Source of the DNA: Nostoc sp. 106C
GTDB lineage: Bacteria; Cyanobacteriota; Cyanobacteriia; Cyanobacteriales; Nostocaceae
Reading direction: 5' to 3'
Assembly: GCF_002154725.1 (NCBI RefSeq)
Contig: NZ_MTAW01000013.1
Span: forward strand, 1 to 64,000
DNA: 64,000 nucleotides
Part shown: positions 1 through 64,000 of the stretch, in pieces
Layout of the letters: each line of letters opens with the position of its first letter
Numbering within the stretch: position 1 is the stretch's first letter
Made by a program: the position numbers and the translations under genes
The notes under the pieces: model-generated
Database searches by the model: none
Told to the model about the DNA's origin: nothing
What the model saw: only the letters and a program-made list of their open reading frames with translations

Positions 1-85
1 ACTCGTTGATATTTATTCCTTCTTTATCTGTATCACAGTTTTAGTGAATTGGTATTAGAGTACTCCAAGTAAAAAAATACCCAAT

Positions 86-240
86 TGTCATTGCGAGCGA
101 AACGGAGTGTAGCGTTCGCGTAGCGTCTCGCAGAGAAGCAATCTCAAACTCTGCGATTGCTACCCTTCGAGAACGCTCCGCGAACATTCCGCTTTGCTTC
201 ATAAAGCCCTTCGGGCATGGCTTCGCTTAGCGCAATGACA
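86..240. repeat. Interspersed repeat with inverted ends
   Basis: The element starts TGTCATTGCG and ends CGCAATGACA, a perfect 10-bp terminal inverted repeat about 155 bp apart. The interior is a mosaic of short palindromes (GCCCTTCGGGC and GCTTCGCTTAGC types). This is the common 'CATTGCGAGCG' class of bacterial interspersed element. The rest of positions 1-310 shows no gene. Confidence 0.7.
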
Positions 241-310
241 GGTTTTGGGTCATTTATTGTTTGGAACACTCTTAGGGCTGATGCGAGGAAAAATCATTCT
301 GCAATATCCG

Positions 311-631
311 CTAATGCGAAGAAACAAGCCTAAGTCCCAGCACGCCTGCCATAATTAAGCCGATACAGAAAAAGCGCCTAATTTCAGCAGGTTCTCCAAA
401 TAAAATTACACCCATCACAGCCGTACCTGCGGCTCCGATACCAGTCCAAGTAGCATAGGCAGTACCCACTGGTAATGTGCGGAGTGCTTTTGACAAGAAA
501 GCGAAACTCAGTACCATACAAGCAACAGTAGCGATACTAGGGCCAAGCTTAGTAAATCCCTGTGTATACTTCAGGCCGATTGCCCATCCCATCTCAAGCA
601 CACCAGCAATCAGAAGGTAAATCCAAGCCAT
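311..631 (-). CDS. SMR-family exporter, Gdx/SugE-like
   Basis: Small four-helix membrane protein of 106 residues, the standard length of the small multidrug resistance family, which works as a proton-coupled dimer in the plasma membrane. The start at 631 is chosen because GGGGAG lies 6 nt upstream and the protein then begins [10 protein letters not shown]; a longer frame from 676 adds 15 polar residues not expected in the family. Glu13 in the first helix is the conserved proton/substrate-binding acid. The segment [13 protein letters not shown] followed by FGEP resembles the guanidinium-exporter (Gdx/SugE) branch more than EmrE. It is divergent from the fumarylacetoacetase gene. I saw no clear guanidine riboswitch upstream, so the substrate is inferred. 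Confidence 0.85.
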
Positions 632-796
632 CGTTTTCTCCCCTATACGTTGCAGAAATTGCCAACTCTCACACATCTACCGCAGCTTTTGCTTTTATTT
701 TTACACTTTTATATTTTTTATCTGCCTGTTCATGGTTTACCCTGTTAAGTGCAAGATGTGAGTCTACCTACTCCTCCACTCTCACCATCTCGACTT

Positions 797-2113
797 ATGA
801 CCTATTCCATTGATGCCACCCATGACCCAAATTTACGCAGTTGGGTAGAGTCAGCAAATCAAGAAGATACCGATTTTCCTATCCAAAACTTGCCTTTTGG
901 TGTATTCCGCACTCAGGGTAGCGCTGAACCTCCACGCATTGGAGTTGCGATTGGAGAAAAGATTTTAGATTTGGCTAGATGCGATCAACTAGGCTTATTT
1001 CAGGAACTTCCCGAACAGCTGCTAGCAGCATGTACAGCGCCTAATTTAAATTTATTGATGGGAATGGGAAGCCAAGCGAGATTAGCGTTGCGTCATCGCT
1101 TAAGCGAATTGCTGCGGTACGACACACAACAGAATCTTCCAGAAGCAGAAATTCTCATTTCCATATCTGAAGTTGAGCTTTTATTACCAGCAAATATTGG
1201 TGATTATACAGATTTTTACGCCTCAATCTTTCACGCTACCAATGTGGGAAAGCTTTTTCGACCTGATAATCCATTACTTCCCAACTATAAATATGTACCC
1301 ATCGCCTATCATGGACGGGCTTCCTCAATTGTGCCTAGCAATACTTATATTAAGCGTCCCAGTGGTCAAATAAAAAAACCAGAAGATTCAGCCCCCAGCT
1401 TTACACTTTCTCAAATGCTGGATTATGAGTTAGAAATCGGGTTTTTCGTAGGTGCTGGAAATGAGCTAGGAAAAGCTGTATCTATAGAACAGGCAGAAGA
1501 ACATATATTTGGATTGTGCTTGGTTAATGACTGGTCAGCACGAGATATCCAAGCGTGGGAATACCAGCCCCTAGGCCCATTTTTAGCCAAGAGCTTTGCT
1601 ACAACAATTTCTCCTTGGGTAGTCACCTTAGAAGCTTTAGCACCCTTTCGCTGTCCAGCTTTTTGTCGCGCTCAAGACGATCCCCAACCCCTACCTTATC
1701 TCTCTTCAGCACTGGATACCAGTTTGGGTGGTATCGATATTACGCTGGAAGTTTGGATTCGTTCAACTCTGATGCAAGAACAAGGTTTGCAGCCGTTTCG
1801 TTTGAGCCGTGGTTCTTTCCAGCAGATGTATTGGACATTAGCGCAAATGCTTACCCATCACTCAAGTAATGGTTGCAACCTTCGTCCGGGAGATTTACTT
1901 GCTAGTGGAACAGTCTCCGGTGCTGAAGCAGGTTCCCAGGGTTGTTTACTAGAAATGACCCAGCGTGGTTCCAAACCTATTGAACTGCCTACAGGTGAAG
2001 TTAGAAAATTTTTGTTTGATGGAGATGAAGTTATGCTTCGCGGATACTGTGAAAAAGCAGGTTACAACCGAGTTGGATTTGGAGAATGTCGAGGTAAAAT
2101 TTTAATTTCCTGA
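797..2113 (+). CDS. fahA: Fumarylacetoacetase
   Basis: Cytosolic hydrolase that splits fumarylacetoacetate into fumarate and acetoacetate, the last step of tyrosine/homogentisate breakdown. The start at 797 gives 438 residues, close to the family length; the frame is open back to 749, but the extra 16 residues look like non-family sequence. The N-terminal SH3-like domain includes NLPFGVF and PRIGVAIGEKILDL. The catalytic domain has YKYVPIAYHGRASSIVPS, DYELEIGFFVG, VNDWSARDIQAWEYQPLG and GTVSGAEAGSQG, which carry the metal-binding acids and the catalytic His region of the family. No other tyrosine-degradation gene is adjacent, so it seems to stand alone. Confidence 0.93.
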   Translation: MTYSIDATHDPNLRSWVESANQEDTDFPIQNLPFGVFRTQGSAEPPRIGVAIGEKILDLARCDQLGLFQELPEQLLAACTAPNLNLLMGMGSQARLALRHRLSELLRYDTQQNLPEAEILISISEVELLLPANIGDYTDFYASIFHATNVGKLFRPDNPLLPNYKYVPIAYHGRASSIVPSNTYIKRPSGQIKKPEDSAPSFTLSQMLDYELEIGFFVGAGNELGKAVSIEQAEEHIFGLCLVNDWSARDIQAWEYQPLGPFLAKSFATTISPWVVTLEALAPFRCPAFCRAQDDPQPLPYLSSALDTSLGGIDITLEVWIRSTLMQEQGLQPFRLSRGSFQQMYWTLAQMLTHHSSNGCNLRPGDLLASGTVSGAEAGSQGCLLEMTQRGSKPIELPTGEVRKFLFDGDEVMLRGYCEKAGYNRVGFGECRGKILIS

Positions 2114-2166
2114 CACCAAATCTAGCTAATTATGGTATTAATTAAACGAACCGAATTAAACAGGTT

Positions 2167-2415
2167 TTAAGCTTTTAACAATTTATTACGAATCACGCTA
2201 AATAAAGGGTAAAGCAAAAATCGCTTTAGCTTTTTATTTTTATTTGGGGCATTGTTATTATAATTTTGAGAAGGTAATTCCCAGATATCTTTTATTCCCT
2301 GTTCTCGTTCAACTAATAACTGGATATCAGGCGGTAACTGGGAATATTGTCTAACTGACCAAGGTTCTCCATCAGATAATTCTCTTTCTATTCTATGAAA
2401 CATAATGTTCACCAT
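2167..2415 (-). CDS. Hypothetical small protein
   Basis: An 82-residue frame (78 if the Met at 2403 is used), not recognised. The N-terminal half is acidic and Trp-containing (ELSDGEPWSVRQYSQLPPD, DIWELPSQ). An Asn/Lys-rich linker follows, then a short basic hydrophobic tail (FLLYPLFSVIRNKLLKA) that could be amphipathic or membrane-associating. It is convergent with fahA. The composition looks like a real protein rather than a shadow frame, but no function can be assigned. Confidence 0.45.
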   Translation of the reverse strand: MVNIMFHRIERELSDGEPWSVRQYSQLPPDIQLLVEREQGIKDIWELPSQNYNNNAPNKNKKLKRFLLYPLFSVIRNKLLKA

Positions 2416-2451
2416 TTTCAGGAGTAAGCTGTGATTGTTGGGTGTTCGTAG

Positions 2452-2592
2452 CTAAAGTCCGCAAGTCTTCCAGTAAGGGTCAAAGCCATATTTTCTGACT
2501 GTCGCCCGTGTACCATTAACTTCAAAAATGCGGTTAGTGCTATCTAATCCCGCATGAGTAGCTAGCGATCGCGACTTTTGTACATTCTTCAT
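2452..2592 (-). CDS. Unrecognised 46-residue ORF
   Basis: An ATG frame of 46 codons that begins MKNVQKSRSLATHAG and ends YGFDPYWKTCGL. It is hydrophilic, with a Thr/Arg-rich middle and one Cys near the end. The codon pattern and residues look protein-like, but the ribosome-binding site is weak (GAAG 3 nt before ATG). It lies in the decayed sulfur locus between a small hypothetical gene and an SsuA-type fragment, so it could be a gene fragment rather than a complete small gene. Confidence 0.35.
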   Translation of the reverse strand: MKNVQKSRSLATHAGLDSTNRIFEVNGTRATVRKYGFDPYWKTCGL

Positions 2593-2656
2593 GGCTTCAG
2601 TTCTTTAATTACAAACTACAAATTATCAATTACGAATTGTTTGAAAATTCTGTCTT

Positions 2657-2772
2657 TTACTTACACTGGGCGATATCTTCGCTAAAAGTGCTGTCCCAAA
2701 GTTGCTTGACATAAACTTTTGCTGCAATTACACCTGCTTTGGAAAAGGTATCAGCAACTTTTTGCTGAGATG
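2657..2772 (-). pseudogene. C-terminal remnant of SsuA-like sulfonate-binding protein
   Basis: About 37 codons in one frame (from SQQKVADTFSKAGVI to STFSEDIAQCK, then TAA) read like the extreme C-terminus of the periplasmic substrate-binding protein of aliphatic-sulfonate ABC transporters. Upstream the frame stops at once, next to a palindromic interspersed repeat at 2775-2802, and no further SsuA sequence is visible. The rest of the gene therefore seems to have been deleted. The neighbouring cupin dioxygenase and class II aldolase fit a former organosulfur locus. The family call rests on recognition by eye. Confidence 0.5.
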
Positions 2773-2774
2773 CT

Positions 2775-2802
2775 TAGGCGTAGCCTGCCGCAGGCATCGC
2801 CT
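2775..2802. repeat. Short palindromic interspersed repeat
   Basis: The segment around GCCTGCCGCAGGC is a palindrome of the type often scattered in Nostoc genomes. It sits exactly where the SsuA-like reading frame breaks off, so it may mark the deletion or insertion point. From here to 2948 I see no coding signal that I trust. Confidence 0.55.
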
Positions 2803-2948
2803 CTTAAGACACAGGAAGTAATTCTTGGGGTTGCTGTTGTAGTCTCAACCACCTATGTATTTGGCAACACACGCAAAATTTTAGAGATCGGGGTAAGTGA
2901 GACGCGGGAATGCAGAGATATTTTGCCTTGTGCTTTTTAAATCCTTAA

Positions 2949-3710
2949 CTAATCCAATAAATCCGGTTCTTCACGCACAATCCTGTTGTAGAGTGGTTGG
3001 AAGCTAAACCAGCCTCCAGAATGCGTTCCCACTTGGCTATGAGCTAAAGTAGCAGTTTCGTGGTCTATGGAAATGGGTTTACCTGCGGCTTGTGCTAAAA
3101 GTTGCGCTTGAGCCGAACGCTCGAAACTGATATACCACCAAGCGGCTTCGTCTACTGTCTGCCCTACAGTCAAAAAGCCGTGATTCCGCAGGATTACAGC
3201 TTTTTTATCGCTCAATGCTTCAGCAATTTTTTTACCTTCAGAAGTATCTAAGACCACACCCCTATATTCTTCAAATAGGGTGTGGTCTTGATAAAAAGCA
3301 CAAGCATCTTGAGTGAGGGGATCAAGTAGGCGACCAAGGCTTGACCAAGATTTTCCATGCAGGGAATGGGCGTGTGCTGCTGCAACTATATCAGGTCTTG
3401 CTTCGTGAACCTGGGAATGGATAGCAAAGGCGGCGCGATTTACAGGAGCATCTCCTTTAACAACTTCGCCTTCTCTATTGACTAAAACCAGATCAGAAAC
3501 ACGGATATGACCGAAGTATGTTCCAAATGGGTTTACCCAAAAATGGTCAGTAAATTCTGGGTCACGCGCAGTAATATGACCTGCTGTACCTTCGCTGAAA
3601 CCAAAACGGGCAAATAGGCGAAATGCAGCAGCAAGGCGTTGTTTACGGTAGAGACGTTCTTCTTCGACTCGTTCAAAAACTGGTGGTTGGGGTCTAGCGA
3701 ATATCGGCAT
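2949..3710 (-). CDS. Class II aldolase/adducin family protein
   Basis: A 253-residue zinc-dependent class II aldolase/adducin-type enzyme. The start at 3710 (MPIFARPQPPVFE) is preferred because the longer frame to 3935 only overlaps the upstream gene. Zinc-site motifs are visible: AAAHAHSLHG and ILRNHGFLTVG. The N-terminal FGFSEGTAGHITARDPE and WVNPFGTYFGHI match the substrate loop of the family. Its first 17 nt overlap the end of the cupin dioxygenase gene, so the two are probably co-transcribed and translationally coupled. Members act on sugar phosphates or other hydroxy/keto acids; the substrate here is unknown, though an organosulfur or C3 substrate is plausible from the context. Confidence 0.85.
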   Translation of the reverse strand: MPIFARPQPPVFERVEEERLYRKQRLAAAFRLFARFGFSEGTAGHITARDPEFTDHFWVNPFGTYFGHIRVSDLVLVNREGEVVKGDAPVNRAAFAIHSQVHEARPDIVAAAHAHSLHGKSWSSLGRLLDPLTQDACAFYQDHTLFEEYRGVVLDTSEGKKIAEALSDKKAVILRNHGFLTVGQTVDEAAWWYISFERSAQAQLLAQAAGKPISIDHETATLAHSQVGTHSGGWFSFQPLYNRIVREEPDLLD

Positions 3711-4368
3711 GGTTTTTCCTTTGTTCCTGATGTGGTGCGTTGGAATATCCAGAGCGAAAAGACCTGACACTTCCTTGTTCGGGGTTATATTGGTGTCGTA
3801 AAATGCTGCCAGTATCATTCCCCATGACATGAATAGAAATAGAGGGAGTAAATACTGTCGTCGCTTTGACAGAGTGAATGTCTCCATCAGGAGGCAATAG
3901 ATGGTAAATATCGCCAGTTTTGACTTTATAAACACCGATACTTTCTAACTGGGCACGTCCTTCTAACTCACCGTTATCTAAACGACGGTAGACAGTTTCT
4001 TCTTGCCTACCTTTATACAAGCCTACAAGTCCCCAAGATAAATGGTCGTGGACAGGAGTAATAGAATTGGGCGGAATCACCAAACTAAAGATGGTAAGTG
4101 AACGATCCTGAGAACGATACAGCAGCCATTGTCCAATCCCGCCCCCCAATCCGCTATTAAGATTTGGTTGGGCAAATTCCTGTGGTAACCAATCTTGTTT
4201 TTTCAAGAGTGCGGAAAAATGGGGTACAAGAGCATTAAGGGTTTCTTTGCGGTTATGAGTTGTGCTAGAGCTAATTTTTTTAACAATAGCTACAAACTCA
4301 CGTAAGTCAGGGCTATCAATAAACCATTCGTCTGCTTCTAAGGATTTGAGAACAGTTGTGTGAGCCAT
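3694..4368 (-). CDS. Cysteine dioxygenase family cupin protein
   Basis: A 224-residue cupin of the cysteine dioxygenase type I family, which oxidises a thiol to a sulfinate with non-haem iron. The three iron-binding histidines can be placed: His107 and His109 in PVHDHLSWGLVG and His165 in GDIHSV. The segment GLYKGRQEETVYRR follows, as in bacterial thiol dioxygenases. It is the first gene of a two-gene minus-strand unit with the class II aldolase. The substrate may be cysteine or 3-mercaptopropionate; bacterial members differ and this cannot be settled from the sequence alone. Nearby SsuA-like debris supports a sulfur-metabolism role. Confidence 0.82.
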   Translation of the reverse strand: MAHTTVLKSLEADEWFIDSPDLREFVAIVKKISSSTTHNRKETLNALVPHFSALLKKQDWLPQEFAQPNLNSGLGGGIGQWLLYRSQDRSLTIFSLVIPPNSITPVHDHLSWGLVGLYKGRQEETVYRRLDNGELEGRAQLESIGVYKVKTGDIYHLLPPDGDIHSVKATTVFTPSISIHVMGNDTGSILRHQYNPEQGSVRSFRSGYSNAPHQEQRKNHADIR

Positions 4369-4444
4369 AGGATTTTGGGTGTGAGATTTGGGATTAAGAC
4401 TTACGCTTTCTCGCTTGATCTGAGCGTTTGGTGCAGTTTTTGAT

Positions 4445-4651
4445 CTAAGTAATGGTTACTGCTTGTTGTTCTTGGCGTTGCACTTGTTGCCTAACTAAGG
4501 GGATCGCATCTTCTACAGGATCAAACCACGAATCAACCAAGTAATTTGATTGGCAGAATACACTTGTCTGTAACGAAAGCTGTGCTGTTTTATAAAAGTC
4601 ACCCCAATTTATTCCTTCATCTCAATGGTTTAGAGTTGAAGCAGCAGTCAT
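4445..4651 (-). pseudogene. 68-codon frame broken by a TGA at codon 10
   Basis: From ATG at 4651 the frame reads MTAASTLNH, then TGA, then continues open for 58 codons (DEGINWGDFYKTAQLSLQ ... VDSWFDPVEDAIPLVRQQ ... AVTIT) to TAG. Both sides of the TGA are protein-like in the same frame; a TGG-to-TGA change would give Trp and explain the break. The family is not recognised. It lies just upstream of the cupin dioxygenase gene and on the same strand. It may be a recently inactivated small gene of the sulfur locus. Confidence 0.5.
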
Positions 4652-5045
4652 ATTTATGTAATACGAGAGATTTATAATCTACTTTAACTCGACTGATTTA
4701 CCGTAGTTTATGAATTTAGCATACCATCTTTTGATTAGTTGCAAAAATCAAGTCAATATTTCTTTATTTGCGAATTAGCGATCGCTCGTCAGAGTATGCG
4801 CTAAATAAGGAAGCTGCATAGGTTCTAGATAAATAAGTAAAAGGCACAAACAAGGAAAGAAAAATTTTCGTGCGTCTTGTTGTATGCAGTTCATGACTTA
4901 AATCAATAGCTATTCAACAGAAGAAACCCACAGTAAATTCCTGGTTACAAGTACCAGGAAGCAACTTTGCCGACAAAAGTTCAAGCACTATTTAAAGAAC
5001 AGCGCGATCGCTTTGGCTTTGTTTATACTGTGCTGCAATAAAATA
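4652..5045. other. Intergenic region, possible coding debris
   Basis: About 390 bp without a convincing gene. A short plus-strand run near 4975-5040 reads TKVQALFKEQRDRFGFVYTV before a stop and could be the tail of a lost gene. Otherwise the region is AT-rich with single HIP1-like sites. Confidence 0.4.
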
Positions 5046-5080
5046 TACGGTAAACTTATCGGTTTGCCGTACATTATAAT
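5046..5080 (+). promoter_or_regulatory. Palindromic operator next to a -10 box
   Basis: TACGGTAAAC (5046-5055) and GTTTGCCGTA (5062-5071) form a 10-bp inverted repeat with one mismatch and a 6-nt spacer. TATAAT follows at 5075-5080, about 38 nt before the methyltransferase ATG. The palindrome would cover the -35 region, as expected for a repressor site. The regulator is unknown. Confidence 0.5.
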
Positions 5081-5118
5081 ATTTAAATCCTAAAAAATAT
5101 CGATAGTTGTTGACTCTA

Positions 5119-5784
5119 ATGGCTCCTAGTAAAACGCTGCATCTACCCAACGAACTTTACGAATATCTCTTGTCTGTCTCTTTGCGAGAACCAGAATTAC
5201 TCTTCAAACTGCGGGAAGAGACGGCGCGTCATCCCAGAGCAAATATGCAGGTAGCGCCAGAACAAGGTCAGTTTCTCGGTTTGTTAGTCAAACTTATTGG
5301 GGCAAAGAAGACTCTGGAGTTAGGAGTTTTTACAGGTTATAGTTCTTTGAGCGTCGCTTTAGCCTTACCACCTGAGGGGAAAATTATAGCTTGTGATGTC
5401 AGCGAAGAATTTACAGAAATCGCGCGTCGTTATTGGAAAGAAGCAGGGGTGTCAGAAAAAATTCACCTGCGGCTTGCACCAGCTATAGAGACTTTGGAAA
5501 AATTACTGGCAGAAGGTGAGGCAGAAACTTTTGATTTTGCCTTTATTGATGCCGATAAAGAGAACTATTATCACTACTACGAACTAGTGCTAAAGTTAAT
5601 TCGACCTGGTGGGTTGATTGCTATAGATAACGTGCTTTGGTCTGGACGTGTGATACAAGCAGATGTTCAAGACTCAGCTACCAATGCTATCCGAGATTTT
5701 AATAGTAAGCTGCATCAAGATGATCGTATAGATTTAAGCTTGATTTCTGTAGCAGATGGACTCACTCTAGCAATCAAACGTTAA
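5119..5784 (+). CDS. SAM-dependent O-methyltransferase, CCoAOMT type
   Basis: A 221-residue class I methyltransferase of the caffeoyl-CoA/catechol O-methyltransferase family (Methyltransf_3). ATG at 5119 is the likely start; TTG codons at 5107 and 5110 are in frame but less attractive. Motif I is TLELGVFTGYSSLSVALAL. The metal-binding segment is FDFAFIDADKENYYHYYEL with a following IAIDNVLWSGRV, typical of divalent-cation-dependent members. The next gene, an SDR, starts only 6 nt after the stop, so they form an operon behind the palindromic promoter. The natural substrate, probably a catechol-like metabolite, is not known. Confidence 0.88.
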   Translation: MAPSKTLHLPNELYEYLLSVSLREPELLFKLREETARHPRANMQVAPEQGQFLGLLVKLIGAKKTLELGVFTGYSSLSVALALPPEGKIIACDVSEEFTEIARRYWKEAGVSEKIHLRLAPAIETLEKLLAEGEAETFDFAFIDADKENYYHYYELVLKLIRPGGLIAIDNVLWSGRVIQADVQDSATNAIRDFNSKLHQDDRIDLSLISVADGLTLAIKR

Positions 5785-5790
5785 TTCATC

Positions 5791-6540
5791 ATGACAGATA
5801 AATTAGATGGCAAAGTTACAATTATTACCGGAGCTTCTGCTGGTATTGGTGAAGCCACAGCACTAGCACTAGCAGCAGAGGGCGCAAAAGTAGTTCTGGC
5901 TGCTCGACGAGGCGATCGCTTAGATGCACTAGCACAAAGAATAAAGAACAGTGGTGGCAAAGCATTGCCTATCATCACTGATGTTACAGATGAGACTCAA
6001 GTACAGAATTTAGTCCAGAAAACAAAGGCAGAATTTGGTCAAATAGACATCCTAGTCAATAATGCAGGCATTGCTGCTGTGGGTGCGATCGATGGTGGAA
6101 ATACTTCAGATTGGAAGGATATGATTAATCTCAACCTGTTGGGACTGCTGTATGTCACTCATGCTGTATTACCAATTTTAAAAGCTCAGGGTGCGGGGCA
6201 TATCGTTAATATTTCATCTGTAGCGGGTCGGACGGCACGGGTTGGTATTGGTGTATATAATGCAACTAAATGGGGTGTCAACGGTTTTTCAGAATCTTTG
6301 CGGCAAGAAGTTTGCAAACAAAATATCCGTGTGACTATTGTTGAGCCTGGTTTAGTTAATACAGAAATTGACGACCGAATTTCAGACCCTATTGCCAAAC
6401 AAAGCAGTCAAGAACGCCGTCGTTCTATTACGCCTTTAGAAAGTGAAGATATTGCGGCGGCGATCGTTTACGCCGTGACACAACCACAACGTGTCAATGT
6501 AAATGAAATTCTCATCCGACCAACACAACAAGATTGGTAA
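5791..6540 (+). CDS. Short-chain dehydrogenase/reductase (SDR)
   Basis: A 249-residue classical SDR using NAD(P)H. The cofactor motif TGASAGIG (residues 13-20) is followed by AARRGDR, whose arginines suggest NADP preference. NNAG is at 90-93, the catalytic Ser near 142-143, and Tyr156-x3-Lys160 lies in VYNATKWG. It resembles the YdfG/clavaldehyde-dehydrogenase-like group of broad-range alcohol or 3-hydroxy acid dehydrogenases. It is the second gene of the operon with the O-methyltransferase, which suggests the two modify the same or related small molecules; this pairing is inference. Confidence 0.9.
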   Translation: MTDKLDGKVTIITGASAGIGEATALALAAEGAKVVLAARRGDRLDALAQRIKNSGGKALPIITDVTDETQVQNLVQKTKAEFGQIDILVNNAGIAAVGAIDGGNTSDWKDMINLNLLGLLYVTHAVLPILKAQGAGHIVNISSVAGRTARVGIGVYNATKWGVNGFSESLRQEVCKQNIRVTIVEPGLVNTEIDDRISDPIAKQSSQERRRSITPLESEDIAAAIVYAVTQPQRVNVNEILIRPTQQDW

Positions 6541-6726
6541 GCTAATACTCATTTTTTATTAGAAAAGGCAGTCCCGATGAAACAAATTTCACGAGCGTTG
6601 CATGAAAGTGAGACTGGGATTTCTACTCAGCACTCAGCATTTTCAAGCTAGAGGGCAGGAGGCAGTAGCCAGAAGGGAATGCGCCTAAAAATCTGGCTGG
6701 GTTTGTTCTTCAACCCAGCCTACAGA

Positions 6727-7221
6727 TTACAAGCCTATTCTGCCAGATGCTCGTGTATGTTTCTCCAGATATTGCTGATGATATTCTTCTGCTTTGTGGA
6801 ATTGTGATGCGGGCGCAATCTGGGTCACAATTGGCTTTTTATTGTAGCGAGAGCTATTCTCAAGCCGATCCTTTGAAGCCCTGGCTAGTAATTCTTGTTC
6901 TGGAGTATGAAAAAATATTACTGAGCGATATTGAGAATCCATATCTGAACCCTGTCCGTCTGCGGTTGTAGGATTGTGCTTATTCCAAAACACACTCAGC
7001 AGTTCCTCATAAGATACTATTGCTGGATTGTATTCCACTTCCACTACTTCGGCATGTCCAGTTTTGCCGCGACAGACATCTTCGTAAGTTGGATTATCAA
7101 AGTTTCCGCCACTGTAACCAACTGCTGTAGAAGTTACGCCTTTTACTTGACGAAATGCGGCTTCGACTCCCCAGAAACAGCCTGCTCCAAATGTAACTTT
7201 TTGTAAAGTGGTGTTTTGCAT
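6727..7221 (-). CDS. msrA: Peptide-methionine (S)-S-oxide reductase
   Basis: A 164-residue MsrA that repairs S-epimers of oxidised methionine. The catalytic signature GAGCFWG places the nucleophilic Cys at residue 15. Other family segments are VGYSGG, YEDVCRGKTGHAEVVEV, FWNKHNPTTADGQGSD and YRSVIFF. No MsrB domain is fused. The resolving pattern near the C-terminus is simple and Cys-poor, so it probably uses one of the shorter recycling schemes, perhaps with Cys51 in DVCRGKTGHA. It lies near a peroxiredoxin gene on the same strand but a strong hairpin separates them, so they are likely separate transcripts. Confidence 0.95.
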   Translation of the reverse strand: MQNTTLQKVTFGAGCFWGVEAAFRQVKGVTSTAVGYSGGNFDNPTYEDVCRGKTGHAEVVEVEYNPAIVSYEELLSVFWNKHNPTTADGQGSDMDSQYRSVIFFHTPEQELLARASKDRLENSSRYNKKPIVTQIAPASQFHKAEEYHQQYLEKHTRASGRIGL

Positions 7222-7263
7222 ATCTTTGACAACTCTTATGTATTGATGCTAAATGAAATTCTT

Positions 7264-7306
7264 AAAATCAGACAAATATTTGAAAATAAAATATTTGTCT
7301 GATTTT
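7264..7306 (-). terminator. Hairpin after the peroxiredoxin gene
   Basis: Two perfect 18-bp arms (7264-7281 and 7289-7306) with a 7-nt loop. The arms end in A/T runs on both strands, so the hairpin could work in either direction. Its position downstream of the peroxiredoxin and upstream of msrA fits termination of the former. Confidence 0.7.
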
Positions 7307-7405
7307 TCTATTGATTAGAATGGCAGACTATCCTGATCTGAGTCTGATATAATGCTGAGTTTTATCTAAGAATTTGAACAAAAATATAAATTGTCAATTA
7401 ATATT

Positions 7406-8002
7406 CTAGCTGTTGCTAACCATAGGAATATTTCGCAGAATGCTGATGATTTCAATGGGGTCTAACCGTTTAGTATAATCTGGGTCAACAAAAGCATAAA
7501 TGACTTTTCCATCTGGAGAAACTACAAATGTAGCTGGAATAGGTAGTTCAAAAGACTCATCACCGTTGTATCTGGGTAAAACATGACCTTTTTCCTGTAA
7601 TATCGATCTGAGGTACTCGGGGATTTGAAACACAATTCCAAATTGACGAGCAATCATATTGCTGCGATCACTTAATACCTCATAGCTAAGTTCATGTTTT
7701 TCAACAGTTGATATTGTATGACGAGTAGTTTGAGGTGAAATAGCAATTAGTGAAGCTCCTAATGTTTTAATTGCAGGTAATGCCTGCTGGAGTGCTGCTA
7801 GTTCCAAGTTACAAAAAGGACACCAGGAACCTCGAAAAAAGGAAATAACTACAGGCCCACTAACTAAGAGTTTTTGTAATTCTATTGTTTGACCGAAAGC
7901 ATTGGGCAGAATAAAATTAGGAATCAGATCTCCTATCTTTAAGCTTTGGTCAACAATACCTGAAGAAATTAGCTCATTTTTGAGATACTCTGTAAAATCC
8001 AT
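7406..8002 (-). CDS. Peroxiredoxin-like AhpC/TSA family protein
   Basis: A 198-residue thioredoxin-fold peroxidase that reduces hydroperoxides. The active-site segment FFRGSWCPFCNLELAAL has Cys61 and Cys64 (CxxC), with Cys61 at the peroxidatic position. The upstream part GDLIPNFILPNAFGQTIEL and the downstream ISPQTTRHTISTVEKHELSYEVLSD are typical of the 'peroxiredoxin-like' (PRX_like2/AhpC-TSA) group. VSPDGKVIYAFVDPDYTKR near the end forms the last strand-helix. No signal peptide, so it is cytosolic. The start is the ATG at 8002. Confidence 0.9.
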   Translation of the reverse strand: MDFTEYLKNELISSGIVDQSLKIGDLIPNFILPNAFGQTIELQKLLVSGPVVISFFRGSWCPFCNLELAALQQALPAIKTLGASLIAISPQTTRHTISTVEKHELSYEVLSDRSNMIARQFGIVFQIPEYLRSILQEKGHVLPRYNGDESFELPIPATFVVSPDGKVIYAFVDPDYTKRLDPIEIISILRNIPMVSNS

Positions 8003-8019
8003 AGTAATTTTCCTGACAG

Positions 8020-8301
8020 TTAAATTACACTTTTATCTACCTTTTTAGTGCTTCGTAGAGAAATACTGTTGCAGTAAAGATACTGAAAAGTAGACCTTGA
8101 GATTGACATTGTTACAGTAATTGTTTTACGTTCCAAGTCGTGACTATTATCTGCTGTTAGCGTTATTTTGATGCAAATTAAGCCATACATTTCATCAGGC
8201 GATCGCTTTAAATCTCTGTCTTTATTGAAACGAACGCCTAGAACTGATAGTGGCTCCCAGGGAAACATGTCTGCATTTACTTTACTCAATAAATTGCACA
8301 T
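8020..8301 (-). CDS. Hypothetical 93-residue ORF
   Basis: An ATG frame ending 17 nt before the peroxiredoxin start on the same strand. The middle (DEMYGLICIKITLTADNS, LERKTITVTMSI) reads like two beta strands, but the C-terminal part is rich in Ser, Tyr and Cys and less convincing. Not recognised. It may be a small gene cotranscribed with the peroxiredoxin or simply an open frame. Confidence 0.3.
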   Translation of the reverse strand: MCNLLSKVNADMFPWEPLSVLGVRFNKDRDLKRSPDEMYGLICIKITLTADNSHDLERKTITVTMSISRSTFQYLYCNSISLRSTKKVDKSVI

Positions 8302-8393
8302 GCCTCATCATAAATGTGCCTGCAATATAGCTAGAGTCTGAGCAACTGTACATCAATAAGCCAATATTTAGATTGATTTGTCACTACAAAATT

Positions 8394-9002
8394 TTACTGG
8401 GGTTTCAATCCATCCCATAAAACAGAAATCATTTCATTAACGATGACTTCTCTTGGTGCAGCATCGGGTAAGGTAGTGGCGAGAGGAAGACTCTCGATCA
8501 CAGACAGAAAGAATCCGGCTAGCAGTTGGGGACGAACTTCACGAATTTCGCCTCGCTGTTGTGCTTGAGCAAATATTTGACAAATAGGCTCAAAGATAAA
8601 TTGCGAGGAGCAAGCTGACAGCCTAGCAGTATTTTCCTCATCCAACAAAGGCATATCTGTATGTACCATGCTCAAAAAATGGATGGGAGGCTGAGAAAGG
8701 AACCACGCACCAACTGCATGTAGTTGCGATCGCAAATCATCTTCATTTTGCCGAATTGCTTGCTGCAAACCCCGGCGATGGCGCTCAAACACGCGCTCAG
8801 TTACGGCTACAAAAAGCTGCTCCTTACTGGGAAAGTGATAATACAAAGATGCTTGACGTATTCCTACCGCATTCGCAATATCCCTCATGGCTACCGTATT
8901 GTAGCCATGCTTGCGAAATAGCTGTTCTGCTTCATCAAGTATGCGATCTCTACCACTAGATGAAGCTTGTTTTGGAGAGCGGCGATCGTCTGACACTCTC
9001 AA
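8394..9002 (-). CDS. TetR/AcrR family transcriptional regulator
   Basis: About 200 residues. The N-terminal helix-turn-helix is clear: RILDEAEQLFRKHGYNTVAM, then IANAVGIRQASLYYHFPSKE. The C-terminal ligand domain is TetR_C-like (LRSQLHAVGAWFLSQPPIHF ...). Start candidates are TTG at 9002 and GTG at 8996; the run AGGTAGG upstream could serve either. A TACCTAACGTTTAGTA palindrome lies directly in front of the gene, suggesting autorepression and perhaps control of the divergent FAD/Rieske gene 300 bp away. Confidence 0.9.
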   Translation of the reverse strand: MRVSDDRRSPKQASSSGRDRILDEAEQLFRKHGYNTVAMRDIANAVGIRQASLYYHFPSKEQLFVAVTERVFERHRRGLQQAIRQNEDDLRSQLHAVGAWFLSQPPIHFLSMVHTDMPLLDEENTARLSACSSQFIFEPICQIFAQAQQRGEIREVRPQLLAGFFLSVIESLPLATTLPDAAPREVIVNEMISVLWDGLKPQ

Positions 9003-9004
9003 AC

Positions 9005-9022
9005 CTACCTAACGTTTAGTAG
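9005..9022. promoter_or_regulatory. Probable TetR operator
   Basis: CTACCTAACGTTTAGTAG is an 18-bp near-palindrome centred on AACGTT, with 2 mismatched pairs. It is located 3 nt upstream of the TetR gene start, where a bound repressor would block transcription. The rest of 9023-9301 contains no gene and should hold the promoter of the divergent FAD/Rieske gene. Confidence 0.55.
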
Positions 9023-9301
9023 TCAACTATCAAATATTATATTACACTGTCAAATAATCTGCTCATTTGTGAACCCAAATCAGCAGATTTATCGTCTGTG
9101 GCATAAATAACCTGATCCAGCAAATTTGAGGGCACAGTATTTACAAAAACAACAACCAGCCATTGATAATTGATCCCGTTCTGCCAAAATAAATCCGCTG
9201 AAGATTAACACTGAAATAGGAAAGATACTCCGAAACAGGGGCTAACTCACAGCCATTATTTCATGCCAGTAATTCATGATGAAGAGTTAATTCTGTAACC
9301 A

Positions 9302-11242
9302 ATGAACCAATTATCTAATTCACCAGAATCATCTACCTTTTCCCGCCGCACACTCCTCAAGTGGTTCGGTATTGGTAGTATTGCTGGAGTAACCGGATAC
9401 TCTCGTTTCAGTAAGCCACAACCAACGGTTTTTCAAAGAGATACCCTAAAATTACCACGGATGCTGAATCAAGATAAAAGTGTTGTAGTTATTGGGGCGG
9501 GATTAGCCGGTTTAGCCTGTGCATATGAATTGAGCCAACGGGGATTTGCTGTGACACTTTTAGAAAAGTCCCCTCAACTTGGTGGGAAAATTGCTAGTTG
9601 GCAAGTTGAAGCTGTTGGTGAAACATTCATTATGGAACATGGTTTTCATGGATTTTTTCCCCAGTACTATAATCTGAATAGTTTGGTCACAGAATTGGGA
9701 ATCAACGAGCATTTTCAATCCTTAAATTTTTATGCAGTTGTTTACCGCGATCGCAAATATCAACCAGAGGTATTTCGTCCCAGCCGTTCAGCCTTTCCTT
9801 GGAATATTATAGATTTAGCGATCGCTTCTCCCAATCGCTTGCAATGGGGTATTAATCTAATTAACTTAAAACACTTACAAGTCTTTCAAGCAATTACTGG
9901 ATTTCAGAGAGAAAAGAATTATCGACGCTTCGATAATATTTCCGTTGCTGATTGGGTAGAAAAGGAATTTCCCCGAGGTTTATACGACTTATATTTTCTC
10001 CCGTTTGCTAAATCTAGTTTGAATGCACCAGACTTGATGAGTGTGGGGGAACTCATGCAATTCTTTCACTTTTATTTTTTTGGCAACCCAGAAGGGCTAG
10101 CTTTTAATGGCACCAAAGATGATATGGGAACCAGTTTAGTCCAACCCATTGCCAAAGCAATTCTGAGTAATGGTGGTAAAATTATCACAGGTGCAACAGT
10201 AAGTGAGATTTCTGCTGTAGAAGGTAAGATTGATTCTTTAAAATATTTGATTGGTACTAATAAAAATAATGTACCTTTTTGGGTGAAGCGTAACTCTGTT
10301 GTGGCAGATGAAAAGATAGAATATTTTGGTGCTGCGGATGAAGTTTTTGCTGCACAGATTGGCGCTCAAGAAGCAATTTCTCTTACCTGTACGCACCAAG
10401 GTTGTACTGTTAAAAAAACAGATGATGGAAAGTTTCATTGCCCTTGTCATGGTGCAGTTTTTGCAGATGATGGTAAAGTTTTAAAAGGACCAGCGCAAAG
10501 AGATTTAAATAAATTCAAAGTAGTGCAACGGCAAGATGAAGAATTACAACTAGTAGCGACAAATCAAGAATCGACATTACCACAGACAATCACAGCCGAT
10601 TATTATGTTTTTGCGACTGATGTACCGGGAGTACAGCAACTTTTTAAGCGGATTAATGGTGATGTTGAGCAAAAAGTGCGATCGCAAGTGGCAAATTTAA
10701 GCATCGCCGATCCTTTTGCTGTGTGTCGTTTCTGGTTCGATCGCGATTTTCACTGGGAACAAAGTAGTTTTACTTCTTTATCTGGCTACCAGCTAACTGA
10801 TAGTATTACCCTATATCACCGCATTCAAGAACAATTTATTGACTGGGCAAAACGTACTGGTGGAAGTGTAGTAGAGTTACACGCTTATTGTTATAAAGAA
10901 AAACAGTTCCCTACCCAGGAGACTTTGTTAACAACATTTGAACAGGAACTTTACGAAATTGTACCGGAATTAAAGCAAGCAAAGGTACTGCATCGAGAAT
11001 TAGTAAATCAACATAATTTTTCTGGATATCCACCAAATAGTTATGCAGAACGTCCAGAAACTAGCACTGGTGTTTCTAATTTAATTTTTGCTGGAGATTG
11101 GGTGAAAATGCCTTTTCCTTGTGGATTAATGGAACGGGCTGTAAGTAGTGGTTTATTAGCAGCTAATGAAATTTTATCTCGTGAGAGTTTGCAAAGGCGA
11201 TCGCTTTTATCAGTGAATCCAGAAGGGTTATTACAAATTTAA
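9302..11242 (+). CDS. Tat-exported FAD oxidoreductase with inserted Rieske domain
   Basis: A 646-residue flavoprotein. The N-terminus has a twin-arginine signal (SRRTLLKWFGIGSIAGV, residues 14-30), so export to the thylakoid lumen or periplasm is likely. The FAD-binding motif GAGLAG is at 65-70, followed by an ELSQRGFAVTLLEKS strand as in amine-oxidase/carotenoid-desaturase enzymes. A Rieske [2Fe-2S] domain is inserted around residues 330-410: Cys363, His365, Cys380 and His383 are the ligands. Cys368 and Cys382 match the disulfide cysteines of the PetC-type Rieske. The C-terminal FAGDWVKMPFPCGLMERAV closes the FAD fold. Carotenoid desaturation or aryl-carotenoid chemistry is possible; the substrate is unknown. 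Confidence 0.85.
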   Translation: MNQLSNSPESSTFSRRTLLKWFGIGSIAGVTGYSRFSKPQPTVFQRDTLKLPRMLNQDKSVVVIGAGLAGLACAYELSQRGFAVTLLEKSPQLGGKIASWQVEAVGETFIMEHGFHGFFPQYYNLNSLVTELGINEHFQSLNFYAVVYRDRKYQPEVFRPSRSAFPWNIIDLAIASPNRLQWGINLINLKHLQVFQAITGFQREKNYRRFDNISVADWVEKEFPRGLYDLYFLPFAKSSLNAPDLMSVGELMQFFHFYFFGNPEGLAFNGTKDDMGTSLVQPIAKAILSNGGKIITGATVSEISAVEGKIDSLKYLIGTNKNNVPFWVKRNSVVADEKIEYFGAADEVFAAQIGAQEAISLTCTHQGCTVKKTDDGKFHCPCHGAVFADDGKVLKGPAQRDLNKFKVVQRQDEELQLVATNQESTLPQTITADYYVFATDVPGVQQLFKRINGDVEQKVRSQVANLSIADPFAVCRFWFDRDFHWEQSSFTSLSGYQLTDSITLYHRIQEQFIDWAKRTGGSVVELHAYCYKEKQFPTQETLLTTFEQELYEIVPELKQAKVLHRELVNQHNFSGYPPNSYAERPETSTGVSNLIFAGDWVKMPFPCGLMERAVSSGLLAANEILSRESLQRRSLLSVNPEGLLQI

Positions 11243-11266
11243 AATATCATTGATAAAGACCACGCG

Positions 11267-11330
11267 GTAGGGGCACGGCACCAGTAAAATTATTGTATAT
11301 ATCGGAAGATTGCGGACGCCGTGCCCCTAC
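11267..11330. repeat. 64-bp inverted-repeat element, copy 1
   Basis: GTAGGGGCACGGC (11267-11279) and GCCGTGCCCCTAC (11318-11330) are perfect 13-bp arms around a 38-nt centre. A second copy of identical length and similar centre lies at 16323-16386 in the same orientation. It may fold as a transcript hairpin or be a small MITE-like element. The remaining intergenic bases to 11524 show tandem GTACGCCG-type words but no gene. Confidence 0.75.
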
Positions 11331-11524
11331 GAAGCTATGTGGTTCCATACCTGGAAACTGGTGTAAATTATTGTAGTGGCGTGACCTACTTAAAATAGTG
11401 CATTAATTAGATGGGACTAACCGCCGATGTACGCCGTTGTACGCCGATAAACGGGATTTTTATTAATGTACTAAATTAGCTATACCACGCCAGTTTCATT
11501 TTCTGTGTAAGCTAAAAATTTAGT

Positions 11525-11845
11525 TTATTTACCTGAGTTTAAACCAATCACTCCAATGACAATTAAAATGATCGATATGAGTTTAAAGCTACTAATAGAC
11601 TCCCGAAAACAAACAATACCGATGATTGCAATCAGCGTAGTTCCTAAACCTGCCCAAAAAGCATAAGCAACACTAACTTCAATTTTTTTTAGCGAAAGTG
11701 TAAGAAAAGTCAAACAAATTCCATAAGAAGTAAATACCAATATCGAAGGAATAATTTTAGTAAATCCTTGCGACAGCTTCATACAAGTTGTACCCATAAC
11801 TTCAAAGAGTACTGCTGTAACAAGGTAAATCCAACTGATTAGCAT
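11525..11845 (-). CDS. SMR-family multidrug exporter, EmrE/QacE-like
   Basis: A 106-residue four-helix protein of the small multidrug resistance family. The membrane-embedded acid is Glu15 in WIYLVTAVLFEVMGTTCMK. AYAFWAGLGTTLIAIIG in the third/fourth helix region resembles the drug-exporting EmrE/QacE/YkkC branch more than the Gdx branch. It is a separate gene from the SMR protein at 311-631 and clearly diverged from it. It lies downstream of kdpD on the same strand with an 84-bp gap. Quaternary ammonium or similar cations are the likely substrates. Confidence 0.88.
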   Translation of the reverse strand: MLISWIYLVTAVLFEVMGTTCMKLSQGFTKIIPSILVFTSYGICLTFLTLSLKKIEVSVAYAFWAGLGTTLIAIIGIVCFRESISSFKLISIILIVIGVIGLNSGK

Positions 11846-11929
11846 GTTGATTTTAAATGCTAGGGCATTTAATTATCTCTAAGCAAATAATAAAAATCAA
11901 TAAGTATAAATATTGATGTTATCTTTAAA

Positions 11930-13051
11930 CTATTTTTCGGTGGCAATGATGTGTAAATCAATATTTTGTTGTCTGATTAGCTCCATTAATCGTTGTGTAA
12001 AAGAACCTTTAAACCACCTTCTCCATCGAGGCTGCTGGCTTTCACCAATGACAATTTGAGTGATGTGATGATTTGCCGCAACTTGAGCAATTTCTTGAGC
12101 GACGTTTTGACTCTTGACGTGTAAGAATTCGCCACCAAATTCTCTACATAATTTCTCGCACGTATCAATGTGTAAACTTTCTTGTTTGGTCAGGAATCGT
12201 TCAGGGTTTGCTACAAAAACGGCATAAAGTCGGGCATTCATGTAATTAGCAATGCGTGCTCCGCGACGAAGTAATTGCACGGAGTTAGGATAGGTAGAGA
12301 CACATACCAGTACTCGCTCGTGGATATTACAGTTCTGCCCTTCCAAAGTAGAAGTGTTCGCTTCCTCCTCAACTGTATCGGCTACTTCTCGTAGTGCGAG
12401 TTCCCGCAAAGCGATTAAGTTACGACGCTGAAAGAAGTTTTCTAGGGATTGAGCTATTTTCTCAGGGGCGTAAATTTTGCCTTCTCGCAGCCGTTCTTCT
12501 AGCGTTTCTGGAGTGACATCAATAACTACAACAGCGTCAGCTTCGTCAAGCAGGCGATCGGGAATCCGCTCTCGCACTACAATACCTGTAATTCGTGCAA
12601 CTAAGTCGTTCAAACTTTCCAAATGCTGAATGTTGACGGTGGAGTAAACATCAATTCCAGCGGACAAAATCACTTCCACATCCTGGTAGCGCTTTTCTCG
12701 TGAAGAACCAGGGACATTGGTATGAGCGAGTTCATCAACTAACACAAGTTGGGGAGAACGTTCCACAATTGCATCCGTATCCATTTCCTGCAAAGTAACG
12801 TTCTCTCGGATACTGATTATTCTTGGAATCACCTCTAGCCCTGTAGCTTTTTCAGCTGTGTCTTTGCGTCCATGAGTTTCCAAGATGCCAATCACAACAT
12901 CAATCCCATCTTGCTTGAGCTGATGTGCTTCTTCTAGCATTTTGTAAGTTTTACCAACACCAGGAGCCATACCGATGAAAATTTTATGTTTCCCACGTCG
13001 GTAAGGACGGATGTAAGAACTGTCAACAGAGGTTGTAGAGTTATTGAACAT
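11930..13051 (-). CDS. kdpD: Short KdpD-like sensor (N-terminal domain plus USP)
   Basis: A 373-residue protein with only the cytoplasmic N-terminal part of the KdpD potassium sensor. The KdpD domain has a Walker A GMAPGVGKT (residues 27-35) and a Walker B LVLVDELAHTN. A universal-stress-protein domain follows (ERVLVCVSTYPNSVQLLRRG ... IVIGESQQPRWRRW). The transmembrane helices, GAF and histidine kinase of enterobacterial KdpD are absent, as in the short KdpD of Anabaena. No kdpA, B or C lies in the window, so the gene is an orphan here. It probably senses or binds c-di-AMP/K+-related signals, but this is family knowledge. Confidence 0.88.
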   Translation of the reverse strand: MFNNSTTSVDSSYIRPYRRGKHKIFIGMAPGVGKTYKMLEEAHQLKQDGIDVVIGILETHGRKDTAEKATGLEVIPRIISIRENVTLQEMDTDAIVERSPQLVLVDELAHTNVPGSSREKRYQDVEVILSAGIDVYSTVNIQHLESLNDLVARITGIVVRERIPDRLLDEADAVVVIDVTPETLEERLREGKIYAPEKIAQSLENFFQRRNLIALRELALREVADTVEEEANTSTLEGQNCNIHERVLVCVSTYPNSVQLLRRGARIANYMNARLYAVFVANPERFLTKQESLHIDTCEKLCREFGGEFLHVKSQNVAQEIAQVAANHHITQIVIGESQQPRWRRWFKGSFTQRLMELIRQQNIDLHIIATEK

Positions 13052-13237
13052 GAATAGAAGATTTATCTAGGTCTTTAACGATTTCTTTTAAAAGACTGAC
13101 TCCAATTTCGCCAAAAATACCTAGGAATCTTCCATCAGTATGTTGGTTAAGAAATATTTTAAACTGCTGATACGAGCATACGGGAAGCAACCTTCATCAA
13201 GACACTTCGGATGAGTTCCGTCACCAGACTTGTAAAT

Positions 13238-13279
13238 ACGCATGAACCAGTGCTGGACTCACCGCACTGGTTCACGCGT
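13238..13279. other. Long hairpin upstream of kdpD
   Basis: ACGCATGAACCAGTGC (13238-13253) pairs with GCACTGGTTCACGCGT (13264-13279), 16 bp with one mismatch and a 10-nt loop. It lies between the end of the 317-residue gene and kdpD on the minus strand. No T-run follows, so it is a regulatory hairpin, a repeat or a processing site rather than a standard terminator. Confidence 0.6.
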
Positions 13280-13302
13280 ATCTCTACGATTAAGTTCACA
13301 AA

Positions 13303-14256
13303 TTAATAGGAGTGCTCTATCTCATGACTTCCTTCAATTAATTTGGGTGCTTTTGTACTAGAACCATATAGCTCAACAAATCTTTTAAACAGCAACATAG
13401 TTTGATGATTTGAAGCTAAATTCATATTGAATAAACGCTCAATATTTTTCTCACCAAGATTGCGTAAATAAGGTAAATCTTCAAAGAGAGTTAAGCAAGA
13501 GGCAAAATGCAATAAGACTTGCAGTATTGGTTTGGGCCATTCTAAATCACTGTAGATTTCTATAAATAGTTGATGCTCTCTGTGATTTAAAGGTAAGGCA
13601 TAAAACATCACAACTATTCTTTTATTGTTATAGACCGGAATACTCAATTCAACGGTATAGGGAGTATGTAAGATTAAATCCACCTCAACAATTGGTTGAC
13701 GCCAAATTCTTAAAGCATTAAGTGGAGAATCTAACATTGTTTGAAATTTGATGACACCACCAATGGCTGTGGGCTGGAAGTGACTGATATTAATCACCCG
13801 CAAATTATTCAAACTAAATTTGTGAATGGTTTCTAAATGTTTTAAGTTCAATAAATGATATATTTGGCACAAGTAAGGAAAAGGTAAAATATATTCCTGA
13901 CTGATCATGTGCCGTTTTTTCAACTCCAACTTGTTGTATTGAGTTGGACATAGATATCCTTGATACAAGGTAGAGTCTACATCATTGTTATCTAAATCAT
14001 GTTCAGGTCTTAAATATAACCAACTCAAAAAGAAGAATGAGGCTGTAAATAGCTGAAATACTTCCAGAGTAGAGAGATAACCATCAGCAAAGGCTGCTAA
14101 ACTTCTATCAGTGATTCCAAAAAGCCACGATGGAATACCAGCCAGCCAAATACCATTTTTGAGTTTGAGTATAAAAAGAGCAAGTTCTATTTCTAGAGAT
14201 TGAGTTCCAGTTTTAGCGACTTCATCATTATCTTTTTGAATGAGATTAATAGACAT
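13303..14256 (-). CDS. Hypothetical 317-residue cyanobacterial protein
   Basis: Not recognised. The first 110 residues contain hydrophobic stretches (LAGIPSWLFGITDRSLAAFADG, shown here in part as SWLFGITDRSL, and FQLFTASFFFLSWLYL). The C-terminal 200 residues form mixed alpha/beta sequence with VEVDLILHTPYTVELSIPVY and RIVVMFYALPLNHREHQLF. One remote possibility is the C-terminal part of a ring-oxygenase-like fold, but no Rieske or iron ligands are seen. It is upstream of kdpD on the same strand, with a 250-bp gap holding a hairpin. Composition is AT-rich but ordinary for the genome. Confidence 0.6.
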   Translation of the reverse strand: MSINLIQKDNDEVAKTGTQSLEIELALFILKLKNGIWLAGIPSWLFGITDRSLAAFADGYLSTLEVFQLFTASFFFLSWLYLRPEHDLDNNDVDSTLYQGYLCPTQYNKLELKKRHMISQEYILPFPYLCQIYHLLNLKHLETIHKFSLNNLRVINISHFQPTAIGGVIKFQTMLDSPLNALRIWRQPIVEVDLILHTPYTVELSIPVYNNKRIVVMFYALPLNHREHQLFIEIYSDLEWPKPILQVLLHFASCLTLFEDLPYLRNLGEKNIERLFNMNLASNHQTMLLFKRFVELYGSSTKAPKLIEGSHEIEHSY

Positions 14257-14798
14257 AGTAGTTCAAAATTAGATATTGCTATTTTTAGGAATTAATAAAT
14301 TCAATTACTTCGATCCTAACTATGCCTTATGTCAACAACCTCTACCTTCAGTTGTAAATACAATTGGCAAGAATTTTGGTTAACTTAATTTTGTATAAAT
14401 GCTTTAACTGAAAACAAAAATAACCTTAGATGTGACGTGGAATCAAGGTAGTTTCAGGAATATCTATATTTTATTTTTTGTAGTAAAAATAACAATAAAA
14501 TAAATTTTTTCCTATAAAAAAGAAGTCTATTTGCAAAATTAGACTAAAGGAATATATAAATAATTAGATAAAAACATTTATATGCTATCTATCACACAAA
14601 ATTATCTGCTGCTTTAGGGGGATTACTAAGGAGTTAGCAAGTTATTAATCATAATATATAAATTGATAATGAGATAGCGATCGCGACTGTTGTTGAGAAG
14701 CCAGCGCAACTATTACTACCTCAACCTATAGAATTGCAAGCGCTAACGCTGTATTATTTTTAAATATTTTAGTAAGCATTTCTCTGAAGACGCCAGCA
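14257..14798. other. AT-rich intergenic region
   Basis: About 540 bp with long A/T runs between divergent genes. It should hold both promoters. I see no gene, RNA or strong repeat in it. Confidence 0.5.
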
Positions 14799-15305
14799 AT
14801 GACTATCCGCTATGCGACTGAAGTTGACTTACCTACTATTGTAGCAATTTACAATGCTGCAATTCCTACCCGCATGGCTACTGCTGATTTAGAGTCGGTG
14901 ACTGTGGAAAGCCGCCTCAATTGGTTTCGGGGGCGATCGCCTTCACAAAGACCGCTGTGGGTGGTAGAAGTAGAGGGTGTAGTTGCTGGCTGGCTGAGTT
15001 TTCAATCCTTTTATGGGCGACCAGCCTACAGTAAAACCGCCGAAATTAGTATTTACATTGCCCCAAACTTTCAAAGATGTGGTTTAGGGCGAAAACTCCT
15101 AGCGCAAGCAATTCACCAAAGTCCAAATTTGGGTTTAAAGACGTTAATCGGGTTCATTTTTGCCCATAATCAACCCAGTTTAAAGCTGTTTGAAACATTT
15201 GGGTTTAAACCTTGGGGACATTTGCCCAACATCGCAGACCTGGATGGTATTGAATGTGATTTAGTAATTATGGGGCTGCGAATTGGGGATGAGGAGACAA
15301 GGTGA
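14799..15305 (+). CDS. GNAT-family N-acetyltransferase, PAT-like
   Basis: A 168-residue acetyl-CoA-dependent N-acetyltransferase related to phosphinothricin acetyltransferases (MnaT/YncA group), which acetylate amino-acid analogues such as methionine sulfone or phosphinothricin. The start gives the family N-terminus TIRYATEVDLPTIVAIYNAA. The acetyl-CoA motif is QRCGLGRKLLAQAI, preceded by EISIYIAPNF. The C-terminal FETFGFKPWGHLPNIADLD is also typical. The L11-methyltransferase-like gene follows 55 bp downstream. Confidence 0.9.
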   Translation: MTIRYATEVDLPTIVAIYNAAIPTRMATADLESVTVESRLNWFRGRSPSQRPLWVVEVEGVVAGWLSFQSFYGRPAYSKTAEISIYIAPNFQRCGLGRKLLAQAIHQSPNLGLKTLIGFIFAHNQPSLKLFETFGFKPWGHLPNIADLDGIECDLVIMGLRIGDEETR

Positions 15306-15360
15306 AATAACAAATGACTAATGCCCTGTATCTATGTAGCTACGCCTAAAGGAAGTAAAT

Positions 15361-16326
15361 ATGTCGTGGATGGAGTTGAGCCTCGATACCACAAATGAGG
15401 CGGTTGATTGGGTCTGTAGCTTACTTGCAAAAAATAACTTTACCAGTGACCTTCATATCCAGAAATACACAGAATCAGGTTTGGGCAACGATTGGGCTTT
15501 TAGCATCTGCTTATACTTACCCTACGATGTCCATGCAGATAAACGTGGGTCAGAAATCGCCAAACTGCTCTCACCGTTAGAACGTACAGGAATTTCTACG
15601 GCTCTCCAGATGGCGATAGTTGAAGAAAAACCAGCAGATGCAGAACTAGCAAGTCACCTTGTACGCCGGATTGGGCAAAAGTTCGTTATCTTCTCTGCTG
15701 ATATGCCATATAGTTCTGAAGCAGCGAATGAAATCATCTTAAGACTTAAACCCAGCCTAGCCTTTGGTAGCGGTTTGCATCCAGCGACTATACTCAGCCT
15801 CAAACTGCTGGAACGTCATATTACCCCTGCAATAAATGTTCTCGATTTGGGGTCAGGTTCAGGTATTTTGAGTGTGGCGATCGCAAAACTTGGTGCTAAT
15901 GTTTTAGCTTTGGACAATGATACTATTGCTGTGCAAGCAACTCAAGACGCTGTATGTCTGAATGGAGTAGAGCAGCAAGTAACAGTAATGGAAGGAAGTC
16001 TGGGATCTGGTAGTGACTTCGGACATTGGCTAGGCGGAGATTCTATTAATAATGTGCCTAAAGTTGAGGCTAAAAATCAATTTGACCTGATCGTTGCAAA
16101 TATCCCAGCTAGAGTACATATTGCCTTGGCTGCTGATTACCAAAAAGCACTGCGTCAGACTGATGTACATCGAGGACTGTTGATTGCCGCTGGTTTTACT
16201 ATCGATCATGAGGAAGATTTGGTTATAGCATTAACAGAAGCAGGTTTTGAGTTTGCCGATTGTGAGCGACAAGATGAATGGGTTGCACTTGCTTATCGCT
16301 TACAGCAGTTTCCAGAGCCAAAGTAG
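15361..16326 (+). CDS. PrmA-like class I methyltransferase
   Basis: A 321-residue SAM-dependent methyltransferase resembling ribosomal protein L11 methyltransferase. Motif I is VLDLGSGSGILSVAIAKLG, with an acidic loop ALDNDTIAVQA. The LAFGSGLHPATILSLKLLE segment just before matches the PrmA 'GTGxHxTT' region, but the canonical TT is changed. The catalytic-region motif DLIVANIPARVH replaces the usual NPPY/NIL of PrmA. The N-terminal ~110 residues are divergent, so the substrate may not be L11. It overlaps the 64-bp repeat copy 2 by 4 nt at its end. Confidence 0.8.
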   Translation: MSWMELSLDTTNEAVDWVCSLLAKNNFTSDLHIQKYTESGLGNDWAFSICLYLPYDVHADKRGSEIAKLLSPLERTGISTALQMAIVEEKPADAELASHLVRRIGQKFVIFSADMPYSSEAANEIILRLKPSLAFGSGLHPATILSLKLLERHITPAINVLDLGSGSGILSVAIAKLGANVLALDNDTIAVQATQDAVCLNGVEQQVTVMEGSLGSGSDFGHWLGGDSINNVPKVEAKNQFDLIVANIPARVHIALAADYQKALRQTDVHRGLLIAAGFTIDHEEDLVIALTEAGFEFADCERQDEWVALAYRLQQFPEPK

Positions 16327-16386
16327 GGGCACGGCAGCAGTAATATTACTGTATGTACCAGAAGATTGTGGATGCCGTGCCCCTAC
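16323..16386. repeat. 64-bp inverted-repeat element, copy 2
   Basis: The same 13-bp arms as copy 1 (GTAGGGGCACGGC and GCCGTGCCCCTAC) and the same total length, with a similar 38-nt centre containing GAAGATTG. It touches the stop of the PrmA-like gene and lies between two convergent genes, so it could work as a bidirectional terminator. Confidence 0.75.
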
Positions 16387-16394
16387 CGCGTGGT

Positions 16395-17693
16395 TTATGA
16401 ACTTAGCACATCCGCGAGAATATTTAACGCAATTTGAATTTGGTTGCTATCGATAATTAAAGGTGGACAAAAACGAATTGCGGCTTTACCACAACCAAGC
16501 AATAGTAAACCCCGCAAGAAAGCTTCTTGAATTATGCGATCGCGCATTTTACGATCGAGATTACCTTCTTCATCTAATATATCCACCGCTACCATTAAGC
16601 CTTTACCTCGCGGTAAGGATAGTCTGGAAAATCTCTGGTGTAATTGGCCAAGACCAGCTTGTAATAACTCTCCCATTTGGCAAGCGTTAGTCATCAAACC
16701 CGCTTCCAACAGTCGAAGTGTGGTAATACCAGCAACGCAAGCCACTGGATTGCCGCCAAATGTGGTAGCGTGGGCACCAGGAGGCCAAGTCATTAACTCA
16801 GGTCTAGAGAGAATCGCACCCAAAGGCAGACCACTGGCAATACCTTTAGCTGTGGTAATAATATCCGGCATCACGCCCCAATGCTCGATCGCAAATAAAC
16901 GACCTGTACGCCCCATACCAGATTGCACTTCATCCACTACCATCAAGATGCCATAGCGATCGCATATATCGCGAATCCGTTGCAAAAAACCTTCTTCGGG
17001 GACGATGTAGCCTCCTTCCCCTTGAATTGATTCAACTACAATTGCTGCTACCTCATCTGGTGGTAACATCGTCGGGAATAGCTGCTTTTCCAAGTAATCC
17101 AAGCTAGCGTGAGTACCGTAGGGAATATGAGTCACTCCAGGTACGAAAGGACCAAAATTGGCTCGCTGCACTGCTTTAGAACCAGTCAAAGACATTGCCC
17201 CATAAGTGCGTCCGTGGAATGCGCCCAAAAATGCCACAATCTGCGATCGCTTAGTGTAATATCGAGCTAGTTTAATTGCGCCTTCGTTGGACTCTGCTCC
17301 GGAGTTAGTAAAAAATACTCTAGCACCTTGGGGAAAAGGGGCACGAACTGCTAATTTTTCCGCCAGTTCTACCATCGGTTCATAATAAAAGTCAGTCCCC
17401 GACATGTGTAGGAGTTGCGCTGACTGGGCTTGAATTGCAGCGACAACTTCTGGGTGGGCATGTCCAGTGTTGGTAACAGCAATACCTGCTGTCATATCCA
17501 AGAAAACATTGCCGTCAACGTCTTCCACCATACAGCCTTCACCCCTAGCTATGACTAAGGGATAATCTCTAGTGTAAGAAGGAGAAGTTACAGCGCGATC
17601 GCGTTCTATAATTGCTTGGGCACGAGGTCCTGGCAAAGAAGTTACTAAGCTGGGGACACGTGGTAAACCCAGATTTACAGAGATACTTAACAT
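16395..17693 (-). CDS. Class III aminotransferase, GabT/ArgD-like
   Basis: A 432-residue PLP enzyme of the acetylornithine/4-aminobutyrate aminotransferase family. The PLP Schiff-base lysine is Lys283 in TTAKGIASGLPLGAIL, and Asp254 in MVVDEVQSGMGRTG binds the pyridine nitrogen. FFTNSGAESNEGAIKLAR and AFHGRTYGAMSLTGSK are the PLP-phosphate segments. Length and the start LSISVNLGLPRVPSLVTSLP, with a substrate-domain extension, fit 4-aminobutyrate or related omega-amino acid aminotransferases better than ArgD. No succinate-semialdehyde dehydrogenase is adjacent, so GABA as substrate is only likely. Confidence 0.88.
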   Translation of the reverse strand: MLSISVNLGLPRVPSLVTSLPGPRAQAIIERDRAVTSPSYTRDYPLVIARGEGCMVEDVDGNVFLDMTAGIAVTNTGHAHPEVVAAIQAQSAQLLHMSGTDFYYEPMVELAEKLAVRAPFPQGARVFFTNSGAESNEGAIKLARYYTKRSQIVAFLGAFHGRTYGAMSLTGSKAVQRANFGPFVPGVTHIPYGTHASLDYLEKQLFPTMLPPDEVAAIVVESIQGEGGYIVPEEGFLQRIRDICDRYGILMVVDEVQSGMGRTGRLFAIEHWGVMPDIITTAKGIASGLPLGAILSRPELMTWPPGAHATTFGGNPVACVAGITTLRLLEAGLMTNACQMGELLQAGLGQLHQRFSRLSLPRGKGLMVAVDILDEEGNLDRKMRDRIIQEAFLRGLLLLGCGKAAIRFCPPLIIDSNQIQIALNILADVLSS

Positions 17694-18291
17694 ACTTTAG
17701 ATTTTTTTAAGATAATGTCTGATTAAAAGCCTAGCTTTCAACTATTGCAGTAGCATTTGTTTCTCTTTGTAAAAGATTTATACTCAGCCTGCGTACAGTA
17801 AAGCAGCAGCCCAAAAATAGGCTAGTCAGCAAAATTCTACTAAGTTAAAGATTGAGGTAAACGCATCATATAAATAGACGGGGTGACACTAAGAGATTCC
17901 CCAAAAAATCTTTCCTGTCTCCCTGTGCCGGACAATCTTATATCATGTCCGCTAAATTTACCATAACAATAACTTCACTATAAGAATGCGTTTTGATTCC
18001 TGAAATTATTTGCGTAGGGAGGAAACAGAGAACAGGGAAGAAGGAATAAAACTGTACTGAGTTTTTTTCAAAAATCAAATATGAGTCCTATATGTATTGT
18101 TGTGTTTGCTGAGTTGTAAGGGCACAAACAATTTTGTGCCTCTACCATCTAGTCTGTCAATTCAGTACTCAGCACTTTTCATTGAACTCCTCTAAGCATA
18201 TCGATTTGGCAATTTGGCAGATATTTTAATTGTCAAGTTGATATCTTGAGATTCGCGAATGTCTTTGTGCGACAATACCGACTTGCAGAAT
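17694..18291. other. Intergenic region upstream of an orphan terminator
   Basis: About 600 bp without a protein gene. It contains a small hairpin around 18120-18140 (GGCACAAA ... TTTGTGCC) and the leader of the aminotransferase gene. A plus-strand transcript reading into the terminator at 18292 would have to start here. Confidence 0.45.
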
Positions 18292-18322
18292 CCCTCGGCT
18301 AACTACCGGGGGTCTTTTTTTT
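18292..18322 (+). terminator. Factor-independent terminator without an upstream gene
   Basis: CCCTCGG (18292-18298) pairs with CCGGGGG (18306-18312), one G-T pair, 7-nt loop, followed at once by TCTTTTTTTT. The T-run is on the plus strand only. The nearest plus-strand gene upstream ends at 16326, past a minus-strand gene, so the natural reading is the 3' end of a small RNA of about 80-150 nt beginning near 18180-18240. Confidence 0.6.
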
Positions 18323-18381
18323 AAGGGAACAGGGAACCCATTGAAGATCTAAGCTTTCCTGCCTCCTGCCTCCTGCTTGCA

Positions 18382-18657
18382 CTAGCTATGTGAATCTGAG
18401 CGTTTACGAAATAACCCTGTCATACTTAAGCCAGTAATCAACAAGCCGACTAATCCCAAACCATTTAACAGTGGATAGATTTTTTCTAAATGAATGATTT
18501 CTAGGGTATGAATATGCAGAAGAAATTCACCGAATTCGTCTTGGTGCAGCCATTCATGGGCAATGGTAAAACTCATACCTGTTAGCACAGTTAGAAACAA
18601 GGGCAGACATAAAATAATGGCAATTTGGCGATGATATTTGCGAAACGCTCGTTTCAT
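18382..18657 (-). CDS. PepSY-associated membrane protein
   Basis: A 91-residue protein with two transmembrane helices: IAIILCLPLFLTVLTGMSF and LLNGLGLVGLLITGLSMTG. A His-rich loop lies between them (EWLHQDEFGEFLLHIHTLEIIHLEK). The RKYHRQIAIILCLPLFLTVL start matches the PepSY-associated TM helix that begins iron-transport and redox PepSY proteins. Here it is a stand-alone short form. The His-rich loop could bind metal or haem. The gene is followed by CCTGCCTCCTGC short repeats. Confidence 0.7.
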   Translation of the reverse strand: MKRAFRKYHRQIAIILCLPLFLTVLTGMSFTIAHEWLHQDEFGEFLLHIHTLEIIHLEKIYPLLNGLGLVGLLITGLSMTGLFRKRSDSHS

Positions 18658-18771
18658 AAGTAATTTCTAGTTAAGTAACCTTTAGGTTATCAAAATCATT
18701 TGTCAAAGAGGGCATATTTTTGTGTATGCTTTGTGGCTAAGCCTCTGAGCAGTGCATTTTTGGAAATTAAC

Positions 18772-19980
18772 ATGGAACGTGCCATTTCCGCCCTAGGAAT
18801 ATTAGTTTTCATAGGTATATCCTACGCTCTCTCTGTAAATCGCAGTGCTGTACGTTGGCGAACTGTGGCTTGGGGTTTGGGTTTAGAATTTACATTTGCA
18901 CTGCTGATTCTCAAAACTCCTGGCGGTTTGGCTGTATTTAAAACTCTAGGGGATGTGGTCAGCAATTTTTTGGCTTTCTCTGATGTTGGTGCCAAATTTG
19001 TCTTTGGAGATAATTTCAAAGATCATTTATTTGCCTTTCAAGTGTTACCCACTATTATCTTTTTCTCTGCTTTTATTAGTGTCATGTATTACTATGGCAT
19101 TTTGCAGCGAGTGGTAAGTGGGATGGCTTGGGTAATGATGAAGACGATGAAAACATCAGGATCTGAGTCTTTATCTTGTGCAGGTAATATATTTTTGGGA
19201 CCAACAGAGTCAGCACTAATAGTTAAACCCTATGTCGCAAGCATGACTCAATCAGAACTCCATGCCGTCATGACGGGTGGTTTTGCCACAATTGCTGGGG
19301 GAGTATTGGGGGCTTATTTATCGTTTGGTATCCCAGCAGAGCACTTGATAGCCGCTTTCTTTATGACTGCGCCCACCTCTTTAGTAGTATCAAAATTACT
19401 TTATCCAGAAACGGAAGTATCTGAAACTGCTGGTCATGCAAAGCTTGATGTAGAAACAAATTACATTAATGTGATTGATGCTACTACTACAGGGGCAATT
19501 GATGGTGTGAAGCTAGCAGTTAACGTCGGGGTAATGATTATTGCCTTTTTAGGGTTACTGGCTGCCTTTAATGCCTTGCTGGGATGGTTGGGGGGATTGG
19601 TGAGTTTACCGCAGTTGTCATTGCAGTGGATTTTGTCTTTGATTATGGCTCCTGTCGCTTGGCTGTTGGGTGTACCTTGGACTGATTGTCGGCAAGTAGG
19701 AGCATTGTTAGGTACAAAGACAGTTCTCAATGAGTTTATTGCTTTTTTAGATTTAAAAACATTAATTGCCAATGGGAAAATTTCCCAAAGAGCCGTAATT
19801 ATTGCAACTTATGCATTATGTAATTTTGCGAATATTGGCTCAATTGGGATTATGATTGGTGGTATTGCAGGTATGGCACCCAATCGCCAGCATGACTTAG
19901 CTCGTATGGGTGTGAAAGCCATGATTGGTGGACTGCTCGCTAGCTTTATCACCGCTGGTATTGCCGGAATGCTGGTGTAA
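18772..19980 (+). CDS. NupC-type concentrative nucleoside transporter
   Basis: A 402-residue inner-membrane importer of the CNT family, which couples nucleoside uptake to protons or sodium. The start at 18772 (MERAISALGILVFIGISYAL) gives a proper first helix; the frame from 18700 adds unlikely residues. Family motifs include SGSESLSCAGNIFLGPTESA and GGFATIAGGVLGAYLSFGIP. The segments LLGTKTVLNEFIAFLDL and YALCNFANIGSIGIMIGG near the end form the substrate-binding core. No nucleoside-metabolism gene is adjacent. Confidence 0.93.
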   Translation: MERAISALGILVFIGISYALSVNRSAVRWRTVAWGLGLEFTFALLILKTPGGLAVFKTLGDVVSNFLAFSDVGAKFVFGDNFKDHLFAFQVLPTIIFFSAFISVMYYYGILQRVVSGMAWVMMKTMKTSGSESLSCAGNIFLGPTESALIVKPYVASMTQSELHAVMTGGFATIAGGVLGAYLSFGIPAEHLIAAFFMTAPTSLVVSKLLYPETEVSETAGHAKLDVETNYINVIDATTTGAIDGVKLAVNVGVMIIAFLGLLAAFNALLGWLGGLVSLPQLSLQWILSLIMAPVAWLLGVPWTDCRQVGALLGTKTVLNEFIAFLDLKTLIANGKISQRAVIIATYALCNFANIGSIGIMIGGIAGMAPNRQHDLARMGVKAMIGGLLASFITAGIAGMLV

Positions 19981-19991
19981 AAAAAACATTT

Positions 19992-20438
19992 CTACTTTTT
20001 TTTGATATAACCCAATGTCCAGTTATTAGCTTGTTCTAATTCATTTCCTTTCCCTTGAACAATCAGCAAAAGAGCAATTCTTGTATTTAAATATCCTTTA
20101 ACTAAATAATGTCCAGGTTGCGCATAAGCACCATTACTATAGGAGTTATCGATAGGATCTACAATTCCGCATTCGGTACTGTGATCGGGTAATGTAACCT
20201 GCATCAAGTTGTCAGTTTGAAATTCTTTGGAAACTGAAAATACACCATAGACATGATGTTGACCGCGCCAAGGCTGAATTACTATTTTTTTTGGATATAA
20301 GTATTGTTTCCCTTTGGCGGCAATAAATTCTGATGGCTTGCACGCAGTAATCTGCGATCGCTTGTTGAAATAAGAAAAGCCAAGGATGCCAACTAAGCTC
20401 AGTGCTAATGGTATAAAAATAACTTGGTGTTTGCGCAC
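19992..20438 (-). CDS. Hypothetical membrane-anchored protein
   Basis: A 148-residue protein, not recognised. It starts with a basic segment and one hydrophobic helix (VIFIPLALSLVGILGFSYF, residues 7-25), so it is either anchored or secreted. The remainder is a beta-rich domain (KIVIQPWRGQHHVYGVFSV, GHYLVKGYLNTRIALLLIV) with two cysteines, Cys34 and Cys89, that could pair outside the cytoplasm. It is convergent with the NupC gene, 11 bp apart. Confidence 0.6.
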   Translation of the reverse strand: MRKHQVIFIPLALSLVGILGFSYFNKRSQITACKPSEFIAAKGKQYLYPKKIVIQPWRGQHHVYGVFSVSKEFQTDNLMQVTLPDHSTECGIVDPIDNSYSNGAYAQPGHYLVKGYLNTRIALLLIVQGKGNELEQANNWTLGYIKKK

Positions 20439-20886
20439 GTGTTCGATCCAATACTAAGTTTTTCGGTTATATTCTAGCGATCTGAGTAAAAGAGCGATCG
20501 CTATCAACTAACTCATTGTCAGAAATTCACAATTCGCTTGTTGAAAATTCAAAATGAAAAACCTAATGTGCGTATGTATCCTATCTACTAACTATATACA
20601 AACTAAATTTGAAACTTTCACTTTCAGCTCCTGGTTCGCTCATTTTTTGTAACTGCCCAGGTAGGAAAGTTAGGGATATTCCCGTGAGGGAAGAAAGATG
20701 GTAATGTTCACTGAATTTCAGGGAATATTCGTCCCCTGCGTGCGGTACGAGTGGGTTTGGTTTCAGTCATGGCTGATTATATTCGGAATCGCGATACTTA
20801 TATTTTCTCTCATCCACACATCGCAGATTAAATTCGATGAAAAAAGTCTCGCGTTCGGGGGTGTAGTTCCTCCTCTCCCTCCTGTC
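20439..20886. other. Intergenic region before the gas-vesicle cluster
   Basis: About 450 bp. The plus-strand frame at 20698-20937 has a hydrophobic stretch but runs into gvpG antisense and is not supported. I see no RNA gene or strong hairpin. Confidence 0.4.
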
Positions 20887-21138
20887 TTACTCTTGTGTGC
20901 GAGCGCGTTCCTGCTTTTCTGCTTCCAGAATCGCTAATAAAAGGGCTTCTTCCTGAATTTCAAACTCTTCTTCGGGAATTTCTCCCATATCAAAAGCAAG
21001 TTGCAGTGCAAGAAGCTGCTTACTGAGATTTTCTTTATCATCAATTTCAGTACTTGCTTGTTCTAAAATTTTTTCCCCAAGCCACGTTACCCCCATTAAT
21101 GGGCCAGTAATCGGTAATAGTAAAAAGCGCAGAACCAT
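20887..21138 (-). CDS. gvpG: Gas vesicle protein GvpG
   Basis: An 83-residue GvpG, an accessory protein needed for gas-vesicle assembly. The N-terminus FLLLPITGPLMGVTWLGEKI is the family signature, followed by an acidic helical region (LALQLAFDMGEIPEEEFEIQ). It is on the opposite strand to the rest of the cluster and is divergent from gvpN, with 213 bp between them. In many cyanobacteria gvpG lies after gvpF/L, so this is a rearranged position. GvpG is thought to act with GvpF/L during nucleation. Confidence 0.92.
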   Translation of the reverse strand: MVLRFLLLPITGPLMGVTWLGEKILEQASTEIDDKENLSKQLLALQLAFDMGEIPEEEFEIQEEALLLAILEAEKQERARTQE

Positions 21139-21351
21139 ATCATTTTACACTTATGTGGATTTATTAAAGCTGTCCTCGCAAGACCGTAATCATGCTGATG
21201 ACATAAATATTAGACATTACTTAATCTTATGTTGATGCCAAAATACGTTGGATTTGAGTCCAGTTAAGGCTTATTGGCATCCGTATTTTACATATCCGAT
21301 GTACAAAAAATTACTTTTTTAGAAAATTCTTATTGAGGAGGTACTTAGAGT

Positions 21352-22524
21352 TTGACAACAGTATTAAATGCATCTCCCCAGAGATTTGTCAATACCCCTG
21401 CTATTCAACGCATCGCTCAACGTGCTTTGCGCTATCTACAGTCAGGTTTTTCAGTACATTTACGTGGTGCGGCTGGAGTCGGAAAAACTACTCTGGCAAT
21501 GCATCTAGCTGATTTGCTCAACCAGCCTATCATCCTCTTATTTGGAGATGATGAGTTTAAAACCTCAGACTTGATTGGTAATCAGTTAGGCTACACCCGC
21601 AAAAAGGTTGTTGATAACTTCATCCACAGCGTTGTGAAAGTTGAGGATGAACTGCGACAACACTGGGTTGATGCCCGATTAACCCTAGCTTGTAAAGAAG
21701 GATTTACGCTGGTTTACGACGAATTCAATCGATCGCACCCGGAGGTAAATAACGTTTTACTTTCCGTACTTGAGGAGAGGTTGTTGGTATTGCCAACAAA
21801 TCAACAGCGAGCAGAGTATATCCGGGTTCATCCCCAGTTTCGGGCAATCTTAACATCGAACCCTCAAGAGTATTGTGGAGTTCATGCAACTCAGGATGCT
21901 TTGATGGATCGTGTGATTACCATCGATATGCCTCCACCTGATGAACTAACTCAGCAGGAGATTGTAGTTCAGAAAACGGGCATAGATTCTGAGAAAGCAG
22001 ACAAAATCGTGCGCTTAGTGCGGATGTTTTGGAGTCGCTCTGGCTCTGGGCAAGGCGGTGGCTTACGTTCCTGTCTGATGATTGCTAGAATTTGTCACGA
22101 ACACGAAATTTCCGTAAACTTTGAAGATCCTAACTTCCAAGATATTTGTGCCGATATCCTGCTTACTCGCACAAATCAACCTCGTATGGAAGCAACTCGG
22201 CTACTGGAAGAGGTTTTGCGTGAATTGTATCGTAGTACAAACACTCAATCTCAGCCAGCAGAAGAGATAACACCAGACAGTCAAAATCAGATTGTATTGG
22301 AACAACGAGTACCTTACGAGCATGAAGTCTACAACTACCTATGCAAGTCTCCAGGAAGGCGTTTCTCTGATTTGGCAGCAGAATTAGGGATCGAGCGCAG
22401 TCAAATTGTCGCAGCACTCAAGTCTCTCAGAGAGCAGGGAGTATTATTGCAAATGCAGGGTAATGCAGAACTGCCGAACCTATCACAAGTGGCTTTTGAT
22501 TCTGGCCATTTAATAAACAAATGA
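21352..22524 (+). CDS. gvpN: Gas vesicle ATPase GvpN with C-terminal winged helix
   Basis: A 390-residue MoxR-type AAA+ ATPase that helps gas vesicles grow to full width. The start is TTG at 21352, backed by GAGGAGG 11 nt upstream; it gives the family N-terminus [20 protein letters not shown]. Walker A is GAAGVGKT (39-46), Walker B LVYDEFNR. After the ATPase core a linker (residues ~285-315) leads to a C-terminal domain with [20 protein letters not shown] and [19 protein letters not shown], which reads as a winged helix-turn-helix. The gvpJ gene begins in its stop codon (ATGA). Confidence 0.93.
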
Positions 22525-22868
22525 GTACTCATACTAACCGGGGAGTTATCACCGCAACTCAGGGTTCTACCTTGGCAGATATTCTCGAACGGGTTTTAGA
22601 TAAAGGCATTGTGATCGCAGGAGATATTTCAGTTTCCGTCGGCTCTACAGAACTACTCAACATCCGGATTCGTTTGTTGATTTCTTCTGTTGATAAAGCC
22701 AAAGAGATTGGAATCAACTGGTGGGAGAGCGACCCCTATCTGAATAGTCAAGCTCGTTCCTTATTAACAACTAATCAACAACTTCAAGAGCGTGTTGCCA
22801 GTCTAGAAACAGAACTGCGATCGCTCAAAGCACTCAATCCTCTTAATCATCAGAATGCAGGCGATTAG
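22521..22868 (+). CDS. gvpJ: Gas vesicle protein GvpJ
   Basis: A 115-residue homologue of the main shell protein GvpA, with the GvpA core [20 protein letters not shown], then [20 protein letters not shown] and [17 protein letters not shown]. Its longer C-terminal helix ([20 protein letters not shown]) distinguishes GvpJ from GvpA. It is thought to be a minor nucleation or cap-assembly component. It overlaps gvpN by 4 nt and gvpK by 14 nt. Confidence 0.93.
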
Positions 22869-23289
22869 CAAATCAAAAGGTTCCGATTCCGGTTTAGCAC
22901 CGTTGTTACTGACGGTTGTCGAACTGATACGCCAACTCATGGAAGCTCAGGTGATTCGGCGTATGGATGCTGGCAACCTCAGCGACTCTGAGTTAGATCG
23001 GGCAGCCGAAAGCCTGCGACAGCTAGAACAACAGGTTGTTAAGCTTTGCGAGGTATTTGATATTGACCCAACCGAGCTAAATATTAACTTGGGTGAAATA
23101 GGAACTTTACTTCCCCAATCTGGAGGATATTACCCTGGCGAAACCTCTAGTCAACCCTCTATTCTAGAACTCCTCGATCGCCTATTAAATACGGGTGTGG
23201 TAGTTGAAGGTGACTTGGACTTAGGACTGGCTCAATTAAGCTTAGTTCATGCCAAGTTAAGACTAGTACTCACCTCTAAACCCCTGTAA
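22855..23289 (+). CDS. gvpK: Gas vesicle protein GvpK
   Basis: A 144-residue GvpK, an essential accessory protein. The segment LAPLLLTVVELIRQLMEAQV and IRRMDAGNLSDSELDRAAES is typical, followed by LEQQVVKLCEVFDIDP. The C-terminal PSILELLDRLLNTGVVVEGD and LDLGLAQLSLVHAKLRLVLT are a degenerate GvpA-like unit, so GvpK carries its own shell-like motif. The start overlaps the end of gvpJ. Confidence 0.93.
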   Translation: MQAISKSKGSDSGLAPLLLTVVELIRQLMEAQVIRRMDAGNLSDSELDRAAESLRQLEQQVVKLCEVFDIDPTELNINLGEIGTLLPQSGGYYPGETSSQPSILELLDRLLNTGVVVEGDLDLGLAQLSLVHAKLRLVLTSKPL

Positions 23290-23325
23290 ATTTTTTATCT
23301 ACATTCTTATTGGTAAGACATTGTT

Positions 23326-24096
23326 ATGAGTTATGGCTTTTACATTTATGGAATTTTGACCTTGCCTGCTCCGGAAGATTTAAGTTTAGAAGGGTTAGAT
23401 CGGCAACCCGTACAAATTAAAATTTTGGATGATTTTGCAGTAATCTACTCCGAAGCACAGCAAGAGCGTTATTTAGCAAGCCGTCGTAATCTGCTAAATC
23501 ATGAGAAAGTCCTTGAGGAAATCATGCAAGCAGGCGATGTCTACGACGGGCTACGCCAACGCAATTTACTACCCGTGCAATTTGGACTTTTGGTTGCAAG
23601 CTGGGAAACGTTTTCACAACAATTAATTCGTCCTCATCAAGAAGAATTGACGCAATTGTTAGCAAAGTTATCGGGCCGTCGAGAAGTTAGTGTCAAAGTT
23701 TTTTGGGATACCGAGGCAGAAATTCAGGGGTTGTTAGCAGAAAATCCAGATATCAAAACCGAAAGGGATAAATTAGCGGGTCAACCTCTGAATATGGAGC
23801 AGGTGATTCAAATAGGACAAGCCATCGAACAAGGAATGAGCGATCGCAAACAAGGCATCATCAATTTATTTCAAGGTACGCTCAACTCCATTGCGATCGA
23901 TGTGGTGGAAAATACTCCCCAAATGGACACAATGATTTACAACGCAGCTTACCTAATTCCTTGGGAGGCAGAATCCCAATTTAGCGAACAGGTTGAAGCA
24001 CTCGACCGTCAATTTGAAGAACGTTTGCGAATTCGCTACAACAATTTTACTGCCCCCTTTAACTTTGCTCGTCTACGATTATTCAGTTCTAACTAA
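23326..24096 (+). CDS. gvpF: Gas vesicle protein GvpF/GvpL (first copy)
   Basis: A 256-residue GvpL/GvpF-family protein, a scaffold that binds GvpA during nucleation. It starts SYGFYIYGILTLPAPEDLS and contains LLNHEKVLEEIMQAGDVYDG, NLLPVQFGLLVAS and VSVKVFWDTEAEIQGLLAE. The C-terminal half with NTPQMDTMIYNAAYLIPWEA and FEERLRIRYNNFTAPFNFA is typical of GvpF. A second, clearly different GvpF/L gene lies at 26148, on the other side of the AAA ATPase. Confidence 0.9.
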   Translation: MSYGFYIYGILTLPAPEDLSLEGLDRQPVQIKILDDFAVIYSEAQQERYLASRRNLLNHEKVLEEIMQAGDVYDGLRQRNLLPVQFGLLVASWETFSQQLIRPHQEELTQLLAKLSGRREVSVKVFWDTEAEIQGLLAENPDIKTERDKLAGQPLNMEQVIQIGQAIEQGMSDRKQGIINLFQGTLNSIAIDVVENTPQMDTMIYNAAYLIPWEAESQFSEQVEALDRQFEERLRIRYNNFTAPFNFARLRLFSSN

Positions 24097-24201
24097 ACAG
24101 CAATAAAAATTGAAAATCAAAAATTATTGAAACTTGGGAATTTTTGGGAAATTAAATTTTTCTTACTTTATAGCAACAAGACACAACAAGATTTTTCACC
24201 C

Positions 24202-24236
24202 AGTCCCCAATCCCCAATCCCCAATCCCCAGTCCCT
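24202..24236 (+). repeat. CCCCAAT heptamer tandem repeat
   Basis: About four to five copies of the 7-mer CCCCAAT/CCCCAGT between gvpF and the AAA ATPase gene. This is the short tandemly repeated repetitive sequence type known from Nostoc and relatives. Confidence 0.85.
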
Positions 24237-24251
24237 ATTTAAGTAAAATCA

Positions 24252-26075
24252 ATGGACGACATATTTAAAGGATTTGAACAGCTATTAGAAATTGCCAAAG
24301 CTTTAGAAGAAAAAGTAGAAAAAGGCGAATTAAAAACTTCTATTCAAATTCGCTCTCATAATCTCAGTAGTATTCCTCGACAAGGCAATATTCCGAGAAA
24401 AAATAGTTCCAGCCGAGTTCGCTCCAATTCCACCGATGCAGCAACACCAATGGATGATGCTGAAGTCACTCCCCCATCACCTCGGACAAACTCAAAAGCT
24501 TCTTGGCAAGCTGTCGGCGGCTTGGGTGATGTTCTCAAGGAAATCAGAGAATTAGTCGAAATTCCCCTGAAACGTCCAGATTTATTGGCGAAATTAGGAT
24601 TAGAGCCTCCGCGTGGGGTTTTGCTAGTTGGGCCTCCCGGTACAGGAAAAACTTTAACAGGCCGTGTTTTGGCAGAAGAGTTAGAGTTAAACTACATTGC
24701 CATCAATGGCCCAGAGGTGATGAGCAAGTATTACGGGGAAGCAGAAGCTCGTTTGCGAAGCATTTTTGAGAAAGCAACTCGTTCTGCTCCCTGCCTGATA
24801 TTTATTGATGAAATTGACAGTCTCGCCCCAGATCGCAGCCAAGTGGAAGGTGAAGTTGAAAAAAGACTAGTGGCGCAGTTGCTTGGGTTAATGGATGGAT
24901 TTGCCAAAACTGAGGGCGTACTCGTACTAGCAGCAACAAATCGTCCCGATTATCTCGATCCGGCGCTGCGTCGTCCGGGACGCTTCGATCGCGAAGTGCA
25001 TTTTCAAGTTCCCGATCGCAATGGACGACTGGAAATTCTCACGATTTTAACAAGTGCCATGCCCTTGGAGACTGCGGTTGATTTAGGAGCGATCGCTGAT
25101 TTAGCTGTCGGTTTTGTTGGTGCCGATATCAAAGCACTTTGTCAAAAAGCAGCCTACATTGCCCTGCGTCGTCAAGTCCCCTCGCTCAACAGTTCCATTC
25201 CTGAGAACATGACTGTCATGCAGCAGGATTTTCTCGAAGCAATTAAAGAGATAAAACCCTCAGTTCTCAGGTCTGTAGCAGTTGAAGCACCGAATGTCAG
25301 TTGGGATGACATTGGTGGTTTGGATGATGTTAAACAAAAACTGCAAGAATCTGTAGAGGGCGCACTCCTCTATCCCGAACTATACGAACAAACCAAAGCC
25401 AAGCCTCCGCGAGGGATTTTATTGTGGGGGCCGCCAGGAACCGGAAAAACATTACTTGCAAAAGCGATCGCTTCCCAAGCTAGAGCCAACTTTATTGCTG
25501 TGAATGGCCCGGAATTACTCAGCCGATGGGTAGGAGCCGCAGAACAAGCAGTCAGAGAACTCTTTAGCAAAGCTCGACAAGCAGCACCTTGCGTTGTGTT
25601 TGTAGATGAAATAGATACCCTAGCACCAGCACGAGGACGATTCAGTGGTGATTCTGGAGTTAGCGATCGCGTTGTCGGTCAACTGCTCACCGAATTGGAT
25701 GGGTTGCATGAATGTCCGAAAGTATTGTTAGTCGGAGCAACCAATCGTCCAGAAACTCTCGATCCTGCCTTACTTAGAGCCGGAAGATTGGACTTACAAA
25801 TCAAAATCGATCTACCAGATAGAGCCAGCCGATTAGCGATTTTACGAGTTCACAATCTAGATCGTCCCCTGGTTGATGTCGATTTAGAAACTTGGGCGAC
25901 AGTTACCGAGGGTTGGAATGGCGCAGACTTAGCTTTGTTGAGCAATCAAGCTGCTTTAAGCGCAATTCGTCGATACCGCGCCCAAGGATTAAGCGACTCC
26001 AGTCTGATTCAGATTACCAATGATGATTTTCAAGTTACATATCAAATGCTTGCGAATCAGCACCAATCTGAATAG
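24252..26075 (+). CDS. CDC48-like double AAA ATPase of the gas vesicle cluster
   Basis: A 607-residue protein with two AAA modules and no N-terminal CDC48 domain; instead there is a Ser/Arg-rich linker after a short coiled coil (residues 1-85). D1 has Walker A GPPGTGKT at 127-134 and Walker B FIDEID at 184-189. D2 has Walker A at 392-399 and FVDEIDTLAPARGRF. Both have the second-region AATNRP/GATNRP and arginine motifs (PGRFDRE, AGRLDLQ), so both look catalytically intact. It sits between two gvpF/L genes, which suggests a role in assembling or recycling vesicle proteins. Contractile-injection systems also use related ATPases, so a shared role cannot be excluded. Confidence 0.88.
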   Translation: MDDIFKGFEQLLEIAKALEEKVEKGELKTSIQIRSHNLSSIPRQGNIPRKNSSSRVRSNSTDAATPMDDAEVTPPSPRTNSKASWQAVGGLGDVLKEIRELVEIPLKRPDLLAKLGLEPPRGVLLVGPPGTGKTLTGRVLAEELELNYIAINGPEVMSKYYGEAEARLRSIFEKATRSAPCLIFIDEIDSLAPDRSQVEGEVEKRLVAQLLGLMDGFAKTEGVLVLAATNRPDYLDPALRRPGRFDREVHFQVPDRNGRLEILTILTSAMPLETAVDLGAIADLAVGFVGADIKALCQKAAYIALRRQVPSLNSSIPENMTVMQQDFLEAIKEIKPSVLRSVAVEAPNVSWDDIGGLDDVKQKLQESVEGALLYPELYEQTKAKPPRGILLWGPPGTGKTLLAKAIASQARANFIAVNGPELLSRWVGAAEQAVRELFSKARQAAPCVVFVDEIDTLAPARGRFSGDSGVSDRVVGQLLTELDGLHECPKVLLVGATNRPETLDPALLRAGRLDLQIKIDLPDRASRLAILRVHNLDRPLVDVDLETWATVTEGWNGADLALLSNQAALSAIRRYRAQGLSDSSLIQITNDDFQVTYQMLANQHQSE

Positions 26076-26088
26076 TGATTCATCTTAT

Positions 26089-26121
26089 AGATCCCCGACT
26101 TATTTAAGAAGTCGGGGATCT
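26089..26121 (+). repeat. 33-bp palindrome, copy 1
   Basis: AGATCCCCGACTT (26089-26101) and AAGTCGGGGATCT (26109-26121) are perfect 13-bp arms with a 7-nt loop. A second copy with the same arms is at 48216-48248. It lies between the AAA ATPase and the second gvpF/L gene. Confidence 0.75.
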
Positions 26122-26147
26122 GAACACCCCCAACCCATCGAAAATTT

Positions 26148-26837
26148 ATGTCAATATACGCCTATGCTCTTTTAGTACCGATCGCATCACCGCTTGTTCT
26201 ACCTGTAGGGATGGAAAGGAATACTGAACTTGTTTACTCTTCTGGTGTAGCTGCGATCGTAGAGCCGGAAATCTCACTGGAAGCATTACAAGCCACAGAT
26301 GAGCGTTTACTTCAAGCTGTATTAACCCACGATCGCGTAATTCTAGAACTCTTTCAACAAACTCCCCTTCTTCCCCTACGTTTTGGGAGCGGTTTTAACT
26401 CTGTTGAAACACTACTGAAACATCTAGAAAAACACCAAGAGCAGTATCTAGACACCCTAACTCAGCTAAGAGACAAAGTTGAGTACACTTTAAAAGCTAC
26501 ACTTTGTAATTTGCCTGATGAGTCTGACACTATTGATGCTAGGGGGAAAGCCTATTTATTAGCTAAAAAACAACGCTACCAAACACAGCAAGCATTTCAA
26601 GCACAACAATCCGAACAGTGGGAACTCCTGAACCAGTTAATTCTCAAAACATATTCAAATGTTATCTGTGAGACTCGACAGCCAGATGTGCGGCAAATTC
26701 ACTTTTTAGCACAGCGCAACAATTCAACGGTCAGTACGCAGCAATTTTCTCTTTGGCAAGTACAATCCTCGCATTGGCAATTAGCACTGAGCGAACCTTT
26801 GCCACCCTATCATTTTATCAAAAATACTATCATATAA
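26148..26837 (+). CDS. gvpL: Gas vesicle protein GvpL/GvpF (second copy)
   Basis: A 229-residue GvpL/F-family protein. It begins SIYAYALLVPIASPLVLPVG and has TELVYSSGVAAIVEPEISLE, LTHDRVILELFQQTPLLPLR and ARGKAYLLAKKQRYQTQQA, the last being a strong family motif. It is shorter than the first copy and only loosely similar to it, so the two probably have separate roles (GvpF-like and GvpL-like). It is followed by a terminator hairpin before gvpA. Confidence 0.88.
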   Translation: MSIYAYALLVPIASPLVLPVGMERNTELVYSSGVAAIVEPEISLEALQATDERLLQAVLTHDRVILELFQQTPLLPLRFGSGFNSVETLLKHLEKHQEQYLDTLTQLRDKVEYTLKATLCNLPDESDTIDARGKAYLLAKKQRYQTQQAFQAQQSEQWELLNQLILKTYSNVICETRQPDVRQIHFLAQRNNSTVSTQQFSLWQVQSSHWQLALSEPLPPYHFIKNTII

Positions 26838-26866
26838 ATTCATAAAAAATAATATTTAAAACTTTC

Positions 26867-26900
26867 CAAGAAAAAATCATCTCGTCTTGATTTTTTCTTG
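26867..26900 (+). terminator. Terminator between gvpL and gvpA
   Basis: CAAGAAAAAATCA (26867-26879) pairs with TGATTTTTTCTTG (26888-26900), 13 bp with an 8-nt loop, followed by AATTTTTTTG. It should end the gvpN-to-gvpL transcript and leave gvpA to its own promoter in 26901-27078. Confidence 0.75.
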
Positions 26901-27078
26901 AATTTTTTTGTCTAAAAAAATGTTGTAAACTTTTCAGTATTTTTTGATTCTTTGCTATTTAACTTATATTTTTGGGAAAACTAAATACAGGAAGAATAAA
27001 ACACATTGTGTAAGTTTTACCTACTGCTCGCGCGGAGCAAGATGAAACCAATAATTAGATTTATGTGAGGAAAATAAA

Positions 27079-27300
27079 ATGGCTGTTGAAAAAGTTAACT
27101 CATCTTCAAGTCTGGCTGAAGTTATTGACCGCATTTTAGACAAAGGAATTGTAGTTGATGCTTGGGTGCGGGTTTCTTTAGTTGGTATTGAACTGCTAGC
27201 AGTCGAAGCTCGGATTGTAATTGCTTCAGTTGAAACTTACTTAAGATATGCAGAGGCAGTTGGTTTAACATCTCAGGCTGCTGTTCCATCTGCTGCTTAA
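27079..27300 (+). CDS. gvpA: Gas vesicle structural protein GvpA
   Basis: A 73-residue main shell protein of the gas vesicle, highly conserved: [38 protein letters not shown] and [20 protein letters not shown]. The GAGGAAAATAAA leader gives a good ribosome-binding site. Only one gvpA copy is in the window. The terminator upstream lets it be transcribed apart from the accessory genes, as fits a protein needed in large amounts. GvpA polymerises in the cytoplasm to form the gas-permeable wall. Confidence 0.97.
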
Positions 27301-27375
27301 CACTACATTAGAAAAGGGGAGTCTTCATGGCTCCCATTTAATGTTTCTAGTTAACAAAATAGGAGATTTCAGCTG

Positions 27376-28074
27376 ATGGCTCTTAAGAATTTATGGGAAC
27401 AAGAGCGACAAGAGCGATTGCAAATAACTGCTGAACGCCGTCAACAAGTTAATCAGTGGAAACAGCTAACTCAACAAGAATTGCAGCTGCAAGCAGATTT
27501 GCTTCATCAAGAATTGAGCAGTTCTGTTACTAGCCTTCACAATAACAGAAAGTTACAACAACAGCAATTTCAGCAAGAGATTGTAGAGCGGCAATTAGAA
27601 ATATTGCAAATAAAAACAGATGTCTGCCAACGCCAGCAAGAATACCGCCAACAGCGGGCAGCAAAGGCTCAAGCATTATTCCAAGATTTGCAAAATTTCC
27701 GGGCAATTTTACATAAAAATGTCTGGGGCGCTCACAATCACCAACAAGTAGTTGCTCCGCCTCCTGCTAAAACAGAGAAATTAGTAGCAACAGTTCCAAA
27801 ATTGTCAATTTCCCGTTCTTCAATTAAAGCCACTGGTTTTCGTCCTGCTGTCAATACCATGACTAGGAAAGTGCCTGCGTCAAATGCAGATACGCTTAGA
27901 TCCAAAGTGCAGCAATATATTCAGCAAGCTGAAGGAGCTACTCTAATAGAAATTGAAGAGGTGATAGGCTTAAGCCGGGTGCAAACGATAGATATCTTGC
28001 GCTCCTTGATCAAGCAAGGGTTACTAGAACAACGCGATCGCCAATATTTTATTCGGCAACAAGCAATTTCTTGA
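27376..28074 (+). CDS. GvpC-like coiled-coil protein with C-terminal winged helix
   Basis: A 232-residue protein directly after gvpA, where gvpC normally lies. Residues 1-115 are a Gln/Arg-rich helix (ERRQQVNQWKQLTQQELQLQ, QQQFQQEIVERQLEILQIK) ending FQDLQNFRAILHKNVWG; this resembles the GvpC ending FRQDLFVSIFG, though I see no 33-residue repeats. After a linker, residues 168-232 (TLRSKVQQYIQQAEGATLIE, VQTIDILRSLIKQGLLEQRD) read as a winged helix. It could strengthen the vesicle wall like GvpC and use the extra domain for binding another protein or DNA. The name is tentative. Confidence 0.72.
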   Translation: MALKNLWEQERQERLQITAERRQQVNQWKQLTQQELQLQADLLHQELSSSVTSLHNNRKLQQQQFQQEIVERQLEILQIKTDVCQRQQEYRQQRAAKAQALFQDLQNFRAILHKNVWGAHNHQQVVAPPPAKTEKLVATVPKLSISRSSIKATGFRPAVNTMTRKVPASNADTLRSKVQQYIQQAEGATLIEIEEVIGLSRVQTIDILRSLIKQGLLEQRDRQYFIRQQAIS

Positions 28075-28544
28075 CAAACTTGATTCAAGCTCATTTTTTG
28101 TAATTGCAGACTAGTACAACAAGGCAAAAGTCAAAAGTCAAAAGAAAGAATACTTATGCTGCAAGCTTTTTAACTATTCAGATTGTAGGTTTATTTCCGC
28201 CGACTTGTACTAGCAGAATGCGATCGCTTGTGTCTTTTGCCTTAAGCAAGCATAGTACGCAATCGATAAGCATTAAAGCTGGCCTATGCTTTGTAATATT
28301 CAATATTTCCATCTTTTTAAGGTCTGTATTGACAAGCAAATGTCTCAGTATATGTAACGTTGCCTAAGTAATATAGATAACCTAGTTCTAATTAAAAAAA
28401 GAGCTTAAATCTTTGTTCGAGCTTCCAGCTTTGAACTTTAAAAATGTCCGGATTGGAAAGGGATATCACAAGCTGAGATAGCTCAATCGAGGTTTTGGAC
28501 TGTGCTATTGGCGATCGCACGATGAGGTTAATAAGCTGGATTGT
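28075..28544. other. Intergenic region between the gvp cluster and the phototaxis operon
   Basis: About 470 bp. It should hold the end of the gvpA transcript and the promoter of the phototaxis operon. The 87-codon plus-strand frame at 28104 has no ribosome-binding site or protein-like pattern and is not accepted. Confidence 0.45.
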
Positions 28545-29969
28545 TTGGGGAATTCTAATGTGAATCAATTGATCGAGCAACTTCAAACTAAATTATTCAC
28601 AGGCAGGCTGAATCTTGGAGCCAGGGATGGGCCAACTTGGACGCTATATTTTCGTTTAGGACGATTAATTTGGCAGGCTGGCGGTTCTAATGCCGATGAG
28701 CGATGGCGACGATACTTGTCGCAATACTGTCCTAATTTGGATGTGACAAAGTTGGAGGGGCTTGTCTCTCCCCAAGAAAATTATCGCGAGTATTGCATTC
28801 TTGCTAAATTGCGAGAACAAAAATTAATCGAACAACAACAACTTGTTAGCCTGATTACAAACTTAATAGCTGAAGTCTTGTTTGATATAATGCAGTTCGT
28901 TGAAGCCAGAAGAAATGGCAACAATCCAGCAGGACAATTGTCATATACTACCGTTGTTGGTGAAGTTCCGGGGTTTCTCCTGGCTGTAATACCAACTGAG
29001 GAAGTCTGGAAACAGGCTACACAAGCCTGGCAAGAATGGCGAGATGCAGGACTGGCAAGTTACTCGCCTAATTTATATCCTGTCATTCAAAAACTTGAGC
29101 TACTCCAAGGACAAGCATCCTCTAAAGTGATTATTTCTCTAGTTGATGGCACAAAAACTTTACGAGGTATAGGGCAAAAAATCGGCCGGGATGCTTTAGC
29201 TTTGACTCGGGTATTGATGCCATTGGTAAAAGCAGGAGCGATCGCTTTCTCACTCACTCCAAGCCCCAGAAAAATTGGAATTAGTCAAGAAACTGGCAAC
29301 CCATCGAGTGCAGTTAATAATCCCAATTCTTCACTGAAGACAGAAGAGAAAACTGTTATACAAACTGCTCCCCCAGCGGCTAGCAAACAAATTGTCACTC
29401 CGTCGAGTGCAGCTAATAATTCCAATTCTTCACTGAAGACAGAAGAGAAAACTGTTATACAAACTGCTCCCCCAGCGGCTAACAAACAAATTGTCACTCC
29501 GTCGAGTGCAGTTAATAATCCCAATTCTTCACTGAAGACAGAAGAGAAAACTGTTATACAAACTGCCCCCCCAGCGGCTAGCAAAGCAATTATTGATGTC
29601 TCAAGGCCTTTAGTAGCCTGTGTTGATGATAGCCCTACAATCTGCCGTAGTTTGGAGGAAATTATGACCCATCAAGGTTATCGCTTTGTTGGCATTCAAG
29701 ACTCTTTGACGGCAGTTTTAAAGCTAATTAAAAGCAAGCCCGACTTCATTTTTTTGGATCTTTTGATGCCAAAAGTGAATGGCTATGAAATTTGTTCTCA
29801 AATCCGTAAAACCCCAAGTCTCAAAGATGTGCCGGTTGTCATCTTAACGGGGAAAGATGGAATAGTAGATCGGATGCGGGCAAAATTAGTTGGGGCAAAT
29901 GACTTTTTAGGTAAACCTGTAGAGGCAGAAAAAGTACTCAATATGCTTCACAAGTATTTAACCGTTTAA
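28545..29969 (+). CDS. PatA-type response regulator (DUF4388/PATAN plus REC)
   Basis: About 474 residues. The N-terminal PATAN/DUF4388-like region begins VNQLIEQLQTKLFTGRLNLG and TWTLYFRLGRLIWQAGG. The C-terminal receiver domain spans about residues 355-474, with CVDDSPTICRSLEEI, the phospho-acceptor in DFIFLDLLMPKVNG and VVILTGKD ... GKPVEAE. A linker contains three 33-residue repeats. TTG at 28545 or GTG at 28560 may be the true start; no strong ribosome site decides. It heads the chemotaxis-like operon and corresponds in position to ptxA/pixG. PatA-type proteins act on motor (type IV pili) output; here probably for phototaxis. Confidence 0.88.
   Translation: MGNSNVNQLIEQLQTKLFTGRLNLGARDGPTWTLYFRLGRLIWQAGGSNADERWRRYLSQYCPNLDVTKLEGLVSPQENYREYCILAKLREQKLIEQQQLVSLITNLIAEVLFDIMQFVEARRNGNNPAGQLSYTTVVGEVPGFLLAVIPTEEVWKQATQAWQEWRDAGLASYSPNLYPVIQKLELLQGQASSKVIISLVDGTKTLRGIGQKIGRDALALTRVLMPLVKAGAIAFSLTPSPRKIGISQETGNPSSAVNNPNSSLKTEEKTVIQTAPPAASKQIVTPSSAANNSNSSLKTEEKTVIQTAPPAANKQIVTPSSAVNNPNSSLKTEEKTVIQTAPPAASKAIIDVSRPLVACVDDSPTICRSLEEIMTHQGYRFVGIQDSLTAVLKLIKSKPDFIFLDLLMPKVNGYEICSQIRKTPSLKDVPVVILTGKDGIVDRMRAKLVGANDFLGKPVEAEKVLNMLHKYLTV
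29301..29597 (+). repeat. Three 99-bp in-frame tandem repeats
   Basis: Units start at 29301, 29400 and 29499, each 99 bp (33 codons; SSAVNNPNSSLKTEEKTVIQ core) and nearly identical. They extend the flexible linker between the PATAN and REC domains of the PatA-like protein. The near-identity suggests recent expansion. Confidence 0.92.
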
Positions 29970-30140
29970 GTTGAAGCGACAGTCATACCACTGGCTTCTA
30001 TACATCCCTTTTCAAAACAGTTAATCGTAGGGAAATCTCTCTGTTCCCTAGTCCCTATTTTTAAGCTAGATTTTGGGTTCTATTAAGCTATTATGTCGCA
30101 ATTATTCTTCTAATTCTCAATTAAATAGTTAGGAATAAAA

Positions 30141-30503
30141 ATGAAAAAAGTTCTATTAGTTGAAGATAGCCTCACAGAATCCGAAAAGATGACACGTTAT
30201 CTGGAGCAAGGAGGATATTCAGTTTATGAAGTTCGCAGTGGTGAAGAGGCTCAACTGCGGTTGAAACAACAAAAACCTGACTTGATTTTACTGGATTTGA
30301 TTTTACCAGGCCAAAGTGGATTTGAGTTCTGCCGCAAGTTGAAAGCCGATCCGATAACAAAAGCAATCCCGGTAGTGATTTGCTCAACTAAAAACACAGA
30401 TGTTGATAGAACTTGGGGCAATATGAGTGGTGCCGATGCCTATTTAGTCAAACCTGTAGATGAAAATACCTTGCTCCAGACTGTTAGTAAATTTATTCGC
30501 TAA
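30141..30503 (+). CDS. CheY-like response regulator
   Basis: A 120-residue single REC domain. Asp52 in LILLDLILPGQSG is the phosphorylation site; Glu8-Asp9 (LLVEDS) bind magnesium, with the conserved Lys in AYLVKPVDE. No output domain, so it works by protein contact, as in pilus-motor control. A clear ribosome site precedes ATG. Second gene of the operon, matching ptxB/pixH. It is 15 nt from the CheW gene. Confidence 0.94.
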   Translation: MKKVLLVEDSLTESEKMTRYLEQGGYSVYEVRSGEEAQLRLKQQKPDLILLDLILPGQSGFEFCRKLKADPITKAIPVVICSTKNTDVDRTWGNMSGADAYLVKPVDENTLLQTVSKFIR

Positions 30504-30517
30504 AGGAAACTGGGGCA

Positions 30518-31051
30518 ATGGTACAGAGCAATGATAGCTTTAGAGCGCTACCCATTAATAGCCAATTTCCACTTGAAAACTCTTCCCAAGGAAACAACCA
30601 GAGGTTTTTAAGATTTCCGTTAAATGGAAAGGTAAATGGGTTACTCCCACTAGCCGATCTGCGGGGAGTAATTCAAGTTGCACTCACAGAGATTTTACCA
30701 GTGCCGCAGGTAGCAGAATTCTTGTTAGGCATCATGAATTGGCGGGGAGAAGCTATCTGGATTCTTGATTTAGGAGGTTTACTGGGAGCAACACACTGGT
30801 GTAGGCGAGAAAATGTACGCAACTCTGGCATGGCGATGCTTGTTCAAGTCCAGAATCAAACTGTCGGGCTATTGGTGGAGCAAGTCAATACCATTGAAGT
30901 TTACGATTCCCAAGAGCGATTAGCGATTTCGGCATCGATGTTACCCACCCGACTCAAATCGTTCTTGCAGGGTTACTTTATGGATGCTCAAGGTAGCCCT
31001 TTGATGTTAGTTGACACCTATGCTGTGATTCAAGCCCTTCAGTCTATTTAA
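30518..31051 (+). CDS. CheW-like adaptor
   Basis: A 177-residue CheW domain protein that couples chemoreceptors to CheA. The fold signature is RFLRFPLNGKVNGLLPLADL, IMNWRGEAIWILDLGGLLGA and VGLLVEQVNTIEVYD. It has an extra N-terminal segment of about 25 residues. Third gene of the operon, matching ptxC/pixI, and directly upstream of the large receptor. Confidence 0.93.
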   Translation: MVQSNDSFRALPINSQFPLENSSQGNNQRFLRFPLNGKVNGLLPLADLRGVIQVALTEILPVPQVAEFLLGIMNWRGEAIWILDLGGLLGATHWCRRENVRNSGMAMLVQVQNQTVGLLVEQVNTIEVYDSQERLAISASMLPTRLKSFLQGYFMDAQGSPLMLVDTYAVIQALQSI

Positions 31052-31102
31052 AACTCTGCATTCTACTTATTAACTCCGACAACCTTAATAGCAAGAAAGA
31101 TT

Positions 31103-34100
31103 ATGGTAACGCAACCCAATCTTACACCCAACCAACCACACTCAAATTTCAGCAACGGTCATAAGGATACTGGTAATGGGCATACCGTTGATGTACTAGC
31201 TAAACAACAAATCTCCTCTACTCTAGAAGAACTGCGAGCTGAACTGGATCAAGCTGATTGGGTGGAAACAGGGCCATTGCGAGACAGAATCCGCAAATTA
31301 AAAGAACTGGTAAGTGTGTTGCCTTATCAAGACGGAGGAGATGGATTCGAGGTAGAGCAAGTACAGGCGATCGCCAGCAAAATCCGTCAATTTTCCGATC
31401 TAGAAACCTTGCTTACTACTGCTGTCATAGAGGTACAAAGCGCCCTGCAAGCCGATCGCGTGGTGGTGTATGAGTTTACGAATCCGACGCTGGGGATAGT
31501 TGCTGCGGAGTCGATGAGGGATGGCTTTACCCCAATGCTCAAGGAAAAACTGCCCGCCATCACTTTTGGGTTAGGTTCTGTCAAGCTTTATCAACAAGAA
31601 AAATTAGTAGCAATTCCAGATACCTACACTGCTGGCTTGTCCCCTTATCAAAAGCAGCTCGTGGATCGGTTTCAGATCAGAGCTTGTTTGAGCTTGCCGA
31701 TTTTAACAAAAGATGGGGTTTGGGGTTTATTGGTAGTGCAACAATGTACTGCACCTCGCCAGTGGCAGAATGCTGAAATTCGGTCATTAAAATTGCTCGC
31801 GCAGGAATTAGAAGCGCAACTGCAAGTTGCCATGATTCAAGCTACATTGCAACAAGAAGTAGAAAAAGACCAAATCCTTACTGGTGTAGCAAATAAAATT
31901 CTCCAGTCCAAAGATGTGGATACCATCTTTCGCGTTGCCACCCAAGAAGTACGACAGTCCTTAAAATGCGATCGCGTGGCAATCTATCGTTTCAATCCTG
32001 ACTGGAGTGGAGAATTTGTTGCTGAATCTGCTGGATCTGAGTGGGTTTCTCTGTTAGAAGAACAGCGAAACAATCCAGCAATTGTCAAGAACGTTAACTA
32101 TTGCAGTGTTAGGAACTTTGCAGACGAAGGGGGATTGGCTGGGACAACAGGGCGATCGCACAGTGCAGATAGCTACATTCAGCACACCCAAGGCAAAACT
32201 TTCCATCGCGGACAGATATATCGAGTCACTAATGATATATACAGCGCTGGTTTTTCAGACTGCTATATCAAAATTTTAGAAGCCTATCAAGCCAAAGCAT
32301 ACATTATTGTTGCTATCTTCCAAGGAGAACAATTGTGGGGCTTGCTCGCAGCCTATCAAAATTCGCAGTCTCGTCAGTGGAAAGATAGTGAAGTGCGAAT
32401 GATGGTGCAGGTTGCAACTTTGTCTAGTATTGCTATTCAACAGTTGCAATATCAGCAACAACTTTATAACCGTTCTGAAGAGTCAGCCAAACTTGTTGAA
32501 CGAGAACGTACTGTTTTCCGCATTATCGAAAAGATTGGGCAAGCAAAGGATATTCACAACATTTTCCGCACTGCAACCCAAGAGTTGCGGCGATTTTTAA
32601 AATGCGATCGCGTTGTCGTTTATCAATTTTATCCCGACTGGAGTGGGGAAGTTATTGCTGAATCTGTGGCTGCTGGTTGGTTGTCACTTTTGGAGATGCA
32701 GGAACAAGACGGCATTTTGAAAACAGGTCTGATATCTTCAGAGCGTTGTAGTGTTAAGGATTATGGCTCCCCTGCAAAACTTGATACCGATACATATCTC
32801 AAGGAAACCCAGGGTGGAATGTATACCAAAGGAACGCGCTTCCGCAAAGTCAACGATATTTATGCTGCTGGTTTTTCATCTTGCTATATAGAAGCATTAG
32901 AGAAGTTCCAAGCCAAAGCGTACATTATTGTTCCTATTTTCCGCGCTGGTAAGCTTTGGGGTTTGTTAGCAGCGTATCAAAATTCTGATGTGCGGAAATG
33001 GACTGAGGAAGAGACTGGCGCTTTATTGCAGATTGGCGAACCTTTAAGCATTGCCCTCCAGCAAGCTGAATATATCGAACAGCTACGGTTAAAAAATTTA
33101 GAAATGACCCAAGTAGTTGAAGTCGAAAACGCACTTGCACGAATGGCGGATCGAATGCGTCATTCCCAACAGCCAGAAACTATCTACCGCACTACCTTGG
33201 CAGAATTGCGGCAGTTGTTTAAATGCGATCGCCTCGCAATATATCGCTTCAACTCTGACTGGAGTGGTGAATTTATTGCCGAATCTGTAGGAAGTGACTG
33301 GGTGCCTCTGATTGGCCCCGATATCAAAACCGTATGGGAAGACGAACACCTACAGCAAACCCAAGGCGGACGCTATCGCCACAATGAAACTTTTGTCGTC
33401 AATGACATCTATACTGTTGGTCATGCCCAGTGCCATATTGACCTGCTGGAACAGTTTCAGGTTAAAGCCTACACCATCGCCCCGATTTTTGTTGGCAACA
33501 AACTTTGGGGTTTATTAGGAGCTTACCAAAATAGCGGCCCCCGCCAGTGGAATTCTGAAGAGGTGCGATTACTGACTAAATTGGGCATTCAGTTGGGATT
33601 AACCGTGCAGCAAGCCGAGTACATCGAACAACTGAAAACGAAGAATGCTGAGTTGGCGCGGACAGCAGAAGAAGAACAAGTGCTGACGGCGATGGTGGAA
33701 AAAATCCGTCAAGCCCAGGATACAGACACTATTTTCGAGAATGTGCTGCCAAGTTTACGCAAACAACTACAGTGCGATCGCCTAGCAGTATTTCGCTTTA
33801 ATTCCGACTGGAGTGTGGAGTTTGTTGCTGAATCCGTAAAAGATAAATGGTTGTCTTTAGCTGGTTCCGACATCAAAACAATTTGGATGGACGATCACTT
33901 GCAAGAAACTCAGGGCGGACGCTATCGCAATCACGAAACCTTTGTTGTCGATGATATTTACGCTGTCGGTCACGTTCAGTGCTACCTAGAAATATTAGAA
34001 AAAATCCAGGCCACAGCTTACGCGATCGCTCCTATCTTTACTGGCAGCAAACTCTGGGGCTTTTTAGGAGCATACCAAAATACTGGCCCTCGGCAGTGGA

Positions 34101-36349
34101 AATCCAAGGATGTGCAACTGTTGCGAAAACTAGCTTTGCAAATGGGTATAGGCTTGCAGCAAATTAGGTATATCGAACAGCTTAAGAACAAGAATGCAGA
34201 GTTAGCGCGAACCGCAGAAGGGGAACGAGCCTTAACAAGGCTGGCGGAAAAAATTCGCCAAGCTCAAGAGCTAGATACAATTTTCCGCAATGCCCTACCA
34301 GAATTGCGATCGCACTTGGAATGCGATCGTCTTGCGGTGTATCGCTTCAATCCAGATTGGGGTGGGGAGTTTATTGCCGAATCCGTAAGTCGTGAATGGG
34401 TGGCTTTGGTTGGCCCCGATATCAGGACTGTATGGGAAGACGAACACCTCCAACAAACCCAAGGTGGACGCTATCGCCACAACGAGACGTTTGTAATCAA
34501 TGACATTTACACTTCTGGTCATGCCCAGTGCCACTTGAAAATTCTCGAGCAATTCCAAATTAGAGCCTATATCATCACCCCGATTATTGCCGGCAACAAG
34601 CTCTGGGGTTTGTTAGGAGCATATCAGAACGACGGGCCACGGCAATGGCAAGATAATGAAATCAACTTGGTAGCCAAAATTGGTACGCAGTTTGGGGTTG
34701 CAGTCCAGCAGTCGCAATACTTACAACAAACCTTAAACAAGAATGAGGAACTGACAAAACTGGCAGAACGGGAAGTAGCAAACGCCCGATTTTCCTATCG
34801 CTTGCCAAGTCGGTTAACAGAGATGGCTCAAAGTGATGGTGATGTTCTGGAATTTGTCCAGTTTGCTACTCATGAACTTCGTCAACTGCTGAAAGTAGAT
34901 CGAGTTGGGGTTTACCGTTTTGAGCCTGATTGGTCTGGAGAATTCGTTGTTGAGTCTGTAACCGGGGATTGGCCGAAGCTTGTGGGGACTAGCCTTGCCA
35001 GAGTTAGAGATACGTTTCTCCAGTACAACAAAGGCGGGCGTTATGCGCGCAAAGAAAGTTTGCGGGTTGACAATATCTATACCATCGGTCATGACGAATG
35101 CCACATCCAATTGTTAGAAACGTGGGGAACTAAAGCCTACATGATTGCTCCGATTTTTCAAGAAGATCGGCTATGGGGGCTGATGGGAGTTTATCAAAAT
35201 AGCGCAGCGCGCCAGTGGGAGCAATCAGAGGAAGATGTTCTCAACCAAGCCAGCGTCCAGATTGGTATTGCCCTCAATCTTGCAGAGTACCTAAAACAGG
35301 TGCGTACTCAAGAGCAGCAGCTAGCAGAAGCAGCAGAGCGCGATCGCACTGCAAGGGAAAAACTGCAACAAGGAGCAATACGCGTTCTCATGGCTTTAGA
35401 ACCATCCTTCAGAGGCGATCTCACCGTTCGCGCGCCCCTATCTGAAGATGAAATTGGAACAATTGCTGATGGTTACAACACTACGATCCAAAGTTTGCGA
35501 GATTTAGTCCGACAAGTGCAGATTGCTGCCAGCAGGGTGAGTGAAACTTCCAGCAACAACACCACCTCAGTAGTAAAACTATCTGACCAAGCTCAACAGC
35601 AAGCAGAACGCCTCGAAAACGCTCTGGAACAATTACAAATGATGGTAACTTCCACCCAGGTAGTCGCTACTGATGCCCAAAGAGTAGGACAGGCGGTTCA
35701 AAGAGCTAATAACACCGTCCAAGCTGGCGATTCTCTGATGGAAAAAACCGTAGATGGCATTTTGGAGATTCGGGAAACGGTGTCGGAAACAGCGAAGAAG
35801 ATTAAACGCCTCGGTGAAGCTTCTCAGAAAATCTCGAAAGTAGTGAGTTTGATTGAAAACTTTGCCACTCAAACTAATTTGCTAGCACTCAATGCGGCGA
35901 TTGAGGCTACCCGCGCCGGAGAATACGGTAAAGGCTTTGCGGTGGTTGCCGATGAAGTTCGTTCCTTGGCTTATCAGTCAGCGAGTGCCACCACAGAAAT
36001 TGAGCGACTTGTGCAAGAAATTCAAAGTGGAACCAACGAAGTTACCGCAGCAATGGAAGTCGGGATTACCCAAGTTGTCCAAGGCTCGAAATTGATCGAT
36101 GAGACTCGTTATTCTCTGAGTGCGATCGTGGCAGCTACCAACGAAATTGGTGGACTGGTACAAGGAATTACTCAAGCAGTTTCCGCTCAAAGCCAGCAAT
36201 CTCAGATATTGACAGAAGCGATGATGGATGTTTCGGCGATCGCCCGCAAGACTTCGCAAAGTGCAATGCACATTTCCGAGTCTTTTGAGGAACTACGGAT
36301 GACTTCACAACAACTGGAAACCAGCGTTAGCCAGTTCAAAGTTGACTAA
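31103..36349 (+). CDS. ptxD: Seven-GAF photoreceptor MCP
   Basis: A 1748-residue soluble methyl-accepting protein with no transmembrane helix. Seven GAF domains (about 96-240, 260-440, 470-650, 675-830, 858-1010, 1041-1200, 1235-1385) precede a HAMP-like segment and an MCP signalling domain (tip [20 protein letters not shown]). GAF2 to GAF7 keep a cysteine at the bilin position: Cys387, 594, 777, 960, 1143 and 1333 (CY or CH). GAF2 and GAF3 carry a second cysteine (334, 549) in an insertion. GAF4-6 have the WxDxHLQxTQGGRY segment of red/green-type sensors. GAF1 has Tyr instead and probably binds no bilin. Layout and count match ptxD of Nostoc punctiforme; the match is from memory. Confidence 0.93.
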
Positions 36350-36387
36350 GTAGGTCGTGGTGAATATTTATTCTCAGGATAAGGCAT

Positions 36388-36490
36388 GGGGCAGAGGGGC
36401 GGAGGGGCAGAGGGGCGGAGGGGAAAGAACTTGTACAAAAACTCTCCCCTGCTCCCCTGCTCCCTTGCCCCCCTGCTCCCCTGCCTGCCT
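36388..36490. repeat. G-rich and C-rich short tandem repeats facing each other
   Basis: GGGGCAGA/GGGGCGGA units at 36388-36423 are followed by CTCCCCTG units at 36442-36490. They are inverted relative to each other and could form a hairpin between the receptor and CheA genes. This may lower read-through between the two. Confidence 0.75.
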
Positions 36491-36523
36491 TAACAGATAA
36501 ATCTCCTTGACACCAAGCGTATT

Positions 36524-39500
36524 ATGAACACCTATCCCAGTAATCAAGAGCAGTTAGAGCAGGCTTTTCTGGCTGAAGCGGCAGAGTTGTTGCAAACTAT
36601 TGAGCAGAGTCTTATCGGTTTACTTGATGAAAAAACAACCGAAAAAGTTCACGCCTTGATGCGAAGCGCCCATACTCTCAAAGGGAGTGCTGCCAGCGTT
36701 GGACAAGAAACGATTAAAACAATTGCCCATCATTTGGAAGATGTATTCCAGGCGTTATACCCACAAGAACTGGAAATCGATCCAGAATTGGGTGCTTTGC
36801 TTCTAGATGCTTATGAGTGCCTGCGAACTCCCTTGAGCGCAACCTTGATGGGCTTATCCTACAACGAGGCAGAAATACTCGATAAAACTGCCTCAATCTT
36901 CGCCCAACTCCAACATAAACTAGGCGACTTTTTTGGTCGTGAGGCTCCGCTTCCCAGTTCGGAAGAACTTGGCTTTGATGTGGTAGAGTCAATTTTTTCC
37001 GGGAGTGTAACCCAGGATTTGCAACAGCTAGAAGCTGACATCCAAAGCCAAGATTTGCAACAAATTCAGACAACACTCAACTCTCAAGCAGAATTTTTTG
37101 CCGAACTAGCAGCATCTTATAGCTTATCTGGATTGGAAGAGATTGCTCAAGCGACCCTAAACGCCCTCAAAGCGCATCCAGATAAAGTACGGCAAATCGC
37201 TCAGGTGGCTTTAGAACATTTTAAAGCGGCTCAAGCAGCAGTACTTGCAGGCGATCGCACTCAAGGGGGAAAAATATCTCCACAATTGCGAAAATGGGCA
37301 GGGTTAACTACTCTTGTCCCAAAACCTCAAGGGCAGCCAGTTTCAATAAATGCCCAACCAACACAAACAACTACAACTGAGAATCAGCCATCCCCCCTTC
37401 TCAGTGCCAGCGAATCAGAATCAATTTGGTCGTTTTTCCCGAAGCGAACCGATCGCTCTGTAGCGAAAGCACCAGAGGTACTCGAACCAATTTCTCAGGA
37501 TTCGGTAGTAGCCCCCTCTGCCATAGATCGGATTTTACAGTCAATCTGGATAGGAGACCAAGAGACATCCTGCCGCTACTCAGATTCAGAACGGCCAGCC
37601 TCTCCACCACCAGCACCAAGCCTCCAGGCTCAGTCATCGGCATCACTTCCCAGTATCCGAGTGGCGATCGAACAGCTTGATCGCCTCAGTCATACGATTG
37701 GGGAATTGCTCATCAACGAAAACCAACAAAACCTACAATCTAACCACATCCACAAAGTAGCTCAAGAGACTCTACTACAGTTTTTGCACTGTCAACAACA
37801 ACTTAGTAAAGTTTCTACTTGGTCGGATCGACAACTGCTTCCCGAACGCGCAAACCAGCGATACCCACGTTGCTCAATTGTCCGTCCTTCCCCAACTGCC
37901 CAGGCACAATCTAATTTTGATGCCTTAGAAATGGATAGCTATAGCGAGTTGCACATTCTCCTGCAAAATCTGACAGAAGACATGGTGCAATTAGGAGAAC
38001 GGATTGAGACTTTTAATACTTTAGTTCAGCAATCTCGCTTCAGTCTCGGCAAGCGCAAACAACTGCTCTCAGGAGCGCAGGAAGATTTGCTGCAAGCGAG
38101 AATGGTGCCCCTGGGAACAGTGTTAAATCGCTTTCCCCGCCTCTTGCAACAGATGGTAGCAACTTATCATAAGCCTGTTGAACTCAAGCTTGGCGGCACC
38201 AAGGTACTGGTGGATAAAGCCATTTCCGAGCAGTTGTACGATCCTTTGCTACACATGATTCGCAATGCCTTCGATCACGGCATTGAACCAGTAGAAACCC
38301 GTAGACAGCAAGGTAAACCAGAAACCGGAACAATTACAATTCAAGCCTATCACCAAGGCAACCGCACTACTATTGAGGTACGGGATGATGGTCGAGGCTT
38401 TAACTGGGAATCCATTCGTCATCGAGGTATAGAAAAACACTTTTTAACATCGGAACAAGCCGCCTACGCCTCCGAAGACCAACTAGCAGAGTTATTATTT
38501 GAACCGGGCTTTTCTACCGCTAACCAGGTTGGTGAGTTATCTGGTCGCGGTATCGGCTTAGATGTCGTTCGCACGCAATTGCAAGCTTTACAAGGTTCGA
38601 TTTTGGTGCGATCGCTTTCAGGGCAAGGAACCACCTTCACCCTGCAATTGCCTCTGAGCTTAACAACAGCACGTTTGCTCGTTTGTCAATCTCAAGGTAT
38701 TACTTATGCCTTGCTGTCTGAAGGAATTAGCCAGGTTTTATTACCGCAGCCAGACCAGATTCAAGTGCAGCAATCTTTACACGGGCAAGGCATCCAAAAA
38801 TTCTGGCAGTGGGGAGAAGGACAAAATCAGCAACTAGTTCCCATCCGCCCGCTTGCCAATTTGCTGGATTACAAATATCCTTTATTCACCCAAGACCACA
38901 ATTTAACCCTCAGTCCTTTTCCAGTCAAACAACGCAACACCGTCGAACCTCTGCTACTGTTGCAAACAGAGCAGCAATACCTGTGTTTGCAAGTCGATCA
39001 GATTTTAGTCGAGCAGGAATTAGTAATTAAATCCCTCGGCAGAGTCCTGAGTTTACCTAGTTACATCCAAGGTTACAGCGTGTTGGGAAATGGTAGTCTC
39101 ACCCTCATCGTTGATCCGTTGGAGTTAGTTCGTCAAACCTGGGAGGCAGATATGATGTCGGCTTCCCCGGCATCAAGTCTTGCAACTAAACTATTGCCCG
39201 CGCCAGAGCCAGAACAGGCTCTAGAGGGACAGCAATTGGAGTTAACTATAACGCAACCGCAGCAACAGCCGATGGAAGTGAATACAGCCGTTGCTCAACC
39301 TAACCGACAGACGGTGTTAGTGGTGGAAGATTCGGTTGTCCAAAGGCAAAGTTTAGTGCAGACGCTCCAGAAAGCCGATTATCAAGTGTTGCAAGCAGGC
39401 GATGGTCGAGAGGCGATCGCGCAAATGCTTCAAAACGGTGATGTCAATCTAGTGATTTGTGACATTGAAATGCCACGTATGAATGGATTTGAGTTCTTAG

Positions 39501-39673
39501 AACACCATCGCCAAGATGAGCGTTTGGCAGAGATTCCTGTGGTGATGCTGACTACCCGTAGCGGCCAGAAGCACCGCCAATTAGCTTTAGCTCTAGGGGC
39601 AAAAGCTTACCTGACCAAACCCTATTCAGAACAGAATTTCCTAGCCGCGATCTCCGAATTGGTTAATACCTAA
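36524..39673 (+). CDS. Hybrid CheA histidine kinase with C-terminal REC
   Basis: A 1049-residue CheA. Hpt: phosphohistidine His50 in MRSAHTLKGSAASVG. The P2-like and low-complexity linkers (about 260-380) are followed by dimerisation, HATPase (N-box Asn581 in LLHMIRNAFDHGIEP; DDGRG at 621-625) and a CheW domain (LLVCQSQGITYALLSEGISQ). A C-terminal REC has LVVEDSVVQRQSLVQ and VICDIEMPRMNGFEF. All key catalytic residues are present, so this is the active kinase of the operon. It matches ptxE/pixL. Autophosphorylation would feed the PatA and CheY regulators. Confidence 0.94.
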   Translation: MNTYPSNQEQLEQAFLAEAAELLQTIEQSLIGLLDEKTTEKVHALMRSAHTLKGSAASVGQETIKTIAHHLEDVFQALYPQELEIDPELGALLLDAYECLRTPLSATLMGLSYNEAEILDKTASIFAQLQHKLGDFFGREAPLPSSEELGFDVVESIFSGSVTQDLQQLEADIQSQDLQQIQTTLNSQAEFFAELAASYSLSGLEEIAQATLNALKAHPDKVRQIAQVALEHFKAAQAAVLAGDRTQGGKISPQLRKWAGLTTLVPKPQGQPVSINAQPTQTTTTENQPSPLLSASESESIWSFFPKRTDRSVAKAPEVLEPISQDSVVAPSAIDRILQSIWIGDQETSCRYSDSERPASPPPAPSLQAQSSASLPSIRVAIEQLDRLSHTIGELLINENQQNLQSNHIHKVAQETLLQFLHCQQQLSKVSTWSDRQLLPERANQRYPRCSIVRPSPTAQAQSNFDALEMDSYSELHILLQNLTEDMVQLGERIETFNTLVQQSRFSLGKRKQLLSGAQEDLLQARMVPLGTVLNRFPRLLQQMVATYHKPVELKLGGTKVLVDKAISEQLYDPLLHMIRNAFDHGIEPVETRRQQGKPETGTITIQAYHQGNRTTIEVRDDGRGFNWESIRHRGIEKHFLTSEQAAYASEDQLAELLFEPGFSTANQVGELSGRGIGLDVVRTQLQALQGSILVRSLSGQGTTFTLQLPLSLTTARLLVCQSQGITYALLSEGISQVLLPQPDQIQVQQSLHGQGIQKFWQWGEGQNQQLVPIRPLANLLDYKYPLFTQDHNLTLSPFPVKQRNTVEPLLLLQTEQQYLCLQVDQILVEQELVIKSLGRVLSLPSYIQGYSVLGNGSLTLIVDPLELVRQTWEADMMSASPASSLATKLLPAPEPEQALEGQQLELTITQPQQQPMEVNTAVAQPNRQTVLVVEDSVVQRQSLVQTLQKADYQVLQAGDGREAIAQMLQNGDVNLVICDIEMPRMNGFEFLEHHRQDERLAEIPVVMLTTRSGQKHRQLALALGAKAYLTKPYSEQNFLAAISELVNT

Positions 39674-39720
39674 GAGAAGGCAGGAGGCAGAGGGGCAGAG
39701 GGGCAGGGGAGCAGAGGAGT
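39674..39720 (+). repeat. G-rich tandem repeat, left of the four-helix gene
   Basis: GGCAGAGG/GGGCAGAGG units between CheA and the four-helix-bundle gene. A complementary C-rich block is at 40124-40160 on the other side, so the pair forms inverted repeats around the gene. Confidence 0.8.
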
Positions 39721-39722
39721 AG

Positions 39723-40115
39723 ATGGAGATGGAAAAAGAACCAATTAAAAATCATCAAGACTTGAAAGTTTATCAAATGGCATTCGATGCAGCTATGAAA
39801 ATCTTTGAACTCTCTAAAAAGTTTCCTGTCGAGGAGCGGTATTCATTAACCGATCAGATTCGTAGATCGTCACGTTCTGTTTGTGCAAATCTAGCTGAAT
39901 CTTGGAGAAAACGTAGATATGAAGCAGCTTTTGTGGCTAAACTCAATGACTGTGAAGCAGAGGCAGCAGAAACACAAACATGGATTGAATTTGCTGTTAA
40001 GTGCAATTATTTGGATGTTGAATTAGGCAGAGAATTATATGGAATCTACAATCGCATCTTAGGTGGTTTGGTAAATATGATTACTGACCCTTCACCTTGG
40101 CTAATGAAGCGTTAA
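39723..40115 (+). CDS. Four-helix bundle protein (23S rRNA IVP family)
   Basis: A 130-residue protein of the 23S rRNA intervening-sequence protein family (four-helix bundle). HQDLKVYQMAFDAAMKIFEL, FPVEERYSLTDQIRRSSRSV and CANLAESWRKRRYEAAFVAK are the family segments. Homologues are found inside rRNA intervening sequences, in diversity-generating retroelements (Avd) and scattered in cyanobacterial genomes. No retroelement reverse transcriptase is near. It interrupts the phototaxis operon and is flanked by inverted G/C-rich repeats, so it may be a small mobile cassette. Its role is unknown; nucleic-acid binding is likely. Confidence 0.9.
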   Translation: MEMEKEPIKNHQDLKVYQMAFDAAMKIFELSKKFPVEERYSLTDQIRRSSRSVCANLAESWRKRRYEAAFVAKLNDCEAEAAETQTWIEFAVKCNYLDVELGRELYGIYNRILGGLVNMITDPSPWLMKR

Positions 40116-40123
40116 TATTCTTT

Positions 40124-40160
40124 CTCCCCTGCCCCCCTGCTCCTCTGCCCCCCTGCCCCC
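40124..40160 (+). repeat. C-rich tandem repeat, right of the four-helix gene
   Basis: CTCCCCTGCCCCCCTGCTCC-type units, the reverse complement of the G-rich block at 39674-39720. With it they bracket the four-helix gene. Confidence 0.8.
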
Positions 40161-40176
40161 TAACACCGACCGACTT

Positions 40177-41202
40177 ATGCTTAACACTCCCTTTCCGTTT
40201 AAGCGATTATCTGGCACTGTGACCGAAAGCGACTCATTACGAGTCGTTGTTTTTGCGATCGCAGACTATTTATTTGCCCTGCCAGTTGGTGCAGTTCTCA
40301 AAGTGATTGCTTGTCCTCCTATTAGCAGTACGGTTGAAAGTGGTATCGGGATGGTCGATTTGGGAGCGCAAAGTATCACAATTGTGGATTTGCGCCAGAA
40401 GTTAATTCCGGAAATACAAAGCCAACAAACGCACCAAGTTCTCTCTGCGGTTGACACTTCAGGACGCTTTTTACTTCTGACTCAAACCCGCACTGGAGAA
40501 CTTTGTGGCATTCCTGTGGACAAGCCCCCTGCTTTAATCGATATTCCTTTGTCAGCTGTGCGTCCAGTGCCTTGGTCTTATCGGCAAGTAGCGGAGTTAA
40601 ACTTTGTTAGCCACATGGCTGTCTTGTCTGTAGCTCCAAACGAAGAACCACTCAAAGTCCTGCTTCTAGGCATGAACCAGATATTGGCTGAGAAGTTGGG
40701 CTTGCCCGGAACAACCTCAACCTTGTCTCCTGGAGTGACACCATGCGAACAACGGCAAAGATTTCTGCGTTTTTCCTTGAGCGATCGAGGAAGTGGATTG
40801 CTACCATTCCACTCAGTAGTAGACATGATTCATATCGCTAGCCAAGAAATTTCTCCAGCCCCGGCCTTACCAAGTTGGATTTTAGGTTTCTATAATTGGC
40901 AAGGACAGATGTTGCGGCTGGTTGACTTAGAACATTTGCTTGGTTATGCACCGCTTTTTAAGCGACAGTCACGACCAGAAAAGCCAATAGTTCTGGTTGT
41001 TGAGCTTCAAAATCAGGTAGTCGGGTTTTTAGTCGCTCATGTCTTAGATGTAGAGTGGCAGGATTTACAGCAAGTACAATCGGCACCAACCGACTTTTCC
41101 CCCAACAAACTACTAAATTTTGTTCGAGGTATTCTGCCAGGCGATCGCTGGATTTTAGACACCAAAGCGATCGCCCAGACATTGCAATGGCAAACCCACT
41201 GA
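40177..41202 (+). CDS. Double CheW-domain protein
   Basis: A 341-residue protein with two tandem CheW domains. The first (about 20-160) has LRVVVFAIADYLFALPVGAV and LLLTQTRTGELCGIPVDKP. The second (about 185-341) has RFLRFSLSDRGSGLLPFHSV, LGFYNWQGQMLRLVDLEHLL and IVLVVELQNQVVGFLVAHVL. Dimeric CheW proteins can bridge receptor arrays. It starts the second gene set of the operon. The intervening region from CheA holds the four-helix gene. Confidence 0.88.
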   Translation: MLNTPFPFKRLSGTVTESDSLRVVVFAIADYLFALPVGAVLKVIACPPISSTVESGIGMVDLGAQSITIVDLRQKLIPEIQSQQTHQVLSAVDTSGRFLLLTQTRTGELCGIPVDKPPALIDIPLSAVRPVPWSYRQVAELNFVSHMAVLSVAPNEEPLKVLLLGMNQILAEKLGLPGTTSTLSPGVTPCEQRQRFLRFSLSDRGSGLLPFHSVVDMIHIASQEISPAPALPSWILGFYNWQGQMLRLVDLEHLLGYAPLFKRQSRPEKPIVLVVELQNQVVGFLVAHVLDVEWQDLQQVQSAPTDFSPNKLLNFVRGILPGDRWILDTKAIAQTLQWQTH

Positions 41203-41231
41203 TTTAACTTGATGCTGCCAAGGAGTTTTCT

Positions 41232-42479
41232 GTGACGATCGCAACTTTAGACCCTAATTTTGAAACCCAGCCTGACAATCAAATCCAGATAGAAGAAATT
41301 TTGGCTAATGTGGCTGTACTCAAAGCAGTCTTTCAATCTGCTAAGGGGCCAAAGGTCGCTCAATTGCAGCACAAGGTAAGTCAAATCGAAGCTTTTATCC
41401 AAGCTTTGACTAAGGATTCGCCCAGCGATAATGATGACAATGTGCAAAGAGCTTTTCACCTCCAGCGAGAACAACTGGCGGCAATTGCTCGGCAAATGCA
41501 GCAGGCAAAAGGCCAAACTGCACTTTTGGAAGCTACAGTCACCGCCCTGCAAGATGTTCTCAACGCCGATCGCGTCCTGATTTATCGTTTTGAGGCAGAT
41601 AATCGCACTCGAGCGATCGCGGAAGCTATACAACCGGGTTGGACATCCTTGCTCAACCAATCCCTACCGATAAATTTGTTTGTTACTAAACCCGATATTA
41701 GTGACCCAACTGAAGTATTAGAACTAACCCCGCGCCAACAGCAATTTTGGCAACGCTTTCAGGTGCAAGCGAGTCTGTGCTTGCCCTTAATTGTCAAACA
41801 ACAGCCTTGGGGTTTGTTAGTTATTCAGCATTGCCTTGCACCCCGACAATGGCAAGAAGCAGAGCGCAGTTTGCTGCAACAAGTAGGAATGATGTTGACA
41901 ATTAACTTGCACTCGGCTGAAATAGTAGCTCCACCTATTCAACAGCTGTCACCGCCTCCTGAAAAGGTTGAATCCTGCGATCGCTCACAGTTATTATTGC
42001 CATTGCAGCAGGTGAGCCAAGCCGTACAAGAAGGAGTAAGAATCGTCGAGCAAGAGCGCGAGTATTTAATGTCTATTCAAGATACTGTTGCTTTTACAAA
42101 TAAACAGCTGCAATACCTTGGTGAATTTTGTCAGCAAGCTTCTGGCTTTGTTGGTCTTGTGGAAGGCTTGAGTAGCAAAATTCAGATTTTGTCGTTAAAT
42201 ACAGCTATTGAAGCAACAAAAGCTAGCGAACAGGAACAAGGTTTGCTAGCTGCTGCCGAACAGGTGGAAATTCTCGCCCGCCAAGCCCGCGAAAGCACCC
42301 TAAATATAGAGGAATGGTTTCAAGAACTCCAAGTGGTAGCAGCAGACGTTACTTCTGCTATCGAACCGTGCGATCGCCAAATCAGTGCAGGGCTGGAGTC
42401 AATCGCGCAAATCCAGGAGCAATTGCGAGCGATCGCCGAGATTGCTGCTTGTACCCTCAAATCAATGTCGAAGCCATAG
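41232..42479 (+). CDS. Short GAF-MCP protein, probably non-photosensory
   Basis: A 415-residue protein with one GAF domain (about 95-235; ATVTALQDVLNADRVLIYRF, LPLIVKQQPWGLLVIQHCL) and a shortened MCP signalling helix pair. The tip IQILSLNTAIEATKASEQEQ is related to that of the large receptor. The bilin-site cysteine is absent (FWQRFQVQASLCLP), no transmembrane helix is present, and no HAMP is clear. It may modulate the receptor array rather than sense light. It begins with GTG at 41232 and is coupled to the following CheA-like gene. Confidence 0.82.
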   Translation: MTIATLDPNFETQPDNQIQIEEILANVAVLKAVFQSAKGPKVAQLQHKVSQIEAFIQALTKDSPSDNDDNVQRAFHLQREQLAAIARQMQQAKGQTALLEATVTALQDVLNADRVLIYRFEADNRTRAIAEAIQPGWTSLLNQSLPINLFVTKPDISDPTEVLELTPRQQQFWQRFQVQASLCLPLIVKQQPWGLLVIQHCLAPRQWQEAERSLLQQVGMMLTINLHSAEIVAPPIQQLSPPPEKVESCDRSQLLLPLQQVSQAVQEGVRIVEQEREYLMSIQDTVAFTNKQLQYLGEFCQQASGFVGLVEGLSSKIQILSLNTAIEATKASEQEQGLLAAAEQVEILARQARESTLNIEEWFQELQVVAADVTSAIEPCDRQISAGLESIAQIQEQLRAIAEIAACTLKSMSKP

Positions 42480-42503
42480 AATTGTCACAAACCAGGAGTT
42501 TCG

Positions 42504-44720
42504 ATGAGTACCGATTTTGTCCCCCAACCGCAGAACGACGATCGCTTTCTAGAAGAAGCGATCGATCTGTTACTGTTCTTGGAGCAGGAGTTGCCTAACT
42601 ATACAAAAGACAGTAACCCTGGTACAGCTTTGGCTCTCATGGAAGCTGCTGGCTCTCTGCATTCTATTGCCATAGCAGCCGAGCTAGATACGATTGCTAT
42701 AGTTGCGGCTGCACTAGAAGAGATTTTTCAGCTTTTGTATCAGTATCGAGCAACTATTGACGGCACAATCGCCTCTTTGTTGTCGGAAGGATTAGACTGC
42801 CTACAAATGCTGCTGATGGCATTTTTAACAGCCTCGAAAATTGACGAAGTAGAAATTCTTGAGCGCATGTCTGCTATTGTTGCTCGTCTGCAAGCAGAGT
42901 TTGGCGATTCCCAGGAAACAAACCTTGAGACATCGGGACATCAACCAGTTATTCAGTTTGGCGATTCCTTGGCCGAGGTAGAATCTTCTGCGGCTCTACC
43001 AGAGCAAGTTATAGTTAAAAACCAGGAAAGTCTTGACAGAGAACTAGTAAGTGAAACCAAACATGACCTTAGTAGCTTTGGTCAGGTAAATACTGAGCAG
43101 CTTCCCGTTAAGGTAGGAGAACTAGCAAACCTAGAGGAGGGAGATTTTCAGGCTTGGTTGGGAGATTTTTTCCTGCCTGCTGAGACATCTGAAGCATCCC
43201 TAGTTAAATCTTCGAGCGATCGCCATACACTTTCTTTGCAAGAATCCATTCCCATCGTTGTTGCAACCAGTATTCCAGCCGCCACACCCATTAATATTGA
43301 ACATCTCGAACAACTAAACGCACTGATTGCAACATTACTAATTAACTATAATCAGCAAGCTTGTCAGGAAGAACAACAGCAACATACGATTGGGCAGTTG
43401 CTCCGACAAGTTAAACGATTACAACGCCTGTTGGACAATCTACAGGAATGGTCAGGACGTTTAGCAGCAATTTCAGATACCCTTTCCCCTCTAGCCGCTT
43501 CTCGCTCTGGGCAATTGTACAGTACTCTGCAATCTGTTTTAGCCCAAGCATCTCAGGTGGCATCAACTGTTCATTCCCTGAATAACGATCGTTACCAACT
43601 CAAACAGGAACTCATACAGCAAGAAAATTTACTTAATCGTTCTGCCGATTTAGTCAAAAAAGTTACAACTATTCCTTTAAAAGAAGCCTTAGAACCCTTG
43701 CATCGGCTTTGGTCTCAGTTACAAGCTCTACAAGATAAGTCGGCTAGACTACATTTACAAATTAGCGATATCCAAGTCGATCGGGCGTTAAGCGATCGCC
43801 TCCGTGTCCTGCTGTTGCATATAAGTTGCTATCTGCTAGAGCAAAGTATAGAGTCTTGCCAAACACGCCAACAACTAGGTAAAAATAGCAACGGTATTAT
43901 CGAAATTCAAGTTTACCAGCAGGGAAATCAACTAATTATTGATGGCTGTGATGATGGCGCAGGACTTAACTTATCTCAAATCTATCAACAGGCTTTAGCT
44001 CAAGGATTCGCCCTGACAAAACCAGGGGATATCCTACAAGTGAGCGAGCTGATACTTGAACCAGAGGTTTCATCTGTTTTGTGCGATCGTGCTGCCTTAG
44101 AGTTAGGAGCAGAATTAACTGAAGTTTGCAAGCAATTAACAGCTATTCAAGGAAGAATAGTATTGAAGTCTAAAGCTGGACATGGTACAGCCTTCTCCCT
44201 CCAAATTCCTCTAGATCAAAAAATTGCTCAACTTATCGTCTGCCAAGCCAACTCCAGAGTTTATGCATTTGTTGCCGATTCCGTAGAGCAGATTTGTCTA
44301 TCCCAGTCCGAACAAATTCTCCAAACTCAAGCGGGACGTATGTTATTTTTGCAGTCTTCTGGCAGCTTTGGTGGCTTCCTTAGTGGCGATCGCGAGCATC
44401 CAACAACAGAAATGCTCGTTCCTATCCACTTATTGACTGATGTGCTGATTTGTCCTAATCGCCTTCCCACCCCAGTTACCACTTACAGTACAGATACACT
44501 AAATGATTTCAAGCAGAATAAGCCGTTATTAGTATTTCGTTACTTGAACAAACGATGTGCTTTAGAAGTAGATTGCATTATCGGCAAGCAATCCTCTGCA
44601 ATCCATCCTCTAGGGGAAACAACCCCAGTTGCTCCTTATATCCTAGGAACTAGCCTTCTTGCTAATAGGCAACTTAGCCTTGTTTTGGATGGTCGCCTTT
44701 TCACAAAATCTCTAACTTAA
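42504..44720 (+). CDS. CheA-like protein lacking kinase residues
   Basis: A 738-residue CheA homologue that seems catalytically dead. Its Hpt aligns without gaps to the active CheA, but position 50 is Gly instead of the phosphohistidine (LMEAAGSLHSIA against LMRSAHTLKGSA). The N-box reads LLHISCYLLEQSIE against LLHMIRNAFDHGIE, so the ATP-binding Asn is Tyr. The later GHGTAFSLQIPL and the C-terminal CheW domain remain (LIVCQANSRVYAFVADSVEQ). No REC domain is fused. It may act as a scaffold or inhibitor of the active kinase. Last gene of the operon. Confidence 0.85.
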   Translation: MSTDFVPQPQNDDRFLEEAIDLLLFLEQELPNYTKDSNPGTALALMEAAGSLHSIAIAAELDTIAIVAAALEEIFQLLYQYRATIDGTIASLLSEGLDCLQMLLMAFLTASKIDEVEILERMSAIVARLQAEFGDSQETNLETSGHQPVIQFGDSLAEVESSAALPEQVIVKNQESLDRELVSETKHDLSSFGQVNTEQLPVKVGELANLEEGDFQAWLGDFFLPAETSEASLVKSSSDRHTLSLQESIPIVVATSIPAATPINIEHLEQLNALIATLLINYNQQACQEEQQQHTIGQLLRQVKRLQRLLDNLQEWSGRLAAISDTLSPLAASRSGQLYSTLQSVLAQASQVASTVHSLNNDRYQLKQELIQQENLLNRSADLVKKVTTIPLKEALEPLHRLWSQLQALQDKSARLHLQISDIQVDRALSDRLRVLLLHISCYLLEQSIESCQTRQQLGKNSNGIIEIQVYQQGNQLIIDGCDDGAGLNLSQIYQQALAQGFALTKPGDILQVSELILEPEVSSVLCDRAALELGAELTEVCKQLTAIQGRIVLKSKAGHGTAFSLQIPLDQKIAQLIVCQANSRVYAFVADSVEQICLSQSEQILQTQAGRMLFLQSSGSFGGFLSGDREHPTTEMLVPIHLLTDVLICPNRLPTPVTTYSTDTLNDFKQNKPLLVFRYLNKRCALEVDCIIGKQSSAIHPLGETTPVAPYILGTSLLANRQLSLVLDGRLFTKSLT

Positions 44721-44863
44721 ACTGTATTGATATTTAACCTCAATTAAAGGATTTTCAAGCAATAAAATCAGCAGTTAAGTTGATCCGCCTTTAATACCAA
44801 TTCTGTATGAAGATGCGCCAAATTACGACAAACTTATAAATGGGTGCATTGACTAATTGTGTG

Positions 44864-45138
44864 ATGAGTCGTCCATTCCAAATCGAGATTTCACAAAACA
44901 AACAAGAATTGGAGAAAGCTCTCAGACATGCGACAACGGCAAACAGCAAAGAAAGATTGCAAATGCTTTATTGGCTAAAGAGTGGTCAACTCAGCAGCAG
45001 GCGATCGCTTGCAGAACGTTGAGGGCGCGATCAAGCAACCATAACTCGTTGGGTGAGAAAGTATAAAGATCGAGGAATTAGGGGGTTGCTTGAAGTCAAA
45101 CATGCACCCGGAAAAGTTCCTCTGATCAGTGGTTCATA
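44864..45138 (+). pseudogene. IS630-type transposase N-terminal remnant
   Basis: MSRPFQIEISQNKQELEKAL, then LQMLYWLKSGQLSSRRSLAE, then TGA at 45020-45022. The same frame then continues GRDQATITRWVRKYKDRG and LLEVKHAPGKVPLIS before similarity ends near 45138. This is the helix-turn-helix start of an IS630-type transposase. Both the nonsense codon and the loss of the DDE part show that it is dead. Confidence 0.75.
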
Positions 45139-45166
45139 CCATTTGATAAAAAATATGATGTGGATG

Positions 45167-45276
45167 TAGTAGCGCGGCAAGTCTAAAATGTTGGGTTGAA
45201 TCATCAGAGACTATTTTTATTGTTTGGGATTTTCTAGATTTTTTGAACCCAACGTTTTACGGTTGACGCGCTACTA
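45167..45276. mobile_element. 110-bp MITE-like element
   Basis: TAGTAGCGCG at 45167 and CGCGCTACTA ending at 45276 begin an imperfect inverted repeat of about 31 bp that continues to TTGGGTT/AACCCAA. The centre is AT-rich and has no coding capacity. It lies just after the IS630 remnant; IS630 relatives mobilise such MITEs, and TA-type target sites are common for them. Confidence 0.78.
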
Positions 45277-45395
45277 CGCATCTAAGCTGCTTAAAAGGCT
45301 TATTCTGTAATTATGTCGATATTCCCATATAACACGACATTAAAAAGGCGATCGTAGGCACAACCGAGCAAGGTATCCAGATTTTATATCGTTAC

Positions 45396-45641
45396 TCATC
45401 TAGAAATCCAAGCCTCTCGCTGTTGTCCCTGAATCAACTGTACAGTTCCAAACCTTTCCTCAATCTTGCGCGGCAGAGTGTATATGCCAAAGACGTAAAC
45501 ACAATCTTCTTCTGGTTGAGTTGTCAAAACACTTACTCTAGCTTTGTAATCTTGTAAACGCTCGATGAGAATAGATGCACAAATTTCAACATCTTCCATC
45601 AGATCATATACTTCCTTTGAAAAGGTGAATCTCTTCTCCAA
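45396..45641 (-). CDS. Hypothetical 81-residue protein
   Basis: Not recognised. EKRFTFSKEVYDLMEDVEIC, ASILIERLQDYKARVSVLTT and DCVYVFGIYTLPRKIEERFG suggest a small alpha/beta protein. It lies on the same strand as the GvpV-like and ArsA-like genes and may belong with them. A 250-bp gap upstream holds a possible 37-codon ORF. Confidence 0.5.
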   Translation of the reverse strand: MEKRFTFSKEVYDLMEDVEICASILIERLQDYKARVSVLTTQPEEDCVYVFGIYTLPRKIEERFGTVQLIQGQQREAWISR

Positions 45642-45671
45642 ACTGTTTACAATTTGGTTAATAATCTTTTG

Positions 45672-45785
45672 TTAAGGCAACGGATTGGTGAAGTGGTAAA
45701 TGTATGTTCGGCAGCACTTTCCATCTTGTAGTTGCTCTAACTGAGGGATATTTCTCAAGCGGATCTGGCTTGGGTCATACTTCAT
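45672..45785 (-). CDS. Possible 37-residue ORF
   Basis: ATG at 45785 opens 37 codons (MKYDPSQIRLRNIPQLEQLQ ... CCRTYIYHFTNPLP) to TAA. The frame is open a further 15 codons upstream (VIHGIVLSFYWWNE), so it may be a fragment of a longer gene. It contains adjacent cysteines. Not recognised. Confidence 0.3.
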   Translation of the reverse strand: MKYDPSQIRLRNIPQLEQLQDGKCCRTYIYHFTNPLP

Positions 45786-45891
45786 TTCGTTCCACCAGTA
45801 AAAAGAAAGTACTATCCCATGAATAACTTATTGAGATAACTGCGCCCGAGCAAGGAAGTTACGAAGAATAGGCAAGCTGAAATCTTAGTAC

Positions 45892-46176
45892 TTAGTATTC
45901 CAATGTTATGGTGTTGAATTTGGGTGTATTGTCCTCTAAGTCAGTATTTGCTTGCTGATGGGTGATGTTCTCTTCAGCAATGATTTGACTATTTAAAATA
46001 GCAAGACGCTGCTGAATCTGATGTCGGCGTGCTTCGAGTTTCTGTAATTCCTGCTCTAAACGCTCTTTTTCCAGCATCATTTTGTAAGCATTTAAGTAAA
46101 CTCTTGCTTGCGAACGTTGAGGAGGCATTGAGCTAAGTTTGGCTTGAATTTGTCCGCGATTTGGAGTGCGATGCAT
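45892..46176 (-). CDS. GvpV-like gas vesicle accessory protein
   Basis: A 94-residue protein. A basic N-terminus (MHRTPNRGQIQAKLSSMPPQ) is followed by a coiled coil (YKMMLEKERLEQELQKLEAR, RHQIQQRLAILNSQI) and an acidic Thr/Asn-rich tail. This arrangement resembles GvpV of cyanobacterial gas-vesicle clusters from memory. It lies 46 bp downstream of the ArsA-like gene on the same strand, and 18 kb from the main gvp cluster, with the phototaxis operon between them. Confidence 0.6.
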   Translation of the reverse strand: MHRTPNRGQIQAKLSSMPPQRSQARVYLNAYKMMLEKERLEQELQKLEARRHQIQQRLAILNSQIIAEENITHQQANTDLEDNTPKFNTITLEY

Positions 46177-46221
46177 AATAAATTTCTCTTTGGGTATGAA
46201 AGTATTTAGTCTAATTAGCCG

Positions 46222-48105
46222 TTAAAATAAACAGGCGGCGGCTGCTTGGATGCGTTCTAAAGGCTGAACTGAGCGAGGAAGCATTGGTAAGCGAACCATT
46301 GTCAAACCTGGAAAATCGCAATTAATGGTTGCTGTAGAAGTAAAGCGGTTGAGAACAACGTAATTCTGGCTCACACCTATTTCTTGCAGAGATTTGAATA
46401 GGCGTTGTTGTTCGGCAAGTACACTAGCTTGGTTAAGTGTAACCCCAATAAACTCTGCTTGTTGTGGGTCTTTTAGCACTTTTTGGGCTTTGACTACGCG
46501 CTGTCGCAAAGTTCGTAAACGCCCCATAAACTCTGTACGACCAAGAACATTTTGATACTTGATCCAGAGTTTGAAAATCCAAGCTAGCCAGTCTGACAGT
46601 GCAGTTGGCATTTCTAGAAAACGCAGAAGATGTCCTGTAGGAGCTGTGTCTAAAATAATCAAGTCTTCTTCTTGTTGCTCTAGCAATTCCATTACTGTTA
46701 ACAAGGAAAGCATTTCATCAATCCCTGGTAAAGCTTGCTCGACAATTTTGCGCCAAGCAACAGGAGCATAGGCCATTTCAATGGCTTCGCTTGTTTGGGT
46801 TTCGCCACTCATCATTTCGGCCAGTTCCCACAGGTAATCGGCTCTGAATCGATCGAGAATGCGATCGCTATCTACTTCCTGACCTCGAAGATTAGGAGTT
46901 ATTTGATACGGTTCGTGTCCTAAACTCAAACCAAAGGCATCACCCAAGGAATGGGCTGGATCGATGGAAACCATGCGAATTTTGCGATCGCGATGTTGTT
47001 GAGCCATCGCCCAACCAATGGCAGCTGCTACTGTGGTCTTGCCTACTCCACCTTTACCGCCAATTAGTAACAGGCGACGACCTCTGGTGAGAAAATCTCC
47101 AAAGTTAGGAGGAATTGTTTCAGGCCATTGAACTGGGAGTAGATCGATAGGAGATAGCGGTTCTAGCTGAGGAACATGAATTTGCTCGATCAGATGGCTG
47201 AGGGCTACAATCCCTAAAGGCTCTTTATCTTGCTGTGGCACGATAAAAATCGGCTTTTCGTTAGCAAGAGCCGTATACTGACCGATCAGCGGTTGTTGTT
47301 CTTGGTAACGATCTGGGTCAGTCGCACTAGCAAGGACTTGGTTGATAAACAATCCTCCGCAAGGCATCTGCATGATTTGTAAGGCTTCTAGAAATCGTTT
47401 TGACTCCAACCAACTCATTGGTTCAGCGATCGCAACTAACAAACAAGCTGTATGCTTAGGATCTTGAAGCAGACGACGACCTTGCGATAGTTCTGCTTTC
47501 AGAGTTTGCAAAAATTCGTCAGCGCGATCGCGTGTGTAGCTCCCAGCGAAGGTTTTGCTAATATACCGATGCTTTTCTTGAAACAGTTCCAGAGAGTGGA
47601 GGAAAGTGTCTAAAAAATCCATCAATCCAAACAAGTTGAGAGTATGACCGCTAGGAGCCATATCTACTACTACTCGATCTACCTGCTGCTCGTTAAAAAG
47701 ACGTTGGATCTCTAACAAACCCATCAACTCGTCCAGTCCAGGCCAATTTAAATCCCAAACTGGATGCAAGTCTTCTCCTTCAACAAAACTACCCCGCTCC
47801 ACTAAAAGTTCTAATACCTGACCGTAACGTTCTTTAAACTTTTGTAATAGAAGCTTTGCATCCAACGCTCTTACTCGTAGATTAGGTAGTTCCGCTATGG
47901 GACGAGGAATATCATCAACGCTAACTTGTAAGACATCTCCAAGAGAGTGAGCCGGATCGGTTGAGATTAAAAGAATTTGCTCGTTGACAAATTTCTGCGC
48001 CCAACGATATGCAAAGGTGCAGGAGATTGTTGTTTTTCCGACTCCACCTTTGCCGCTAAACATAGCAAGGTGTAGGTTATCAAAAAGTTCCATCCCGTTT
48101 GTCAT
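46222..48105 (-). CDS. Tandem ArsA/GET3-type ATPase
   Basis: A 627-residue protein with two ArsA-family (deviant Walker A) ATPase halves. P-loops are GKGGVGKTT at 18-26 and GGKGGVGKTT at 349-358. Switch motifs are VVVDMAPSGHT and IILDTAPTGHLLRFLEMP. Both halves have ISTDPAHSLGDVL or VSIDPAHSLGDAFG. No arsenite-binding cysteine triad is evident, and no ArsB is nearby, so arsenic resistance is unlikely. Such ATPases occur in some gas vesicle clusters and could chaperone hydrophobic GvpA-like proteins. It forms a pair with the GvpV-like gene. Confidence 0.88.
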   Translation of the reverse strand: MTNGMELFDNLHLAMFSGKGGVGKTTISCTFAYRWAQKFVNEQILLISTDPAHSLGDVLQVSVDDIPRPIAELPNLRVRALDAKLLLQKFKERYGQVLELLVERGSFVEGEDLHPVWDLNWPGLDELMGLLEIQRLFNEQQVDRVVVDMAPSGHTLNLFGLMDFLDTFLHSLELFQEKHRYISKTFAGSYTRDRADEFLQTLKAELSQGRRLLQDPKHTACLLVAIAEPMSWLESKRFLEALQIMQMPCGGLFINQVLASATDPDRYQEQQPLIGQYTALANEKPIFIVPQQDKEPLGIVALSHLIEQIHVPQLEPLSPIDLLPVQWPETIPPNFGDFLTRGRRLLLIGGKGGVGKTTVAAAIGWAMAQQHRDRKIRMVSIDPAHSLGDAFGLSLGHEPYQITPNLRGQEVDSDRILDRFRADYLWELAEMMSGETQTSEAIEMAYAPVAWRKIVEQALPGIDEMLSLLTVMELLEQQEEDLIILDTAPTGHLLRFLEMPTALSDWLAWIFKLWIKYQNVLGRTEFMGRLRTLRQRVVKAQKVLKDPQQAEFIGVTLNQASVLAEQQRLFKSLQEIGVSQNYVVLNRFTSTATINCDFPGLTMVRLPMLPRSVQPLERIQAAAACLF

Positions 48106-48215
48106 TTAGGGCATTTTAGGATAAATTTACTACATATTTTTAAAATTAGCTTAAGTAATTTCGCTGAATAAAGATATTTAAAACTAGTGGTCTATCGCAT
48201 TAATTCTGAGAGCTT

Positions 48216-48248
48216 AGATCCCCGACTTCTTCAAGAAGTCGGGGATCT
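48216..48248. repeat. 33-bp palindrome, copy 2
   Basis: AGATCCCCGACTT at 48216 and AAGTCGGGGATCT ending at 48248, nearly a perfect palindrome through the centre (CTTCAAG). Same arms as copy 1 at 26089-26121. It is in the gap between the divergent ArsA-like and STAND genes. Confidence 0.75.
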
Positions 48249-48364
48249 GACCACCGCTAACTTTATTCGGTAATTAATTTTTTTGAGGTGCTTACAAAGA
48301 TTAGCCGAAGAACTATAACTGAGGGAAAGATTTAGGCAGGGGTGTCCAAAGGTAAGGAGATAAG

Positions 48365-51300
48365 ATGGTTAACAGTTCTGAAGGCGATATAAATATTGGA
48401 TCTCATGTCCAAGGTATTTCTGAATACAACTTGTTTTCTGACAGTAAGTCTGAGGACATTCATCGTCGTCCGCTTAAAATAGGCTCTCCCTACTTAGGAC
48501 TAAAAACTTTTGAAATTCAAGATAAAGCCAAATTTTTTGGTCGGGAGAAGTGGATTGCTAATCTCAGCGATCGCTTAAAACAAGATGATGTAATCTTGCT
48601 TTTGGGAGTAGCATACAGTGGCAAATCATCTTTGATTTTGGCAGGTTTAATTCCTTATTTAGGATCTCGTAAAAATTCCTTAATCACTATAACTTTTCAA
48701 CCAAATAAAAATCCTTTTCAATCTCTTTACGAAAGTCTTAATTTTAACCAGGAAAAACAATCAAAAATAGCAGATAGCGGTCGAGAAATCAGAGAAGATA
48801 CGCTAATTAAAATTGTCAGATTTATCAAACAAAATTATCAGTATGTTCTGATTTTTATTGACCAATTTGAAGAACTGTTTACGGAAACTCAAAAGCCGGA
48901 ACGTGACAAATTTGTTGCTAGTCTCTTTGAACTAATTCAGCAGCAGGATAGCTCTGTCAAAATTGTTTTAACAATGCGATCTAATTTTTTGGATAGATTT
49001 AGTGAGTATACGCAACTTGCGAAGCTCCACGACCGCTATAGTTGTATTCTCACTAGAATGAGCGATGATGAATTAAAGTTAGCGATCGCTAAACCTGCTG
49101 CTAGAAATGGTGTGACTTTTGAACAAGGTCTAATTGAGCAAATTATTGATAATTTTCACCAACAAGATGATTCTTTACCATTTCTGGAATATGCTCTGGA
49201 TTTACTGTGGAAAAGCGAAAATATTCAAAACCGGGTTCTGAAAATAAAGACTTATAAAGAACTAAAAGAGCAAATATTTGGTTATTTAAGCAAACAAACT
49301 AATCAATTTATTCATCCTAATGTTGAATGGTACGATACTCATTTGAGAGAAAAGGAACAAGAGATTCAAAAGTTAAACCTTACACTGACTGAATTAAAAT
49401 TGCGCGAGCAATCCGCTAGGGTTTTGAATTTACTGCCTGTCCAACCGCTAGAGGGTTTGGTGCTGGCAATTCAAACAATGGGTGAGAATCTAGACAAATA
49501 CCCAAACCAGCTTTTAGCTTCTGTTTTGGGAAGCTTAAAGGAAGCAACGAACACACCTACAGAGGTAAATATCTTGCGCGGACACGAGCAAGAGGTTAAT
49601 TGTCTAGCCTTTAGTCCTGATGGCAAGTTTATTGCCAGTGGCAGTAGTGATTCTACGGTGTGCTTGTGGAATATTATTGGCAATCCCACTGCTGAATTTT
49701 TATTAGGGCACGAGCAAGAGGTGAATTGTCTAGCCTTTAGTCCTGATAGCAAGTTTATTGTTAGTGGCAGTATTGACGGAATTTTGTGTTTATGGGATCT
49801 ACAAGGTAATCTCATTACTCAACCGTGGCAGGGACATGAGGAAGGAGTTATTTCCGTCGCCTTTAACTCAAATGGCAATTCCATTGTCAGTGTTGGTTTT
49901 GACGGAACAGTGTGTTTGTGGGATTTACAAGGTAACGCCATTACTCAACCTTGGCGCGGACATAAGGAAGGAATTATTTCCGTCGCCTTGAGTCCAAATG
50001 GCAATTCCATTATCAGTGTTGGTTTTGACGGAACGGTGTGTTTATGGGATTTACAAGGTAACACCATCGCTCAACCCTGGCACAAACATGAGGCAAAAAT
50101 TATTTGCGTCGCCTTTAGCCCCGATAGCAAGCTTATTGTCAGTGGTAGTAGTGATTCTACAGTGCGATTGTGGGACATCCAAGGTAATCCCATTGGTCAA
50201 CCTTGGCGCGGGCATGAAGGACGTGTAAATTCTGTAGCGTTTAGCCTTGATGGTAAGTTTATTATTAGTGGTAGCTGCGATCGCACAATACGCTTGTGGG
50301 ATATTGACGGCAACCCCATAACTCAACCTTGGCGTGGACATGAAGGACAGATTAATTCCCTAGCCTTTAGCCCCGATGGCAAGCTGATTATCAGTGGTGG
50401 CGATAAAACTGTGCGTTTGTGGGAGCTACATCAAATATTACAAGAACGGGTCATCGGGCGATCGCAGCGCAAATATGAGAATTGGGTCAATTCTGTTGCC
50501 TTTAGCCCTAATGGCAAGTGGATTATCAGTGCCAGCAATGATTCGACAGTCCGCTTGTGGGATATTGACGGCAACCCCATCGGTCTACCTTGGCGCGGGC
50601 ATGAAAAAGAAGTCAATTGTGTCGCCTTTAGCCCGGATGGCAAGTGGATTGTCAGTGCCAGCAATGATTCGACAGTCCGCTTGTGGGATACCAACGGCAA
50701 CCCCATCGGTCAACCTTGGCGCGGGCATGAAAAAGAAGTCAATTGTGTCGCCTTTAGCCCGGATGGTAAGTGGATTATCAGTGCCAGCAATGATTCGACA
50801 GTCCGCTTGTGGGATACCAACGGCAACTCCATCGGTCAACCTTGGCGCGGGCATGAAAAAGAAGTCAATTGTGTCGCCTTTAGCCCGGATGGCAACTGGA
50901 TTGTCAGTGCCAGTAATGATTCGACAGTCCGCTTGTGGGATAGCAACGGCAACCCCATCGGTCAACCTTGGCGCGGACATGAGTATTGGGTAAATTCCGT
51001 AGCCTTTAGCGTTGATGGTAAACTGATTGCCAGTGGTAGCCTTGATGGAACAGTGCGTTTGTGGCGCTGTGGCTGGCAAGAGTGGTTGCAAGTTTGCTGC
51101 AACAGGTTACTTTACCATCCAGTCTTTCAAAATCCTAAAAATGGCAGTGATGTAGAAGTTGCCTACCAAACTTGTCAAAAATATGTATGGAATCCACAAT
51201 GCTCTAAACAGTTGAACAACCAAGGTGCAGCAAAGCTAAAAGAGAAAGCTTATTCAGCAGCTTTAGAGGACTTCAACCAAGCAATTCAACTTAATTCGGA

Positions 51301-51580
51301 ATCTACTTTTGCCTATTATAACCGGGGGCTTACCTACACCTACTTAAAAAAGTATCAGGCAGCAATAGAGGATTTTGATAAAGTAGTTGCCGCAGTCCCA
51401 GCCTACGCTACTGCATATTACACTAAAGGAATTTGCCACGCCCAGCTAGGTAATAACCAGGCAGCAGTTGAGAACGTTCATCAAGCTGCTGATTTATATC
51501 AACAACAAGGAAAAGAAGAAATGTATCAGAAGATGCTGCAATACCTATCTAAATTGAAAGTATATAGCAATCCTAAATGA
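48365..51580 (+). CDS. STAND NTPase with 12 WD40 repeats and TPRs
   Basis: A 1071-residue signal-transduction ATPase. The nSTAND1-type NTPase starts after about 45 residues: SPYLGLKTFEIQDKAKFFGR, then a P-loop LLGVAYSGKSSL, and IFIDQFEELF. The WD40 domain (about 404-900) has 12 repeats, each with GHE...AFSPDGK...STVRLWD, the last few being nearly identical copies. Two TPR-like units end the protein (LKEKAYSAALEDFNQAIQ, LKKYQAAIEDFDKV). The N-terminus GDINIGSHVQG looks like an effector-adaptor segment. Such proteins act as switches in development, death or defence. Target unknown. Confidence 0.9.
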   Translation: MVNSSEGDINIGSHVQGISEYNLFSDSKSEDIHRRPLKIGSPYLGLKTFEIQDKAKFFGREKWIANLSDRLKQDDVILLLGVAYSGKSSLILAGLIPYLGSRKNSLITITFQPNKNPFQSLYESLNFNQEKQSKIADSGREIREDTLIKIVRFIKQNYQYVLIFIDQFEELFTETQKPERDKFVASLFELIQQQDSSVKIVLTMRSNFLDRFSEYTQLAKLHDRYSCILTRMSDDELKLAIAKPAARNGVTFEQGLIEQIIDNFHQQDDSLPFLEYALDLLWKSENIQNRVLKIKTYKELKEQIFGYLSKQTNQFIHPNVEWYDTHLREKEQEIQKLNLTLTELKLREQSARVLNLLPVQPLEGLVLAIQTMGENLDKYPNQLLASVLGSLKEATNTPTEVNILRGHEQEVNCLAFSPDGKFIASGSSDSTVCLWNIIGNPTAEFLLGHEQEVNCLAFSPDSKFIVSGSIDGILCLWDLQGNLITQPWQGHEEGVISVAFNSNGNSIVSVGFDGTVCLWDLQGNAITQPWRGHKEGIISVALSPNGNSIISVGFDGTVCLWDLQGNTIAQPWHKHEAKIICVAFSPDSKLIVSGSSDSTVRLWDIQGNPIGQPWRGHEGRVNSVAFSLDGKFIISGSCDRTIRLWDIDGNPITQPWRGHEGQINSLAFSPDGKLIISGGDKTVRLWELHQILQERVIGRSQRKYENWVNSVAFSPNGKWIISASNDSTVRLWDIDGNPIGLPWRGHEKEVNCVAFSPDGKWIVSASNDSTVRLWDTNGNPIGQPWRGHEKEVNCVAFSPDGKWIISASNDSTVRLWDTNGNSIGQPWRGHEKEVNCVAFSPDGNWIVSASNDSTVRLWDSNGNPIGQPWRGHEYWVNSVAFSVDGKLIASGSLDGTVRLWRCGWQEWLQVCCNRLLYHPVFQNPKNGSDVEVAYQTCQKYVWNPQCSKQLNNQGAAKLKEKAYSAALEDFNQAIQLNSESTFAYYNRGLTYTYLKKYQAAIEDFDKVVAAVPAYATAYYTKGICHAQLGNNQAAVENVHQAADLYQQQGKEEMYQKMLQYLSKLKVYSNPK
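50594..50971 (+). repeat. Three near-identical 126-bp tandem WD40 units
   Basis: Units begin at 50594, 50720 and 50846, each 126 bp (42 codons). They differ at only a few positions, whereas the other repeats of the same gene have diverged. A fourth, diverged unit begins at 50972. This indicates recent duplication or gene conversion. Confidence 0.92.
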
Positions 51581-51668
51581 TTCATAAGAAAACACCATAT
51601 TCATGGAGTTTAAGGAAGTCAAAAATTTGACAATTAAGCGACAATTCAAATAAAGCTTATACATCACC

Positions 51669-52121
51669 TCAAACTGGAATAGATTGGGAAGTCTGAGAAG
51701 TTTCGCTGGATTGAACTAATTCTTCTTCTAGTACCTGAATGCCTCCACTAATACGGAGTAAGGTAGTTTGCAGATTTGCTTGTTTGATCTCATAATCTGC
51801 TAATATTCTTTGACCATCTTCAAACTCTAATTTGAGGGATTGAAGACGTTGCTCTAGCTGTTCTTTTATCTGATTACTGACTTTTAAATCTTGATTAATA
51901 ACTCCAGTTTCTTTATTAATTACTTCAGATATTTTGCTGAGATTTTCTAATATTTCGCTTATCTTGCTGTCTTCTTCTTGTAGTACTTGAATTGCGCCGC
52001 TGATGCGGAGTAATATTTTTTGCAAATTTGCCTGTTTAGTCTCATAATTTGCTAGGATTTTGTGCCCATCTTCAAATTCTAATTTCATAACTTGAAGACG
52101 TTTTTCTAGTTGTGTTTTCAT
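51669..52121 (-). CDS. Coiled-coil protein with an internal duplication
   Basis: A 150-residue helical protein made of two similar halves. QVMKLEFEDGHKILANYETK, QANLQKILLRISGAIQVLQE in the first half corresponds to QSLKLEFEDGQRILADYEIK and QANLQTTLLRISGGIQVLEE in the second. A Lys/Asn-rich linker separates them. No signal peptide. It is the last gene of the injection-system operon, 85 bp after the fibre gene, so it may be a structural or assembly partner. Not recognised otherwise. Confidence 0.7.
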   Translation of the reverse strand: MKTQLEKRLQVMKLEFEDGHKILANYETKQANLQKILLRISGAIQVLQEEDSKISEILENLSKISEVINKETGVINQDLKVSNQIKEQLEQRLQSLKLEFEDGQRILADYEIKQANLQTTLLRISGGIQVLEEELVQSSETSQTSQSIPV

Positions 52122-52206
52122 GTAATCTATATCTCTATTTCGCTGTTAAAATTCGGAAATTTACAAATAGTTCTTTTTACCTGCCTAATAAAAAGTTTAA
52201 ATCACA

Positions 52207-54309
52207 TTATTTTTCAAGTTTATAGCGTCCTATAATTATGAATATACCGTAGCTATTATCTATCATTTCTCCTGGTAGATTAATGTTGATGATCCATTTA
52301 TTGTCTTGCTCTGCCATTGAGTAAACTTGGCATGTGTTTAAGACAGCTTTTCCTTGAGAAACGCTATAGCCTACTACTGTTCCAAAAAGACAACCAATAG
52401 TCCAATCACTACTACTTCCCCAGCTATTACCTTTTTTTGTGATACTTATTGTCAACGAATCGTGACCTTTAGGAACAATGACAGGAAGCAGATATAACTC
52501 AGAACCGCTTGTTAATTCTATGCTGATCTTGAAACTACTTACTTCATTATCTATTCGAGTTATTCTTCCTTCACCAATTTTTCCTCCAATTGCTACGTTA
52601 CCCTCAACCAGCAATCCATTAGCAGGTGCAGCATTTGTCCCTGCATAAGTAGAGCCGATCGCAACTCCTCCTGACACAGCCAGCTGACTTTGCGGATTGT
52701 TTGTGCTGATGCCAACATTGCCATTAGCTCTTAAGGTCATAATATTTTTTGGAACAAAGGAACCATCTGTTAGCCACAAATCCAGTTGTGTACGGGAATC
52801 TGTAGAACTTTTGTCCGAAGCATCATATCGGCTGAGGCGAAAGTCAGCCATATTTCCATATGTTTCATAGGCAACACCGTCACGAATCAATGCCAAGACA
52901 GACTCAGGCGGAGCAAGGTTTTGACGAGAGTTATTTACATTTGGTGATTTTGATTTGACAAACAGCTTGGTAGAATTCGAGTTCTGGAAATAATATGAAA
53001 TGCTTGATGAATCGAAACCAATACCGACATTGCCAGCAACATAGAGGTCTTTATCAATTGTCAGCGATCCAGTCATGGTGTCACCGCCTTTGCTCAACAA
53101 ACCCGTTGTTAAGGGTTTGAAGATGACACGACAATCATCCTTCACAGTAAATTGACCGCCTTTGTACTCCACCAAGGCTAAACTACAGTAGCGATGTAAA
53201 ATCCCGTGCGGTGGTTGGGGTTTGTTACTAGGCGATTCGTTATTGGCAGTCAGGTTGCGAGTTGGAATTAACCAGTAGTCGCCTGTTTTATACTCAGCGG
53301 AACTTTGTTTGTCTTGAAGTTGATTTTCAAACCTGACCTTAATCTCACTCTCCAGCGTCTTCCAAGAATCTGACACCGAGATCTCGCCAGAATCCCAACG
53401 CCGTACTATCATTGGTGGCTCAAAATCTGGTGCTTTGCCACCTGGCCACTCTTTCACAGTCAGTGTGTTTGCTGTAACAGATGCCAACTCTACCAAAAGT
53501 CCAGGTTCACCAGAAAGGGTTTGTTTTTCAGTAGTTATCTCTACCCAGTTACCTGCTGCAAAAGCCGTTTGAATATCTTGTCCTAGACGACTAACAGGAA
53601 TGTAGTTGTCTGTAATTTTGTTCTCAACACGGGTAGCAATTGAGCCATTATCCCGCGACCATTTGAACGTAGCGTCAGCGTCACCAACCTTACCGCTTTT
53701 GTGAATTTCCACACGGTAGAGTTGATTTTCTAGGTTTGCTCCCGCTCCTAAGATCGCCGATAATTTACCTGTGCTGATAGGGTTCTCCCAGCTAGGTTTC
53801 CAGTCAGGAGGGGCATATTTGCTTTTATCAGCACTGTCAACTTTTTTGAGTTTCACTTGCCAAACATTCTTGACTCGCGTGGCTGTATCAGCACCACCCA
53901 AAGCAGGTTCCCGAATCCCTGGATCTTCCAGTGCTGTGATGTGGCGTTGCCAGACATCAAGGTAAGCTAAGTAAATACCTTCTTCTGTTGGAAGTTTTGC
54001 ACCTGGATAGTCTGATTGAGCAGTAAACAGCACAGACTGGTCATTCTCAAAAAGCATACCCTCGACGTAGTATCGCCCTTCACCGATTTTGAGATTTGTT
54101 TTATCATCTGCTGTGATCTCAAATCCAGCATACTTTTCTGGTGCGCCACTCTGACCGATAAAATCGGTGATTTCAGCAGCAATTCGATGCTCTGTAATAT
54201 CAAGTTGTTCGTTCCAGTCTGCATCTAGTTGGACGCGCCCTTGCTGCATCAACACGCGGCTAAAACGTTTTTGGGGATTGAAGGTAAACCGAGAAAAATC
54301 GCCTTTCAT
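52207..54309 (-). CDS. DUF6519 protein with fibre-like C-terminus
   Basis: A 700-residue protein. The N-terminal DUF6519-like part begins KGDFSRFTFNPQKRFSRVLM and QQGRVQLDADWNEQLDITEH, a start found in proteins of contractile-injection clusters. The C-terminal half resembles tail fibres: GGDTMTGSLTIDKDLYVAGN, VGIGFDSS, NVGISTNNPQSQLAVSGGVA and AIGSTYAGT. The last 120 residues form a separate beta-rich domain, perhaps the receptor-binding tip. It is translated 19 bp after tail protein I. It probably attaches to the baseplate and recognises the target surface. Confidence 0.8.
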   Translation of the reverse strand: MKGDFSRFTFNPQKRFSRVLMQQGRVQLDADWNEQLDITEHRIAAEITDFIGQSGAPEKYAGFEITADDKTNLKIGEGRYYVEGMLFENDQSVLFTAQSDYPGAKLPTEEGIYLAYLDVWQRHITALEDPGIREPALGGADTATRVKNVWQVKLKKVDSADKSKYAPPDWKPSWENPISTGKLSAILGAGANLENQLYRVEIHKSGKVGDADATFKWSRDNGSIATRVENKITDNYIPVSRLGQDIQTAFAAGNWVEITTEKQTLSGEPGLLVELASVTANTLTVKEWPGGKAPDFEPPMIVRRWDSGEISVSDSWKTLESEIKVRFENQLQDKQSSAEYKTGDYWLIPTRNLTANNESPSNKPQPPHGILHRYCSLALVEYKGGQFTVKDDCRVIFKPLTTGLLSKGGDTMTGSLTIDKDLYVAGNVGIGFDSSSISYYFQNSNSTKLFVKSKSPNVNNSRQNLAPPESVLALIRDGVAYETYGNMADFRLSRYDASDKSSTDSRTQLDLWLTDGSFVPKNIMTLRANGNVGISTNNPQSQLAVSGGVAIGSTYAGTNAAPANGLLVEGNVAIGGKIGEGRITRIDNEVSSFKISIELTSGSELYLLPVIVPKGHDSLTISITKKGNSWGSSSDWTIGCLFGTVVGYSVSQGKAVLNTCQVYSMAEQDNKWIININLPGEMIDNSYGIFIIIGRYKLEK

Positions 54310-54328
54310 AATATTTCCTTTAATAACT

Positions 54329-56455
54329 TCAAGACATATAGAAAATTCCAGCTTCTGAGCCAGCAGGCAAATATTCTTCTAAGCTGAGACGAAGATAAGC
54401 GGTGCGTTGAGATTGGTGAAGCAGATGAAATGCGCCCATCTCACCGCCATCATCTGCACCTGTGGCAATTTCTGGGGCACAGGTCAGTGCTAGTTGGGCG
54501 TATCCTGGATCGCCATACTGTACAGAGGTGAACAGGGGTTTGATTTGGCGATCGCCATCGCTACCCTCAAGAGGCTGACAGCAGTAACGGCGTGGAGTTT
54601 GGGAATCTTCTGGCAGATAACTGAAGCGGACACTGCCTGTTTGGCGATTTTTCACCGTAACAAGTGCTGTAAATATTACATTAGATGCTAGTGTGAGTTC
54701 GTGGAGTTTAACTTTACCAAAGATTGTAGTTCGCTCTAAAGTGGTGCGTGGGTGAGATTTGCCGTCTGCGGTGTTGGTAGCGATCGCATAATCCAAATCT
54801 GCCTTATTACGCAATTTTTTTGTATCTATAGTTACATCATTTGCGACTTTCCTCAAGCTAGATACATCATTTAAAATGCTGTCTACGATGCTGTCTTGCA
54901 ATGTTAAACTGACAATCTGCTCTGGCAATTGTAAAGCACCGACAATGCTATGAGAGATAAATATTTGCAAACTGGAAATATCCTGTTTTGATTTTTCTAC
55001 CTGCACTCCACCAATCAAAGTACAGTGAATGAAGTTCAGTCTCAGCCCTGTTTGAATGCTGACTTTACCATCAATTAGTATTCCATTGAAGGTCAACGCG
55101 GCATCGGGATTGTCATCTGCAACTTTGACTCCTAACGGAGTTTCACCACAACTGATGATAGGACGCATTCCGTTGGCTGCTTGAATCGTCAAGCGACCAG
55201 CTTTTTTCAGGATGATGATTAGCTCAGTGAATTCATGCACTTGGTTATCAGCGATTTCAATGATTCCAGATGGATGATCTTGAGCTAAATATTCTCGTAA
55301 AGCATCCTGCAACGTTTTTCCATCTTGACTGACAACACAGTACCAAGGAACAGAATCATTCGTTGCTAAAGTTGGCTGGCGGTCATAGGGGCCGCCACCA
55401 ATGTCACCACTGAAACTGTAGCAGTAGCTAACGTTCACAGCTTGGGTTGGTGGTTCTTCGAGAGGGAAAGCTATTCGTCCCAATTTGACATCTACAGCGA
55501 CTTTACCTGATTCGGGACTTTGCCAGTTACTTAAATCCATACTCACCACCTGCATCGGTGAAATATTTGAGATGTTGAAGCTGCGATTGGGGCCGTAATA
55601 TTGGCTGTCTGGTGGTTGTTGGTCTGGTCGTGCGTCTTTGTATTGCTGTTGATATGCTTTTAAATCGGCTGCAAATGCTTGTTGAGCGATCGCACCAGGT
55701 AAGTTAATTGCTTCAGCAAATTGAGTAATTTCGGTTTTGGTTTGGGGTCGATTGAATAAAGTTGTCTGATAGCCAAGGGGGTGAAAGGTATACCCGATAA
55801 TTTTGTTTCCTGCTGAATCTTTCACAGGGTAAGCGGGACTGTTGGTAATTGGATAGCTTTGCAGTCGCCAAACAAACAGACCCAGATTCGAGATGTTGTA
55901 TTTGCCGCGCATCGCAGCGAAGGATTGCTGAGATTTTATCCCATCTGGACTGATGCGACGTACATCAACTAAATGAGCGATCGCATCAAACGGCGAATTT
56001 AACTGTTCTAAGTTTGCTCGGTGACGGATGTCGATGGTACTGCCTTTACCCAGACGGATATGATTGATATTTTGGGTAGCACTGAGTAGCTCAAAAAATT
56101 CTACTACCTTGGCTCTCCAGCCAGTCACATCAAATGTGATATTTTCCAGGATGGCAGGAGTACCTTTGCGGCGACGATAGACAATTGTATTAGCAACGTA
56201 TGACCGTTGACTCCATAACAAACTTTTTTCATCATTTAAACCCTCAATCCCCAATAAGTCAGCGATGTAGGGAACCACCCACTCATCACAGGTTTCGATA
56301 AACCAGTTTTCATATAGCCCATCAATATCGGCCTCAATTGTTCGCAGTTGGTTTTCCATAACTGCAAGTAAAGCCCGCAACGGTTCTCCCTGCGCCAAAT
56401 CTCGTTGGCGATAGATAGCTGGGAGGAGATGATAAAGACGTTCTGACTGATTCAT
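54329..56455 (-). CDS. Phage tail protein I-like baseplate protein
   Basis: A 708-residue protein. The N-terminus is tail protein I-like (MNQSERLYHLLPAIYRQRDL, EPLRALLAVMENQLRTIEAD, WFIETCDEWVVPYIADLLGI). The middle has a beta-helix-like region (RLTIQAANGMRPIISCGETP, ALTFNGILIDGKVSIQTGLR) as in large injection-system versions. It is translationally coupled to the preceding baseplate gene (ATGA overlap). It should link the baseplate wedge to the fibre protein. Confidence 0.85.
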   Translation of the reverse strand: MNQSERLYHLLPAIYRQRDLAQGEPLRALLAVMENQLRTIEADIDGLYENWFIETCDEWVVPYIADLLGIEGLNDEKSLLWSQRSYVANTIVYRRRKGTPAILENITFDVTGWRAKVVEFFELLSATQNINHIRLGKGSTIDIRHRANLEQLNSPFDAIAHLVDVRRISPDGIKSQQSFAAMRGKYNISNLGLFVWRLQSYPITNSPAYPVKDSAGNKIIGYTFHPLGYQTTLFNRPQTKTEITQFAEAINLPGAIAQQAFAADLKAYQQQYKDARPDQQPPDSQYYGPNRSFNISNISPMQVVSMDLSNWQSPESGKVAVDVKLGRIAFPLEEPPTQAVNVSYCYSFSGDIGGGPYDRQPTLATNDSVPWYCVVSQDGKTLQDALREYLAQDHPSGIIEIADNQVHEFTELIIILKKAGRLTIQAANGMRPIISCGETPLGVKVADDNPDAALTFNGILIDGKVSIQTGLRLNFIHCTLIGGVQVEKSKQDISSLQIFISHSIVGALQLPEQIVSLTLQDSIVDSILNDVSSLRKVANDVTIDTKKLRNKADLDYAIATNTADGKSHPRTTLERTTIFGKVKLHELTLASNVIFTALVTVKNRQTGSVRFSYLPEDSQTPRRYCCQPLEGSDGDRQIKPLFTSVQYGDPGYAQLALTCAPEIATGADDGGEMGAFHLLHQSQRTAYLRLSLEEYLPAGSEAGIFYMS

Positions 56456-59199
56456 GAACCTTTGTTGAGTGTTATGCCTTGAGGATTAATTAGTAATAAC
56501 TGAGATGGCAAAGTTAGTTTTTCACTTGTATTCCAAGAGGCTGTTTTTGCTTCTAGAGATGAAGGAATTGATTTGGCTTTATTGTCAGATTTTAAATAAA
56601 GAAAATTCAAATTCACCGCTAATACACCTGCGACATTTTGGATAATTTCAATAACTTCTGAAGCGGCTACTGCTTGTCCAAATTCACGTTTAGCGAAACT
56701 AAATATTTGATTGAGGGTGCTTTCTATAATCTGCTTGACATTGTTTTCCTGGTAACGTGGGTCAATCCATACTGTTGCTTCTATGTTAAAGTACAACGGT
56801 TCGTAGGATTGAATCTCCACAGCTTGTAAGGGATTACTCATATGAGAAACAATTGCTTGTTTCAGGTTAGTAAAAAGTGCAGAATTAGATTCAACTTGTT
56901 GTCCATCATCAGCAGCAATAGTGATGTGTATTAATTTTGTTTGCCCTGTCCAGAGAATGACAGCTTGAGCTTTGCCAATACCCGCAAAACTTTGAGTAAA
57001 GTTTTGAAAGTCTCGTAAAGAAACAATGCGCTCTAGTGTGCGGACGGTGCGGGGAGTGTTATCGCGGATATGCAAAGAGGTTTCGCGATTGCCTGCACCT
57101 GTGGCATCATACAAATTAGTAACATCACGAATTCCTAAGGGTCGATTTTGCAGCAGTATCAAAGAACCTGCTTTGACTTCTCCAACTTGACCAATACCGC
57201 TACGGTAGGTAGCCACGACATTTTCCTGTCCACTGGGTAAGCGAGAACCATGAATCCCATCACCGAAGATAATAATACACTCGCCTCGGTCGTCAATTTG
57301 TACAATGTAGCATTGGCTACGGGCGTCTTGTTCTTCTAGAGATGAAACTTCTTGCCACAGCACATTATTCACATAGACTTGTAAAGTACTTTTGCTACCA
57401 CTGGCTGTAGCTGCTGAGATATAAGTTAAAGGTGGTTTTTTCAGCTTAAATCTTTGGTTAGCTTGTCCGCCATTACCACTACCAAGGACTTCTTTTTCTA
57501 CAGTTTCACCGTGAGTGGCTGGGACAACATTGGCATCAATAGTCACACTAGCAGTATCATAATCATGATGAAGGTCATGGCTTAGGGTAAGAGTTTGAGA
57601 GTCATCCATGCTACCAACAAAAGCAATTTCGGTATTAGTTTTGTCCTTGATGATGACTGTGCGTCCTGGCTCTAGTGAGGGTATTGACTGCGCCAGTTTA
57701 ATTCGTGGATTTTGACGGTTAATTGATGGTAATTCTTGAGGTTTTTTGAATAATGGTAATTGTTCGCTTTGAATAAAAATAGTGGTTTCACGTAAATCAA
57801 ATTCTTTTAAATTATTGCTACTTGTAACCTTTATCCGGGTAACTTTTCCTGCTAATTCAAAATCTGAGCGAAAAACAGTAGAGCTATTTTCAACTTGATA
57901 AAGTTCAGTTTGAAAAGATAATTTATCCTGATTTAACAGCACCCAGCTTCCTGGTAAAACATTTGAATATACGGCATTCAAGTCAATTTTTTGATTCTGA
58001 ATGCTAAATTGACTCCATTCAGATGTTACTGGATTGTAAATAAAACTTTCTATTTCCGGTAGATCAGGAATAAAGCTAGAATCAACCGTAATTATTTTTT
58101 TTTCTTTAGAAACCTTAACTACAGTTTTTGATTGATTAGCAACTGTTATGATATCATCGTTGCTAATAGATGTTTGAAAGAATGCATTATTATTAAATTT
58201 TATAGTTATGCCAGTGCAATTAATAGTTTCACTAACAAGCTGACTAGGGCTATATTTGCGTTTACTTTCTGGGGATAGTTCGCTCCATTTGCGTGCGTTA
58301 TGACCAAAAAGAGAAGCTTGCTGTCGGAAAGCGAATACTTGCAGATTATTAGCGGAACTGTGTGTTGCATTTACTAACACTGCTGGTAGTGTTTGTTTTG
58401 TGTTATTGTTCCAGCGAATCAATGTAAAGTTGTTTTGGGCATCAGTCTCTACAGATTCCAGAGTTAAAAAGAATCTAAATTCACGCTTGAGAGGATTTGC
58501 ATTGGGATCAGATGAAACAGGCAAAGGAGCAGTGTTATCACCCCCTGTATCACTGATAATTAAAATGCGATCGCCGGGCTGAAGTCTAGTATTTGTTCCT
58601 TGTAAACTTAGTGCAGTTGTGTCTTGATCAAATTTTGGCGTGTCAAATTTTGGGGAAATATCTGGCTTGAGGCTATTCCACTCAACTCGTGCTTTCATCT
58701 GTGCAATAGTTTCAAATGTCTGGGGAAGTTCTCCCGGCGCTTTGGGAATACTCTGCACCCTTGTGCCAGCAGGAACTGTAACTTCCTGGGCTGCACCTGG
58801 TGTATCTTCGACGGTAAAAGTTAGGTATGTACTAGCAGCAACCCCAGGATTGAGTTTATAACCAACTGTGCGCGATAATTCTAAAATAGAGCGGTCTTCA
58901 GTGGCTGTTCGCAGATATCCTTCGTTAGCAATTCGCTCTTGGTAAAACGTTAGGACATCTCCAACCACTGCCCAAGCATCAAGGAGTGCGATCGCAGGAT
59001 CGTCAAGATGTTGTGTTGTGAGGCTATGTAGGGGCTGTTGCGGCTTTTGTGCGTCGGGATGGGGAATTTTCTGGGTTGGTAAATCTGCTAATAGACGTTG
59101 AAATAAGGTGGGATGAGTGCCTATGCGGTAAGCCAAGGCACTTAATCCAGGAGGATTGTAGTTAGCAGGTTGCTCTGAACTGAAATCTGAACTATTCAT
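56452..59199 (-). CDS. Baseplate wedge protein 2 (gpJ-like)
   Basis: About 915 residues. The start at 59199 (MNSSDFSSEQPANYNPPGLS) is chosen because it overlaps the stop of the upstream gene by ATGA; the frame to 59214 is less likely. Segments typical of putative baseplate assembly proteins are YRIGTHPTLFQRLLADLPTQ, LTFYQERIANEGYLRTATED, VVATYRSGIGQVGEVKAGSL and RTVRTLERIVSLRDFQNFTQ. The C-terminal gpJ-like region includes YEPLYFNIEATVWIDPRYQE. It pairs with the next upstream wedge protein to build the baseplate. Confidence 0.87.
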   Translation of the reverse strand: MNSSDFSSEQPANYNPPGLSALAYRIGTHPTLFQRLLADLPTQKIPHPDAQKPQQPLHSLTTQHLDDPAIALLDAWAVVGDVLTFYQERIANEGYLRTATEDRSILELSRTVGYKLNPGVAASTYLTFTVEDTPGAAQEVTVPAGTRVQSIPKAPGELPQTFETIAQMKARVEWNSLKPDISPKFDTPKFDQDTTALSLQGTNTRLQPGDRILIISDTGGDNTAPLPVSSDPNANPLKREFRFFLTLESVETDAQNNFTLIRWNNNTKQTLPAVLVNATHSSANNLQVFAFRQQASLFGHNARKWSELSPESKRKYSPSQLVSETINCTGITIKFNNNAFFQTSISNDDIITVANQSKTVVKVSKEKKIITVDSSFIPDLPEIESFIYNPVTSEWSQFSIQNQKIDLNAVYSNVLPGSWVLLNQDKLSFQTELYQVENSSTVFRSDFELAGKVTRIKVTSSNNLKEFDLRETTIFIQSEQLPLFKKPQELPSINRQNPRIKLAQSIPSLEPGRTVIIKDKTNTEIAFVGSMDDSQTLTLSHDLHHDYDTASVTIDANVVPATHGETVEKEVLGSGNGGQANQRFKLKKPPLTYISAATASGSKSTLQVYVNNVLWQEVSSLEEQDARSQCYIVQIDDRGECIIIFGDGIHGSRLPSGQENVVATYRSGIGQVGEVKAGSLILLQNRPLGIRDVTNLYDATGAGNRETSLHIRDNTPRTVRTLERIVSLRDFQNFTQSFAGIGKAQAVILWTGQTKLIHITIAADDGQQVESNSALFTNLKQAIVSHMSNPLQAVEIQSYEPLYFNIEATVWIDPRYQENNVKQIIESTLNQIFSFAKREFGQAVAASEVIEIIQNVAGVLAVNLNFLYLKSDNKAKSIPSSLEAKTASWNTSEKLTLPSQLLLINPQGITLNKGS

Positions 59200-61622
59200 A
59201 AGCCACCCTTGCAATTAAACTCAATTCTGCCGTTTTCTGGCGCATCTAAATTATTGTCGAGACGAGCAATTTCCAGCGGCGCGATCGCAATTTTTCCTGT
59301 CTCGATTTCGTTTCCTTCAGGCGAACCCCAGCGTTGAAACCGTGCAATTGGCATCTCTACTTGCACAACTCCTGGTAACTCCATTGCTGTCTTGACAATT
59401 TGACTTATATAAACTGGTTGACCAAAACTCCAGTTGTCTGGGTGAAAAAAACCACGCTTACCATTGGGCAAGTCTACGTTACTAAAGGTTTCCAATAGCA
59501 GCCGCTTGACGCTGCTGGCAAAGTATCCCGGTGCTACTTGCACTGTCAAGGAAATATCTAAAGGTACAAATTGCGGTGCAGTAATTTCTAAGTCATAGCC
59601 AGCGAGGCGGTAGGTTGCGATAAATTGCCGCAACGTGGCTTTAAAAGTCTCGTCGATGGGTTGATTTTTCCGACCTTTCACCGCAATAAAGACAGTATTC
59701 CAACTACCAGTCCAACGAATAGTAACTGCGGCTGTTTGTACTTGGGGGTGACGTGCCAAAACTTTTTGGTAGTCCGCCGCCGTAATACAGCGTTGCTGTT
59801 GATTCCGAAACACTTCTGGGGCGTACAGCCGCACCTGCTCAATCGATTCGGGTTCTGTACCTCCCTGTGCTGGTAGGGGATTTCGCACTTGTATAATCTT
59901 TTGCCTGATTTCAGAATCGCAGACAATATGTGCGATCGCATCATGTCCGACATTGCCCTGTATACCGTTGCCAACTCGATAATTAGCTACCAATTGATTT
60001 TGGCTAGTTGGTTTTTTGCCCCGCACTCCGTCCCCGAAACGCAAATTAGCAATACCATCACTTTCCATTTCCACCACAAAATCATTAGCAAAGCGATCGC
60101 TACTCAATAAATCACGTCTCGCCCACCAAGTCGCCACTGCTTGATCAGACTTCATCTCTTGGATATCGATCATTGGTGTGGCTGCATCAGGGTTTTGGGT
60201 CAAGGTTTGATTTGCTGACTGTTCTTTTCCCTTCACCACGTCATAAACAACGGCGTGTGTCAAGCCAATGTTTTGCAGTTGCGGGCGATAGCGTCCGGTT
60301 TGGGGTGCGGATGGGAGTGTCTCGGCGGTAATTTTTCTGCCATGTTCAGCCAGCACAATATTACCTTGGGCAATGCTAATGTTTTCTAGAGATTGAGTGT
60401 CTTGATAAATGGCAATGTCTAAGGGGAACGGTAAAGCGTCTTCAGGATGCCACTCAATTTCAGTAATCTGTTGTTCAAAGAGAGTGTCTTGTTGAGGAGT
60501 AACTTTAGTTAAGCGTACCGCGTGGCGATTTTTGGGGTCGGGGGCATTACCTGTTGTTTTACTTTTAATTTCCTCAAAAATCAGTACATCCCCTGCCTTC
60601 AAGTTAGTCAAATTCCCTTGTAATGTGGCACGGGTAGCCCCTAGAGGTAAAGAAAATTCCCTGGCTCCCCAGGTATAAAAATTAATTTCGTTGAGTTCGC
60701 TAAAGAGAGTAAGGGGGTAAATTGTTTCAAATATCTGTGTTTGCTGGAATAATAATTTTTCATACTCAGCCGGAGTAAGAGCTAGTTCTGGGGAAGAGTT
60801 GGTGCTTTTAGTTATTAACTGAGTTCCGGCTGGTAACAATAGTCCTGGTTGGGCAACTTCATCGTTAACTTGCACTTGCACCCAGACACGAGCATTACAG
60901 CCTTCGTGCATGGTGTAGTCAATTAACCTGGTGTGGCGACCAATAGAAATGCGTCGTCTTGCTGTTCCTAGATAAGCTTCTGTAGCTACGGCATCTTGGT
61001 AATAACTGAGGCGATCGCCTGCATAGGCTAAAATTTCTACTAAGGTGATCCCTAAATCGGCTGGGTGGCGTTCTTTCCACTGCGGCATCACGACCGATAA
61101 ACGGTCAAGCATTAACTGACGAAAACTGCTGTAATCTCTAGCTAGGTAATCAATTTCTAAGGTTGAGGGTGGCTCTGGTAAACTGGGGAGCGATCGCAAT
61201 GGATCAAAAGGACTAGGTTTATCGACTTCTAGGGAAAAACTCGCCTGGGAGAAGAATGGATCGAGGTGCGGTACATTGATTAACTCTAGGGTATAAACCG
61301 GGAAGTTTCCTGACGCAGAGGTGTCTTGTTGTCTGTCTTGCACCTGTAGCAGTTGGACTTGCAGAATGTTAGGAGGACTAGGAGTGATTCTCTCTACCTG
61401 TAAGTTAGTTGTGACATTTGCACCTCTGATAATGCGAATATTCGCAGCTGTAATTTGGGATAGAGAATTGTACTTAGTGTCTACCCCAGGTAGAAAATAG
61501 AGCCACAACTGTAGGAGATTAGTTTCTACTTGAATATAATCCAGACCAATTTGTTGAGGATGAGAAATAATCCTATCTCTTCGCAAGTTGCGGGAGAAAT
61601 CATCAAGTTGTATGCCACTCAT
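59196..61622 (-). CDS. Baseplate wedge protein 1 (gpJ-like)
   Basis: An 808-residue putative baseplate assembly protein. Core segments are LEIDYLARDYSSFRQLMLDR, WKERHPADLGITLVEILAYA, GDRLSYYQDAVATEAYLGTA and SIGRHTRLIDYTMHEGCNAR. Then comes FGDGVRGKKPTSQNQLVANY and a gpJ-like tail ending NWSFGQPVYISQIVKTAMEL, PGVVQVEMPIARFQRWGSPE. It overlaps the gp25-like gene by 4 nt. It is the larger N-terminal partner of the wedge in this type of contractile system. Confidence 0.88.
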   Translation of the reverse strand: MSGIQLDDFSRNLRRDRIISHPQQIGLDYIQVETNLLQLWLYFLPGVDTKYNSLSQITAANIRIIRGANVTTNLQVERITPSPPNILQVQLLQVQDRQQDTSASGNFPVYTLELINVPHLDPFFSQASFSLEVDKPSPFDPLRSLPSLPEPPSTLEIDYLARDYSSFRQLMLDRLSVVMPQWKERHPADLGITLVEILAYAGDRLSYYQDAVATEAYLGTARRRISIGRHTRLIDYTMHEGCNARVWVQVQVNDEVAQPGLLLPAGTQLITKSTNSSPELALTPAEYEKLLFQQTQIFETIYPLTLFSELNEINFYTWGAREFSLPLGATRATLQGNLTNLKAGDVLIFEEIKSKTTGNAPDPKNRHAVRLTKVTPQQDTLFEQQITEIEWHPEDALPFPLDIAIYQDTQSLENISIAQGNIVLAEHGRKITAETLPSAPQTGRYRPQLQNIGLTHAVVYDVVKGKEQSANQTLTQNPDAATPMIDIQEMKSDQAVATWWARRDLLSSDRFANDFVVEMESDGIANLRFGDGVRGKKPTSQNQLVANYRVGNGIQGNVGHDAIAHIVCDSEIRQKIIQVRNPLPAQGGTEPESIEQVRLYAPEVFRNQQQRCITAADYQKVLARHPQVQTAAVTIRWTGSWNTVFIAVKGRKNQPIDETFKATLRQFIATYRLAGYDLEITAPQFVPLDISLTVQVAPGYFASSVKRLLLETFSNVDLPNGKRGFFHPDNWSFGQPVYISQIVKTAMELPGVVQVEMPIARFQRWGSPEGNEIETGKIAIAPLEIARLDNNLDAPENGRIEFNCKGGL

Positions 61623-61990
61623 CCTAATGCACTCCGCTCAAATTGGGCTACTTGGCGTTCTTGATTGCGACGAATGGTGTACTGTACAACAACTCGTAAG
61701 GTAGATTCTTCGCTTGTAACTTGTAAAGCTTCCACTTGAATTAAATCACCCAGCCATTGTTGCAATGCTCCCTGCACGAGAAACTGCGTAGCCGCTGCCA
61801 TTTCGTCGCTATTGGGAGCAAACACCAACTGCATTAACCCGCTGCCAAAGGTAGGGCGGTTAACTCGTTCCCCTGGTATGGTAAATAGCAGTTGCTCAAT
61901 CATTTGGCGGATATGGTCGTCGGGAGAGGCGTTAGCAATGCGGCGGCTGCTGTCATCAATGTGGAATGGATAGGCAATTTCTGTATTCAT
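61619..61990 (-). CDS. gp25-like baseplate protein
   Basis: A 123-residue GPW/gp25 family protein, the small baseplate component that nucleates the sheath. It starts NTEIAYPFHIDDSSRRIANA and has DDHIRQMIEQLLFTIPGERV, then NRPTFGSGLMQLVFAPN, the family signature. The C-terminal EALQVTSEESTLRVVVQYTI is a beta hairpin. It is coupled by ATGA to the next gene and is 2 bp from the PAAR-like gene. Confidence 0.93.
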   Translation of the reverse strand: MNTEIAYPFHIDDSSRRIANASPDDHIRQMIEQLLFTIPGERVNRPTFGSGLMQLVFAPNSDEMAAATQFLVQGALQQWLGDLIQVEALQVTSEESTLRVVVQYTIRRNQERQVAQFERSALG

Positions 61991-61992
61991 CG

Positions 61993-62319
61993 CTACATAC
62001 CCTTTACCCGCACTTGGGTGGCTGCAATGGTTAATCCCGTACCTGTAGGTGTGCAGATAGCTTGAGAATCTTGTAAAAGGACGGGCATTCCGTTAGCTTT
62101 GATCCGTGTCGCCGCCACCACCCAGGAAGCAGTCACGCAAGGCTGGGGTGTCCCAGATGGCAGCGTGTTGGGACAACCTGCGATCACATACGTACTTGTC
62201 TGAGTCACAATGGGTTGTCCGCTGACTTTTACCCGTGGATTGACAACAATGGGTTGTGCCGAGCCACTATGTAGACATAAAACCGTCGCACCTTGGTGTA
62301 ATAAAAAACCAGGCATCAC
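61993..62319 (-). CDS. PAAR-like spike-tip protein
   Basis: A 108-residue protein. MPGFLLHQGATVLCLHSGSA, VVNPRVKVSGQPIVTQTSTY, VTASWVVAATRIKANGMPVL and TGTGLTIAATQVRVKGM give repeated short beta turns, as in PAAR-like tip proteins of injection systems. Cys and His residues (Cys15, His17, Cys49, Cys61) may bind a metal at the tip. It starts in the stop region of the spike gene (ATGA). It should cap the gpV spike. Confidence 0.75.
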   Translation of the reverse strand: MMPGFLLHQGATVLCLHSGSAQPIVVNPRVKVSGQPIVTQTSTYVIAGCPNTLPSGTPQPCVTASWVVAATRIKANGMPVLLQDSQAICTPTGTGLTIAATQVRVKGM

Positions 62320-62954
62320 ATCACCTCCAAAGCACCATCGTTGATCGAAACGCTAAAAGGGGAGAGTTTGACGCTGGCACCACCATTACTCAGTTCAATA
62401 TTGCTTGAGGATAGCTTAACTGTTGCTGGTGGGGTGTCTAATTCTACGCCTGATGCCGAAATTTTCACGGTTGCGGGACTGTTGCTCATCTCAATTCCGG
62501 AGGCAGCCAGCTTAATCAGGGCTGGATTGCAATTAATTTCAATTCCTTGGGCATTACATACTAATTTGAGCGGTACTTGTACCACGGGAGGCTCAACCGC
62601 CAAAGTGAATCCACCACCTGGCCCATCGTCGAGGGTCAGGGTAATGCTCTCTGTTTTCCAAACTTTTTTGGTAGCCAAGGCAGGCTGGACAGGAACTTCA
62701 TTCACTCCCCAAAAACAACCACTCCAAATCGGGTAATCTGGATGGCCTGCTTCAAACTCTACCCAAACATTTGCACTAATTGGAGGAATAGCAAAGAAGC
62801 CAACTTTATTCCCTGCATAGGGTACACAAGGCATTGCCCAACTTAGGCGACCATCGCCCAGAATCGAAGGAACGCTGACTTGGATTCTTCCCATCTGTTT
62901 GGGATCTACGTTATTTTCTACCTTTCCCCGATATTTACCGAAAAATCGTCTCAT
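62316..62954 (-). CDS. Baseplate protein V, VgrG-like spike
   Basis: A 212-residue spike protein. The N-terminal OB fold has RRFFGKYRGKVENNVDPKQM, GRIQVSVPSILGDGRLSWAM and PPISANVWVEFEAGHPDYPI, then WSGCFWG. The C-terminal part has four repeats of about 17 residues (PALIKLAASGIEMSNS, PATVKISASGVELDTP, PATVKLSSSNIELSNG, GASVKLSPFSVSIND) that should form a triangular beta-helix needle. It is coupled to the gpD gene by ATGA. This is the split form of VgrG, with gpD encoded separately. Confidence 0.9.
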   Translation of the reverse strand: MRRFFGKYRGKVENNVDPKQMGRIQVSVPSILGDGRLSWAMPCVPYAGNKVGFFAIPPISANVWVEFEAGHPDYPIWSGCFWGVNEVPVQPALATKKVWKTESITLTLDDGPGGGFTLAVEPPVVQVPLKLVCNAQGIEINCNPALIKLAASGIEMSNSPATVKISASGVELDTPPATVKLSSSNIELSNGGASVKLSPFSVSINDGALEVM

Positions 62955-64000
62955 GGCACGACCACTGGTGTTGTTGTTCCCACCCCTTCACGAGTGAGAG
63001 TGAACGTTTGTTTGTATTCACCTAATCGCAATTGATGGGTGACATTCTTGACGTAATACAAACCGTCGTAGGTGCTACCTACACCACGCAAGCCGACTAA
63101 CCCCCGTGCTTTCAATACACCGTTGTAGCGCACTGCATCTAGTTCTCCAGTTGCTTCCACCACCTGATCCATCGAAGCATCAGTAACCGCTTGGGCGCGA
63201 GCCAGCATTTGGGCATAGGTTAAGCCTGCGGTATTTTTGGGCAGGACTGTGCGCGCTTTGGCAGTTCTCAACATGGCGGATTGGGTCGCCAGGGGCAGCC
63301 GCAGGCTAGAGAAAGTTTTAACTGGGAGGCTGCGCTCCGTCAGGCTATCTTGTCCCAGTCCCGACACAAAGGTGGGGGTCAATGCTTTGTGCTGGATGTT
63401 GATGGAGTTGACGTTAGTAGAAGTTCCCAGGTTGACAGAGAGAGCGCGTTGGGGAATGCCTGCACGGGTGGGTGGTCCCCAATAGGCGGTATTGGTGCCG
63501 GGAACAGGGCCGGGAGAGATGTAAAATACATAGGCGTACCGCTCTGCCAGTTCTTCCAGGTATTCTAAATCGGTGCCTACCTGCACGGGAACCCGCTCTA
63601 CAGGATTGGGAACATCGACGGAGGCAGGGGGGATTACTGTGGGAATCAATCCGTATTGGGCATAGGTGGCAATGATTTTCGGCACGATCGCAATATCTGG
63701 CTGGGCAGGATGAGCGACTATCTTCTCTTCCATGTCCATCATGAGGCTGACATCTTCGCCTGTCACAGTTAGCAGGCCGGAGTTGTTGCTGGTGGGGGAC
63801 AACTGCTGGTGGGTGATGATGCCATCCATCAATACATGGGGGATAGCGTTGACAGTGACGACAACGATGACACGGTTGAAAGGACGCAGTAAGGGCAGTT
63901 TGAGAATGGGATAGTCGATGGCGGCAAACAGACCACTGCGATCGCATTTGAAGGACAACTGAAACCCCGATCGCCCTTCATCGGTTTGGGTAATTTCGAT
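62951..64000 (-). CDS. Phage late control D (gpD)-like hub protein, partial
   Basis: At least 349 residues, cut by the right edge of the window. The frame stays open from 63958 to 64000 (IEITQTDEGRSGFQLSFK), so TTG at 63958 is not the start. Segments include VVVTVNAIPHVLMDGIITHQ, EDVSLMMDMEEKIVAHPAQP, TDLEYLEELAERYAYVFYIS and GTSTNVNSINIQHKALTPTF, as in gpD/VgrG N-terminal hub proteins. The C-terminal GVGSTYDGLYYVKNVTHQLR is typical. With gpV it makes the central spike hub. Confidence 0.88.
   Translation of the reverse strand: MEITQTDEGRSGFQLSFKCDRSGLFAAIDYPILKLPLLRPFNRVIVVVTVNAIPHVLMDGIITHQQLSPTSNNSGLLTVTGEDVSLMMDMEEKIVAHPAQPDIAIVPKIIATYAQYGLIPTVIPPASVDVPNPVERVPVQVGTDLEYLEELAERYAYVFYISPGPVPGTNTAYWGPPTRAGIPQRALSVNLGTSTNVNSINIQHKALTPTFVSGLGQDSLTERSLPVKTFSSLRLPLATQSAMLRTAKARTVLPKNTAGLTYAQMLARAQAVTDASMDQVVEATGELDAVRYNGVLKARGLVGLRGVGSTYDGLYYVKNVTHQLRLGEYKQTFTLTREGVGTTTPVVVP

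Follow-up and report, generated by a model that had tools for sequence, protein, structure and literature searches.

A probable ortholog of the phototaxis receptor PtxD in Nostoc sp. 106C and the conserved bilin-binding cysteines in six of its seven GAF domains

The receptor gene and its genomic context

The window, i.e. the whole stretch of 64,000 nucleotides that was analyzed, comes from the assembly of Nostoc sp. 106C (8.66 Mb in 240 contigs). It contains an unbroken open reading frame on the forward strand (31103..36349) with a product of 1748 aa. Pfam recognizes seven PF01590 GAF stretches in this product, followed by one MCPsignal domain (residues 1532-1712; 35696..36238, forward strand). 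An NCBIfam search of the receptor gave nothing over cut-off.

The receptor gene is surrounded by genes with chemotaxis-like products on the same strand, which were assigned with Pfam unless indicated otherwise. Gas-vesicle genes (21352-27300) lie upstream of this operon. They are followed by a response regulator with DUF4388 and receiver domains (28545..29969), presumably of the PATAN-CheY type, a CheY-like receiver (30141..30503) and a CheW (30518..31051). Downstream of the receptor, a CheA hybrid kinase with Hpt, HATPase, CheW and receiver domains (36524..39673) completes the order CheY-CheW-MCP-CheA. The next genes encode a CheW-domain protein with two Pfam stretches (40177..41202), a short GAF-MCP protein whose GAF lacks the bilin Cys (41232..42479; Pfam and alignment) and a CheA-like protein without kinase motifs (42504..44720; domain and motif search).

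Conservation of the bilin-binding cysteines

A sequence-only reading of the window had placed Cys at residues 334, 387, 549, 594, 777, 960, 1143 and 1333, and all eight numbers are exact on the translation. In an alignment to the cyanobacteriochromes NpR6012g4 (6BHN) and AnPixJg2 (3W2Z), residues 387, 594, 777, 960, 1143 and 1333 coincide with the chromophore-linking Cys of both references, and Tyr182 of GAF1 stands in place of the canonical Cys, as that reading had proposed.

Conservation was assessed in 25 full-length proteins, namely the window receptor and 24 of the 26 named loci from one scan of species genomes; the two remaining loci are halves of one gene split over two contigs. Each of the eight Cys is a Cys in 25/25 sequences (window included), and the pattern is therefore not due to chance. 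The Asp of the WxD motif is likewise present in all six bilin GAFs in 25/25 sequences. Purifying selection acts on every GAF of the receptor, with dN/dS values of 0.13-0.23 over the seven domains, GAF5 (0.23) and GAF3 being the least constrained. The source genome has one match to Fe_bilin_red (ferredoxin-bilin reductase family) and two heme oxygenase matches, so a supply of the bilin pigment is likely.

The GAF domains had been divided into two classes. The split between insert-Cys and Trp-type domains is real, but the number of classes exceeds two: the receptor combines a pigment-less GAF1, insert-Cys domains GAF2 and GAF3, Trp-type domains GAF4, GAF5 and GAF6, and a GAF7 that lacks the motif Trp but has a Trp at the helix-Phe site. 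To place these domains in a wider set, 89 GAFs (seven from the window, 80 from 14 fetched loci and two PDB references) were used for a quick tree with SH-aLRT support only.

GAF1 and GAF7, the two end domains

GAF1 (residues 78-243; 31334..31831) is of the pigment-less type according to alignment and tree. Besides the replacement of the canonical Cys by Tyr182 (codon 31646-31648), the domain lacks the WxD segment of 6BHN and 3W2Z. Its top PDB sequence match is 6OAP, a green-absorbing dual sensor histidine kinase, and GAF1 is therefore a Cys-less member of the cyanobacteriochrome fold. In the tree it falls within a clade of 14 first-position GAFs, none of which has the Cys (0/14).

GAF7 (residues 1224-1403; 34772..35311) adjoins the MCP domain and carries Cys1333 (codon 35099-35101). 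The Trp motif had been reported missing here, and Val indeed occupies the WxD Trp site in 25/25 sequences. The helix-Phe site, which holds Phe in NpR6012g4 and AnPixJg2, is Trp1341 in the window and Trp in 25/25 sequences; GAF7 thus has neither the WxD Trp nor the helix Phe of red/green domains. Cyanobacteriochromes are the top hits of its PDB sequence search, as they are for GAF2 and GAF3. In the tree, GAF7 and eight other MCP-adjacent GAFs make up one clade (support 98, starred), with the helix Trp in 9/9 and the Cys in 8/9. In these receptors, turnover is therefore greater among the middle GAFs than at the two ends.

GAF2 and GAF3, the insert-Cys domains

GAF2 (residues 258-450; 31874..32452) and GAF3 (residues 470-657; 32510..33073) are alone among the seven GAFs in having a long insert, with 36 and 31 residues at this site, respectively, versus eight in the red/green GAFs. 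The second Cys proposed for an inserted loop lies within it in both cases: Cys334 (codon 32102-32104) in a CSVR motif of GAF2 and Cys549 (codon 32747-32749) in a CSVK motif of GAF3. The canonical Cys are Cys387 (codon 32261-32263) and Cys594 (codon 32882-32884). Insert-Cys proteins are described as carrying the CXXR/K form (PMC5240096). Across the 89 GAFs, a Cys is present in the insert of 19/19 domains with at least 28 residues at the site and of 0/70 with a short segment. The insert Cys also occurs in 31/31 insert-type rows of alignment A1, whose rows were chosen as insert-type, and in three further insert-type GAFs absent from it. GAF2 and GAF3 cluster with insert-type GAFs in the tree (support 83, not starred).

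The assignment of both domains as insert-Cys sensors of violet/blue light agrees with the reported properties of the orthologous domains, NpF2164g2 being a near-UV/blue and NpF2164g3 a violet/orange insert-Cys cyanobacteriochrome (PMC5240096). For NpF2164g2 and NpF2164g3, a second thioether to bilin C10 and a short-wavelength dark state have been described (PMC5240096, PMC5578081). In NpF2164g2, this thioether is reported in both photostates (PMC5578081), and absorption therefore stays at short wavelengths. The GAF2 pocket has a beta2 Phe and a helix Tyr across the 25 sequences. In GAF3, the beta2 residue is Val or Ile in 24/25, and this small residue fits the wide pocket, linked to longer-wavelength states, that was proposed for NpF2164g3 (PMC5240096).

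A predicted model of GAF2 (pLDDT 76, pTM 0.76) adopts a cyanobacteriochrome GAF fold, with 3W2Z as best match (E 3e-17). Its pLDDT falls below 50 at slice residues 80-99 (protein residues 337-356). As this segment covers most of the insert C-terminal to Cys334, the model leaves Cys334 and the loop unplaced relative to the pocket.

GAF4, GAF5 and GAF6, the Trp-type domains

These three domains had all been read as red/green types. This holds for GAF4 (residues 674-846; 33122..33640; Cys777, codon 33431-33433) and GAF6 (residues 1040-1212; 34220..34738; Cys1143, codon 34529-34531), both of which have WxDxHLQ, Cys-His, the beta2 Phe and the helix Phe in the window. The residues of GAF6 are found in 25/25 sequences at each site; in GAF4, the Trp and the motif His are each present in 23/25, the His after the Cys in 20/25 and the others in 25/25. 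NpF2164g6 is described as a red/green sensor (647/550 nm) that reverts in the dark with a half-life of about 1 min (PMC12856669).

The red/green label does not extend to GAF5 (residues 857-1029; 33671..34189), which is better described as a red-absorbing type. Cys960 (codon 33980-33982) and Trp928 are fixed, but compared with NpR6012g4 and AnPixJg2 the domain has Tyr after the Cys and lacks the helix Phe of the trapped-twist pocket, a site that is Ile968 in the window and Ile in 25/25 sequences. Its ortholog NpF2164g5 is red/green by sequence and binds pigment, yet is reported to show no photoconversion and strong fluorescence (PMC5578081, PMC6121604), and also has no helix Phe (PMC6121604). 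SPI1085g3, described in the same source (PMC6121604), lacks the helix Phe as well and still switches; Ile968 alone is therefore not shown to be the cause of non-switching. Since the Ile is invariant among the 25 sequences, the lack of switching in GAF5 may be ancient and retained, which is a fresh though small lead.

In the tree, GAF4, GAF5 and GAF6 group with the copies of L057, a 79%-identical relative, in a single clade (support 99, starred). Gene conversion among these similar domains was considered and rejected: in 30-codon windows over 25 genes, the mean paralog DNA identity (0.48-0.85) was below the mean ortholog identity (0.90-0.96) in every window. The GAF4/GAF6 core comes closest to homogenization, with single genes reaching 0.90, and no recent homogenization of GAF4-GAF6 was seen.

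Number of colors read by the receptor

That one receptor could read several colors, as the sequence-only reading had suggested, is borne out for PtxD, which is reported to switch among six colors (PMC5812497). Some of the six Cys-bearing GAFs may nevertheless be pigmented without switching, so that the receptor would read fewer colors than its Cys count implies. We regard this as a serious possibility, though not the favored one, and it is compatible with an identity as PtxD. NpF2164g5 shows that not every Cys-bearing GAF is a color switch, given its reported lack of photoconversion, and the invariant Ile968 of GAF5 and the missing Trp of GAF7 (25/25 each) point the same way. On the other hand, the ortholog is reported to have six or more bilin GAFs and to respond to six colors (PMC5812497), and every GAF is under purifying selection.

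It is unlikely that GAF5 serves as a built-in red-absorbing antenna or filter instead of a sensor, passing energy to the flanking red/green switches GAF4 and GAF6 or screening them. Counted in favor of such a role were the reported strong fluorescence and lack of photoconversion of NpF2164g5, the Ile at the helix site in 25/25 sequences and in L057, the fixed Cys960 and Trp928, and the dN/dS of 0.23, which indicates that the domain is retained; L057 differs at the GAF5 beta2 site as well (Leu), which was counted against it, as was the finding that absence of the helix Phe does not by itself block photoconversion (SPI1085g3). Among the matches listed in a literature search, no title concerned energy transfer between GAFs.

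Identity and distribution of the receptor

The gene is, with little doubt, an ortholog of Nostoc punctiforme ptxD (NpF2164), which encodes a cyanobacteriochrome-MCP receptor for positive phototaxis of hormogonia, and was labeled as such from its ORF, Pfam domains and a residue check. Orthology was judged on residue numbering, primers, anatomy and named Nostoc orthologs. PtxD is described as having seven GAFs, of which at least six bind bilin and two have a second Cys, and positive phototaxis is reported as lost in the ptxD mutant (PMC5812497). The window receptor likewise has seven GAFs followed by an MCP domain, Cys at the published positions, CheY, CheW and CheA neighbors and upstream gvp genes. 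In N. punctiforme, gvpA and gvpB are described as lying upstream of ptx and being co-transcribed with it, and ptx expression as depending mainly on sigJ (PMC6495340).

The published residues C546 of NpF2164g3 (PMC5240096) and L962 of NpF2164g5 (PMC7504144) correspond to C549 and L965 in the window, a constant offset of 3 over the only two published positions compared. Six of the 25 sequences are 1745 aa long; in all six, the residues aligned with C549 and L965 are C546 and L962. Primers given in PMC7504144 encode this part of NpF2164g5; besides the designed change, their translation differs from the window twice (GYVQ for GHVQ and QAKAY for QATAY).

A full-length match with at least 79% identity was found in 33/217 family genomes including that of the window, one of these matches being split over contigs; as the scan scored two candidates per genome, this may be a slight undercount. 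Among the other 216 genomes, 32 have a full-length match at 79-94% identity. Only 2/8 listed genomes of the genus of the window have the receptor, and its distribution is therefore patchy. Although a match at E≤1e-100 occurs in at least 190/217 Nostocaceae genomes, and relatives beyond the orthologs (among the matches listed, 41-59% identical and mostly part-length) are thus abundant, we consider it very improbable that the gene is a PixJ-type paralog of the same build with another task, because the next full-length match after the 79-94% group is at 47%, the published residue numbers agree with the window, and the named orthologs share their operon neighbors wherever the contig reaches, synteny being no test of function.

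Within the literature collection that was searched, there was no publication naming NpF2164g1, g4 or g7, nothing on N. punctiforme locus tags or multi-GAF color sensing, and a single, unrelated paper for ptxE-G.

Proposed mechanism and significance

In the proposed mechanism, six GAFs would attach phycocyanobilin via their canonical Cys, and GAF1 would be pigment-less. In GAF2 and GAF3, a second thioether would join the insert Cys to bilin C10, interrupting the conjugation and shifting absorption to the near-UV/violet. GAF4 and GAF6 would act as red/green switches, the color of GAF4 being a prediction; GAF5 would be pigment-bound and probably non-switching, and GAF7, adjacent to the MCP domain, would be a bilin GAF lacking the motif Trp, with a color that is likewise predicted. 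Z/E isomerization of the bilin would alter the MCP signal, which could pass via the neighboring CheW and CheA and reach the type IV pili through CheY-like regulators. We infer both the combination of the domains and this phosphorelay. The account draws on sequence, alignment, orthology, operon and bilin-synthesis genes in the genome from this analysis, and on the published colors of g2, g3 and g6, the non-photoconversion of g5 and the phototaxis phenotype for the ortholog.

The color set-up of PtxD is no quirk of N. punctiforme, as the eight thiols are retained in every full-length receptor among the named loci. The domains that deserve measurement are GAF5, which is retained although its known counterpart does not switch, and the MCP-adjacent GAF7, which has its own helix Trp.

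Comparison with known systems

The receptor is not new but a known one, PtxD, in another Nostoc-group genome. PtxD/NpF2164 of N. punctiforme (Campbell et al. 2015, cited through PMC5812497 and PMC6495340) is described with the same GAF, Cys and MCP anatomy, a che-like operon and upstream gvp, but belongs to another strain. PixJ1 of Synechocystis (tax1 cluster) is likewise a cyanobacteriochrome-MCP accompanied by CheY, CheW and CheA (PMC5812497), but differs from the window receptor in containing two transmembrane domains along with two GAFs. At the domain level, GAF4 is 60% and GAF6 58% identical to NpR6012g4 (6BHN), and both are 59% identical to AnPixJg2 (3W2Z), whose Trp, Asp, beta2 Phe, helix Phe and Cys-His they retain. 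GAF2 and GAF3 share the canonical Cys and the CXXR/K insert loop with the insert-Cys domains described in PMC5240096, i.e. the violet/orange NpF2164g3, the near-UV/blue NpF2164g2 and NpR1597g2, and the near-UV/green Mbr3854g4 and Mbl3738g2; no feature was found that separates them from the NpF2164 domains.

Distribution of the ptxD orthologue and conservation of its GAF domains

The ptxD orthologue (31103-36349, + strand), which encodes a phototaxis receptor with seven GAF domains and an MCP domain, is present in at least 33 of 217 family genomes and its distribution is patchy. It occurs in 2 of the 8 listed genomes from the genus of the window, and identity to the window copy is about equal across genera, at 90-94% with one orthologue at 79%. 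Within the clade of nine formed by the MCP-adjacent GAF of the window (GAF7, 34772-35311) and its counterparts from the wider-relative loci L057-L070, the Trp at the helix-Phe site of the chromophore pocket is kept in all nine members, including that of L061, in which the bilin Cys is lost. The middle GAFs of these receptors turn over.

A second taxis set downstream of cheA

A second, degenerate taxis set is located 3' of cheA (40177-44720), comprising a CheW-domain protein, a short GAF-MCP whose GAF lacks pigment, and a CheA-like protein. The gene for the latter was found in all 18 named loci (loci carrying a ptxD orthologue) whose contig extends that far, and also in L057, at 50%. In alignment to CheA, all 19 of these sequences have lost the Asn of the N-box as well as the G2 box, and the phospho-His site is non-His in 18, as it is in the window, with His kept only in L025. 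The set looks like a conserved pseudo-kinase scaffold.

The spacer between cheA and cheW2

The cheA-cheW2 spacer (39674-40176) holds a 23S_rRNA_IVP/four-helix-bundle ORF (39723-40115) with inverted short repeats on both sides, and the genome itself carries one full copy. Across the 19 named loci having both flanks, the spacer is found at 92-97% DNA identity in four, including L025, where the ORF is apparently broken; in four others it is long and contains a distant relative (~30% protein identity), and in the remaining 11 it is short (79-289 bases). The ORF-bearing spacer looks like a small mobile insertion.

Gas-vesicle genes and comparison with Nostoc punctiforme

Directly 5' of the ptx cluster, and on the same strand, lies a gas-vesicle gene cluster (21352-27300) encoding two Gas_vesicle proteins, a GvpK-Gas_vesicle domain fusion, two GvpF/L and two AAA proteins. 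For N. punctiforme, two published studies describe co-transcription of ptx with gvpA and gvpB (PMC6495340) and detection of two MCPs of the ptx cluster as proteins (PMC9620832).
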